In this document: piece after piece, positions 1 to 40,008 of the stretch
How positions within the stretch are numbered: the stretch's first letter is position 1
Layout of the letters: each line of letters begins with the position of its first letter
Assembly (NCBI GenBank): GCA_002722135.1
Contig: PBKJ01000013.1
Location: forward strand, 121,577 to 161,584
Reading direction: 5' to 3'
DNA from: Methanobacteriota archaeon
Lineage (GTDB): Archaea > Thermoplasmatota > Poseidoniia > Poseidoniales > Poseidoniaceae
DNA length: 40,008 bases
Notes under the pieces: generated by a model
What the model was told of the DNA's origin: nothing
Seen by the model: only the letters and a program-made list of their open reading frames with translations
Databases searched by the model: none
Program-made: the position numbers and the translations under genes

Positions 1-429
1 GCGGCATACAGGGCCGACCTGAACCTCCCACAATTGACGGCAAACGCGTGGCTCCGCGCGGAGCACATCGAAGCACTCGCCGCGACCGGCCCGGCAGCGA
101 TCCTCATCCACGGCACCGGCCTTGGGCATGTGCCGATGAGCGATCCTGCGGGTGACGCTCCCGAAAACAAGGACATCTGGAAGGCCCTGATGCGCGCTTC
201 AAACCGGAAAATGCCCATCATCGTCACCACCCAGTGCATGGAGGGGCCGGTCGACATGAACGTCTACGCCAAAGGAAGGGAGCAGCAGGACCTCGGCCTC
301 CTCGGGCATGGCTTGACCTGCCATCCGGACACGGTGGCGGTCAAAGCACACTTCCTCATCAGCAATGACATGGTGCTCGAGGACCACCTGCATGCCGACC
401 TGTGCGGAGAGAATCCACCGCGCCTCTGA
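1..429 (+). CDS. gatD: Glu-tRNA(Gln) amidotransferase subunit D, C-terminal part (partial)
   Basis: The reading frame is open from the first base, so the gene begins upstream of the window; about 142 C-terminal residues are present. GatD is the archaeal asparaginase-like subunit that, with GatE, releases ammonia from glutamine to convert Glu-tRNA(Gln) to Gln-tRNA(Gln) in the cytoplasm. The visible part matches the end of the asparaginase fold: AAILIHGTGLGH (the usual 'vi.g.GlGh' strand), PIIVTTQCMEGPVDMNVY (the conserved 'q...G.v.mnvY..gr' segment) and a terminal stretch resembling 'ta.vKl...l.' (TVAVKAHFLISND). The catalytic N-terminal Thr/Lys residues lie outside the window and cannot be judged. 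A carboxylase gene follows closely on the same strand, so the two may be co-transcribed, with no obvious functional link. Confidence 0.85.
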   Translation, partial: AAYRADLNLPQLTANAWLRAEHIEALAATGPAAILIHGTGLGHVPMSDPAGDAPENKDIWKALMRASNRKMPIIVTTQCMEGPVDMNVYAKGREQQDLGLLGHGLTCHPDTVAVKAHFLISNDMVLEDHLHADLCGENPPRL

Positions 430-470
430 CCAGCGAGCACATCAAGAACCGCGTTGAGCAAGACAAACCC

Positions 471-2033
471 ATGGAAGGCGTCAACGGTGCGCGACTTCGC
501 GAACTTCGCGACCGTCGAGGCACCATCGAGAAGGGCGGTGGCGCCCGGAAACTCGAGGCGATCCGCGCCACGGGCCGTGGCACGGCACGGGAGCGCATCG
601 GCATGCTCCTCGATGAGGGGTCCTTCATCGAACTGGACGCTTTTGTGACCCACCGGACCACGGACCACAACATGCACCTTCACCCCTCTGCGGGAGACGG
701 CGTGGTGGCAGGTCACGGCAGCATTGACGGCCGCCGCGTCTACTGCTTTGCGCAGGACTTCAGCGTGCACGGCGGAAGCATGGGCGAAATGCATGCGCTG
801 AAGATCGCGAAGGTCGTGGAGATGGCCGAACGTGCGCGGGCGCCCTTGGTGGGCATTTGGGACGGCGGTGGACAGCGCGCCCAGGACGGCATCGCTGCCC
901 TCGGCGGCACGGGGGAACTGCTGGACCGCATGGTGCAGTGCAGCGGTCGCATCCCGATGCTGAGTTTGGTGCTCGGCCCCGTGGTGGGCGTCAGCGCCCT
1001 GGCCGCTGCCCTGGCTGACTTTACCATCCTTGGAGAAGAACACGGCCAGCTCTTCCTGTCTTCACCGCTTGAAACACCGGAGGTCATGTCGGGAGAAGTG
1101 GACGCACCGGGACTTGGCGGCGCCAATCTTCACGCCTCCCGAAGCGGCATCGCTTGCCTCGTGGCCGATGACGAAGACGACGCCTGTGCGATCGCCGCAG
1201 ACCTGCTCTCCTTCCTTCCAGATCACAACGATGCCGCGCCACCTTTCGAAGAGACCGCGGATCCGTCCGATCGGCTGACGGAAGATTTGGAATCCATTGT
1301 CCCAGACAACCCGAACAAGCCGTACGACATGGTGAAGGTCATCGAAACGGTCGTTGACGACGGACGCTTTGTCCAGCTCTTCGACGCTTACGCGGAGAAC
1401 ATCATCATCGGCTTCGCCCGCCTTGGCGGTCGCTCCGTGGGCGTCATCGCCAACCAGCCGCAGGTGCTCGCCGGTTGTTTGGACATCGATGCGTCCATCA
1501 AAGCCGCTCGATTCATTCGCACCTGCGACGCGTTCAACCTCCCCTTGTTGACCGTCGAAGACGTTCCCGGCTTCCTCCCTGGCGTGGTGCAAGAATGGGG
1601 TGGCATCATCCGCCACGGAGCAAAACTCCTGTACGCCTATGCCGAAGCCACGGTCCCGAAGATGACTTTGGTCACCCGGAAGGCCTACGGAGGCGCCTAC
1701 CTCGCCATGTCCTGCAAGCACTTGGCGAGCGACTACAACGTGGCGTGGCCCACGGCAGAACTGGCCGTCATGGGAGCCGAGGGTGCGGTGAACATCATCC
1801 ATCGACGTGAGATTGCCGCTGCCGACGATGCGGAGAAGGAAAACGTCCGCCAGAACCTCATCGACGAATACAAGGCGAAATTCGGGGACCCCTACGTCGC
1901 GGCGAGGAACGGCTGGTTGGACGACGTCATCGAGCCCTCAGAATCCCGCTTGAGGCTCATTCGAGCCCTGAACGTCTTGGCCTCCAAACGCGAGTGGACC
2001 CCCCCGAAGAAGCACGGGAACATCCCGCTGTGA
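471..2033 (+). CDS. pccB: Propionyl-/methylmalonyl-CoA carboxyltransferase (acyl-CoA carboxylase beta subunit)
   Basis: This is the carboxyltransferase subunit that moves CO2 from carboxybiotin to an acyl-CoA (propionyl- or acetyl-CoA), working with a biotin carboxylase and a biotin carrier, neither of which is in this window. About 520 residues, the normal family length. Seen in the sequence: an N-terminal LRELRDRRGTIEKGGG segment and TARERIG motif, crotonase-fold N domain with GGGQRAQDGIAALGG, and a C domain with DVPGFLPGVVQEWGGIIRHG, RKAYGGAYLAMSCKHL and AWPTAELAVMGAEGAV, all hallmarks of the PccB/AccD group. I chose ATG 471 because it starts at the conserved N-terminus; an in-frame GTG at 402 would add 23 unlike residues and overlap gatD. 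Substrate choice (propionyl versus acetyl) cannot be decided here. Confidence 0.9.
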   Translation: MEGVNGARLRELRDRRGTIEKGGGARKLEAIRATGRGTARERIGMLLDEGSFIELDAFVTHRTTDHNMHLHPSAGDGVVAGHGSIDGRRVYCFAQDFSVHGGSMGEMHALKIAKVVEMAERARAPLVGIWDGGGQRAQDGIAALGGTGELLDRMVQCSGRIPMLSLVLGPVVGVSALAAALADFTILGEEHGQLFLSSPLETPEVMSGEVDAPGLGGANLHASRSGIACLVADDEDDACAIAADLLSFLPDHNDAAPPFEETADPSDRLTEDLESIVPDNPNKPYDMVKVIETVVDDGRFVQLFDAYAENIIIGFARLGGRSVGVIANQPQVLAGCLDIDASIKAARFIRTCDAFNLPLLTVEDVPGFLPGVVQEWGGIIRHGAKLLYAYAEATVPKMTLVTRKAYGGAYLAMSCKHLASDYNVAWPTAELAVMGAEGAVNIIHRREIAAADDAEKENVRQNLIDEYKAKFGDPYVAARNGWLDDVIEPSESRLRLIRALNVLASKREWTPPKKHGNIPL

Positions 2034-2035
2034 AC

Positions 2036-4696
2036 TCAGTCTTTCGCACGCCAGGCCACAAGGCCAAGAACGGCGAGCACAACCGCACCGCCAGCAAACA
2101 AGAGCGTCCCTGTGCTTCCTCTCGCCTCGTCGTCAACCGTTGCATCAGGCGACGCTTCGACCTCGATCGGCAGGAGATACACCACACCCTCGTCTGAACC
2201 GGTGTGCAGTTCTTCAACGCGCAAGGTCATGCCCATCAGGGAGGAAGACGGAAGGTTCCAGACGCTGTCACACGTCACCGACCACAGCGGCACACCACGG
2301 TCATCGAGCAAGGCCGGGCCGCACGACGGCGTACCGGCCTCCAGCATGGCCAAACCGTCGCCGTCCGACATGATGCCTTCGAAGGTGGTGTTGGTCAAAT
2401 CGTCACGGTCTTCGACCGTCCACCGCACTTCGATTTGGTTGCCCGAAAGTGGACGGACCCAGTCGAGCCGAATGCTGCCAGCATCCTCGACAGGTTCGAT
2501 GACGATGGTCAACGGGAGGGTCAGTTCAGCATCAGGGAAAGCGAACAGAAGGCTGGTTTGAACGCGTCCGTTGGCGTGCGGAAGCGGACGGATTTCCAGC
2601 GTTGCGTCAACCACATCCAGCACGGTCAATGCCGTGGGAGGGTCGACGACGCTGATCACAGGCAGGTCCCCGTCTGCATCCCAAGCAAGCGGCAAGAGGT
2701 CCACGTCAAGCACACCGTCCTCAAGCAAGGTCAGGTCAAGTCCGGTTTGATTGAGCACAGGGGGATCGTTGACCGGCTTCACCACCACGGTCACGTTCAC
2801 ACTCGCAGCTTCAGTCGTCCCGTCACTGACCGTCAGCGGAATGACCACCGATCCCGACGCGTTCGCAAGCGGCAGCACACTGAGGTTTGAGCCCATCACG
2901 GCGGCGCGGACCGGACCGATGTCCGCCCACATGCCGCCTTGGACCATGACCTGAAGCGGGGCGCCTTCTGGGTCCACGACGTGAGCGTTGAGGTCGAGGC
3001 TTTGCTGCGGGCCGTCCTCATCGAAGACGAGGGTCGGTGGCACACCAAGCACCCTCACTGGGTTGTTCACTTCCCCCATCCGCACCTGCACCGAGACCTG
3101 AAGCGGCGAGGTCTCACCGGCAGCAGAAAGGCTGGCGTTGAGCACGGCACCGCCCAACCAATCCTCGTCGGAGGCATCACGAATCTCCACGGAAGCCCCA
3201 CCTGGCATCACGGTGAGCTCAAACTTGCTGGCGTTGTTGCCTTCCAGTTGTGCCGAGGTGAACAGCACGTCATGGCCGTCAGGATCTGTGGCAAGGGTGT
3301 CCGCTCGCAACGTGGCAAGGCCACCCTGGGGCACGATGACCGCAGGAACAGGCGCCAATGACTCAAGCGGACCGTTGCCCCGCACCAGCGTCAAACTGCG
3401 CTGGACGGGGGCACCGTCGATGCTGAGTTTGAGTGTGGCATCGAACAGGCCAGGTTCAACGTCAGTGACGTTCAGGTCACAGGAAAACCAGCCGGTGGCG
3501 TTCACGCTTCCATACACTTCCATCGATTCATCGTTGATCCAACACATCGCTTCAGCGGCTCGTCCATCGGCATGCCAATCGCTGCCGTCCCACAGGCCAA
3601 TCTGACCTCTGAATTCGAGCACGCCGCTGACTTCTGTGCCGCTCTGATTGGTCGGAGAGGTCACGTTCAGCCGCAACAATTCTGCCGCGGTCAGGTCCTC
3701 GTCGAGGTAGGCATCAGCATCGCTGAGGATGCCAGGATCGCTCGGCCGGTTGAAGGCCACGGCGAAGGCATCGTGGTCGCCTCGCGTCGTCAAATCGAGC
3801 AGGGCGACCACGTGAAGGGCGGCGATGTTGTGTTGTTCTTCCTGCGTGATGGTGGCCGTGCCGTCGCCGCCCGCAAACAGACCGGTCGAATCCTTCCACT
3901 GGTTGTGGTTGGCCCCACGCAAGGTCATGACGTGTAGCCCCACACCGATGCCCGAATCGAGGAGCGGAAGCACGTTTGTCTCAACGGGTGCAACGTCATC
4001 CACGGAACCGGTGATCAGCAAGCTCACGGCCGGGGCGTCAAACAGGAGATCGAGGGCATCGTCGGTGACCTCACCGTCGTCAATCAGGGTCCCGTCGTCG
4101 CTCAAGCCAAGTCCGAAGATGCCGCTTGGCGGCACCGCATTGCGACCCAGCTCGAACCACCGCCCAGCCATTTCGAGGGCGGCGGCAGCGCCATCACCGT
4201 GCCCGCCGATCGCCCACTGTTCAGACATGCTGTCCAAACTTCCAGGAACGGTTCCGTCGCCCTCGCTCACCTCGTACACGCGGTCGAGCACAGGCTGCAA
4301 GGCCCACGGCCCTTCAGGCACCTCATCGGCCACCGCGACCACGTAACCACGCGCCACCAAGGTCTCGGCGAAGAGGGTGTAATCACCGGTGCCTTCACCG
4401 TCTGTGGGAAGGAACAGCACCACAGGGAAGGGCCCGTTTCCGGCCATCTGGGTCTTGACGCCCGCTTCAATCGCAGGGTAATGCAAGCCGACGTCCTGCC
4501 CGAGGGAGGTCGTCAGTTCGACCGTCCCCATCGGGAAATCGGCTCCGACGTGAGGCTCAGCGTCATACTCCTTCGCGGGCGGAAGCGCATGCACAAGCGG
4601 CATGCACAGCAGCAACGCCAGCACGACGAGCGTCGCACCTGCCCGCATGGACGCTGATTTCGACCGCTCGATGTTCAATCTTGGCCAAGACCGCAT
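2036..4696 (-). CDS. Membrane-anchored protein with degenerate alpha/beta-hydrolase domain and cadherin-like domains
   Basis: About 886 residues from ATG 4696, just after the stop of the upstream aroE-like gene; ATG 4648 would give a shorter, more canonical signal peptide (MRAGATLVVLALLL...HALP), and a TTG at 4714 is also open. After the signal peptide comes an alpha/beta-hydrolase-like region (residues ~55-330) of the dienelactone/PAF-acetylhydrolase type: PFPVVLFLP, LVARGYVVAVAD, an Asp motif (LLITGSVDD, ~233) and a His motif (LRGANH, ~264). The nucleophile elbow reads GHGDG where GxSxG is expected, so catalysis is doubtful. Then follow Ig/cadherin-like domains (~541 on with 'DEDG' and ~643 on with VNDPPVL...LLEDG), and a C-terminal transmembrane helix (~862-882) ending WRAKD. 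Expected location: outer face of the cell membrane. Function unknown. It abuts the preceding gene and is probably co-transcribed with it. Confidence 0.8.
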   Translation of the reverse strand: MRSWPRLNIERSKSASMRAGATLVVLALLLCMPLVHALPPAKEYDAEPHVGADFPMGTVELTTSLGQDVGLHYPAIEAGVKTQMAGNGPFPVVLFLPTDGEGTGDYTLFAETLVARGYVVAVADEVPEGPWALQPVLDRVYEVSEGDGTVPGSLDSMSEQWAIGGHGDGAAAALEMAGRWFELGRNAVPPSGIFGLGLSDDGTLIDDGEVTDDALDLLFDAPAVSLLITGSVDDVAPVETNVLPLLDSGIGVGLHVMTLRGANHNQWKDSTGLFAGGDGTATITQEEQHNIAALHVVALLDLTTRGDHDAFAVAFNRPSDPGILSDADAYLDEDLTAAELLRLNVTSPTNQSGTEVSGVLEFRGQIGLWDGSDWHADGRAAEAMCWINDESMEVYGSVNATGWFSCDLNVTDVEPGLFDATLKLSIDGAPVQRSLTLVRGNGPLESLAPVPAVIVPQGGLATLRADTLATDPDGHDVLFTSAQLEGNNASKFELTVMPGGASVEIRDASDEDWLGGAVLNASLSAAGETSPLQVSVQVRMGEVNNPVRVLGVPPTLVFDEDGPQQSLDLNAHVVDPEGAPLQVMVQGGMWADIGPVRAAVMGSNLSVLPLANASGSVVIPLTVSDGTTEAASVNVTVVVKPVNDPPVLNQTGLDLTLLEDGVLDVDLLPLAWDADGDLPVISVVDPPTALTVLDVVDATLEIRPLPHANGRVQTSLLFAFPDAELTLPLTIVIEPVEDAGSIRLDWVRPLSGNQIEVRWTVEDRDDLTNTTFEGIMSDGDGLAMLEAGTPSCGPALLDDRGVPLWSVTCDSVWNLPSSSLMGMTLRVEELHTGSDEGVVYLLPIEVEASPDATVDDEARGSTGTLLFAGGAVVLAVLGLVAWRAKD

Positions 4697-4700
4697 CGTA

Positions 4701-5585
4701 TCAGCGACCGTCAAGCAGGGCCTCGACCGCGACCAGATCTTCCATCAAATCAGGGATGGACGGTAGCATGGCTTGGAGTTCAGGTGCCCAGAGGATACGC
4801 CATGCTTCGAGGTGCTGGGCGACCAGCATCCAACGCCCGTCGATGAGGGTCTCATCGAGGGAGCCTTCCGCGTGCACCGCCTTGTTTTGGTAGGCTGGAA
4901 TGAGGTGTTTGCTCGCGTTCAGAGCCCCGCCCTCCCCGTCGAAATCGATCCCAAGCGCCGCCTGCTCCGCAGATCCTGCCAAGGCTGATTCAGGCAAGGC
5001 TGGCGTCAGAGGACGTCGGCCCTCAATGAGATGAACGCGCCCACCTGCATTGACCCAGGCATGTGCAACGGAACGTGCCGCGCCACCACCTCCACGCATG
5101 CGAAGGATGGCACCACCGTTCGGACCACAACCGGCCAAACGAGCCACGGCCAGCACGCCGGCCCCGTCCGTGCCGGCGGAGCGAACCTGATCTCCTTGGA
5201 GCCGGAGGGCGTTCACGCTCAGCAAGGCATGGGCATCGTCGACGCAGTCCCAATCCCCGATGAGATGCTTCAGCGGGGAGGTGAGGCTCAACCATCGCCC
5301 TTCCTTGGCATGAAAGGAAGAGGTCGCGGCAGAGCGTGGACGTGGGCTTTGGACAAGACGCGTTTGCACGGCATCATGCAGACCGCCCTTCGCAAGAGGC
5401 GGTTCAGTCATCTGCTCGAACACGCCTTCCATGGTGGTCGCCTCGATGCGCAGGGCCCGCGAATGCTCCAATGCGATCCCTTGGACACCGGCTTCCTCAA
5501 GCCTCGCGACCGTCAGAAGAAAGAGCAGGGGAGAGGCTGAGGCCGCCACGGGACGGCCCGCCACCGCGTGCACCAGCCGAGCCAC
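4701..5585 (-). CDS. aroE: Shikimate dehydrogenase-like protein (divergent AroE)
   Basis: AroE reduces 3-dehydroshikimate to shikimate with NADPH in the chorismate pathway. The 294-residue product is of family length and shows the order of AroE landmarks: GRPVAASASP at the N-terminus (usual 'G.Pi.hS.SP', substrate-binding serines), LTSPLKHLI (usual 'nVTvP.K', with the catalytic Lys), VNAL followed later by TDGAG (usual 'NTDG.G', catalytic Asp), GGGGAARS as the dinucleotide-binding loop, and MLVAQHLEAWRILW near the end (usual 'mL..Qa..qf.lw'). The Asn of NTDG is Gly here and the AGAVNT stretch is eroded, so it is a divergent copy. Start is GTG 5585, chosen because it leaves the family-typical nine residues before the first motif and an upstream stop limits extension. 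The next gene starts directly at its stop. Confidence 0.72.
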   Translation of the reverse strand: MARLVHAVAGRPVAASASPLLFLLTVARLEEAGVQGIALEHSRALRIEATTMEGVFEQMTEPPLAKGGLHDAVQTRLVQSPRPRSAATSSFHAKEGRWLSLTSPLKHLIGDWDCVDDAHALLSVNALRLQGDQVRSAGTDGAGVLAVARLAGCGPNGGAILRMRGGGGAARSVAHAWVNAGGRVHLIEGRRPLTPALPESALAGSAEQAALGIDFDGEGGALNASKHLIPAYQNKAVHAEGSLDETLIDGRWMLVAQHLEAWRILWAPELQAMLPSIPDLMEDLVAVEALLDGR

Positions 5586-5639
5586 GGGTTGGCCAACACG
5601 GCGAGCGGCTTGAGGCTGTGGGCGACGGGAATCGGCGCA

Positions 5640-5650
5640 TCATTCAAATC
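5640..5650 (+). promoter_or_regulatory. TATA-like element for the small-membrane-protein/NfeD cluster
   Basis: An A/T-rich stretch (ATTCAAATC and flanks) in an otherwise GC-rich gap is centred about 26 nt upstream of ATG 5672, the distance expected for an archaeal TATA box serving a leaderless mRNA. Inference from spacing and composition only. Confidence 0.35.
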
Positions 5651-5671
5651 AGACCGAGATGACTTCGTTCC

Positions 5672-6073
5672 ATGCACCCAGCCGCGGCCGCGACCATGAA
5701 GGCCCGTAACGAAGGCTCAGGCCTCTTTGGCTTCTTGACCGCCCTGGTCACGCTGTATTACACCTCGGTGATGATGGAGAACCTCGAGGTTGCCCTCGGA
5801 GCCTACGTCGGCCCTAGCATGGCGATTATCCTCGTGACCATCTTTGCCTTGTTCTACCAGCAACGTCGCAGCGTCAAGGAATTCGAGCAAGGCGGTAACT
5901 ACACCATGCTTGAACAAACCGTGACCACGCTCACCGACAACGGCGAGCGGGTGGAGATTCCCGTTGAGCAAGGCGAGGGGCGGTTCAACGTCCGCTCGAT
6001 GATGTTCGTGTACCTGATCTACGCAGTCCTCGTTGGCTCCACTGAAATCCTCGGCGTCGGTCTCCTCGGATGA
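5672..6073 (+). CDS. Small membrane protein of unknown function (first gene of flotillin cluster)
   Basis: 133 residues, not recognised. Three hydrophobic stretches are visible: FGFLTALVTLYYTSVMM (~19-36), YVGPSMAIILVTIFALFYQQ (~45-64) and MMFVYLIYAVLVGSTEIL (~110-128). A polar stretch of about 45 residues lies between the second and third. QQRRSV after the second helix is positively charged and would sit in the cytoplasm. The upstream TATA-like element fits the first ATG at 5672; a second ATG at 5696 is possible. It is followed after 9 nt by another small membrane protein, then by NfeD-like and flotillin genes on the same strand, which suggests a role in the same membrane assembly. That link is inferred from position. 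Confidence 0.75.
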   Translation: MHPAAAATMKARNEGSGLFGFLTALVTLYYTSVMMENLEVALGAYVGPSMAIILVTIFALFYQQRRSVKEFEQGGNYTMLEQTVTTLTDNGERVEIPVEQGEGRFNVRSMMFVYLIYAVLVGSTEILGVGLLG

Positions 6074-6082
6074 GGCCATACC

Positions 6083-6337
6083 ATGCCGTCCGACAGCTCC
6101 GCTTGGCAGGCCTTGGCTCGGCAACAAGAAATGGCGGAGTTGGCTCCGCTCTACGCTGTTCTGCGGCGAGGCATTCTGCCGATGGCCTTGGTGGTCATCG
6201 GCATGGCCACGTGGGCCCTTGGAGCCCCAGATTGGCTGATCGGCGTGGCCGTTGGCGGCTCACTTGGACCGCTCTTCGCCTTGGAGCGGTACCTCTTCGT
6301 TCGGTGGGTTCTGAAGCAACGTGAGCGGGAATCTTGA
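6083..6337 (+). CDS. Small two-helix membrane protein of unknown function
   Basis: 84 residues with a polar N-terminus (SSAWQALARQQEM), two membrane helices (ILPMALVVIGMATWALG, ~31-47; LIGVAVGGSLGPLFALE, ~52-68) and a basic end (VLKQRERES), which gives an N-in/C-in hairpin by the positive-inside rule. I do not recognise the family. It lies 9 nt after one membrane-protein gene and 25 nt before the NfeD-like gene, so it is most likely part of one operon with them. The length and tight spacing argue that it is a real gene and not a chance frame. Confidence 0.7.
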   Translation: MPSDSSAWQALARQQEMAELAPLYAVLRRGILPMALVVIGMATWALGAPDWLIGVAVGGSLGPLFALERYLFVRWVLKQRERES

Positions 6338-6362
6338 AGTCTGAGGGAGGGAAAGACCCACC

Positions 6363-6977
6363 ATGGAGATTAGCATTCCGTCCTTCCTTGATTTCCTAGG
6401 ATTGGGCTCCGTCAGCGGCATTGACATCCTCTTTGCCAGCATGGCCTTGATTGGCACAGGCCTCTTTGTGCTCTACTTCCTCCTCCTCATCGTCTTTGGA
6501 TTTGCTGACGGTGTCCTCGAAGGCGCCTTCAACATCGACTTTGACATGGACGCAGGCTTTGCGTTTGAGTTGCTGACCCTGCAAGGCATCCTGTCGTTCA
6601 TCATGATGTTCGGTATTTTCGGCTTGGCCGTTAATCAGGCCAACGACAACACGCTGATGGCCATCGGCGCCGGCACGGTGGCTGGCCTGATCTCCATGTA
6701 CATCATGGGCAAGGTCTACCACCTCTTCCGTGGCCTCGAATCCGAAGGAAACGTCGACCACGCCAATGCCGTGGGTGCCCGTGGCGAGGTGTACATGAAC
6801 ATCCCCGCCAACGGCAGCGGCCAAGTCCAAGTGACGTATCAGAACGCCCTACGCACCATGGCTGCCCGCAGCAAAGACGATGCGCAAGCCATCCCGTCAG
6901 GGACGCTCGTCCGGGTGGTGGACCATCTCGGATCCATGCTCATCGTGGAGCCCCTCGACTTCAGCAGCGAGGAATGA
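6363..6977 (+). CDS. NfeD/YqiJ-like membrane protein, flotillin partner
   Basis: 204 residues. Two to four membrane helices occupy the first half (FASMALIGTGLFVLYFLLLIVFG; GILSFIMMFGIFGLAV; LMAIGAGTVAGLISMYIMG). The C-terminal ~65 residues (from VGARGEVYMNIPANGSGQVQ to VDHLGSMLIVEPL) have the G-x-V pattern of the NfeD/YqiJ OB-fold domain. Proteins of this group are encoded beside SPFH/flotillin genes and are thought to act with them at membrane microdomains; here the flotillin gene follows 60 nt downstream. A purine-rich GGGAGGG precedes ATG 6363 by about 15 nt. Family assignment rests on architecture plus neighbour, not on a search. Confidence 0.78.
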   Translation: MEISIPSFLDFLGLGSVSGIDILFASMALIGTGLFVLYFLLLIVFGFADGVLEGAFNIDFDMDAGFAFELLTLQGILSFIMMFGIFGLAVNQANDNTLMAIGAGTVAGLISMYIMGKVYHLFRGLESEGNVDHANAVGARGEVYMNIPANGSGQVQVTYQNALRTMAARSKDDAQAIPSGTLVRVVDHLGSMLIVEPLDFSSEE

Positions 6978-7001
6978 CGGCCCCATCCATCAGGAGTCAA
7001 G

Positions 7002-7010
7002 GTGATATAG
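7002..7010 (+). promoter_or_regulatory. TATA-like element upstream of flotillin gene
   Basis: GTGATATAG stands out in a GC-rich gap and its centre is about 30 nt upstream of ATG 7038, consistent with a separate promoter giving a leaderless or very short-leader flotillin mRNA. Assigned by position and composition only. Confidence 0.4.
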
Positions 7011-7037
7011 CCCCCCAATGCTCCACAACCGAGCAAC

Positions 7038-8471
7038 ATGACGGACCACACTGCTGATTCCGGTTCCAACGTCGCAGCCGCCCTCGGAACCCTTGGCGTC
7101 TTTCTCCTGATTGCAGCCGTGGCCGGCGTGGTCATCCTCTACGCCTTCCGGTACAAGATTGCCCCGTCCGACAAGATCCTGGTCATCTACGGTTCAGGTC
7201 CTGGCCTCAAGGGCAAGACGGCCGACACCGTTCACGGTGGCGGACGTCTGGTCATCCCGCTCATCCAGCACTACGCCTACCTTGACCTCAAGCCGTTGAC
7301 GATCATCATCGACCTGCGCCACGCCCTTTCGATGCAGAACATCCGCATCAACGTCCCATCGACCTTCACCATCGGTGTCTCCACCGAGCCCCAAATCATG
7401 ACCAACGCTGCCGAGCGTTTGCTTGGTCTGACCCCGCAAGCCATCGAAGACATGGCCAAGGAGATCATCTTCGGTCAGCTCCGTTTGACCGTCGCTTCGC
7501 TGACGATTGAGCAGATCAACCAAGACCGTGAGGCCTTCCTCTCCTTGGTGTCCAAGAACGTCGACGCTGAGCTCCACAAGATCGGCCTGTACCTCATCAA
7601 CGTGAACATCACCGACATCACCGACGAATCGAACTACATCGAGAACATCGGTCGCAAGGCGGCCGCTGAGGCCAACAACAAGGCGCTCATCGACGTGGCC
7701 AACTCGGACCGTGAGGGTGCCATCGGTGTGGCTGCCGCCAACCGTGACCGCCAGATTGAGGTTGCTCGCAACGAAGCGGCGTCCGCCAAGGGTCAGAAGC
7801 AGGCAGAAGCCGACCGCCGTGTGTTTATTCAGCAACAGGAAGCCCAAGCGGTGGAGGGTGAGAACGTCGCCCGCGCCGACATTGCCCGCACCAACGCCGA
7901 CCTCGCTGAGCGTGAGGCAGAAGCCCTCCAGCGTTCCGAAGTCGCCCGCAGGCAAGCTCAGGCTGAAATCGAGCGTGCTCAGTACACCCTGGAGTCCGAG
8001 CGGCTCCGTGCTGAGGAAATCGCACGCGAGGAAGTTGCCAAGGCACAGATCGAGATCGCCGCAGAGGCAGAAGCCGAGCGCCAACGCCGCATCGCCCGTG
8101 GTGAGGCCGACGCAACCTTGGCTCGCTTCCAAGCCGAAGCCGAAGGTGTCCAAGCCGTCCTTGAAGCCAAGGCAGCAGGTTACCGCAACCTCGTGGAGAG
8201 CGCGGGCGGCGACGCCCGTGCCGCCGCGACGCTCCTCATGGTCGAGAAGATGGAAGCCATCGTTGAGAAGCAGGTGGAGGCCATCTCCAACCTCACCATC
8301 GACAAGATCACCGTCTGGGACTCCGGCGGCAACGGCGGCGAGGGTTCGAGCACCTCGAACTTCGTCTCCAGCCTCATCAAGAGCCTGCCACCGGTCCACG
8401 AAGTCGCTGGCATGGCCGGCGTCGAGCTCCCCGATTACCTGGGCAGCATCGAAGACCGCGTCGACGATTGA
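7038..8471 (+). CDS. Flotillin-like SPFH/band-7 domain protein
   Basis: 477 residues. An N-terminal membrane helix (~13-36: ALGTLGVFLLIAAVAGVVIL) is followed by an SPFH domain (~40-230) with features of the flotillin branch: GGGRLVIPLIQHYAYLDL, GVSTEPQIMTNAAERLLG and IEDMAKEIIFGQLR. From ~225 to ~400 there is a long Ala/Glu/Arg-rich coiled coil (repeats such as AEAEAERQRRIARGEADA), then a flotillin-type end (VEKQVEAISNLTIDKITVWD). Such proteins form large cages or microdomain scaffolds on the membrane and usually pair with NfeD proteins, as here. The C-terminal ~45 residues (GNGGEGSSTS onward) are a low-complexity linker plus short tail. Confidence 0.9.
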   Translation: MTDHTADSGSNVAAALGTLGVFLLIAAVAGVVILYAFRYKIAPSDKILVIYGSGPGLKGKTADTVHGGGRLVIPLIQHYAYLDLKPLTIIIDLRHALSMQNIRINVPSTFTIGVSTEPQIMTNAAERLLGLTPQAIEDMAKEIIFGQLRLTVASLTIEQINQDREAFLSLVSKNVDAELHKIGLYLINVNITDITDESNYIENIGRKAAAEANNKALIDVANSDREGAIGVAAANRDRQIEVARNEAASAKGQKQAEADRRVFIQQQEAQAVEGENVARADIARTNADLAEREAEALQRSEVARRQAQAEIERAQYTLESERLRAEEIAREEVAKAQIEIAAEAEAERQRRIARGEADATLARFQAEAEGVQAVLEAKAAGYRNLVESAGGDARAAATLLMVEKMEAIVEKQVEAISNLTIDKITVWDSGGNGGEGSSTSNFVSSLIKSLPPVHEVAGMAGVELPDYLGSIEDRVDD

Positions 8472-8509
8472 GTGGCGCTCAGCGCTCCCCCCTCGAACCG
8501 CAAGGCTGG

Positions 8510-8525
8510 GCCGCTGCCAAGCGGC
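8510..8525 (+). terminator. Hairpin after the flotillin gene
   Basis: GCCGCT (8510-8515) and AGCGGC (8520-8525) form a perfect 6-bp stem with a 4-nt loop about 40 nt after the flotillin stop. No U-run follows, so it may be an mRNA 3' structure and not a terminator. Confidence 0.3.
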
Positions 8526-8544
8526 GCATTGATAGCCCGTCATG

Positions 8545-8559
8545 GAGGGCTAGGCCCTC
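8545..8559 (+). promoter_or_regulatory. Shine-Dalgarno-hiding hairpin before the formate-THF ligase gene
   Basis: GAGGGC (8545-8550), loop TAG, GCCCTC (8554-8559) is a perfect 6-bp stem that ends at the base before ATG 8560. The left arm overlaps the only Shine-Dalgarno-like sequence (GGAGGG), so in the folded state the ribosome site is paired. The sequence shows the pairing; a regulatory role is inference. Confidence 0.45.
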
Positions 8560-10275
8560 ATGCCCTCCGACTTGCAAATCGCCCGTGAAGCGACGCTTGA
8601 GGACATCGCGGCCGTCGCGTGGAAGTTGGCGCTGCCCGCGGACGGGCTCCAACCCTACGGACGCCACATCGCCAAGGTCAGTTGGCCGTGCATTCAGGAG
8701 CACTTGGATCGGCCGCAGGGCAGCCTCGTGCTCGTGACCTCGGTCAACCCTACGCCATTCGGTGAAGGGAAAACGGTGACCACCATTGGCCTGACGCAGG
8801 CCCTGAACCGTATTGGCCGCTCGGCCACCTGCGTCGTTCGGGAACCGTCCATGGGCCCGGTGTTTGGCATCAAGGGGGGAGCGGCAGGAGGTGGACGCTC
8901 TCAGGTGCTCCCGATGGAGCAGATCAACCTGCATTTCACGGGTGACCTGCACGCGGTGACCTCGGCGCACAACCTGCTTTCATCGATGATTGACAACCAC
9001 ATCAAGCACGGCAACGACCGTCGCTTGGACACCACCCGAATCGGCTGGCCGCGCGTGGTGGACCTCAACGACCGCGCCCTGCGTGAGGTCGTGGTTGGGC
9101 TTGGCGGACCAGCCAACGGCAACGTTCGGCAGGACCGGTTCGACATCACCGCTGCGAGCGAAGTGATGGCCATCCTCGTCCTTGCGCGCGACTACGCCGA
9201 CCTGCGGGCGCGCCTCGGTGAGATCATCGTTGGCCCCGATCTTGACGGGAAGCCCGTTCGTGCCGATGACCTGGACGCTGCCGGTGCGATGGCCCTGCTC
9301 CTCAGGGACGCCTTCCTCCCCAATCTTGTACAAACCTTGGAAGGTGATCCTGCCTTCATTCACGGTGGCCCGTTCGCGAACATTGCACACGGCAATTCAT
9401 CGGTCATCGGCGATCGCTTGGCCTTGGCCTGCGCCGACTACGTGGTGACCGAAGCAGGGTTCGGATCCGACATGGGCGCTGAGAAATTCATGCACATCAA
9501 GGCCCCTGTGGGGCAGAAAGCACCGGATTGTGTCGTGATGAACGTCACCGTTCGCTCCATGAAACTCCATGGCGGTGCCTTCGGGGACCGGGCTGGGCGG
9601 CGCCCGAGCAAAGAAGAGCTCGAGGCAGAAAACGTCGAGGCCATGCTTGAGGGCGCGAAGACCAACCTCGACCGCCACATCCGCAACATGTCCGGATTCG
9701 GCATGCCGGTCGTGGTCTCCATCAACCGCTTCGCGAGCGACACCGATGCGGAACTCGATGCCTTGGCCGATGCCGCTCGAGCCAGCGGTGCATACGACGT
9801 GTGTTTGACCGAAGTTCACGCGCGTGGTGGAGAAGGTGGAGCCCTGCTTGCAAAGGCGGTTGTTCGAGCCGTTCAGGACCACGTGGCTGCCGGACGACCG
9901 TTCACGCCGCTCTTCATGCCCGATGCGCCCGTGATGGAGAAGGTGGAAGGCATCGCAAAGCGCCTGTACGGCGCAGAGGCGGTCACCGTGTCTGCGTCTG
10001 CAAAGAAGCAGTTGGACCGTTTCGCGGCCTGGGGCTACGGCCACCTTCCGGTGTGCATGGCCAAGACCCAGTACAGCTTCAGCCACGATGCCGGAGGCCT
10101 CGGGGCTCCGACCGGCTTCACCCTCCCCGTTGCAGAGTTCAGGTTGAACGCGGGGGCTGGCTTCATCGTGGCGATCCTTGGCAACATGATGACCATGCCT
10201 GGCCTACCAAAGCGGCCGGCCGCCGCGGACATGGACATGGACGAACACGGGATGCTCAAGGGCGTATTCGGGTGA
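8560..10275 (+). CDS. fhs: Formate--tetrahydrofolate ligase
   Basis: ATP-dependent ligation of formate to tetrahydrofolate, giving 10-formyl-THF for one-carbon metabolism. 571 residues, family length about 555-560. Landmarks in order: TSVNPTPFGEGKTVTT, the P-loop (~60-75, with Phe and Val where many homologues have Ala and Thr); REPSMGPVFGIKGGAAGGG (~97 on); QINLHFTGDLHAVTSAHNL; RVVDLNDRALR; GPFANIAHGNSSVIGD; TEAGFGSDMGAEKFM; and FGMPVVVSINRF. It is therefore an intact enzyme. ATG 8560 is preceded by GGAGGG, which is locked in a small hairpin. The pelota gene begins 4 nt after its stop, pointing to co-transcription. The enzyme is patchy in archaea and was probably gained from bacteria at some point (inference). 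Confidence 0.93.
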   Translation: MPSDLQIAREATLEDIAAVAWKLALPADGLQPYGRHIAKVSWPCIQEHLDRPQGSLVLVTSVNPTPFGEGKTVTTIGLTQALNRIGRSATCVVREPSMGPVFGIKGGAAGGGRSQVLPMEQINLHFTGDLHAVTSAHNLLSSMIDNHIKHGNDRRLDTTRIGWPRVVDLNDRALREVVVGLGGPANGNVRQDRFDITAASEVMAILVLARDYADLRARLGEIIVGPDLDGKPVRADDLDAAGAMALLLRDAFLPNLVQTLEGDPAFIHGGPFANIAHGNSSVIGDRLALACADYVVTEAGFGSDMGAEKFMHIKAPVGQKAPDCVVMNVTVRSMKLHGGAFGDRAGRRPSKEELEAENVEAMLEGAKTNLDRHIRNMSGFGMPVVVSINRFASDTDAELDALADAARASGAYDVCLTEVHARGGEGGALLAKAVVRAVQDHVAAGRPFTPLFMPDAPVMEKVEGIAKRLYGAEAVTVSASAKKQLDRFAAWGYGHLPVCMAKTQYSFSHDAGGLGAPTGFTLPVAEFRLNAGAGFIVAILGNMMTMPGLPKRPAAADMDMDEHGMLKGVFG

Positions 10276-10279
10276 GGGC

Positions 10280-11335
10280 ATGCGTATCCTGCACCGCGAC
10301 GACATGCGCATGCGCTTGCGGTGTGAATCCGACGATGACCTCTGGACGCTCGCACAATTCGTTCAGCCTGGCCAACGCTTCGGAATGGTGGGTGAGCGCA
10401 GGGACTCCACCACAGGGGCGGTGGAAGGAGGCAGAGCCAAAGCGGCCGAACGCCGCACCATGTGGATCCTGCTCGACGTGATCAGCGTCGAGCATCACAC
10501 CTTCTCCGACGCCCTCCGCGTGCACGGTACCATCGTCGAAGCGGCCTTCGACCAAGGTCAGCACCACACCCACGTCGTCGAAGCCGGCCACGAGGTGGAG
10601 GTGCACACCAACACCGCATTCCGCCCCATCGACGTGCAATTGATCCAAGAAGCAGCCAGCGCAGCACTTCGTCCGAAGGTCGCGCTTGTGGTCGTGGAAC
10701 ATGACGAAGTCATCCTGTTCACGGTCGCCCAACGGGGCCTCAAAGAAGGCATGACGTGGACGATGCGGGGCGGTGGAAAGCGAAACGATGAGCGCACCTC
10801 CTCTGGCGTCAAGGAAGCCTTCCTGACCAACACCGCGAAGGAAATTGCGGCCGCGTTGGTTGGCGATGTCCCCGTGGTCCTTGCAGGTCCTGGGCACGCC
10901 CGCGACCGGCTCGCCGCGGCCTTGCGGGTGTGCGCCCCCGACCTCAGCCTCACCTCTGTGGCCACGTCCATCGGTGGTCGCTCAGCCGCCAACGAAGTCA
11001 TTCGCGAAGGGCTGGCAGGTGCCGTGCTTGCAGACCATGCCGTCTCTCGGGAGACGGGTTTGGTCGAAGAAGCGATGACGCGCATTCAGACGTCGGGAGC
11101 CGTGGCCTACGGCATGGCGCACCTTTCTCGCGCGGTGGACGAGGGAGCCGTAGAGACCTTGGTGGTGCTCGCTGACCTGCTTCGTGGAGAAGACGCCGAC
11201 CGCTGGCAGCAGATGTGCGAGGCCGTCCACGACCTCGGTGGAACCATCGTCCAATGTTCCAGGGACCACGATGCTGGGGCACAATTGGACGGCCTCGGTG
11301 GCGCCGTGGCCCTGACACGCTACCGTGTCGATTGA
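10280..11335 (+). CDS. pelA: Pelota, mRNA surveillance / ribosome rescue factor
   Basis: Archaeal Pelota is an eRF1-like protein that, with aEF1A and ABCE1, dissociates stalled ribosomes. 351 residues, normal for archaea. The three domains are visible: an N-terminal Sm-like domain (MRILHRD, DDLWTLAQFVQPGQRFGMV, with the RR...E turn and ILLDVISVEHH), a central domain (LKPKVALVVV-like: LRPKVALVVVEHDEVILF, then FLTNTAKEIAAALVGDVPVVLAGPG) and a C-terminal eL30-like domain (AVAYGMAHLSRAVDEGAVETLVVLADLLR, GGTIVQCSRDHDAGAQLDGLGG). It lacks the GGQ of eRF1, as Pelota does. It starts 4 nt after fhs. Confidence 0.92.
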   Translation: MRILHRDDMRMRLRCESDDDLWTLAQFVQPGQRFGMVGERRDSTTGAVEGGRAKAAERRTMWILLDVISVEHHTFSDALRVHGTIVEAAFDQGQHHTHVVEAGHEVEVHTNTAFRPIDVQLIQEAASAALRPKVALVVVEHDEVILFTVAQRGLKEGMTWTMRGGGKRNDERTSSGVKEAFLTNTAKEIAAALVGDVPVVLAGPGHARDRLAAALRVCAPDLSLTSVATSIGGRSAANEVIREGLAGAVLADHAVSRETGLVEEAMTRIQTSGAVAYGMAHLSRAVDEGAVETLVVLADLLRGEDADRWQQMCEAVHDLGGTIVQCSRDHDAGAQLDGLGGAVALTRYRVD

Positions 11336-11375
11336 GCACCGTTGGCATCAAGGGCCACCCAGCGCATCGGCAGGC

Positions 11376-11687
11376 ATGCGCGTGGTTCGGGCTGACCCAG
11401 AACAGCCGCCCAAACGAGGAAGCCTCCGCGATGCGCGGTGGCTGGTCATCCCAGGCGACGCGTGGAGCGAGCTACGCCACCTCACCATGTTCGCTGAATT
11501 GGACGGTGCGCTGGTGGCCATTGACGGAAGAGGTGTCGACCTGCATCTCGAGGCCGATGTGCAGAGGAGGGCCGTTCACCTGCTCGTGGTCGACGACGTC
11601 ATCGAGGCAGCACGCATCCAGAAAACCGCGGGCATCACGAAGGTCATCGCTGGACATCAGGGTCCGATCGAAGACCTGCTGTGGTGA
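11376..11687 (+). CDS. Small protein of unknown function downstream of pelota
   Basis: 103 residues from ATG 11376; a GTG at 11325 is also open and would overlap pelota by 11 nt. Not recognised. It is soluble and mixed alpha/beta in character, with alternating hydrophobic strands (ARWLVIPGD; GALVAIDGRGVDLHLE; AVHLLVVDDVIEAARI; ITKVIAGHQG). It has no Cys motif, signal peptide or membrane helix. Its position 40 nt after pelota suggests one transcript. Reality as a gene is supported by strand, spacing and a protein-like composition only. Confidence 0.5.
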   Translation: MRVVRADPEQPPKRGSLRDARWLVIPGDAWSELRHLTMFAELDGALVAIDGRGVDLHLEADVQRRAVHLLVVDDVIEAARIQKTAGITKVIAGHQGPIEDLLW

Positions 11688-11750
11688 GGCTGCTGCGCAG
11701 CGAAGCCGGGGGGCAAGCCGGGCTCACGCTGGAAGCACCACACAACGAAG

Positions 11751-11823
11751 TGGGCCCGGTGGGACTCGAACCCACGATCAACGCCGTGTAAAGGCGGTGT
11801 CATAGCCGCTAGACCACAGGCCC
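11751..11823 (-). tRNA. tRNA-Val (anticodon TAC)
   Basis: On the minus strand the acceptor arms GGGCCTG and CGGGCCC pair over 7 bp (one G-U), followed by discriminator A. The T arm is GTGGG-TTCGAGT-CCCAC. The anticodon loop is TTTACAC, giving anticodon TAC (Val). The anticodon stem has 4 clean pairs and a C-U mismatch at 27-43. No CCA is encoded, as is common in archaea. No intron is visible. Confidence 0.93.
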
Positions 11824-11841
11824 AAACCCTCCTCGGGGCTC

Positions 11842-11849
11842 TGGAATAA
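11842..11849 (-). promoter_or_regulatory. Possible TATA element for tRNA-Val
   Basis: CTTATTCC on the minus strand lies about 23 nt upstream of the tRNA 5' end in a GC-rich spacer. The same A/T-rich patch could also serve pncC on the other strand. Weak call from spacing only. Confidence 0.3.
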
Positions 11850-11901
11850 GAAGGCGAGGGGCGACGGCAAGCCTTTGACCACCATGCGACAGGACGGCAC
11901 A

Positions 11902-12582
11902 ATGGACATCGAGATCCAGACCGACGCCGCCCGCCTCGTGCGGCGGTTGCGACAGGCTGGTCTTCGCATCACCGTCGCTGAATCGTGCACAGGTGGCCTC
12001 TTGGCAAGCACCCTCACAGACATCGCCGGTGCGAGCGATTGGTTCGACCAATCCTGGGTGACCTACGCCAATGACGCCAAGACGCGCGTGCTTGGCGTCA
12101 GTCCAGACACGCTTGAGCGAAAGGGGGCCGTCTCGGCCGAGGTGGCCATCCAAATGGCATCAGGTGCCTTGGCCCGGTCCACGGCCGACATCGCGTTGTC
12201 GGTCACTGGCATCGCTGGTCCCGGAAACGTCAGCGACAAGAAACTCGGCTTGGTGTATGTGGGCGCTGCTTCGGGCGACTGGAAGACCGCTGAGCGCACG
12301 ATCATCGGGGGAACACGTGCTGAAAACAAACTCGGTTTCGTCCACTTCGCCATCCGTGTCGCCATCGAAAACATGGACGCAGCCGTGAAGCGAAAGGAAG
12401 TCAGGGCCGCCGAAGACGAGAAACAGCGTGAGGCGATTGAAGCCGAGCGGGAAGCGCGTCAAATCAATCGGGCGGCCAAGGAAGCCGGCACGCGTTTGGA
12501 CACCGCTTGGCAAGAAACGGCGTGGTCACCGGGCAACGAACCGCATGCTGAGGAAGACCTCGGTGATGACGTCGAATGGTGA
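11902..12582 (+). CDS. pncC: CinA C-terminal type nicotinamide-nucleotide amidohydrolase with charged tail
   Basis: PncC deamidates nicotinamide mononucleotide to nicotinate mononucleotide in NAD salvage. The first ~160 residues show the CinA C-terminal domain: LRQAGLRITVAESCTGGLLA (~14-33, with the family ESCTGG), SYVTYAN-like SWVTYAND, KGAVSAEVAIQMASGA and SVTGIAGPG (~101-109), then GLVYVG. The last ~65 residues form a highly charged helical extension (VKRKEVRAAEDEKQREAIE...) that ends in an acidic tail; the catalytic domain alone is about 160 residues, so this tail is extra. The CinA N-terminal MoCF-like domain is absent. Start ATG 11902 directly precedes the domain; an ATG at 11884 and a TTG at 11875 are in frame. 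Confidence 0.85.
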   Translation: MDIEIQTDAARLVRRLRQAGLRITVAESCTGGLLASTLTDIAGASDWFDQSWVTYANDAKTRVLGVSPDTLERKGAVSAEVAIQMASGALARSTADIALSVTGIAGPGNVSDKKLGLVYVGAASGDWKTAERTIIGGTRAENKLGFVHFAIRVAIENMDAAVKRKEVRAAEDEKQREAIEAEREARQINRAAKEAGTRLDTAWQETAWSPGNEPHAEEDLGDDVEW

Positions 12583-12624
12583 ACCGCCGGTGACCTTTTG
12601 TCTCGTCGTCAGAGACTCCAATCC

Positions 12625-14238
12625 ATGACGGTCGAATGGGGGACCGTCTATGCCCGGCTGCTCGAGCAGGGCCTGCTCGTCATGGGTGCGGACGTGCGCC
12701 AACAGATCATGGATCATCCAGATCCACTCGGCCTCGTGGCCGCAGCACCTGCAGCTGGAATCACTGGATTGCTGAACCAAAGCGTGCTCACCACCCTCAT
12801 TGAGGCCTACCAGGCACGAACCGCCCCGGCATCATCTCCACAAACATCGGGGGTTGAACGGCTGCTCGAACAGCGTCCAACGGACCTCGCGAGGTCCATC
12901 GCCCCGCTGGCCGCACCCGAGCCAGTGAACCTCCCCCTCCGCAACGGAACGCCAGACTGGGCCGCCAAGGATTTCCCTGAATTGGCGACGGACGTGGACG
13001 TGGACATCACGGTGCACTTCGACATCACTGGAAATTCGGTAACTGAAGGGAAAATGAGCGACATCAACGCCTGCTTCAACGACCGACTGGACTCGATCCG
13101 TAAGCTGATTGTGCGCAATTCGAAACTCCCACGCAAGCCCACCGACATCGCTCGACTGAACGCCGAATCCGGCCGCTACAAAGGACGGGACAACATCGCT
13201 GTGGCCATTGGTTTGGTGAACGAGCCACGCTACACGAAGAACGGCCACCTGATGTGGGGCTTGGAAGACGAGACAGGCGAGTTGACCTGCCTCTTGACCA
13301 AGAAACAGGGCGAAGAACGCGACAGGGTCCACGAGGAAATCATCCAAACGGGCTTGATGCCCGACGATGTGGTTGGCGTCAGCGGCACATTCTCACAAAA
13401 CGGCGACCTGTTCTACGTTGATGACTTGCACTTCCCTCTGCAGGACCGACATGAGAAAGCGCATGCGGAAACCGGTGTTTCCGTCGCCTTCCTCTCTGAC
13501 ATTCACGTTGGGAGCAAGACTTTCCTCGAAGCACAGTGGCACAAAATGGTCGATTGGTTCAACACCGACCCGCTTGCCAAGACGATCAAGTACCTCATTT
13601 TGAGCGGTGACTGCGTCGACGGCGTCGGGATTTATCCAGGTCAGGACCGAGAATTGGCGATTCCTGATCTGTTCAACCAATACACCGAGTTCGCTCGTTT
13701 GCTCGACCTGCTTCCCGACTGGGTGGAGTGTGTGATGCTTCCCGGAAACCACGATGCGGTCCGGCCTGCGGAACCGCAACCCACCTTTGAGAAGGACATT
13801 CAGTCCGATTACAGGGCGACGACCTTTGTCGGGAATCCATGTGATTTCAGCCTGCATGGCGTACGGCTGCTGTCCTACCATGGGAAATCCATCGACGATT
13901 TCGTGGCTGGCTTGCGGACCGTCACCTACGCAGAACCCGTGGAGGCGATGAGGCAAATGTTGCGTCGAAGGCACCTTGCGCCGCAATGGGGCGGGAAAAC
14001 GCCGCTGTCACCAGAGCCCGAAGACGGCCTGGTCATCCGTGAAGTCCCGGACATCTTCGTGACGGGGCACGTTCACGGACACGCGTGCCTCGATTTCAAG
14101 GGGACCACCTTGGTGTGTTCATCGACGTGGCAAGATCAGACGAGTTACCAGCGGATGCTGGGCTTTCAACCGCGGCCGTGCATGTTGACGGTGGTCAACC
14201 TCGGCACCCACGCGACCACGTCGATTCCCTTCGCGTGA
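12625..14238 (+). CDS. polB: DNA polymerase D small subunit (DP1, exonuclease)
   Basis: DP1 is the proofreading 3'-5' exonuclease subunit of the euryarchaeal replicative polymerase PolD. About 537 residues. An N-terminal helical region and linker (1-130) are followed by an OB-fold-like part (YKGRDNIAVAIGLVNE... LMWGLEDETGELTCLL) and a calcineurin-like phosphoesterase domain with intact metal-binding motifs: SDIHVGS (~291), GDCVDGVGIYPGQ (~328), PGNHDAVRP (~373) and TGHVHGH (~481). All catalytic His/Asp positions expected for nuclease activity are visible, unlike the inactive eukaryotic B subunits. ATG 12625 was chosen over a TTG at 12598. The large subunit DP2 is not in the window. It converges on the HAD gene with directly abutting stop codons. 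Confidence 0.93.
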   Translation: MTVEWGTVYARLLEQGLLVMGADVRQQIMDHPDPLGLVAAAPAAGITGLLNQSVLTTLIEAYQARTAPASSPQTSGVERLLEQRPTDLARSIAPLAAPEPVNLPLRNGTPDWAAKDFPELATDVDVDITVHFDITGNSVTEGKMSDINACFNDRLDSIRKLIVRNSKLPRKPTDIARLNAESGRYKGRDNIAVAIGLVNEPRYTKNGHLMWGLEDETGELTCLLTKKQGEERDRVHEEIIQTGLMPDDVVGVSGTFSQNGDLFYVDDLHFPLQDRHEKAHAETGVSVAFLSDIHVGSKTFLEAQWHKMVDWFNTDPLAKTIKYLILSGDCVDGVGIYPGQDRELAIPDLFNQYTEFARLLDLLPDWVECVMLPGNHDAVRPAEPQPTFEKDIQSDYRATTFVGNPCDFSLHGVRLLSYHGKSIDDFVAGLRTVTYAEPVEAMRQMLRRRHLAPQWGGKTPLSPEPEDGLVIREVPDIFVTGHVHGHACLDFKGTTLVCSSTWQDQTSYQRMLGFQPRPCMLTVVNLGTHATTSIPFA

Positions 14239-14898
14239 TCACAGACCGAGGTGTTCGCGAACACCGCCGAGGTCTTTGCCATGAACAACGGGAACGCCTG
14301 CTTCCAAAAATGCCGCTTTTGAGCTCTCCCGGGTGGGGTTGAAGCCAATAAATCGGCTTCCTTCAACCTGCATGGACAGATCCATCTCCGAATCGCCAAT
14401 GCTCACCACTTTGGTCACATCAAAGCCGTGCATCTCGACCAGGCGGTCGATGATGGCGCCCTTCCCAGTTGCATGAAGGCGGCACACGCCTTCGTCCAGC
14501 AACCAACCCTCCTCGTCGAAGGTGAAACCGTTGGCGATCCAATCGTCAACCTTCAGCATGGCGGCAATGCTCGAAACGAACAAATCCACGCCAGCGGATA
14601 CGATGGCCACGTAGACACCACGTTCCTGGAGGTCTCGAACCAACTCCCGTGCACCAGGCATCAAGCGAGCTCCCGCGTAGGCACGGAAGAGGTCGTCCTG
14701 GTGGATGGGGTCCTGCACGGCTTTCCACAGCGCGATGTCCGATCGCATGAAGGTCAGGTCATCGAACTCTCCTGCGATGAAGCGTTGGAGGTTCGCGTTG
14801 TTGTCCGTCCCAAAATGGTCGTGGAGCGTACGCCACGAGGAAATGGCGTCCACAAGAACACCGTCGCAATCGAAGACCACACAGTCGAGTCCGTCCAT
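14239..14898 (-). CDS. HAD-superfamily phosphatase, phosphoserine-phosphatase-like
   Basis: 219 residues from ATG 14898; a GTG at 14919 is also open. HAD motif I is CVVFDCDGVLVD (nucleophile and acid/base Asp), motif II is VAIVSAG (Ser), a Lys in the GKGAIIDRL stretch serves as motif III, and motif IV is VVSIGDSEMD. The alpha-helical cap between motifs I and II and the LMPGARELVRDLQERG segment resemble SerB/PSP-type enzymes, so phosphoserine phosphatase is the leading candidate. Other small-molecule HAD phosphatases share this layout and the substrate is not proven. It is tail-to-tail with the PolD small subunit. Confidence 0.8.
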   Translation of the reverse strand: MDGLDCVVFDCDGVLVDAISSWRTLHDHFGTDNNANLQRFIAGEFDDLTFMRSDIALWKAVQDPIHQDDLFRAYAGARLMPGARELVRDLQERGVYVAIVSAGVDLFVSSIAAMLKVDDWIANGFTFDEEGWLLDEGVCRLHATGKGAIIDRLVEMHGFDVTKVVSIGDSEMDLSMQVEGSRFIGFNPTRESSKAAFLEAGVPVVHGKDLGGVREHLGL

Positions 14899-14947
14899 GC
14901 TGGAAGCAGGAGCACTCACACCATCAAGGCTCGTCCCGGTTCAGGGC

Positions 14948-14973
14948 GGGGGGAGCGCCGGAGCGCTCCCCCC
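14948..14973. repeat. Perfect 11-bp GC hairpin between giant surface gene and HAD gene
   Basis: GGGGGGAGCGC (14948-14958), loop CGGA, GCGCTCCCCCC (14963-14973). It lies about 85 nt beyond the stop of the giant gene on the minus strand and 50 nt before the HAD start, so it may terminate the giant transcript or lie in the HAD leader. Its C-run can instead pair with a G-run at 14979-14984, making an alternative hairpin. Confidence 0.6.
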
Positions 14974-14986
14974 ACGCTGGGGGGCT

Positions 14987-15002
14987 GTGGCCCGGAGGCC
15001 AC
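14987..15002. repeat. 6-bp hairpin with the same CGGA loop
   Basis: GTGGCC (14987-14992), loop CGGA, GGCCAC (14997-15002). It is the second of three consecutive GC-rich hairpins and has the same loop sequence as the first. Confidence 0.5.
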
Positions 15003-15030
15003 GCCATGGCGCCCCGAGGGGCGGCATGGC
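15003..15030. repeat. Third GC-rich hairpin, near the giant gene stop
   Basis: GCCATG (15003-15008) pairs with CATGGC (15025-15030), and CGCCC pairs with GGGCG inside, with one G-G mismatch and loop CGAG. It begins 27 nt after the stop of the giant gene on the minus strand and is the best-placed candidate for its 3' end structure or terminator. Confidence 0.45.
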
Positions 15031-15056
15031 CGTTTGTGCTTCGTACCGATCCCTGC

Positions 15057-18000
15057 TCACGCAGCGATGTCGTAGGACAGTCCACTCCAGGTGCGGAGCA
15101 GAGCGCCCTGACCGACCTCAGGTGCGTAGGACAGCTGGATGGTCACGTCCGTGAGGGGCGTGCCGTCAGCAAGGTGGGTGCGCACGAAGATCGTGTCACC
15201 GACGAAGAAGGTCGAAACCTTGTCGTCGCCTTCGGACCGAACAGAGTCGGAGAAGGTCACCAGACTGTCGCTGTTGTAGGGGGAGAACCCGTACACGCCG
15301 TCGGAGTTGGCCATCTTGACCTCGTAGACACCGTCGATTTCAGCGGCGAAGATCTTGATCTCCACGGCTTGCGTCGCCAGTTCCGTCTCGGACTGCTGCA
15401 CTTCGATCTTCCAGTGGCCGGTCTCGGCGTCGAACGCGTTGACGTCATCAATCTGGAAGGTGATGCGGGGCACACCCTTCACGTCGGTCTCGGCCAGGCT
15501 GGAGGCCCAGACGTAGATCACACCGGAGAGCACCACGGTGATCGCCACCATCAGGATGGTCGCGATAACCGGGCTCACAGCAGCCTCGTCTTCGACGAAG
15601 CGTGGGGAGGATTCCTCCTCCTCCTCTTCGTCTTCTTCGCGGCGACCCGCCAAGGCGAGGAGGCCGACAACCATGCCCGCGAGGGCGACGGCGACGATGC
15701 TCGGAGCGAACGATGGGACACCGGAAGCACCGATGGTGCGCACAACGTCAGGCAGTTCTTGGTCGGTGATCTCGAATGATCCGCGGCCGTAGTCCGCCTG
15801 GTCACAGACGTCGATGTTACCCGTGAGGGCGTTGTACATCACGTTGTTACACCAGTCCTTGTCTTCAAGCACAGGGCGACGGATGCTGTCGGTTCCGTCC
15901 TCGGAGCCGTAGAATCCGGGCTCAGCCCAGTAGTCCAGGCCGTTCGGGAGGGTCACCTTGCCGTGGCTGGCGGGCTCGTCAGCGATGAAGCGGTCCTCGA
16001 CCGACTTCGTCATGTCACAGGTCTCGTCGACACAGGTCTTGACGTCCATCTCTGCCCACACGGTCGTGGTGACCGCCTTCACGTAGACTTCGGAGTCCAC
16101 CGTCACAGACTGGCCGTAGGCGGGCGCGTCGATGTAGATTGCGTCGCGCTCCGTCTCAGCGTGGCCGTCACTCTGGAAGGTGATCATCAGCATGCTGTCG
16201 TGGTTGTAGGGGCCTTCGTCGCCGCCAGCGGTCACGGTCACGGTCACAGGCACCCAGGTGCCGTCCATGACGTTGGACACGCCGTTGAAGTCGAAGCCGC
16301 TGTTGGCTTCGAAGTAGTAGTCGGGCACCTGCTCAGCCACGTTCTGCACGATGATCTTCACGTCGCGCTTCAGCGAGGTCTGCTGGATGTAGCCGTTGTC
16401 GTTGAGGTCGTACGCGAAGCCCGTTGGGGCAGCGGCGCTGTCCGTGAGGTAGAGTTCCATCTCACAGAAGCCCTTGCCGGCCGGGTTGACCTGGTGCACA
16501 CCGCCGTTGTAGAGGTAGTCGATCTGGTTGATCGGGGCGTTGGTGGTGGCGTCCTTCACGAGGTCCAACACGAGCTCGTCACCGTTGAAGGCGAACGAGA
16601 AGTAGTTCGTGTAGGCACAGTACGCGCGGCCGTTGTCGTCGAGCTTGGGCAGCAGCGACCAGGTGAGGTCGCTGAGGTCGTGGTCGACGTCGTTCTTGAG
16701 CGCGGACAGGTCGAAGGTCAGCTCGTCGGCTTCTTCGGTGTCCTCAAGCACGCGGATGGTCCACTCGCCGTAGATGAGCGAGGAGTCGTTCGAGGCCCAG
16801 TTGATCGTGTCACCGGTCTGGAGGTTCCAGTCGTCGATGGTCGGCGCGTCGTTGACGGGCACCACGCTGATGGTGATGACCTCGTCAACCGCGTTCTGGT
16901 TCTCGGCACCGTCGTCGGACAGGCTCAGCGTGATGTCGCACGAGCCACCGGCTTCGAAGTCCATGCCGGACTTGCCGGTCACGGTCAGCACCGTGTCGTC
17001 AACCATGCCGACGCTGAACAGCGGGCAGGTCTCGTCCACGGTCACGCCCCAGGTGTACACCTGACGGGACGGGTCGTTCTCGTTCGGCTGGTCCTTGATG
17101 AGGTTCAGCGCGCTGCTGCCGGTGTTGGCAACGTCCGAGAGGATCACGGACACGCTCTGACCGCCAACAAGGCTGTCTTCGGGGATGTAGTTCACGTGAG
17201 CCGCGTCACCGAAGAGCATCACGGTGTCCACACAGTCGCCGTTGGTGTCGCGCTGGCAGATTTCCGGAGCGTCGTTGACGTTCTCGACGATGAAGTAGAT
17301 CGAGCGGTCGTCCTCAAGGCCGTTGCTGTCGGTCACGGTGAAGTTGAACTGCACCATACCGAACTGCTCGGCGGTTGGGGTGATGCTGAGGTCGTGACCC
17401 GTGAGGGACCAGCTGACCAGACCCTCGGCGGGCATCGGCGTGTTGCCGTAGACCACCACGGTCTCGCCTTCATCGACAGCCCACGTGAGGTCGCCGGCGG
17501 CGTCCTGCACGTCAGAGGCGTACGAGGTTAGGGAGACGGTGTATGCACCGGAGTCTTCGTTCACGGTGATGTTCGCAAGGTCACTGCCGATCGACGGGCA
17601 GGCGCGCTCGATGTCCATCGAGAGCGCGACGTTGTCGGACATGTTGACCGCATTCTCGGTCGCCCAGTCAACGGCACAGTCGTCGTTCGTGTGCTTGATC
17701 ATCACGTCGTACTCCTTCGCGGCCGATGGCACGTTGCTGCCGAGGAAGGTGCGGTAGGTGAGCACCTCGTCATCGAGCACGCCGTCCTGCAGGTTGTTCG
17801 CACCGAGCACCACGGTGTAGTACTCGCTGAAGTCCTGGAGGGTCGTCGTGCTGTCCATGGCTTGGTCGGGGTAGACCTCGCTCACGTCGGCGCTGCTGTC
17901 GCTCTGCACGATGGCAATCATGCGCACGGAGCTCGGCATGCCACCGAGGCGGCTGAAGGGCACCATGATCTCGGCGAAGTCGCCAGAGAAGTCGGCGTCG

Positions 18001-21000
18001 ACGTTGTCAGCGGAGAGCGACGTCACGCCCCAGCCGAGGAAGCCGTAGGCGTAGAGGTCGTTGCTCGCGTCGGACTCGGCCCAGTAGACGAAGTCAGCCT
18101 CGAAGGGCAGGTCGTGGGCACCGGAGGCACCGTAGTCGTAGCCCGTGTCTGAGCCGCCACCGGTGACGTCGAAGTACACCAGGAGGTCCGAGGTGGACAG
18201 GTCGAGGCCGTCGATGGCCACGTACAGGTCGTCGTTCTCCGTGTAGGTCACGTAGAAGTTCTCGGTCAACTCACCGGGCATCGCATCGTCGGACGGGTTC
18301 AGCTCGGAGCCGATCCAGTCCGCGTTGTCGCCGTCAACGGCCATCGCGTCGGACTGGAAGTCCGGCGAGATGTAGGCCGCACGGAGGCCGTCGGTGCTCA
18401 CGATGGAGACGCCGACCTCAGAGGTAACGGGCGCGCTGAGGTGCGAAGCAGCGATGTCGAGGAGGTTGGCCTCGTCGATCATCGTACCGGTCGGCACGAC
18501 GAGCAGGGACGGGGTCAGGTCCTGGCCGATGGAGGTCACCATTGCGCCCTGGTCCAGCTCGATCTGCGTCGTGACCGCGGAGGTCCACGTCAGGTTCTCG
18601 ATCTTGCCGACCGAGTCCGAGACGAAGATGGCGGTTTCTGCGTTCACGTCACCCATGTTGTAACGGAAGTCCGTGTTGTAGATCTCCATGCCCGCAGCGC
18701 CTTCGAGGTCCACGCAGTACATCAGAGCCTCACCGCTGTCTTCGAGCAAGAGGCCGACACCAGAGGTGCCGCCGTCGAGCTCAGCGTAGTTGATCAACAA
18801 CTGCGTGTCGTAGGCCCAGACACCTTCGCTGACGCCAGCAATGGTGGCGTTGTCGATGATGCTGAGGGTGCCTGCGTCGGACTCCACACCGGTGTCAAAG
18901 CCGGAGATGGTGGTGCCGCTGAGGGTCACGGAGTCGCCGTTGGTGGAGACAACACCAGAGGTGCTGGCTTGGTCACCACCGATCAGCTCGGAGTTCTCGT
19001 CGAAGAAGTCGCATCCGTCGGCCACGATGGCGTCGGTCGGCATGGCGACGAAGTTGTCGGCCATGTTGATCGCCGTACCGGTGCAGTCCTCAACGAGGAT
19101 ACCGGTCGTCGCAATCACCGTGGAGCCTGGGCTCATGGAAACGTCGTTGCCGCTGATGACGGGTCCGGTCACACCGCTCTGCGCCGACGTGTAGTAGGCG
19201 TCCAGGGTGATACCGCCGTCGCCCCAGCTGTCGGAGACGTCGATGGTGTAGGTTCCAGCGTCCGTGTAGGTGGTCAGTGGCTTGTAGCCCGTGTTGGAGC
19301 TGAACGTGTAGGTGCTCCACGAGTCCTTCGTGCCGTCGGGCTTGGTGATCTCCAGGGAGATTTCGTAGCCCCAGCTGTCGGTTTCGATGTCGATCACGAG
19401 GGTCGATCCGTTGCCAACGAAGTTGAAGGTGCAGCTGTCGCTGTAGCCGTAGTTGCCAGAAATCTCACACAGGTCCGTGGTGGTGCCAACAGGTTGCGTG
19501 GCCTCGGACATCAGGATGCCCGTGGTGGCGTCGACGATCACGTTGTCCATGATGTCACCGTATCCGCCGTTGGCGTGAATGCCAGCGTAGGAGTTACCGG
19601 GTCCATACATGTCGTTGTCGCTCACTTCGAAGCCCTTGACGTCGTTCAGGTAAATGCCGTCCTCGGTGAATCCGCGGATGGTGTTGCCAGAGATGGTCAG
19701 GTCCTCAATGGAGCTGTCCCATGCCGAGATGGCAGAGTCAAGACCGCCCGTGTTGTTCATCACGTTGTCAACGACCATGGCACCCTCGATGCTCGCGCTT
19801 GGGTAGAAGCGCACGTCAGAGATTTCGCCACCGTCTTCGAAGGTGTTGCCACGAATGCTCACGTTGTCCGCTCCAATCTCGTTGGAGTTGTGGCTCCAGT
19901 AGTACGGCGAGCGCTGCATCTCGATGCCGACCGCACAATCGTTGAACGTGTTGTCCTCGATGAGGTTGCCGTCACCGCCGTAGAGGCGCATGCACATGTC
20001 CTGGGACTGAATGGCGTTGTTCAACGGAGACCAGCCCTTGTAGTGGGAAATGGTCGAGTTTCGCACGTTGAAGAAGTTCAACTCGTAGTTGGAGTAGTAC
20101 CCGTAGCCGATCGCACCAACGATGGACGCAATGCCGCTGAACTCGGTGTTGTTCGCGTCCAGGTTCATCGAGTAGTACAGGTATCCAAAGTTGATGCCCG
20201 CCAACTCACCGTCGTCGTTCAGGGACATGCCCTGAATCGTCGAGTCGTGCAAGTAGACGTTGACCTCGCCGTTGTACCGTGGGTACACGCGCGAGAGGTC
20301 GTTCGTGGACCAGGAACCGGTCCAGATCATCGTCGTGCCGTTCCACTCGTAGGTGTCACCGTCGAGGTACCAGTTGGGTGCGTCAATCATGACCGCCTTG
20401 CCGGTGAAGTCACCGCCATCGACAGAGCCGTAGTAGTAACCGTGCTCTTCGAGGCCGTTGTTGAACACGCGGCTCGAACCCGTCGAGGACCAGCCGTTCG
20501 CACAGCGGTCGACGTAGTTGTAGCTCGCGGAACTGAACGCGTAGCACACGCGGTGGTCGAACTCGTCAATGAGTTCGACGGTCTCGGCGTTGCCGCTGTT
20601 GTCGCTCAGACTGACGGCTTCCTCGACGTAACGGAAGTCAGCGTTGCTGTCGCTTGCGGTGTTCCAGTAGTAGTCCACCTTGGCCACAGAGGACACGCTG
20701 TATCCGTTCAGGTCGATGTTGTGCAGACCGGCCGCGTCGACGTTGATCGACGTGAAGGTCAGGTCCTCAGCAACACCCGTGGTGTCCGTCGTGCCGGACG
20801 AGGCCGTGGCACCTTCCGCATTGCGGAGGACAACGGCGACATCGGACACACCAACCGCACCGTTGCCGTCGCTCTGGTCGGCGGTCATGGTCACGTCGAG
20901 TTGACGCATGCGGTTGAATTCACCAGATCCGGTGACGTCCACACTCGTGCTGTCCACGGTTCCTTCGACGAAGTCGACCACGGACGAACCGCTGATCTTG

Positions 21001-24000
21001 AAGTCGTTGGAGGTGCTGCCCATCGTCGAATCGACGAAGGTGAAGCCACCGCTTCCTGCAAGGTCGAAACCGACGTTGTTGCCGCTGAAGTCAACGGAAT
21101 CGTAGCTCAGATCCTTGGTGGTGCTCGAGCCGAACTTCATGGCTGCACCGGCGCTGTTGGACACGGTTCCGGAGAAGTCACCGCCGAAGTCCTTGACGTA
21201 GTACATGCCGGCCACGGTCTGGGAATCCAGGTCCATGTTCTCGAGGTCCATGCTTCCGGCAGCGCCGTTCGCCACCAAGACGCCGTAGTCGCCACCGTTC
21301 ACGGTGACGCCATCGGCGCTGGCCATGGTCGAACCGTCGACCATGATACCGGCGTCGTTCGGACTGTTGACCTCAACGTTGTCGAGGTGACCGGCGGCGA
21401 AGTCGCCACCGATTTCCACACCGACGTCGGCGCCGTTGATGGTGCCGTCCTTGAACAGAGGCGTACCGGACTCGCGCTTGTAGTCACCGAGGTCCGCGGG
21501 GTCGTTGCCCGAACGGGCCACGAACTCGTAGCGGTCCTGGTAGTTGTTCGCACGGTTGTGCAGGACGTCGATGTACATCGTCGCAGAGGTGAGGTTGCTG
21601 GCGGAGATGTCCACGATCGGGAAGGTCACGCGAGCACCTTGGCCGCTGCTCATGTAGTACGAGTAGGCGTAGTCCACACAGACGTTGTAGTTGTTCGTGC
21701 CGACGAGGCCCTCGGGCGGAACCATCACGCCGCTCCATCCGGCCCAGCTGTAGGTGCCGAAGCCCCAGTAGTGGTACGGGTAGTACGCGTAGGATCCGCT
21801 GGGGGTCACACCATCGATGTTCTCCCAGTTGAAGCCGAACGCTGCGGGCCTGTTGTAGTAGTTGGGGTACGAACCGGATTGTCCGGTGAAGTACCAGTAG
21901 ACACCAGAGGTGCCCCAGCCGCCGTAGAAGGTGTTGCCAACACGGTTGGGTCCGTAGTCAACGCCGTAGTAGTTGCAGTCCCACTGTGGGACACCACCCG
22001 CGCCACCTTGGTAGGTGCCAACATCGCCAACACCCTCGTTGGGGTCGCTCGAGCTGTACGGATAGTATCCGGTGTCACCGGCGCTGATGTTCCAGGTGTT
22101 GCCGGCGTTGTCGGTCAACTCCATGCGGTAGCGGTCGGTGATGAAGTAGTACTTGCTCGTCCAGTAGTTGTAGTACGGGTGAGCGTTGCCACCGGCGTAG
22201 ATCGAGTTGGCGCCCACCTGGAGGTAGTCGCTGTTCCCGATGAAGGCCGAGAGGTCGATGTCGTAGGTCTGCCAACCCCTGTTCACGCCAGCGAGCGACG
22301 GGGAACGGTAGATGGTGGGGAGGCTCATGCCACCCTCCATGTCAACACCGACGGTGTTGTCGGTTGAGGTGAAGCCGTCGATCTGAGGCGCAGCGTTCTT
22401 CGACATGATGCCCACGGCACCGTTCTTCACCACGATGTTGTCGATCGACGCAGCGGATCCTTCGACCCAAAGCGCCGTACCGGTGTTCGCGGTGTTGATG
22501 ATGGTGGAGTCGCTGATGCTGACGCTGCCGCGGTCGATCTTGATCGTGGCCATGTCATCGTCGGAGGCTTGTGCGCCGTAGACTTCAGCAGACTCGGAGA
22601 GCACCAAGGCACCGTCGGAGCCAATGTAGAGCGCCGACATCGTGGTCGAGTCTTGGTGGAGGTCCTTCAGGACACCACCGGCAACCGAGAGCGTACCGTC
22701 AGCGACGTCCAGACGGACGCCGTACGAGGAGCTCTGGGCCTTGATGGTCCCCTTGCCACCCGTGTCGGACGAGACGTTCACGACCAGCGAACCGCCGTTG
22801 CTGATGGTCAGCACCGGGCTGCTCGTCGCAGACGCGTCAACGGTCATCACGGAACCCATCATGACGAGGGTGCAGCCGTCGATGTCCAGGTCTGCGGACA
22901 GCGTCATTGGGAAGCTGTCGAAGAGGTAGACGCCTGGGCTGGATTCAGCGCCTTGGAAGGTCTGGTTGTTCGCCATCCATGCGCAGTCCATGTTGGGCTG
23001 GTCAAAGTTGATCGGAGCGGGTTGCAGGAGCAACTCGATCTGGTCGCCGAAGCCAAAGCCACCGGTGGGGTACCACGCAGAGGTCACTTCGGTCTCGTTC
23101 TGGCCGGCAGCACCCCATCCGAAGATGTTGTGATCGCCGTAGGCGTTACCGTCGGAGTCACCGGAGATGACCCACGCTTCAGCCATGCCCGTGGTGTCGG
23201 TCTTGGCAACACCAACCTCGAGGAGGGGGGTGGCTGGGCTGGACGTGGTGTCCATCACGGTGGTGCGAACGCTGTGGCCCGACTTGTACACCTTGGTGAC
23301 GACGCTGTTGATCAGGGCCTCACGGTAAAGGGACACCTGCGCGAGCCCACCGTACCAGACGGTCGCGGAGGACGAAACGTCCACCGGACAGCTGGAGGTG
23401 TCACCGCTGGCGTCAGCACAGTCAGCAAAGCCCGTGCCGTCGTCGTAGCTGACGTCGATGAGCACGATGTCGCTGTTCGACGAGGCCTTGGCGAGGTAGT
23501 TGCTGCTGCCGTCAATGTCGCTGGAGGTCACTTCAACCGAAGCCAGGGTAATCTCGGAGTTGCGGCCGTAGACGGCATCCACGGAGGAGTCGTCGTGGTC
23601 GATGGTCGAGCCCTGCTCCATCACGATGGTGTTGGTGGCCGAGGTCGAGAAGCTGTACAGACGGCTGACGTCTGCGTTCTCGAGGATGAGGCTCCAGGCA
23701 CCGCCGTTGATGGTCAAGTCACCGATGTCCAGGTTCTTCCAGGTCTCGGTTTCCGTGTGCGTCGTGGTGCCGGAAATCGACACGTCGCCCGCACTGATCT
23801 CCTCGAAGACGCCGAAGTGGATGCGCTGCATCGTGATGTCGCCGGACTCGACGTTCATCATGACCGCGTCATCGCCCATGGGGCCCACGGTGGAGGAACC
23901 CCAGCCGTTGGGGGTGATCCACAGGTCAGCGCTGCCGAAGTCGACGTCGTCCATGTACACGCTGGAGACGGCGTTGAAACCGCTGTTGGCGTAGTCGGGC

Positions 24001-27000
24001 ACGCTGACGTTGTAGAGGTAAACGTCGGCGTTGGTCCCGTGCATGGCATCGATCGCCACACCGGTCTGGCTGGCGGAGTTGCTGACGCTCACGTTGGAAA
24101 CGGTCACGTCCTGCAAATCGACGTCAATGAAGTTCACGTAGGAGTTCGTGACGGTGACGTTCTCGACGAAGAGGCTACCCGCGGTAGAACCTGGGTAGTT
24201 GACGATCGCGCCACCCCAGGACTGTCCGTTGGTGTTACAGTTCTTCAGGGAACCCTCACGCAGAATGGCGACGGTGTCCTCAGCGAAGTTGAAACACGCA
24301 TCGTCCGCGCCGTCAACGGCGAAGTTCGTCATCTCGACGACCGTGCCTTGGCCCGAGCCGTGCTCGAAGGCCGCAGCGACGTTCGTGAAGGTCACGTCGT
24401 TCATGGTGAAGTTACCCACGTTCGCGTTGGTGCTGGGGGAGCTGCCGTGGCGGCTGCCCGCGGCAATCGCAGCGTCACTGGTGTTGCGGAAGTCGACGTG
24501 AGAGAACTCGTGTCGGTCATCGGTACCGGTGGTGCACGCGGCGGTGAACGCCAGGCCCTTCCAGTCGGCGCCAGCCTGGCCCTCGAAGGTGACCGGGTTG
24601 GCTTCGTTGCCGTTGATCTTCATCTCGTCGCACGTGCCGTCGAAGGAGATACCCTTCCCGTTGGCCACCTGGACCACAACGCCGGGCTGAATCGTCAGGT
24701 CGGCGGAAACGGACAGGTAGTCGTTGCTGGGGTTGATGCGGATCGGGCTGTCGTCGATGTCCCACGTGGTGTCCGTGGTGATGTCGGCGTCAATGTCCGT
24801 ACCCTTGCCGTTGTAGGGCATGGTGCGGTAGCGGACGCTGCAGTCGATCGCCGTGTTGTCGTAGCAGTAGTAGGAGGTGTAGTAGCCCCACCATGGCGCA
24901 ATCGTGCCGGGGCGCGACGCCGAGTTGCCCGAGTAGGGCATGGATGGGAAGTTGCTGCTCCACGTGGAGACACCGCGCTCGAGGCTCGTGGCTCCGTTGT
25001 CGATGAAGTACATGTAGCCTTGACGGCCCAAGCGGATGCGGTCGTTCGAGTCGGTGCCCTCGTAGAGGGTGCCGAAGTACTCGAAGTCGAAGTCATCGGG
25101 CATGTCGATGTTCGCGTTGCAGCTGGACTTGTAGGTGTTCCAGTACCAGCTGTAGGCGCAGTAGTAGCCGTACGGCGTACCGCTGCTGCTGCCGCTGATC
25201 GCCGTGTCGTAGTTCTTGATCTCGGTCAGGCCTGGCGAGAAGCTCTCGTGGCCGTTGCTCGTCGAGGAGGTGTGCATGCGGTAGTTGGTGGTGAACGGGT
25301 TGGATCCGTAGAGCCATCCGTTGCCCTTCTGCAGGGTCTCACCCTTCGCACGGGTCTGGTCTTGATACCCCGTCACGGAGTAATCGACGTAGACCTGGCA
25401 GCCGGTGTCGTACTTGAACTCGAACTCGTTGGTCACGTCGTAGAAGACAACCTGGTAGGTGCAGAGGTACGAGTTGGTGTACCCCATGTCGTGCCATTCG
25501 ACGATGAACATCTTGTTCGGGTCACCGACTTCGAACGTGGAAGCGGTGGTCTGAACGGAGTTCGGCGTGGTCACGTCGGTGGAGACGTCCTCAGCCGTGA
25601 TGTAGTACTCGATGTAGTCAGAGGTGTTCAGGTTGGTGATGTCAGCCGACCAGTCGCAGGTCGCCAAGACACACTGCGTGGTGGTCTTGCCGACGGGGGT
25701 CATGATCTGGGACATCGTGGAACCGTTGTTCACGCTGTAGTAGAGGGTCGGACCCGTACCAGCCGTTGTGCTGACGTTCAGGCCAGCGGGCGGGGAACCG
25801 CCGTCGGCGATGGTCGCGGTCACCGTGCGCGAGCGGGCGTAGGAGTCCGCGAGCGAAGTGTGGGTGATCGTCGGCGCGTAGGTGTCGGGCTCGGGAGCGA
25901 TCTTCATCACGTCGTAGGTGACGGCGGCGCCGGCACCGGTGCGGGCGTAGTAGCCCGCGCCGAGCGCGAATCCGTTCCACTTGTAGTTCGCGTTGTAGAC
26001 GTAGTAGTAACCGGAGGAACAGCTTGGGCTGCCGGAGGAGGAACGCAGGAAGTGCGTCCAGCCGTTGGTACCCGTGCACACGACGTTCTGGCCGGTGCTG
26101 GAGTACGTGGCGTTCCACGAGTAGCCCGCGAAGTCGCCGGTGATGTCACCGGGGACCACGTAGCGGTGTGCAGCGGAGTAGCCGTAGGTCGAAACCTGGG
26201 AAGCGGTGCTGCCACCAGACAGCGGCTCTTCGATGCTGGTCTCGTCACCGATACCGACCATGGCGAACTCGTCGCCGTCCCAGAGGAACACGAGGTTCAT
26301 GCCTGGGCCGTCGTCAGCGGCGATGCTGAGGAAACCACCGTTGTCGTCGTCGAGGTACACCTTACCGGGGCTGGATCCGCCGGTGTTGTAGGACGAGGTC
26401 GCGGGGTAGGTGGAGGTCTGCCACTGCACGATCCAGTTGTTGTAGAAGTAGTTGGAGCTGGCCGAAGCGGTGTAGAAACAGCGGCTGCTGCCCGTACCAC
26501 AGTCAGAGGTGTCGAACTCGAAGTAGTACTCGTCGCTCTGGTCGAAGTAGCTCATCTGGCGGTCGAAGAACTTGGTCGGGCTGAACAAGTTCGTCGCGCT
26601 GACCTCGGTGGTCAGCTGGACCATCTTCTTCGCGTCACCGGCGTTGTTGATGTCGTCAACAAAGAACCAGTAGGGCGTCGGCGTGGTCTGAGCGCCGGTC
26701 AGCGCGGGCGTGTACCCCTCGTTGGGGTCAGCGGCGCCGGTGCTGTCGACGTTCAGGTCCTGATACCACCAGTAGTAGGTCACGTAGTCACCCGCGGTGA
26801 TGTCACCGGTCTGGGCCTTGAACTGGCACTCGGGGCTGGAGGCGCTGCACGTGCCGATCGTCGTCGCGGCAACAGAGGTGTAGCTGCCGTTGTTGATGGC
26901 GTAGTACAGGGTAGGCTCGTTTCCGCTCGTGGTGTCGATACCGGAGGTGTCGGACAGGCCGAGGAAGAACGTGCGCTCGCCCTCGATGTACGAGGTGATG

Positions 27001-28781
27001 CCGTCGTACTCACCGAAGGTCGCCGTCGGTGCGTCGGAATCCGTACCGCCCGAGTAGGTCAGGGCGATGTAGTTGTTCGAGGAACCGCTGGTGTAGGCGT
27101 AGGTGTAGACGTACTGGCGGGTGCCGGAGTTGGTACCCGAGGTCGCGATGAGCGAGTTGTCGAAGGTCTTCGTCAGGCCGACGCTGGACGTACCGTTGAG
27201 GGCGGACCAGATGTAACCGGCTTGGGTCGAGGACGAACAGGACGTGGTACCGGTCGAGTCGCAGAAGACTGCGGTCTTCCAGCCGGTGCCGTGGTCGCTC
27301 TCGGAGAAGTCGACTCCAGGAGAGTGCACAGCAGAGACGATCATCGCCTTCTGGGCCGTGCCGCCGTAGCCGCTGGTCAGGTAGGAGGTGCTGATGGCGC
27401 CGCTGCAGGTGGGGGAGCCCATGCTGTAGCCGCTGTAGGTTTGGTAGTAGTAGTAACCGCTGGTTGGCGCGCTACCGGTCGCGGACGTTGCTGGGCGCGT
27501 CGTGCCGCAATCCTCCATGACCTTGACGTCGAAGTCAATCTTGCTGTTGGAGAGGTAAGAGTAGTGGTAGCTGACGTATTCCTTGTACTCGATCTTGTCC
27601 ACGGAAGCACCCGTTGGGAGGGCGTTGCTGCTGGAGAAGGTGAACTTGTGCCAAGGGGTGTAGAAGTAGTACGGACGGAAGGTGCTGCTGGACTTTCCGT
27701 TGTACGAGTTGTGGTACATGTAGCGGTAGTTGCTGTTGTAGCAGTTGTTGTAGGAAACGTAGCAGTAACCGCCGCCGGCGCTCGTCACGCTGAGCGTTGG
27801 GTCAAGTCCGAGAGGGAAGACACGCTCATCGTCGAGGAGCCAGGAGGTCTCGACCGCGGTGGTCAGGAAGACCATGGGTCCCTGACTCATCACGAAGAAG
27901 GTCCCGAAGTAGGGCTCTTCGACGCCGGGCTCGATGACCATTGGAGCGGGAATCTCGGCGTACAGGTCGCCGGTTTCCACGTTGCGGATCTCCAAGTGGC
28001 CGTCGGTCTGAACGAGGTCGGACCCGACCATGACCTCGCCGCTGTAGAGGGCGTGGCCGGCAGGGAGGCGCATGGCTTCGGTAAAGCCGAACCAGTGGGC
28101 GCCCTCATCGAGGATGGGGCGCTCGCGAATCACGAGGTTCTGCTTCACCTGGAAGGTGTTGACTTCGTAGTCGAGGTCAAAGCCTTCCGCGAGGGGGTAG
28201 CGGATGGTGTTGCCGCCCACCGTCACCTCAGAGGTCGCAGGAGGCGCCTCGAAGGGGGTGTGGCTGGTGCCGGACTCATCCATCACAACGAGCATGGGGT
28301 TGAGACCCGTCAGGATCGCATCGTCCCACTCGCTGGGCTGAATCACAACACCGTTGGCAACTTCCGCCGAGAAGGCGGTGTTGAAGGTGTTCTCGACAAC
28401 TTCCCAACCAAAGGCCGTGGCCTTCAGGTTGAGGTCGATGTCACTCCACGTGCCATCGTTGTCGTAGTGGATGGGCTGGTCCGAGATCATTTGCGTGAAG
28501 GTCCCGTCCGCATTGCGGAAGGTCTTCATGTTCGCATCTCGGGCGCCCACAACTTCGCTGCTGTCAGCGAAGCCGTAGTCCACAGGTTCCAGTTTCTCGG
28601 GCTGCGCGAAGGCATCGTCTTCGGCAACCTGGTTTTGCTCTGCCGCCATGACGCTGTCATCGATGGGGTTCCCCACGAGACCCGTCATCGGGGTCAGGGC
28701 CATCAGCAGCGTGAGCAGCACGGCGATGCCGATGCCACCCATAGCGGTCTTCTTCTTGTTCGTCATTCCCAACATTGTCAT
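15057..28781 (-). CDS. Giant secreted multi-domain surface protein with C-terminal type IV pilin domain
   Basis: 4574 residues counting from ATG 28781; the second ATG at 28775 is better placed behind the Shine-Dalgarno. Order of parts: signal peptide (~8-40); WapA/RHS-like N-terminal domain (~50-325, e.g. QPIHYDNDGTWSDIDLNL); Tyr-rich DNRLRE-like domain (~330-570); two Ig-like domains (~580-680, ~965-1070) around less clear regions; a right-handed beta-helix of PbH1/NosD type (~1344-3420, many 'N.isg..fg' rungs), broken by a Tyr/Gly-rich insert (~2160-2445); a stretch with VSDSWGDGG (~3190); a CBM9/DOMON-like domain (~3480-3650); cadherin-like domains (~3725-4030 and on; VENVNDAPEI, VNDAPTI); an anchor-type helix (~4356-4377) with an acidic run; then a pilin segment AVSPVIATILMVAITVVLSG (from ~4401) and a ~140-residue head. 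Expected outside the cell; adhesion or substrate capture is inferred from domain types. Confidence 0.88.
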   Translation of the reverse strand: MTMLGMTNKKKTAMGGIGIAVLLTLLMALTPMTGLVGNPIDDSVMAAEQNQVAEDDAFAQPEKLEPVDYGFADSSEVVGARDANMKTFRNADGTFTQMISDQPIHYDNDGTWSDIDLNLKATAFGWEVVENTFNTAFSAEVANGVVIQPSEWDDAILTGLNPMLVVMDESGTSHTPFEAPPATSEVTVGGNTIRYPLAEGFDLDYEVNTFQVKQNLVIRERPILDEGAHWFGFTEAMRLPAGHALYSGEVMVGSDLVQTDGHLEIRNVETGDLYAEIPAPMVIEPGVEEPYFGTFFVMSQGPMVFLTTAVETSWLLDDERVFPLGLDPTLSVTSAGGGYCYVSYNNCYNSNYRYMYHNSYNGKSSSTFRPYYFYTPWHKFTFSSSNALPTGASVDKIEYKEYVSYHYSYLSNSKIDFDVKVMEDCGTTRPATSATGSAPTSGYYYYQTYSGYSMGSPTCSGAISTSYLTSGYGGTAQKAMIVSAVHSPGVDFSESDHGTGWKTAVFCDSTGTTSCSSSTQAGYIWSALNGTSSVGLTKTFDNSLIATSGTNSGTRQYVYTYAYTSGSSNNYIALTYSGGTDSDAPTATFGEYDGITSYIEGERTFFLGLSDTSGIDTTSGNEPTLYYAINNGSYTSVAATTIGTCSASSPECQFKAQTGDITAGDYVTYYWWYQDLNVDSTGAADPNEGYTPALTGAQTTPTPYWFFVDDINNAGDAKKMVQLTTEVSATNLFSPTKFFDRQMSYFDQSDEYYFEFDTSDCGTGSSRCFYTASASSNYFYNNWIVQWQTSTYPATSSYNTGGSSPGKVYLDDDNGGFLSIAADDGPGMNLVFLWDGDEFAMVGIGDETSIEEPLSGGSTASQVSTYGYSAAHRYVVPGDITGDFAGYSWNATYSSTGQNVVCTGTNGWTHFLRSSSGSPSCSSGYYYVYNANYKWNGFALGAGYYARTGAGAAVTYDVMKIAPEPDTYAPTITHTSLADSYARSRTVTATIADGGSPPAGLNVSTTAGTGPTLYYSVNNGSTMSQIMTPVGKTTTQCVLATCDWSADITNLNTSDYIEYYITAEDVSTDVTTPNSVQTTASTFEVGDPNKMFIVEWHDMGYTNSYLCTYQVVFYDVTNEFEFKYDTGCQVYVDYSVTGYQDQTRAKGETLQKGNGWLYGSNPFTTNYRMHTSSTSNGHESFSPGLTEIKNYDTAISGSSSGTPYGYYCAYSWYWNTYKSSCNANIDMPDDFDFEYFGTLYEGTDSNDRIRLGRQGYMYFIDNGATSLERGVSTWSSNFPSMPYSGNSASRPGTIAPWWGYYTSYYCYDNTAIDCSVRYRTMPYNGKGTDIDADITTDTTWDIDDSPIRINPSNDYLSVSADLTIQPGVVVQVANGKGISFDGTCDEMKINGNEANPVTFEGQAGADWKGLAFTAACTTGTDDRHEFSHVDFRNTSDAAIAAGSRHGSSPSTNANVGNFTMNDVTFTNVAAAFEHGSGQGTVVEMTNFAVDGADDACFNFAEDTVAILREGSLKNCNTNGQSWGGAIVNYPGSTAGSLFVENVTVTNSYVNFIDVDLQDVTVSNVSVSNSASQTGVAIDAMHGTNADVYLYNVSVPDYANSGFNAVSSVYMDDVDFGSADLWITPNGWGSSTVGPMGDDAVMMNVESGDITMQRIHFGVFEEISAGDVSISGTTTHTETETWKNLDIGDLTINGGAWSLILENADVSRLYSFSTSATNTIVMEQGSTIDHDDSSVDAVYGRNSEITLASVEVTSSDIDGSSNYLAKASSNSDIVLIDVSYDDGTGFADCADASGDTSSCPVDVSSSATVWYGGLAQVSLYREALINSVVTKVYKSGHSVRTTVMDTTSSPATPLLEVGVAKTDTTGMAEAWVISGDSDGNAYGDHNIFGWGAAGQNETEVTSAWYPTGGFGFGDQIELLLQPAPINFDQPNMDCAWMANNQTFQGAESSPGVYLFDSFPMTLSADLDIDGCTLVMMGSVMTVDASATSSPVLTISNGGSLVVNVSSDTGGKGTIKAQSSSYGVRLDVADGTLSVAGGVLKDLHQDSTTMSALYIGSDGALVLSESAEVYGAQASDDDMATIKIDRGSVSISDSTIINTANTGTALWVEGSAASIDNIVVKNGAVGIMSKNAAPQIDGFTSTDNTVGVDMEGGMSLPTIYRSPSLAGVNRGWQTYDIDLSAFIGNSDYLQVGANSIYAGGNAHPYYNYWTSKYYFITDRYRMELTDNAGNTWNISAGDTGYYPYSSSDPNEGVGDVGTYQGGAGGVPQWDCNYYGVDYGPNRVGNTFYGGWGTSGVYWYFTGQSGSYPNYYNRPAAFGFNWENIDGVTPSGSYAYYPYHYWGFGTYSWAGWSGVMVPPEGLVGTNNYNVCVDYAYSYYMSSGQGARVTFPIVDISASNLTSATMYIDVLHNRANNYQDRYEFVARSGNDPADLGDYKRESGTPLFKDGTINGADVGVEIGGDFAAGHLDNVEVNSPNDAGIMVDGSTMASADGVTVNGGDYGVLVANGAAGSMDLENMDLDSQTVAGMYYVKDFGGDFSGTVSNSAGAAMKFGSSTTKDLSYDSVDFSGNNVGFDLAGSGGFTFVDSTMGSTSNDFKISGSSVVDFVEGTVDSTSVDVTGSGEFNRMRQLDVTMTADQSDGNGAVGVSDVAVVLRNAEGATASSGTTDTTGVAEDLTFTSINVDAAGLHNIDLNGYSVSSVAKVDYYWNTASDSNADFRYVEEAVSLSDNSGNAETVELIDEFDHRVCYAFSSASYNYVDRCANGWSSTGSSRVFNNGLEEHGYYYGSVDGGDFTGKAVMIDAPNWYLDGDTYEWNGTTMIWTGSWSTNDLSRVYPRYNGEVNVYLHDSTIQGMSLNDDGELAGINFGYLYYSMNLDANNTEFSGIASIVGAIGYGYYSNYELNFFNVRNSTISHYKGWSPLNNAIQSQDMCMRLYGGDGNLIEDNTFNDCAVGIEMQRSPYYWSHNSNEIGADNVSIRGNTFEDGGEISDVRFYPSASIEGAMVVDNVMNNTGGLDSAISAWDSSIEDLTISGNTIRGFTEDGIYLNDVKGFEVSDNDMYGPGNSYAGIHANGGYGDIMDNVIVDATTGILMSEATQPVGTTTDLCEISGNYGYSDSCTFNFVGNGSTLVIDIETDSWGYEISLEITKPDGTKDSWSTYTFSSNTGYKPLTTYTDAGTYTIDVSDSWGDGGITLDAYYTSAQSGVTGPVISGNDVSMSPGSTVIATTGILVEDCTGTAINMADNFVAMPTDAIVADGCDFFDENSELIGGDQASTSGVVSTNGDSVTLSGTTISGFDTGVESDAGTLSIIDNATIAGVSEGVWAYDTQLLINYAELDGGTSGVGLLLEDSGEALMYCVDLEGAAGMEIYNTDFRYNMGDVNAETAIFVSDSVGKIENLTWTSAVTTQIELDQGAMVTSIGQDLTPSLLVVPTGTMIDEANLLDIAASHLSAPVTSEVGVSIVSTDGLRAAYISPDFQSDAMAVDGDNADWIGSELNPSDDAMPGELTENFYVTYTENDDLYVAIDGLDLSTSDLLVYFDVTGGGSDTGYDYGASGAHDLPFEADFVYWAESDASNDLYAYGFLGWGVTSLSADNVDADFSGDFAEIMVPFSRLGGMPSSVRMIAIVQSDSSADVSEVYPDQAMDSTTTLQDFSEYYTVVLGANNLQDGVLDDEVLTYRTFLGSNVPSAAKEYDVMIKHTNDDCAVDWATENAVNMSDNVALSMDIERACPSIGSDLANITVNEDSGAYTVSLTSYASDVQDAAGDLTWAVDEGETVVVYGNTPMPAEGLVSWSLTGHDLSITPTAEQFGMVQFNFTVTDSNGLEDDRSIYFIVENVNDAPEICQRDTNGDCVDTVMLFGDAAHVNYIPEDSLVGGQSVSVILSDVANTGSSALNLIKDQPNENDPSRQVYTWGVTVDETCPLFSVGMVDDTVLTVTGKSGMDFEAGGSCDITLSLSDDGAENQNAVDEVITISVVPVNDAPTIDDWNLQTGDTINWASNDSSLIYGEWTIRVLEDTEEADELTFDLSALKNDVDHDLSDLTWSLLPKLDDNGRAYCAYTNYFSFAFNGDELVLDLVKDATTNAPINQIDYLYNGGVHQVNPAGKGFCEMELYLTDSAAAPTGFAYDLNDNGYIQQTSLKRDVKIIVQNVAEQVPDYYFEANSGFDFNGVSNVMDGTWVPVTVTVTAGGDEGPYNHDSMLMITFQSDGHAETERDAIYIDAPAYGQSVTVDSEVYVKAVTTTVWAEMDVKTCVDETCDMTKSVEDRFIADEPASHGKVTLPNGLDYWAEPGFYGSEDGTDSIRRPVLEDKDWCNNVMYNALTGNIDVCDQADYGRGSFEITDQELPDVVRTIGASGVPSFAPSIVAVALAGMVVGLLALAGRREEDEEEEEESSPRFVEDEAAVSPVIATILMVAITVVLSGVIYVWASSLAETDVKGVPRITFQIDDVNAFDAETGHWKIEVQQSETELATQAVEIKIFAAEIDGVYEVKMANSDGVYGFSPYNSDSLVTFSDSVRSEGDDKVSTFFVGDTIFVRTHLADGTPLTDVTIQLSYAPEVGQGALLRTWSGLSYDIAA

Positions 28782-28789
28782 TCACCCCA
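28782..28789 (-). promoter_or_regulatory. Shine-Dalgarno of the giant surface gene
   Basis: TGGGGTGA on the minus strand touches the first ATG (28781) but is 6 nt from the second (28775), and TGA is an in-frame stop. Spacing favours translation from ATG 28775, giving a protein two residues shorter (MLGMTNKKK...). Confidence 0.45.
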
Positions 28790-28799
28790 TACGGACTGT

Positions 28800-28810
28800 A
28801 TGCATTGCAT
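28800..28810. promoter_or_regulatory. 11-bp palindrome at the likely transcription start of the giant gene
   Basis: ATGCA-T-TGCAT lies about 25 nt downstream of the TATA-like element at 28826-28834, where transcription should begin. Its position would suit a repressor operator. No protein partner is suggested by the sequence. Confidence 0.25.
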
Positions 28811-28825
28811 CTGAGGTTCTGTATC

Positions 28826-28834
28826 GGTTATAGG
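28826..28834 (-). promoter_or_regulatory. TATA-like element for the giant surface gene
   Basis: CTATAACCG on the minus strand lies about 50 nt upstream of the start codon. With initiation ~25 nt downstream this leaves a leader of about 25 nt that includes the GGGGTGA site. Weak match, good spacing. Confidence 0.35.
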
Positions 28835-28859
28835 CATTGGGGTACATGTGCTTTGAACA

Positions 28860-29336
28860 CCCAGATTGGCCGGTCGTGGAGAAACGATAGCCTGCGGACC
28901 GATTGAGCCACCATTGGTACGTTCTTTTTGTTGATTTGCGCCTCGCCCGAGCCCCATCTATGTCGGGTCAATCATGGCAACGTGTTGTGTTCTCAACACG
29001 TTCAACACCGGGGATTTGGCCGAGAAATCAGATTCAAAATCTAACACCCCGATCCTGCACCATGGTGACCGCCGTTGAAAGGGCCGAAATTCGCGTTTGA
29101 CTCGTCGCCAAAGGCGTGGTGGTCACCCCTTCCCCCGGGGCGGCCCAGAAGCATGAGCCAAGCTTCAGCAGAAGCGCAGTGCTGTAGCCAGATCCTCTGT
29201 GAGGGGGGACTTCCCGCCTTCTGGTGAAGCGTTGGTAATCCATCCCGATGCTATGCATCAGCACATCTGAGCGTGGCGTCAATCCCCGTTCCAGGAGCCA
29301 TCACCACAAAACTGGGTGCTTGACTCGAAGTTGGAG
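28860..29336. other. Non-coding stretch between the two large surface-protein genes
   Basis: No convincing gene on either strand: the open frames here are short and low in protein-like character. It holds several inverted repeats: a 9-bp stem at 28979-29002, an A/T-rich AGATT-CAA-AATCT hairpin at 29030-29042, a GGTGACC/GGTCACC pair at about 29055 and 29120, and a CGCC-AAA-GGCG hairpin near 29110. This is the only gene-free stretch over 300 nt in the window. Confidence 0.5.
28979..29002. repeat. 9-bp inverted repeat AACGTGTTG / CAACACGTT
   Basis: AACGTGTTG (28979-28987), spacer TGTTCT, CAACACGTT (28994-29002). The arms match perfectly. It lies about 200 nt upstream of the giant gene start, in otherwise empty DNA. 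It could be a protein-binding site or an RNA hairpin. Confidence 0.55.
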
Positions 29337-29370
29337 GGGCATCCGGCATGCCGACGCATGCCAGATGCCC
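29337..29370 (-). terminator. 15-bp hairpin downstream of the CARDB-like surface gene
   Basis: Read on the minus strand, GGGCATCTGGCATGC and GCATGCCGGATGCCC pair over 15 positions around a 4-nt loop, starting about 45 nt after the stop at 29415. The single non-Watson-Crick position is a G-U pair in the minus-strand RNA but a C-A mismatch in the plus-strand RNA, which supports a function in the transcript of the upstream gene. No strong U-run follows. Confidence 0.45.
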
Positions 29371-29414
29371 ACGGGCCAATGCCCTCGGGGATGACCCTGG
29401 GGCCGGTTCTGGAA

Positions 29415-32400
29415 TCAGTAATCCCAGTCCTTGTCGTCGCCGCCGCCGCCACCGCGGGTGACGATGATGGCGCCAACCACGATCGCTGCAACCACAACGC
29501 CGCCAATGGCGGGCAGGGTCCAACCGGGCAATTCGCTCTCGCCACTGACGTCTTCGCCAACGGTGCCGTTGCCGTCATCCGTGTTGGTGAAGTCCGCGTC
29601 GCGGCGGTACTGGGCCGAGGCGTCGCCTTCGTTCGCCAGCTTGCTGTTGCCGAGGTCATCGACGGCCACACCGACGAAGTGGTAGGTCTCGGTGCCTGTG
29701 AACGTGGGCTGAGCAATCTCAACGGTGTTCTGCGTCAGGCCAACGGTGGTGCACTTGTCACCAGACGTGCGGATGTTCGCCTTGTCGGTACCGTAGCAGA
29801 TGCGCCAGTTCGCCACATCGCTGTCGTCGCCAACGGACGTCCAGACGACGGTGAAGGAATCGCCGTTCGCTGGGGCGGTGATGCTGGTGATGGACATCGC
29901 GCCGTCGCCGTCGACCTCAGAGTCTGCCGTGACGTTGCCAAGGCCGACCTGCTGGTCGTTGCACAAGCGCTCTGCGGTGCACACCTTGACCGAGATGGTG
30001 TAGACGGTCCCGTGCGTGGTGAAGGTACCCGGACGGGTGTAGGTCTTGACGTCAGACTCGAAGGCCTCCACGAAGGAGTTCATGCAGTCGGCGTCCCCAG
30101 CGACGTCGCAGATCTCGAGCAGGAAGATGTCGCCGAGAGACATGGTCTCGGAAGCGTCAATGCCCCAGTTCACGATCAGCGTGCCGCCCTTTCCTGCCGC
30201 AGCAGAGAACGCGGTGATGCCCACAGTGGGTGCCTCAGCGAGGTCAAGCGCACCGCCGAAGAGCACGAACTTCCCCGCGCTCAAGGTGTCCTCGTTCGCG
30301 GGCAGGTCCCAGGTGAAGACGCTCATGGTGGGGTCCACGGTGCTGTCTTCAGCCGTGTTGTCAATGAGCTGATACATGCTCCCTTGGTTGAACCAAATGC
30401 TGCCTTCTCCGTTGAGGAGGGACTTGGGGACCGTGAAGGTCATGCTCTGGCTCAGCACGCCACTGGCGGCGAGGGAACCGAGTTGTGCATCGGGGGCGAA
30501 GTCGATGACCGCCACCGAATCGTACTGTCCGGAGTAGCCGGGGAGTTCCATGCCGGTCACACCAGCGCTCGCGTCAGTCGCGGTGATGGTGTAGGGCGTG
30601 GTGCTCGAGTACTGCAGCGCGTAGGCCACCGTGATGCCGCTGTCGGCCGTGGTGGACTCCGCGGTCACGTCGTTCCAAATGGTGAGGTCCATGTATTCCG
30701 AGGTGGAAGCGCCGTTGTCGTCGGTCACGGTCACCTTCACGCGGGGAGCGGGCATGTACTCGGGCAGGATCTGGAAGGTGCACTGTGCACCGACAGCGCC
30801 CACGCCACCGCACATGCCGAGGTCGTTGTCCACGCCACCGACTTCGACGGCCCACGTGTAGGTCAGGCAGTCGCCGGCCACACAGTCCACGTCGAAGGCG
30901 AGCACGTCAAACTCGAGCGGTGCTTCCTGCGAGACGACGAGGTCGCCGGTGTTGAACATCGTCATCGAGAGGACGCTGGGTTGGTTGTTCACCACATCGA
31001 GGTTCATGACCTTCCGGTTGTTGGATGCCTTCTCGTCCGTGATCGCGGTGTCGAGACGCTCAGCGGTGGTGTCCCACACGCCGAGGAAGTTCAGGTCAGC
31101 CTCGAAATTGTACTCTCCGACGGTCAGCGCGTTCTCGTTGTTGAGCATCACACAAGCGGAACCGAAGATGTCGGCTTCTTGAGGCGTACCTTGGCCGTTG
31201 TAGGTGCCAAGGAACTTGTGGGTGTAGGCTGGAGCGAGGCCGGTGGGGCACTCGTCCGCGTTGTAGGTGTCTTCCGTGCCGTCAGGCGAGGTCACGGTGA
31301 ACACCACGTTCCAGTCGACCATCTTGCTGACGTCGGAACCGAAGTGACCGACAGTGGCGTGGAGGAGGGTGGTGCCCACGCGCAAGTCGAGGTCCATGCC
31401 GTCCTGAATCACCGAGGTCGGTTCACCGGAGCCGTCGGCGCTGTAACCTTGGGCCACGGAGAGGGTCTGGAGGCGGATGTCATGGAAGAGGGCGCTGAAG
31501 CCGTAGATGTCATCGGAGTCCGTGCGCGAGTAATCGTCGTTGGTCTCGAGGTACTCGCACCAGTTGTCGCTGGTCAATTCAACGGGTGGCTCGGCCGCGG
31601 GGTCATCGATCCACGATTCGGAGCAAGCCGGGTCTTGACCGTACATCGTGTGGTCAACGACACGGGCGTCGATGCTGTAGCCTCCATCACCTGGGGTAAC
31701 CGTGCCGGTCATGGTCCAAGCGGTTTGGAAAGCCAGGACAGAGCGCGACGCGTCGGTACCGGTGTCGGTGGTGGTGTTGCGGTAGACTTCAACGGTCTGT
31801 GCGTTGCCGGCAACGACGAGCCATTCCTCACCGTCGACACCGAGGTCAAAACCACCGCCGCTTGCGGCGTCAAATCCGTCGAGCTCAACGCTCACGTTGA
31901 CCTCGCGCGGGTTGAAATCTTGGCTGCCATCTGCGGTGACGGTCAGCAGGAACTGGCGGGACTCGGTGCCCGTTCCAACCGCACGGTCGCCTTCTTCGCA
32001 GACGCCGGAGCCGTCGGTCCAGCAGAGGTCGACCTCGATGTCCGTGTAGTCACGCACGACGACGTAGATTTCTTCTTCGTCGTTCGCTGGGTCAGTGTCT
32101 TGGTCAGAGTCGACGGAAATCACAACGAGGTATTCACCGACGCTGGGGGACCACGTGATGTCCGCGCCGCCGCTGGTCAGGGTGGCTGCGCCACCTGTGT
32201 AGATGGTGTTGGCCGCGAAGGACGTCTCGTCGCAGGACGCGGCTTCATCGCACACCGCCACATCGTTGGTCCACGACAGGGGTTGGCCGGAGGAGTCCAA
32301 GGCTTGGAGGCCTCGGGTCTTGGTGGAATCGGTCAGGTAGATGTCCAAAGAGTAGGACATGTCCTCCACATCACCGGTACCGATGTTCTTCATGACCACT

Positions 32401-32621
32401 TCAAAGGTGGTCGATTCACCGACGAGCAACTCGTCACGGCAGCCTGCCGCCGTACAAGTGGTCTCGGACGGCTGGGTGATGCCGAGGATGTCGACGTCTG
32501 CGCCCGATCGAGCGCTGGTCTGGTCGACGGTGTCTTCGGTGTCAAGTTCGTTGGTTGGAATTCCCGCGAGCAGGCTAGCGAGCAGCAGCGTCACGAGAAG
32601 CATGGTGGTCATGTTTCGCAT
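29415..32621 (-). CDS. Secreted, C-terminally anchored surface protein with CARDB/FN3-like domains
   Basis: 1068 residues. Signal peptide (MRNMTTMLLVTLLLASLLAG, 1-20). Then a CARDB/APHP-like Ig fold (~40-195: VGESTTFEVVMKNIGTGDVEDMSY, ending VDSDQDTDPANDEEEIYVVV, the typical 'vDs.n.v.E.nE.NN' type of ending), followed by further related beta domains with paired cysteines (CTAAGC; CDEAASC). A possible PKD/cadherin-like domain carries DCLTYTWAVEVGG, and an FN3-like domain lies at ~904-1010 (FTVVWTSVGDDSDVANWRICYG). A membrane helix (~1034-1053: LPAIGGVVVAAIVVGAIIVTR) precedes a Gly run and acidic end DDKDWDY. It is expected to project from the cell surface. It has its own strong TATA box and Shine-Dalgarno. 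Function is not recognised; such folds usually mediate adhesion or assembly. Confidence 0.85.
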   Translation of the reverse strand: MRNMTTMLLVTLLLASLLAGIPTNELDTEDTVDQTSARSGADVDILGITQPSETTCTAAGCRDELLVGESTTFEVVMKNIGTGDVEDMSYSLDIYLTDSTKTRGLQALDSSGQPLSWTNDVAVCDEAASCDETSFAANTIYTGGAATLTSGGADITWSPSVGEYLVVISVDSDQDTDPANDEEEIYVVVRDYTDIEVDLCWTDGSGVCEEGDRAVGTGTESRQFLLTVTADGSQDFNPREVNVSVELDGFDAASGGGFDLGVDGEEWLVVAGNAQTVEVYRNTTTDTGTDASRSVLAFQTAWTMTGTVTPGDGGYSIDARVVDHTMYGQDPACSESWIDDPAAEPPVELTSDNWCEYLETNDDYSRTDSDDIYGFSALFHDIRLQTLSVAQGYSADGSGEPTSVIQDGMDLDLRVGTTLLHATVGHFGSDVSKMVDWNVVFTVTSPDGTEDTYNADECPTGLAPAYTHKFLGTYNGQGTPQEADIFGSACVMLNNENALTVGEYNFEADLNFLGVWDTTAERLDTAITDEKASNNRKVMNLDVVNNQPSVLSMTMFNTGDLVVSQEAPLEFDVLAFDVDCVAGDCLTYTWAVEVGGVDNDLGMCGGVGAVGAQCTFQILPEYMPAPRVKVTVTDDNGASTSEYMDLTIWNDVTAESTTADSGITVAYALQYSSTTPYTITATDASAGVTGMELPGYSGQYDSVAVIDFAPDAQLGSLAASGVLSQSMTFTVPKSLLNGEGSIWFNQGSMYQLIDNTAEDSTVDPTMSVFTWDLPANEDTLSAGKFVLFGGALDLAEAPTVGITAFSAAAGKGGTLIVNWGIDASETMSLGDIFLLEICDVAGDADCMNSFVEAFESDVKTYTRPGTFTTHGTVYTISVKVCTAERLCNDQQVGLGNVTADSEVDGDGAMSITSITAPANGDSFTVVWTSVGDDSDVANWRICYGTDKANIRTSGDKCTTVGLTQNTVEIAQPTFTGTETYHFVGVAVDDLGNSKLANEGDASAQYRRDADFTNTDDGNGTVGEDVSGESELPGWTLPAIGGVVVAAIVVGAIIVTRGGGGGDDKDWDY

Positions 32622-32626
32622 TTGGG

Positions 32627-32633
32627 TCCCTCC
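32627..32633 (-). promoter_or_regulatory. Shine-Dalgarno of the CARDB-like surface gene
   Basis: GGAGGGA on the minus strand lies 5 nt before ATG 32621, an unusually clear ribosome-binding site for this genome, and fixes the start codon. Confidence 0.7.
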
Positions 32634-32668
32634 ACAAAGTGGCTAACGATGCCCACGCTTTGCGCCGT

Positions 32669-32679
32669 ATATATAATAT
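32669..32679 (-). promoter_or_regulatory. Strong TATA box of the CARDB-like surface gene
   Basis: The run TATATATAATA (plus-strand reading) is the most A/T-rich motif in its area and is centred about 53 nt upstream of ATG 32621. Initiation ~26 nt downstream would give a leader of roughly 25 nt containing the GGAGGGA site. This is the clearest archaeal promoter in the window and predicts high expression. Confidence 0.65.
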
Positions 32680-32728
32680 GGGACGAAGCAAAATTCAGTG
32701 TGAATGGACTGCTGCGTGGAAATTATCA

Positions 32729-35700
32729 TCATTCAAGTGAACGAAGCGCCTCCGCTGGAGCGATTTTTGTCGCGCTTCGAATCGGTACGAAAACAGCAGC
32801 GCTGACGAGCACCATGCCGCCGAGCAGAACCGACAGGGCGCTGCCCCATGGGAGCGACAGTTCTGCCCCTTGTTCAGCCCACAGGGCCGCATGCAAGCGG
32901 ACGTGAAACATCATGCCGATGACCGCTCCAACCAACAGCCCGAGCCCACCGGTCCACGCCACTTCACCGGCGAGGCTTTGCCCGATGCGTTGCTTTGTGA
33001 CCCCAATCGCCCGAAGCAACCCGATGACGTGGGTCCGATCTCGAACCGCTCGCGCGGTGACCACGCCAATGCCGAGCAAACCAACGCCCAATCCTAGGGC
33101 AAGGTAAGCTTGGAAGATGGCCAAAATGGCCAACACAAGACCCTGCACGAGAAGGATGTCGTCCACGATGAGCGTCACCAGCACGCCTTCATCGGCCAAG
33201 GCCTCATCCAACGCCTCCGAAACACCGGCAGCGGCACGGCGCTCCTCCTCGCTTTTGCCCGGTGGGACGTCGACGTCGCGAGGATCGTCCTCCAACACCG
33301 GAGACGATGGGGCCACTGAGACGTACACCCGCGTGATGGCCCCGTCGTAGCGTTCCTCAACCAAGGACTGATTCGCCCACACGCCAGGCGAGAACGCCAG
33401 CGAGGACTGAGCTAAAAATCCAGCAACGCGTACGGTTTTTGCTGTCCCTGGGTCCGATGGGGCAATCAGGTCGAATTCCTGTCCAAGCTTCAACGGCAGG
33501 ACCCCAACCGCAGCACCGTCAGTGCTGGCCTCAAGTCCAAACGAGGCGTCCAAGAGGACCCACTCATCGTCCAAGAGGACGCGAGTCCACACCTCCTCCT
33601 CCGTGGACCCCAAGCTCTCGTCCCAGAGATACAAAGGAAGACCGCCATGCACGGCGAAGGCCTCATCCGCTCCTCGGAGCACATAAGGTACGGGATCGTT
33701 CTGACCGTCGTCGAGCACGACCACGGCCCTCGACACGGCAGCGACCGCGTCGATGCGCTCCGCTTGTTGCGGTACAAGCCCCCACGCAGCCGGGTCGGTG
33801 CCCACCTCGACGGGGGCGGAACGGCTTCCGGACAGGAGGATCTCAAAGTCTCCTTCCGACTCCTCGACAAAATCCCCGGAAACAGCAGCGAAAGAACTGG
33901 TGTAACCGCCAAGGACGACCACCGCGAACACCGTTACGGCGAACATGGACATCACCACCGCGGTGCGCAAGGGTTGTGCGACGGGATGGGCGAGGGCCAA
34001 GCGGCCCACCAGCCTTGGGCTGCGGCCGCGGGCCGCGAGCGCACGAAGCGCGCGAGGAATTACCGTCACCAAGACGATGACCCCCGCCAGCACCTGAACC
34101 AAACCGAGCACGAGCATGCTGACCTCGTCGAAGGCCGTCTGTGCCCGAATCGGGTCGAGCGACTCCGGCCACCACGACCACACGAGCAGACCAAGCGACG
34201 CAACGCCTGCAGAACGTGAAGGTGCAAGCCGCAGCCGGGCTTCGCTTTGCGGACCAGTCGATGAACGCAAAGCGGGAACAATCCACAGGAGAATCAAGGA
34301 CAAAGCGACGATCAGCCCGTCGCCGATCAACAGCCAACGCAGGCGAGCGAAAGGCGCGTCCAAGCCCCCAAAGATGAGCGAAACAGCAGCGACGCCAGAG
34401 AGGCCGAAGGCGGCGGCGACGGCCACGAACACCGGCCATGGCAAGGCCTCTTGGACGCGGGTTCGCACCCCACGAAGCGCGTGAAGGACGTCCAAGCGGC
34501 TGGACCATTGCGCCGATGCACCCAGGGTCGTCACAGCAACGACCGTCCCCCAGACGGCCCCCGCGACCACAGATGACCATGACCATGCGAAGGTGAAGGT
34601 GGTGGCCCCAACGGCACTGAAGGCAGAGGTGAAACCGAGTGCAACACCTCGACCGAGGACCACGCCGAGCAGACCGCCCAGAACACCGGCCAAGGAAGCG
34701 ACCATGAGCCCCTCCATCAGCGCAGCACTTCGCGCGTCAGCACGGGTGAGGCCGACGGCCCGGAGTGTGGCCAGTTCTTTGCGGCGCGCTTCAGCGAGCA
34801 GCACCACCACCGTCACGGCCAAGAGCACACCTGCAGCGATGGTGAATCCTCCAAACACAAGGAACATGCCGGAGAGCACCCCTGACGAGGCTTCGGCTTG
34901 TTCAGCCGCTTCCACACGCACAGGACTCAACCCAAGACCGCTGCTTTCGAGCGTCGCCATATCGTCGTACCACGCCTCGACCGCACGCAGCAGCGCATCA
35001 TAGCTCAGCTCCGAGGATTGAATCACCACCATTGAGCGGTCGCCTTCGGATGCCCCAGCGAGACGCACTGCGGTATCTGGATGCACCACGCCGAGGATGA
35101 GTTGCTCCAACTCCTCCACTCCGGTCAGGTTCACGCTCGTTGAGGACGTGCTGACGTTCAGCCGGCTTCGCTGGCTGTCCCCCCAAGCCCACGGGACCGC
35201 GCCTGCGACCCATACTTCGTCCGCATCGGTCAGGTTGAGCAGATCAAACGCGCCGCTGAGCACCACCTCGTCGTCGCTGACGTCGAGCCCGTCGGCCCCT
35301 GAGGCGGCAAGGAAGAGGACCGGCACACGCCCAAGACCGTCGATTTCGGCGGCTTTCGGCAGGCGCATCTCGACGACATCACCGTGCTCGAGGCCCCAAC
35401 CGATGAGGTGATTGCCCCCTGAGCACCACGCAAGCGTGCTGTTCAAACCGTCAAGAACGCCGGTGCTCCCGTCGCATTCTGGTCCCTCAGCCGCGCTTTG
35501 ATTTCGGGGGCCGCGCGGACTGGGGGGCGACTGGCCTTCGAGGCCCCAAGCCTGCACGCCGGTCGCATCCGCTTTGACCCGGTGTGCTTGCCAACCGAAC
35601 AAGCCCTCGGCGTGAAGGATGTGCGATCCGTTCACCTCAGCCTCAAGCACCATGTTGAGCAGGGGGTCTGGCACACTCACGCCCACCGGGTGACGGTACA

Positions 35701-37321
35701 CAGGCCCGGCGCCCTCGCTTGAGTCAAGCGCACCGTAATGGGCCACGTACAGGTCCGTCAGGTTGCCTTCGACCACCACCGCGCCAACGTCGTCCGCTGA
35801 CAACGCGTGCACAGGATCTTCGCCGATGCGGATCGCCCCTTCCGAGGGCCGGTCGGCCCGCATGACATGCAGCCCTTGAGGATGGCCAAACCAACCCGTA
35901 CCGTCCACGATGGTGTGTGCATCGAGCAATTCACCTCCGGGGACATACCACAGCGCGGGCGTGCCTGAACCAGCGACTTGGAAACCAGCGCCGGCCATCC
36001 CGACATGCCAGAGCGCGCCACCGGACCATTGCAAGTCCGTGATGTCAGCGTCGGCGAGCACCAAGGAACGGTGGCCGTTGAGTTCCAACACCTCGATTGG
36101 CGCCTGAACAAGTTCGGACATACTGGCTCCGCTCGCGAGCGTGCTCAGGTTGTCTCGGAAGGCGTCGACGAGCGCCGCTTCCAACCGCCCAAGGCCTGTT
36201 TCTCGTGCCACGGCAAGGGCCCCTGAAGCGGGTTCAAACACGAGGCCATCCATACGTGCGGTCCACGCCACGTCAACCACGTTCTCGAGGCGATCGTCCA
36301 CAGACGCCCAAGCCTCGCGGCCCTCGTACGGCACGCGTGCTGAGAGGTGGAGGGAGGACGCGCCTTCGCCAGCCAAGGCCTCGAAACTCCCCATCGAGGT
36401 CATCAGGGCAGGTTGACCCAGTCCGCCAATCGCAGCACCGGCCTCGGATGGGACCACGGCATGAACATGAACGACGCCTCGATGACGCACGACGCGTCCG
36501 TCTTCGACCGTGGTCCAACTGAGGTTGAGCAGGCCACCCACATCGACCTCCAGTTCCTCGGCAAGTTCCTCGGTGATGGCCGCCTCGTGACGACCGGTCG
36601 CGTCGGAGAGAAGGCCAAGCGTGGCGTAGGTCAGTCCGCTGTTCGGCTCAAGCGGTGGCCACGGGTCCGGGTGGTCCTCGATCGTTGCTTGTGCGTACCA
36701 GCCCACGGAAGGAAGCGCACGCCCGGACGGCCCTTCGATGGCCGTGGCAAGGGCACGCGTGGCCCGGACGCCGTCGAAGAGGTCCGTCCCGTCCGTGTCG
36801 GTCAACGCCATGGCTTCGGCCGCCACCTCGGCGAGGAACCCGGCCTCAAGCAAGATGGGTTGAGCCGTCCCGGGGTCCCTGCCGGACAGGACCACGTCCG
36901 TTTCGGTCCACACCGCGTCGACTTGACGCTGCACCGTGGCGTCCAAGCTGTCGCCGACGACCAGCGAGGAGGAAACGATGGAGGAGGAAACGATGAGGGC
37001 CACGAGCAGAAGCGCGGCTTGTTTCGGCCGTGCGCGGAGGCTTCGCACCGCAAGGCGGCCCACAAGCGCACGACGAGGCCACAACACCGTGGGAATCAAC
37101 AGCGACGATGCCAGGCCAACCAAGGCTCCTGAGAGCACCGACAGCACCGGGCCAAGGCCAAGCCAAGCCAGCAGCCACGCCGTCAAACCTGCGTCAATGG
37201 CAGGGCCGAACATCACGAAGAGGCTGGACCACAATGCACGGTCGCGAAGGCCAAGAAGCGCGAACAGGCCGAAGAGAAGCCCGGCCAGCACCGCCAGACC
37301 AACAACAAGGACGAGCATCAC
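32729..37321 (-). CDS. MacB/FtsX-type ABC transporter permease, very long
   Basis: 1530 residues in one chain. N-terminal helices (~1-80) precede RLAVRSLRARPKQAALLLVALIVSSSIVSSSLVVGD (the entry segment of MacB-type permeases, given here as residues ~88-125). A large extracellular domain (~125-830) is followed by an FtsX block (~835-930: KELATLRAVGLTRADARSAA), more helices, a second entry segment (LVGRLALAHPVAQPLRTAVV, ~1155), a second ectodomain with an acidic/Pro-rich loop, and a last FtsX block (~1410-1528: HVIGLLRAIGVTKQRIGQSL, ending KIAPAEALRSLE). It is thus two permease halves fused in one protein. Type VII ABC systems of this kind do mechanical work or move lipoproteins or peptides, not import. 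Its start overlaps the stop of the ATPase gene by 4 nt, so translation is coupled. Confidence 0.88.
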   Translation of the reverse strand: MMLVLVVGLAVLAGLLFGLFALLGLRDRALWSSLFVMFGPAIDAGLTAWLLAWLGLGPVLSVLSGALVGLASSLLIPTVLWPRRALVGRLAVRSLRARPKQAALLLVALIVSSSIVSSSLVVGDSLDATVQRQVDAVWTETDVVLSGRDPGTAQPILLEAGFLAEVAAEAMALTDTDGTDLFDGVRATRALATAIEGPSGRALPSVGWYAQATIEDHPDPWPPLEPNSGLTYATLGLLSDATGRHEAAITEELAEELEVDVGGLLNLSWTTVEDGRVVRHRGVVHVHAVVPSEAGAAIGGLGQPALMTSMGSFEALAGEGASSLHLSARVPYEGREAWASVDDRLENVVDVAWTARMDGLVFEPASGALAVARETGLGRLEAALVDAFRDNLSTLASGASMSELVQAPIEVLELNGHRSLVLADADITDLQWSGGALWHVGMAGAGFQVAGSGTPALWYVPGGELLDAHTIVDGTGWFGHPQGLHVMRADRPSEGAIRIGEDPVHALSADDVGAVVVEGNLTDLYVAHYGALDSSEGAGPVYRHPVGVSVPDPLLNMVLEAEVNGSHILHAEGLFGWQAHRVKADATGVQAWGLEGQSPPSPRGPRNQSAAEGPECDGSTGVLDGLNSTLAWCSGGNHLIGWGLEHGDVVEMRLPKAAEIDGLGRVPVLFLAASGADGLDVSDDEVVLSGAFDLLNLTDADEVWVAGAVPWAWGDSQRSRLNVSTSSTSVNLTGVEELEQLILGVVHPDTAVRLAGASEGDRSMVVIQSSELSYDALLRAVEAWYDDMATLESSGLGLSPVRVEAAEQAEASSGVLSGMFLVFGGFTIAAGVLLAVTVVVLLAEARRKELATLRAVGLTRADARSAALMEGLMVASLAGVLGGLLGVVLGRGVALGFTSAFSAVGATTFTFAWSWSSVVAGAVWGTVVAVTTLGASAQWSSRLDVLHALRGVRTRVQEALPWPVFVAVAAAFGLSGVAAVSLIFGGLDAPFARLRWLLIGDGLIVALSLILLWIVPALRSSTGPQSEARLRLAPSRSAGVASLGLLVWSWWPESLDPIRAQTAFDEVSMLVLGLVQVLAGVIVLVTVIPRALRALAARGRSPRLVGRLALAHPVAQPLRTAVVMSMFAVTVFAVVVLGGYTSSFAAVSGDFVEESEGDFEILLSGSRSAPVEVGTDPAAWGLVPQQAERIDAVAAVSRAVVVLDDGQNDPVPYVLRGADEAFAVHGGLPLYLWDESLGSTEEEVWTRVLLDDEWVLLDASFGLEASTDGAAVGVLPLKLGQEFDLIAPSDPGTAKTVRVAGFLAQSSLAFSPGVWANQSLVEERYDGAITRVYVSVAPSSPVLEDDPRDVDVPPGKSEEERRAAAGVSEALDEALADEGVLVTLIVDDILLVQGLVLAILAIFQAYLALGLGVGLLGIGVVTARAVRDRTHVIGLLRAIGVTKQRIGQSLAGEVAWTGGLGLLVGAVIGMMFHVRLHAALWAEQGAELSLPWGSALSVLLGGMVLVSAAVFVPIRSATKIAPAEALRSLE

Positions 37322-38010
37322 GCCTCCTCCGAGGCGTCATCGAGGAATTGCCCATCGCGCATGCGCAGAACACGGTCGCAACGGGCAGCGACCGCATCGT
37401 CATGGGTCACGATCAGGAAGGTCATGCCCTCTTCACGGCACAGGGTGGACATCAGGTCGAGCACCTCGTTGCTGGTGACCGAGTCGAGGTTCCCCGTGGG
37501 TTCATCGCACAACACGATCGACGGGCGGTGCACCACGGCCCGAGCCACCGCAACGCGCTGTTGCTGGCCGCCGCTCAACATCGCTGGGAGATGACCAGCA
37601 CGGTCTGCAAGCCCAACTGAGGCCAAGGCCTCGAGGGCCACCTTGCGGACGTCGTGTGCGGGTTGCCCGGTGAGAAGGAGGGGGATCTCGACGTTCTCGG
37701 TGGCCGTCAGCACGGGGAGGAGGTTGAAGGCCTGGAAGACGAAGCCAAGCCGTTCCCCTCGCAACCTCGTGCGGCGGTCGTCGTCAAGGTCGAACAGTGA
37801 ATCGCCTTGGATGAGCACCGTCCCAGCAGAGGGTGCATCCAAACCGCTGAGCACGTTGAGCAGCGAGGTCTTCCCGCATCCAGAGGGCCCGGTGATGGCG
37901 ACCATTTCGCCTGCATGCACCTCAAGGTCCACGCCTCGAACGGCATCGACCCTGCCTTCTCCGCTTGGGTAAACCTTCCATACGCCGGCGGCATGGAGGG
38001 CTGCGACCAT
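37318..38010 (-). CDS. ABC transporter ATP-binding protein, LolD/MacB type
   Basis: 230 residues from ATG 38010. Walker A GPSGCGKTS, Q-loop FQAFNLLP, signature LSGGQQQRV, Walker B SIVLCDEPTGNLD and switch His in IVTHDD are all intact, and the MacB/LolD flavour is clear from YPSGEGRVDAVRGVDLEV and EPTGNLDS. It powers the FtsX-type permease encoded by the next gene, with a 4-nt stop/start overlap. ATG 38010 was chosen over an upstream GTG at 38049 because the TATA-like element at 38032-38039 lies 25 nt before it, which fits a leaderless mRNA and would fall inside the longer version. Confidence 0.92.
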   Translation of the reverse strand: MVAALHAAGVWKVYPSGEGRVDAVRGVDLEVHAGEMVAITGPSGCGKTSLLNVLSGLDAPSAGTVLIQGDSLFDLDDDRRTRLRGERLGFVFQAFNLLPVLTATENVEIPLLLTGQPAHDVRKVALEALASVGLADRAGHLPAMLSGGQQQRVAVARAVVHRPSIVLCDEPTGNLDSVTSNEVLDLMSTLCREEGMTFLIVTHDDAVAARCDRVLRMRDGQFLDDASEEA

Positions 38011-38031
38011 GAACAACAAGCCCCGAGTGCG

Positions 38032-38039
38032 TTTATCAA
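38032..38039. promoter_or_regulatory. Shared TATA-like element between divergent ABC and MoaD genes
   Basis: TTTATCAA, the only A/T-rich patch in the 50-nt gap, is centred 25 nt from ATG 38010 (minus) and 26 nt from ATG 38061 (plus). Read on either strand it gives a plausible TATA box (TTTATCA / TTGATAAA) at the leaderless-mRNA distance for both genes. Confidence 0.5.
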
Positions 38040-38060
38040 GCCGCGCCACAACCGCACCCC

Positions 38061-38303
38061 ATGGGCCTCATCACGGTTCACATCCTCGCCTTCGGGCCTG
38101 CTGCAGAGCGGCTTGACGGCCGCCATCACGTCCGTGAAGTTGAGGCAGGCACCACGGCAGAAGGCCTCGCCATCGCGCTCGGCTTGGACGATTGGCTGGC
38201 CATGGGGATGGCGCTGGCCATCGGCGGGCAGCGTGTGGAGCGCGATGCTGTGCTCGAAGACGGCGTCGAACTGGCCTTGCTCCCCCCGGTCTCAGGCGGT
38301 TGA
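38061..38303 (+). CDS. MoaD/ThiS-like ubiquitin-fold sulfur carrier
   Basis: 80 residues with the beta-grasp pattern of small archaeal modifiers (ITVHILAFGPAAERL; TTAEGLAIALGL; ALAIGGQRVERDAVLEDGVELALLPPVSGG) and the essential C-terminal Gly-Gly, which is adenylated by an E1-like enzyme. MoaD proteins carry sulfur for molybdopterin synthesis, and archaeal homologues (SAMPs) also serve in tRNA thiolation and protein tagging; the sequence does not separate these roles. The expected start, ending VSGG and length all agree. The next gene, tatA, starts 57 nt later on the same strand. Confidence 0.85.
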   Translation: MGLITVHILAFGPAAERLDGRHHVREVEAGTTAEGLAIALGLDDWLAMGMALAIGGQRVERDAVLEDGVELALLPPVSGG

Positions 38304-38359
38304 AGCCGTTTCAACGCGAAGCCTTGAAGCGAACGAGCACCCACCACGGTTTGAGCAAC

Positions 38360-38665
38360 ATGGCATCCATCGGCGGCCCAGAGGTCCTGATCATCATCGT
38401 CGTGTTCTTTGTGCTCTTTGGCGCACGCCGCCTCCCGGAGCTGGCGAACGCCCTTGGAAGGAGCAAAGGTGAATTCCAAAAAGGGCTGCAGGAAGCAACA
38501 TCGCTTCCACGAGAGGCACAAACCATCGCCGACCTGGAAGCGGGTGGCATGACCCCAGATGTGGCCCTCGTGGAACGCGCCAAAGCCCTCGGGCTTGACC
38601 CAAGCGGCATGAGCCCCGAAGACCTGCAACGAAAGGTCGACGCGCTCGAGCAGGCCGAAGAGTAA
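38360..38665 (+). CDS. tatA: Twin-arginine translocase subunit TatA
   Basis: 101 residues from ATG 38360; the open frame extends upstream through the moaD region in another frame but has no TatA character there. N-terminal membrane helix GGPEVLIIIVVFFVLFGARR with the conserved FG hinge, followed by the amphipathic helix RLPELANALGRSKGEFQKG, both diagnostic of TatA/E. The tail (~50-101) is charged and helical. TatA forms the pore for folded, often cofactor-bearing proteins. TatC is not in the window. The nearby MoaD-like gene would fit export of molybdoenzymes, but this is a loose inference. Confidence 0.9.
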   Translation: MASIGGPEVLIIIVVFFVLFGARRLPELANALGRSKGEFQKGLQEATSLPREAQTIADLEAGGMTPDVALVERAKALGLDPSGMSPEDLQRKVDALEQAEE

Positions 38666-38667
38666 CC

Positions 38668-39180
38668 TCAACGCCGTGGGCGTTTCATCACCGTCGGACT
38701 TCCGCACACGTCGCAGTCTGGACCGGGACCGTCCCGTTCGCGTTTCGCGCCGGTGCTGACGTCATGCTCTTTGCCGCAGCCTGTACACCGCCAGACCCAG
38801 GACCACTGCTGCTTGGCGCCACGGGTGGCCAGAGAACGTGCCTCAATTCCGGCCTTCATGGCCACGTTCTGGAGGCGATAGTCATCGGTGACCAGCGGGC
38901 GCTGCAGGCCAAGGGACAGGGCCAGGACCTCGAGGTCAACCGTTGAAAGCCGGGGCAAATCACCGGTCGACGCGGCCGCGGATGTGGCGGCTTCGAAGTG
39001 CGCTGGACTCGGGTTCATCCACTCGATCTGGGCGGCCTCCACCAGCATGCGCCTCGCCGGTGAGAGGCGCTCCAATTCATCCAACTGCGTCGGGCAGCAC
39101 ACGCCTCCAGCCAGCCGTTCAAGCGGCCAATGAAGCAGGGCCGTGGTGTCCAGCACCGCGCCCTCCGCTCCGCCGGTCAT
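38668..39180 (-). CDS. nob1: Nob1-like rRNA maturation endonuclease (PIN domain plus zinc ribbon)
   Basis: 170 residues from ATG 39180; a GTG at 39213 is also open. A PIN domain opens with AVLDTTALL (metal-binding Asp), continues with TVDLEVLALSLGL and LVTDDYRLQNVA (acidic residues of the active site), and is followed by a C-terminal zinc ribbon: WRCTGCGKEHD ... CDVCGSPTVMKRPRR. PIN plus zinc ribbon is the archaeal Nob1 layout; Nob1 trims the 3' end of 16S rRNA during 30S maturation. The protein is a typical size. It is convergent with tatA, with the two stop codons 3 nt apart. Confidence 0.88.
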   Translation of the reverse strand: MTGGAEGAVLDTTALLHWPLERLAGGVCCPTQLDELERLSPARRMLVEAAQIEWMNPSPAHFEAATSAAASTGDLPRLSTVDLEVLALSLGLQRPLVTDDYRLQNVAMKAGIEARSLATRGAKQQWSWVWRCTGCGKEHDVSTGAKRERDGPGPDCDVCGSPTVMKRPRR

Positions 39181-39255
39181 GCCATCGGCTGGAAGCCCTC
39201 GTCCAAGAAGCACCCGCCTGCGAAGACCTAACGGTGAGGGCGCTCAGCGCCACAC

Positions 39256-39864
39256 GTGGCGTGGGAGCAAGCGGTCATCGACGCGGCCGACGCCGCAGGA
39301 CTGCTCGGCTTGGCGCTGCTGACGTTCACAGAAGCCATCATTCACCCCATTCCACCGGATTTGCTTATCCTGCCCATGGCAGCCGCAGCCGATGGGTCAA
39401 GCCGCTTGATCAGCATCTGGATTGTGGCCACGCTCACCAGCGTCGCCGGTGCCATTGTTGGCTCGTGGCTCGGCGCCCGGGCAGGCCGGCCGCTGCTGGT
39501 TCGGTTTCGGCAGGAGAAGAATTTGCAGCGTCTTGAGGTCCTGCTCGAGCGGCACGGCACCCTCGGGGTGCTCATCGCCGGCTTCTCACCAATCCCCTAC
39601 AAGGTGATGGGATGGGCTGCTGGCATGGGGAAGATGGAGATGCGCCCCTTCGTGTTGGCCGGTGTGGTCAGCCGCGGCCTTCGCTTTGGCCTTGAGATCG
39701 TCCTGGTGGTTCGATACGGCAACGCAGCCTTGGACGCCATTGGATGGATCCTCGATCGTGAGATCCTCCTTGCCGTGGCCATGCTGGTGATGTTCGCTGC
39801 TGCATGGGCGGCGTGGCGGTGGTGGGCATCCCTGACCCCTGAGGCCACCTCTGAGGAACAATGA
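39256..39864 (+). CDS. VTT/DedA-family membrane protein (YqaA-like)
   Basis: 202 residues starting at GTG 39256. Multiple membrane helices surround the family hallmarks: FTEAIIHPIPPDLLILPMA (acidic residue and Pro-rich re-entrant motif), GAIVGSWLGARAGRP, and GFSPIPYKVMGWAAGMGKM, with basic VSRGLRFG after it. This last pattern (PIPYKV...aG) is typical of the YqaA branch of the VTT proteins, which are linked to lipid scrambling or polyprenyl-phosphate movement in other organisms. It starts 75 nt from the divergent nob1 gene. Exact substrate unknown. Confidence 0.85.
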   Translation: MAWEQAVIDAADAAGLLGLALLTFTEAIIHPIPPDLLILPMAAAADGSSRLISIWIVATLTSVAGAIVGSWLGARAGRPLLVRFRQEKNLQRLEVLLERHGTLGVLIAGFSPIPYKVMGWAAGMGKMEMRPFVLAGVVSRGLRFGLEIVLVVRYGNAALDAIGWILDREILLAVAMLVMFAAAWAAWRWWASLTPEATSEEQ

Positions 39865-39918
39865 GCCCAGCCGGCTCAGCCGAACGTTCATCAATGGGAC
39901 TCAGGTCCGGTGGGTTAA

Positions 39919-39993
39919 GCTCGTGTGGTGTAGCCCGGCCCATCATTTCGGATTTTCATTCCGACGACCCGGGTTCGAATCCCGGCCCGAGCA
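39919..39993 (+). tRNA. tRNA-Glu (anticodon TTC)
   Basis: Acceptor arms GCTCGTG and CCCGAGC pair at six of seven positions (T6-C67 mismatch), with discriminator A at 39993. D-arm region GTGTAGCCCGGCCC is typical of archaeal tRNA-Glu. Anticodon arm TCGGA-TTTTCAT-TCCGA is perfect, with anticodon TTC. T arm is CCGGG-TTCGAAT-CCCGG. No intron and no encoded CCA. Confidence 0.93.
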
Positions 39994-40008
39994 CTCTGAA
40001 ACGTTGAC

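Follow-up and report, generated by a model that had tools for sequence, protein, structure and literature searches.

How does a giant, membrane-anchored surface protein come to end in a type IV pilin, and does the gene that encodes it furnish one product or two? The question is raised by a locus of the Poseidoniales, an uncultured group that outnumbers all other planktonic archaea in the surface ocean. The locus lies in a window of 40,008 nucleotides, the whole stretch of DNA analyzed here. A sequence-only reading of this window had described one uninterrupted frame containing an anchor helix, an Arg/Glu loop, and then a pilin segment, and both the description and its coordinates were correct. 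The frame extends from 15057 to 28781 on the minus strand and encodes 4574 amino acids; it starts with ATG, contains no internal stops, and terminates at a stop codon at 15057–15059, with TM1 beginning at 15722. Hydropathy analysis revealed exactly three strong membrane segments in the protein: the N-terminal signal, amino acids 4361–4379 (TM1 anchor), and amino acids 4405–4424 (pilin helix). The sequence GRREEDEEEEEE starts at residue 4379 and is followed by AVSPV from residue 4401. The features of the locus are as follows.

15057–28781, minus strand: giant surface protein with C-terminal pilin, 4574 amino acids (ORF and orthologues)
28641–28781, minus strand: predicted N-terminal signal peptide region, MTNKKK plus hydrophobic residues 17–35 (hydropathy)
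19602–19697, minus strand: parallel β-helix repeat of the ectodomain, amino acids 3029–3060 (TIGR03804, 19.2 bits, slightly under the cut-off of 19.45)
17259–17441, minus strand: tandem-95/cadherin-like repeat of the ectodomain, amino acids 3781–3841 (NF012211, under the cut-off)
15723–16319, minus strand: final ectodomain (stalk) region preceding TM1, amino acids ~4155–4353 (alignment)
15648–15722, minus strand: TM1 anchor helix, amino acids 4354–4378, with conserved VPSFAP before and RR after (hydropathy, alignment)
15582–15647, minus strand: acidic loop, amino acids 4379–4400, predicted to be cytoplasmic (hydropathy, alignment)
15576–15581, minus strand: predicted prepilin-peptidase site, A4401|V4402 (residue tally)
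15492–15578, minus strand: pilin helix VSPVIATILMVAITVVLSGVIYVWASSLA, amino acids 4402–4430 (PF07790, TIGR02537, alignment)
15060–15473, minus strand: pilin head, β-sandwich, amino acids 4437–4574 (AF2 model, Foldseek against archaellins)
14239–14919, minus strand: HAD hydrolase immediately downstream of the giant, a conserved synteny marker (flank comparison)
29415–32621, minus strand: 1068-amino acid single-anchor surface protein immediately upstream, kept in both families (flank comparison)

Two profile models identify the pilin segment and, together with hydropathy, bear out the order of parts within the single frame. Pilin_N (PF07790) matches amino acids 4401–4447 with an E-value of 3.7e-8 and 34.5 bits (cut-off 25.2), and the NCBIfam model of archaellin/pilin N termini, TIGR02537, matches amino acids 4401–4429 with 32 bits (cut-off 20). 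The PDB entry 8fj5, a "Pilin_N domain-containing protein", aligns with amino acids 4396–4449 (E 1.2e-3). It is by its repeat types, parallel β-helix and cadherin-like, that the ectodomain may be regarded as an adhesin. The plus strand opposite the giant contains long frames at 18441–22367 (1308 amino acids) and 22569–28814 (2081 amino acids); rather than being genes, these apparently shadow the giant's coding sequence, which is high in GC.

The arrangement could reflect two genes that were wrongly joined, the pilin being a separate protein translated from an internal start or the junction an assembly or frameshift error. Indeed, the codon for V4402 happens to be GTG in the giant. However, the fusion recurs in related Poseidoniales. 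Searching 194 genomes of the order with a profile of TM1, loop, and pilin yielded full-length matches (E<1e-40) in 108, comprising 88 from family 1 and 20 from family 2, and at least 55 of these frames are 4.5–5.5 thousand residues long. The fusion is present in every one of the 11 family-1 genera and in four genera of family 2. The C-terminal 241 amino acids of the giant have a match in 115 of 116 family genomes; the strong matches (43–98% identity) sit in long frames in which no stop separates the anchor and pilin parts, which argues against a chance resemblance. A scan of named genomes recovered the same frame in Candidatus Poseidoniaceae/Poseidonia MAGs from many independent projects, and genome G011, a single 2.06-Mb contig, carries a 4513-amino acid copy. 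Identity among copies of the frame spans 40–98%. A stop and new start between the two parts in relatives, or a frameshift, which the sequence-only reading had named as evidence against a fusion, was not found in about 108 genomes. Moreover, no conserved start lies near the junction: V4402 is encoded by GTG in only 21 of 33 sequences, M4370 is not conserved, and a pilin started at V4402 would be without a leader. Recurrence in genomes and the absence of a conserved start codon led us to reject assembly error, frameshift, and a separate internal start; this explanation is largely refuted, and we assign it a very small probability.

The distribution of the fusion is restricted. A scan of 243 genomes of the phylum revealed it in Poseidoniales only; among the matches listed, those from the remaining orders, including the sister group within the class, were all short separate pilins. 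The downstream HAD neighbor is present in essentially all checked loci with the downstream flank covered, and the upstream single-anchor neighbor was found in loci of both families with the upstream flank covered. The giant therefore looks like one orthologous locus, which on these comparisons seems to date back to the ancestor shared by all Poseidoniales or to an early point in their diversification. The giant is confined to genera that also have separate pilins, and its N-terminal 581 amino acids are found only in fusion-carrying genera. Neither pilin nor giant was found in the family-2 genera g12, g13, g14, g16, g18, g20, and g21, and tblastn at the HAD locus of ten fusion-less genomes, mostly from these seven genera, detected no trace of the giant or its upstream neighbor. 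All giants observed include the pilin; one apparent exception, G184, was rejected because its contig ends inside TM1. Genus g4 has versions of 2.5 thousand residues with a different N terminus and the same C-terminal block. A second, longer giant branch (4.7–5.5 thousand amino acids) occurs in G052, G058, G085, G107, and G187; its N terminus is very divergent and its C-terminal hairpin-pilin block is the same. Some genomes seem to contain two giant copies.

The sequence-only reading also placed the ectodomain outside the cell and the loop between the two helices in the cytoplasm, a topology that is supported by a group of paralogues. In L092, L093, L094, and L096, the last stalk domain of the giant is joined straight to the pilin head, and TM1, the loop, and the pilin helix are missing. 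Beyond the head, these proteins continue with stretches rich in Asp, a conventional anchor at the C terminus, or both. Alignment of two paralogues with three giants locates the join point between LPxVVxxI and VPRxTF. The direct join indicates that stalk and head are both extracellular, with the loop on the cytoplasmic side. The predicted membrane hairpin of TM1, loop, and pilin helix is thus set between two partner surface domains; since these lie side by side in the paralogues, they probably stay docked if the loop is cut. The same paralogues employ the head as an ordinary surface domain, which favors an explanation in which the pilin segment of the giant is a domesticated relic, providing no more than an additional membrane helix and a head domain and unconnected to pili.

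TM1 itself invites another interpretation. The strongly conserved VPSFAP motif, the helix, and the following RR have the layout (motif, helix, Arg) of an archaeosortase-type sorting signal, and VPSFAP agrees with a VPXXXP pattern of such signals. The ectodomain would then be cut and attached to lipid independently of the pilin. However, no NCBIfam sorting-signal model matches the giant, and exosortase/archaeosortase (PF09721) is absent from the genome, which is 92% complete. With neither enzyme nor model match, we rejected an archaeosortase signal at TM1 as highly improbable.

Conservation across the hairpin points to selection on the pilin helix. Among 35 sequences less than 90% identical to one another, the pilin helix is the best conserved part (mean 0.96), ahead of TM1 (0.74), the loop (0.64), the head (0.59), and the final stretch of the stalk (0.49). 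Not one residue changes from A4401 to V4421 in 33 diverse family-1 homologues, and mean identity at third codon positions in the same comparison is only 46%. Family 2 retains the helix, with M4411 replaced by Leu and small changes from S4419 onward. Complete invariance despite unconstrained synonymous sites is difficult to reconcile with a relic unconnected to pili, as is the occurrence of the giant in pilin-bearing genera only.

Genomes with the fusion also encode a separate pilin whose helix is almost identical, and VSPVIATILMVAITVVL is common to the fused form and free pilins. The two forms can be told apart in family 1 by S-G-V-I/V in fused pilins and A-G-V-L at the corresponding place in free ones; they therefore constitute distinct lineages. 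Gene conversion between them as the source of helix identity was not supported (permutation p 0.085), third-position identity being 0.53 within genomes and 0.49 across genomes; the fused/free pair of the source genome has a high value of 0.83. Profile comparison of the fused head with free pilin heads revealed no significant homology.

The region from TM1 to the C terminus was modeled with AF2 from 33 sequences; pLDDT averages 74 overall and is 85–94 over most of the head. The model consists of a long helix and a β-sandwich, with TM1 and the loop at low confidence. Its best PDB matches in Foldseek are the archaellins 5z1l, 8rh5, and 9eq7 (E about 1e-4) and the archaeal filament 8rey. Target-normalized TM-scores are only 0.31–0.42, probably in part because the angle between helix and head is unfixed. 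Weaker fold matches include FlaG (5tuh, E 1.5e-2). FlaF and FlaG are pilin-like stators that dock at the filament base. The FlaG match lends some weight to an explanation in which the whole two-helix hairpin remains uncut and its pilin part, helix plus head, docks at the filament base or platform, tethering the giant to the filament. The invariant helix is compatible with the pilin-pilin packing that such docking would involve, and the paralogues indicate that stalk and head belong together.

The residues ahead of the helix bear on whether the loop is cut. Archaeal prepilin processing is reported to require G, A, or S at position −1 and a charge at −2, the latter being called critical (PMC4371748). 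Position −1 is Ala in 82 of 82 fused homologues and −3 is acidic in 81 of 82, and −2 is very variable. Invariant Ala and an acidic −3 beside a drifting −2 are more readily understood as a protease site than as part of a simple anchor, so that a relic unconnected to pili becomes improbable; the pattern is also hard to explain without a protease if the hairpin stays intact, and the site segment matches that of free pilins. On the other hand, the giant has Ala at −2, which departs from the charged-(−2) rule. Only 6 of 62 fused proteins of family 1 are charged at this position (56 of 62 are uncharged), compared with 37 of 39 free pilins, a difference that favors an uncut hairpin and may reflect reduced cutting of fused proteins in family 1. 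Family 2 displays the reverse: −2 is charged in 17 of 20 fused proteins and 3 of 10 free pilins, and 7 of the 10 free pilins have Gln there yet look like main pilins. The order therefore seems to tolerate an uncharged −2, judging from residue counts across Poseidoniales, and the argument that a missing −2 charge means no cut is weakened. The predicted site is preceded by 4401 residues instead of a short N-terminal leader, and we know of no precedent for a leader that contains a membrane helix. Considering both sides, we regard the uncut, docked hairpin as possible, although rather unlikely.

The source genome contains a candidate for the cognate enzyme. A FlaK-like prepilin peptidase is encoded on the same contig as the giant (C13:75462–76412; L146:9463–10413, minus strand). 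Searches with PF01478 (Pfam A24) found a peptidase in only 8 genomes; with a divergent 334-amino acid member as query, relatives were detected in 134 of 194 genomes, including all fusion-bearing genera. Both catalytic Asp residues are invariant in the alignment (D..RRVPN and GGAD), and the peptidase profile matches FlaK (3S0X) with an E-value of 1.7e-11. Among genomes listed, none of g12, g13, g16, g18, and g20 has the peptidase; in g14 and g21 it is present and the fusion is absent. The sequence-only reading had proposed cleavage by prepilin peptidase, and site conservation and the peptidase search now indicate selection on the predicted processing site in genomes possessing a gene for a FlaK-like enzyme. 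Poseidoniales prepilin peptidases are too divergent for Pfam A24, which fails to detect almost any of them; their annotation would be fixed by a profile built from the Poseidoniales family. The genome also has an archaellum-like locus (L156, judged by ORFs and an ATPase match) and a TadC-TadC-ATPase locus ~5 kb from the free pilin L003. Elsewhere in the genome, another ATPase/membrane-protein cluster (L157; G000:C19, about 6000–11100) looks like a further type IV filament or Tad-like system, and two adjoining divergent pilin-like genes of 724 and 350 amino acids (L140:4603–7823; G000:C11; DUF7289 and weak Pilin_N) are possibly minor pilins of another system.

Retention of the fusion across most of the Poseidoniales suggests a single gene with two roles: its product would act at the cell surface as an anchor or adhesin, and would also contribute either a subunit of a pilus or a point where a pilus attaches. 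We lean slightly toward a dual-product surface gene, which would yield an anchored ectodomain and a pilin freed for a filament, possibly docked to the stalk. According to this model, the giant ectodomain would be exported and retained by TM1; the loop would remain in the cytoplasm, and the pilin helix would re-enter the membrane, placing the head outside. A FlaK-like prepilin peptidase would then cleave after Ala4401, leaving the ectodomain in the membrane through TM1 and releasing a mature 173-amino acid pilin that could be drawn into a type IV filament alongside free pilins; the two products might arise in the 1:1 ratio proposed by the sequence-only reading. Cleavage of the loop with release of the pilin has, on present sequence comparisons, roughly an even chance of occurring. 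In favor of two products, we count conservation of the fusion, the invariant helix, the site pattern, the peptidase, the archaellum-like and Tad loci, the archaellin-like head model, the hairpin-less paralogues, and the phyletic coupling of giant and pilin. Against it, we count the uncharged −2, the unprecedented helix-bearing leader, and the lack of a clear relationship between fused and free heads. Stalk and head would probably stay docked after cleavage, and the pilin could thereby connect the giant with the filament. Taken furthest, each cut in the loop would install a non-covalent joint, with a pilus subunit held by the stalk of a 4,400-residue protein. Such a joint is doubtful; if true, a stalk-held pilin would be a way of tying pili to an anchored adhesin for which we found no earlier description.

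Comparison with known systems reveals partial likenesses. Archaeal PilA-type adhesion pilins (Pilin_N, PF07790; for example, Haloferax PilA1–6) share with the giant a helix of the type VSPVI..ILMVAITV, Ala at −1, acidic residues ahead of the site, and a β-sandwich head; however, they are short separate prepilins with a short N-terminal leader, whereas the giant has 4401 residues and a membrane anchor before the site and an uncharged −2. Archaellins, which provide the best structure matches, and FlaF/FlaG share the helix and Ig-like sandwich fold, but are separate short proteins of the fla operon. Modular pilins such as PilB and PilC of Streptococcus sanguinis likewise fuse a pilin module to a surface or adhesive module; there the pilin is N-terminal, the extra module lies behind it, and processing leaves a single chain (PMC8179133). 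The order is reversed in the giant, and a cut would split the modules. The most extreme multidomain modular pilin named has 860 amino acids (PMC8179133). A conventional modular pilin exists in the same family as the giant's host (L098; G022:C22, minus-strand frame of at least 651 amino acids): its pilin helix is near the N terminus, with over 600 further residues behind it, so that its parts are arranged in reverse compared with the giant. PilY1-type tip adhesins and the archaeal DUF2341 large proteins of T4P loci are likewise large and associated with type IV filaments, but have no pilin module in the portions of the archaeal type IV census considered here, which present large adhesins and pilins as separate genes (PMC4858521). 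No Pfam match to a PilY1 propeller or DUF2341 was obtained in the giant.

Particle attachment by Poseidoniales has been ascribed to an archaellum operon serving adhesion, which is reported for every genus of Poseidoniaceae and for roughly half of those in Thalassarchaeaceae (PMC6461757), much the same pattern as the distribution of the fusion. By coupling a pilin to a giant surface protein, the conserved gene provides a concrete, testable attachment mechanism for these archaea. It also implies that prepilin-type sites may sit deep within a membrane protein, where searches for N-terminal leaders only would miss them. We found no report in the open-access literature of a giant protein that ends in a pilin preceded by a membrane anchor. 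Compared with the separate pilins, N-terminal modular pilins, and separate adhesins described above, the giant-pilin fusion is a new, conserved form of type IV pilin architecture.

Follow-up and report, generated by a model that had tools for sequence, protein, structure and literature searches.

The window, by which we mean the whole 40,008-nucleotide stretch of contig PBKJ01000013.1 that was analysed, comes from a genome of the Poseidoniaceae, Marine Group IIa (1.94 Mb, 92.5% complete), and holds on its minus strand a single open reading frame of 4574 aa, the parts of which are listed in Table 1. The N-terminal segment at aa 17-35 would act as the signal. Far downstream of it, a hydropathy scan placed the anchor helix TM1 at aa 4361-4379 (a shoulder that overlaps it begins at aa 4350) and the third hydrophobic segment of the frame at aa 4405-4423; the stretch between these two reads RREEDEEEEEESSPRFVEDEAA. 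The third segment is part of a Pilin_N domain (PF07790; aa 4401-4447, E = 3.7e-8, 34.5 bits against a curated cut-off of 25.2), and the last 173 aa of the chain form the pilin part. A preliminary description of this DNA had noted that EDEAA precedes VSPV, and the window indeed reads RFVEDEAA↓VSPV (↓ marks the predicted cut). In alignment A4, the first codon GTG is read as M. The upstream neighbour (29415-32621, minus strand) encodes a secreted-looking protein of 1068 aa with a C-terminal hydrophobic anchor and a GGGGGDDKDWDY tail.

Table 1. Features of the surface protein–pilin reading frame (positions in the window)
Feature	Position	Strand	Remark
Single ORF, 4574 aa	15057..28781	minus	signal peptide, giant ectodomain, anchor, acidic linker, type IV pilin
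N-terminal signal peptide region (predicted)	28647..28781	minus	hydrophobic aa 17-35 after KKK; hydropathy scan
Ectodomain module ahead of the anchor	15939..16319	minus	common to paralogues without the pilin helix
VPSFAPS motif ahead of TM1	15699..15719	minus	
TM1, predicted outward-to-inward anchor helix	15645..15701	minus	hydropathy 2.39; helix 45-64 of the low-confidence junction model
RR and acidic linker, predicted cytoplasmic, 22 aa	15579..15644	minus	17-22 aa in 87 rows
Purine run GAGGAGGAGGAGGAA	15612..15626	minus	codes for Glu, part of the linker; in frame
In-frame ATG within TM1	15672..15674	minus	not conserved
Predicted prepilin peptidase site A4401↓V4402	15576..15581, cut between 15579 and 15578	minus	
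Pilin N-terminal hydrophobic helix (H-domain)	15492..15578	minus	
Pilin head, beta-sandwich	15060..15464	minus	structure model; best match 8fj5

Distribution and conservation of the junction

Searching with the C-terminal 258 aa gave fusion-type matches (E ≤ 1e-30, counted among the matches listed) in 123 of the 145 genomes of the family, covering 11 of its 11 genera; in one of the 123 (G142) the match ends at a contig end, ahead of the junction. At E ≤ 1e-20, an order-wide profile search matched 167 of 292 genomes and 15 of 22 genera, its weakest rows possibly being stand-alone pilins. The junction itself was read in 86 loci from 85 family genomes (the fetched part of the 123; L034 was left out, being the same place as L094) and in 16 loci from the sister family, where the fusion occurs in four genera (g15, g17, g19 and g22). 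We take the sister family to be Ca. Thalassarchaeaceae, because the available part of PMC6461757 names Poseidoniaceae and Thalassarchaeaceae as two families. TM1, a basic/acidic linker and A↓VSPVIAT were present in all 86 family and all 16 sister-family loci fetched, and no stop interrupts the frame from the TM1 region to V+1 in any of the 87 family rows (two of which are one place). The occurrence of VPSFAPS in all 86 family loci is by construction, SF[AT]P having been demanded by the locus filter. The MG-II chromosome CM001443.1 has the junction too. Judged from these sequences, the joint between giant surface protein and pilin is old and widely conserved. We found no description of such a fusion in the literature searched, which included the accessible parts of PMC6461757, PMC6336850 and PMC4858521, many subscription papers lying outside the search. 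A flag of '1 TGA' on about a dozen rows of genus g10 had suggested stops inside the fusion; it proved to be the natural stop, the alignment having run a few residues beyond it. One genome (G058) has two fusion-type loci, L105 and a second match at C1:3820-4569, and some fused reading frames are as long as 5146-5478 aa (G058, G052, G130 and G259).

Across the 86 family loci, positions +1 to +20 of the pilin are invariant save for one Ala-to-Thr change at +12, and the codons of this stretch vary synonymously at nearly every position. Invariant residues together with synonymous codon change point to selection and not to recent copying. Ahead of the cut, the entropy is 0 at -1, 0.5 at -4 and 0.8 at -3, against 2.2-3.0 bits at -6 and at -8 to -12; constraint in the fused family copies is focused at -5, -4, -3, -1 and +1 to +20. 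The sequence of TM1 varies freely, though it is also a helix, and the overall pattern seems better explained by a peptidase site followed by a pilin helix than by a simple anchor. It also bears on the suspicion that the junction is a misassembly, or a decayed pilin fused through a lost stop codon. The genome that holds the window is a draft assembly of 27 contigs and the named related records are metagenome assemblies, but the junction recurs in independent assemblies of both families, CM001443.1 among them, and purifying selection at the codon level is at odds with decay. The observed conservation refutes this reading, to which we assign a negligible chance. In the sister family, +10 is Leu in 16/16 fused copies versus Met in 21/22 stand-alone PilA-type pilins, which argues that a fused subunit cannot simply take the place of a stand-alone one, or the reverse. 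Gene conversion between the two kinds of H-domain was considered as well and was not seen, +10 being different in that family.

The preliminary description had pointed to a Shine-Dalgarno-like run at 15612-15626, had named the GTG at 15578, more than 30 nt away, as the only in-frame start nearby, and had judged independent translation of the pilin unlikely. The run GAGGAGGAGGAGGAA lies exactly at 15626-15612 of the minus strand, in frame, and encodes the Glu-rich linker; 33 nt separate it from the GTG of V+1, and starting there would remove the leader, as stated. The word 'only' has to be dropped, since an in-frame ATG at 15674 had been missed. Across L035-L043 the residue at this ATG varies between M, I, F and V, so that it is not kept even within the genus. 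The purine run is not conserved either (the median longest purine run is 10 nt across the 86 loci), while the acidic residues are, and the run is unlikely to bind ribosomes. Among stand-alone PilA-type pilins of the family, by contrast, most have an ATG at -10, preceded at 8 nt by GGAGG or AGGAGG. For a pilin made separately, by ribosomes starting in the linker or in TM1, one could cite the purine-rich run of the window and the 12/86 family fused loci that have some in-frame start with a Shine-Dalgarno-like word 4-11 nt upstream. No start codon position is common to the loci, however: 24/86 are without any ATG, GTG or TTG between -24 and -3, and the V+1 codon is GTG in 61/86 and GTC, GTA or GTT in the other 25/86. 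With no internal start conserved across the 86 loci, the judgement of the preliminary description stands, and on this comparison independent translation of the fused pilin is very unlikely.

The predicted cleavage site in fused and stand-alone pilins

Two further claims of the preliminary description, that the peptidase site is unusual and that many pilins carry a basic residue shortly before the cut, fared differently. Stand-alone pilins of the lineage, when aligned, were found to carry (D/E)EA↓VSPV as well. Among 67 of them from the family (69 pattern rows less two chance hits, taken among the best-scoring rows of the Pilin_N listings), -1 is Ala in 66, -2 is acidic in 63, -3 is acidic in 58 and -5 is basic in 54, whereas a basic -2 occurs in none; the site is therefore not unusual, and the basic residue exists at -5 and not at -2. 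Three loci with long upstream frames (L159, L169 and L171) were excluded by the filter, and the weak L004 and six further stand-alone pilins (L310-L315) are uncounted. In the 86 fused family copies, Ala at -1, Val at +1, Val-Ser at +1/+2 and a hydrophobic residue at -7 are universal; -3 is acidic in 85, -4 in 79 and -5 in 77, and -2 is charged in 5. The preliminary description had held that its view would suffer if separate pilins kept a basic residue that is lost in the fusion, and this is partly so, the base at -5 being present in 54/67 stand-alone and in 0/86 fused family copies, and a charge at -2 in 63/67 of the former against 5/86 of the latter. In the sister family, -1 is Ala in all 16 fused copies, 13 of which have a charged -2; the 22 stand-alone pilins all have Ala at -1 and an acid at -3, 18 have a base at -5, and their -2 is neutral in 14 (Gln in 13) and charged in 8 (basic in 2). 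The G, A or S expected at -1 is thus Ala in every fused locus (86/86 and 16/16). The fused copies of the family show two departures, the missing base at -5 and the neutral -2. In stand-alone leaders the base at -5 is probably a topology signal, which TM1 and RR would make superfluous in the fusion.

According to the accessible part of the review PMC4371748, a charge at -2 is critical for archaeal prepilin peptidases, and FlaFind 1.2, as given in the available text of PMC4307647, demands [KRDE][GA]. This motif occurs at A↓V in 5/86 and at either register in 19/86 of the family fused loci; the window, with Ala at -2, does not match it at A↓V and fits one residue earlier, at E-A↓A-V. A table in the part of PMC4371748 available to us gives DSAV for H. 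volcanii PilA2, and the subunit of the H. volcanii pilus 8fj5 reads LFNDDSA↓VSPVIGV, with an ordered chain (13-145) that starts at that very Val. From the 8fj5 sequence and the start of its ordered chain, we conclude that a neutral -2 does not stand in the way of cutting when -3 and -4 are acidic; because -2 is neutral in this solved pilin also, a charge there is not strictly defining. The fused pilin of the window resembles 8fj5 in its neutral -2, in Ala at -1, in the acids at -3 and -4, in an H-domain of the form VSPVI..ILMVAITV.L and in the predicted beta-sandwich head. As far as the sequences tell, the order generally has sites of the form [DE]xA↓VSPVIAT, and that of the window looks ordinary for Poseidoniales, with 8fj5 as a solved precedent. 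The difference from PilA/Pilin_N pilins lies in the leader, which in the fusion would be a loop between two membrane helices and not a short N-terminus. Two longer stand-alone pilins of the sister family, L324 and L340, extend 387 and 492 aa past the site and are candidates for minor or tip pilins.

The assignment of the C-terminal part to the pilins was also examined by profile and by structure. All 43 aligned fused pilins match the Pilin_N profile at E ≤ 0.01, and a profile built from the fused junction finds the 8fj5 sequence at E = 1.5e-11. A model of the mature pilin from 43 sequences (mean pLDDT 80.4, residues 22-33 below 50) is predicted to adopt the pilin fold, with a long N-terminal helix and a beta head. 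Its best match is 8fj5 (Z 9.5, 127 residues, rmsd 7.5). Next, at Z 6-8, come archaellins, the Cuniculiplasma pilus and FlaF/FlaG heads; unrelated Ig folds also turn up at these scores, Z below 8 being weak. The AlphaFold model of the whole junction had a mean pLDDT of 65, with the linker and much of the pre-TM1 stretch below 50; its top Foldseek rows are archaella and a pilus, and owing to its poor quality the topology was not taken from it.

Prepilin peptidase and pilus genes

A prepilin peptidase at first seemed to be absent, PF01478 giving only chance matches in the window's genome (by sequence, an RND-type transporter and a pyrophosphatase), but a family profile, built from PF01478 hits in relatives that were mostly weak, gave a strong match. 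With this profile, a divergent FlaK-type prepilin peptidase was found in 138/145 family genomes, including the window's own. The own-genome homologue is encoded outside the window (G000:C13:75450-76412) and falls below the PF01478 cut-off; its motifs D...RRVPN and HGGAD.K are readable, so that both catalytic Asp of the A24 family (D...RRxPN and GxHyD-type) are in place, as in FlaK/PibD (A24; 3s0x). The peptidase profile matches FlaK 3s0x with E = 4.3e-14, and in a nine-row alignment Arc_PepC_II was matched by 9/9 rows, Peptidase_A24 by 8/9, and both Asp are invariant. Since PF01478 misses most of these copies, annotation may show no prepilin peptidase in Marine Group II. Throughout the order (L127-L135, L142), the peptidase has GGAD where FlaK 3s0x has GGGD.

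Of the 60 sister-family genomes, 20 have Pilin_N genes, all of them in the fusion genera g15, g17, g19 and g22, and 28 have the peptidase, in these four genera plus g14 and g21. For the T2SSF platform, g15, g17, g19 and g22 have 2-5 matches, those genomes of g14 and g21 that match at all have one, the window's genome has five and the other listed genera have none; the search matched 76/115 genomes, and 19 unmatched genomes are outside the listing. These distributions support the view that the fusion follows the pilus genes and not the lone platform left in g14 and g21, within a phyletic coupling that comprises few independent gains or losses. No Pilin_N gene was found in genus g21 among the 60 sister-family genomes. 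Two peptidase matches of that genus (G173:C9:60142-61143 and G187:C44:6821-7822) run through one TAA stop, which may lie close to the end of the gene or reflect decay. These distributions agree with the available text of PMC6461757 and PMC6336850, where an archaellum operon is reported for every MGIIa group and for some of MGIIb.

A proposed two-protein precursor and its alternatives

The segment ahead of the cleavage site also occurs on its own. In six genomes, including that of the window, a separate surface protein has VPSFAPS-TM-RR at its extreme C-terminal end; these proteins (L214, at C12:26844-26942 of the window's genome, and L211-L213, L215 and L216) end in VPSFAPS-TM-RRPRD, likely a lineage-specific C-terminal anchor signal. 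Because TM1, VPSFAPS and RR make up a complete C-terminus elsewhere, the part of the fusion ahead of the site looks like a finished anchored protein. VPSFAPS fits the VPXXXP-CTERM archaeosortase signal, and VPSFAPS-TM-RR resembles the tripartite signal of such substrates, but in the fusion it is internal and not C-terminal. No match to archaeosortase PF09721, and thus no cognate enzyme for a VPXXXP-CTERM substrate, was found in the window's 92.5% complete genome, and archaeosortase processing of TM1 is a weak lead.

The ectodomain module and the pilin head, on the other hand, are found together without what lies between them. In all four paralogues read (L101-L104), the module is joined straight to a pilin head, without TM1, linker or H-domain; three end in another anchor and L103 meets a contig end. 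L101 is 44% identical to the window's protein over the module (127 aa) and the head, and L104 is 31% identical over the module and 35% over the head. Module and head hence appear to belong together outside the cell. These sequences favour docking of the pilin head on the giant protein; they also show that a head can serve without being a filament subunit. Acidic DSDGDG repeats follow the head in L101 and L104.

We propose, with a probability of roughly 0.7, that the reading frame encodes a precursor of two proteins, which a prepilin peptidase separates into a pilin and a giant surface protein held by its anchor. The signal peptide would send the giant N-terminal part outside the cell, and TM1 would halt transfer, so that RR and the acidic linker remain cytoplasmic; the pilin H-domain would then re-enter the membrane and the head would finish outside. 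A FlaK/PibD-type prepilin peptidase would cut A4401↓V4402 from the cytoplasmic side, releasing for the pilus system a mature pilin with N-terminal Val-Ser-Pro-Val and leaving behind a giant surface protein that TM1 holds in the membrane and that ends in a short acidic tail. Being translated together, both products would arise in equal amounts. Known FlaK/PibD substrates have short N-terminal leaders (6-12 aa is typical for archaellins in the accessible part of PMC4307647), whereas here the leader would be a 22-aa loop on a giant surface protein. The proposal is supported because the junction is never split across 11/11 genera of the family and four of the sister family, because the same type of site is present in the solved, filament-forming pilin 8fj5, and because a peptidase homologue is present and the Pilin_N genera of the sister family are the fusion genera.

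Against a two-protein precursor speak the near-absence of a charged -2 in the fused sites of the family (5/86), the paralogue heads without an H-domain, the Leu versus Met at +10 in the sister family, and the tight linker length, which would also suit an uncut hairpin. Such a hairpin is the main rival: the site would be unused, TM1 and the H-domain would form a two-helix anchor, and the head would be one more domain on the outside, which may dock to the base of a pilus or archaellum. It would account for the 17-22 aa of linker in 87 rows, for the neutral -2 and absent -5 base of the fused copies and for the use of the head without the H-domain in L101-L104, and it is consistent with the resemblance of the head to the archaellum stator FlaF/FlaG (4p94, Z 7.5; 5tuh, Z 6.2; weak matches, with Z below 8). 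A plain anchor, however, needs neither an invariant +1 to +20 nor Ala at -1, the anchor TM1 itself varies freely, and the same type of site is apparently processed in H. volcanii; we consider the uncut hairpin rather unlikely.

A tentative extension of the two-protein precursor, possible although not probable, is that the peptidase serves as a polyprotein protease and that the freed head stays docked, the giant protein then being a pilus anchor or adhesin with the same stoichiometry. If so, each molecule of the giant protein would bring along one pilin that already sits in the membrane next to it, and the giant protein would anchor the filaments in place of an S-layer. The fusion bears on how Marine Group II archaea, which are abundant and uncultured, attach to particles. 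That the gene has stayed fused in 15 genera implies that giant surface protein and pilin must be made together, which points to one machine and, if the chain is cut, to an unusual use of a prepilin peptidase, on a multi-protein precursor instead of a short leader. Large signal-peptide and S-layer-like proteins occur in archaeal pilus loci, according to the available text of PMC4858521, and there too a large surface protein is tied to a type IV pilus system; those proteins are encoded by separate genes, with no pilin fusion described in that text, whereas here the two are fused.
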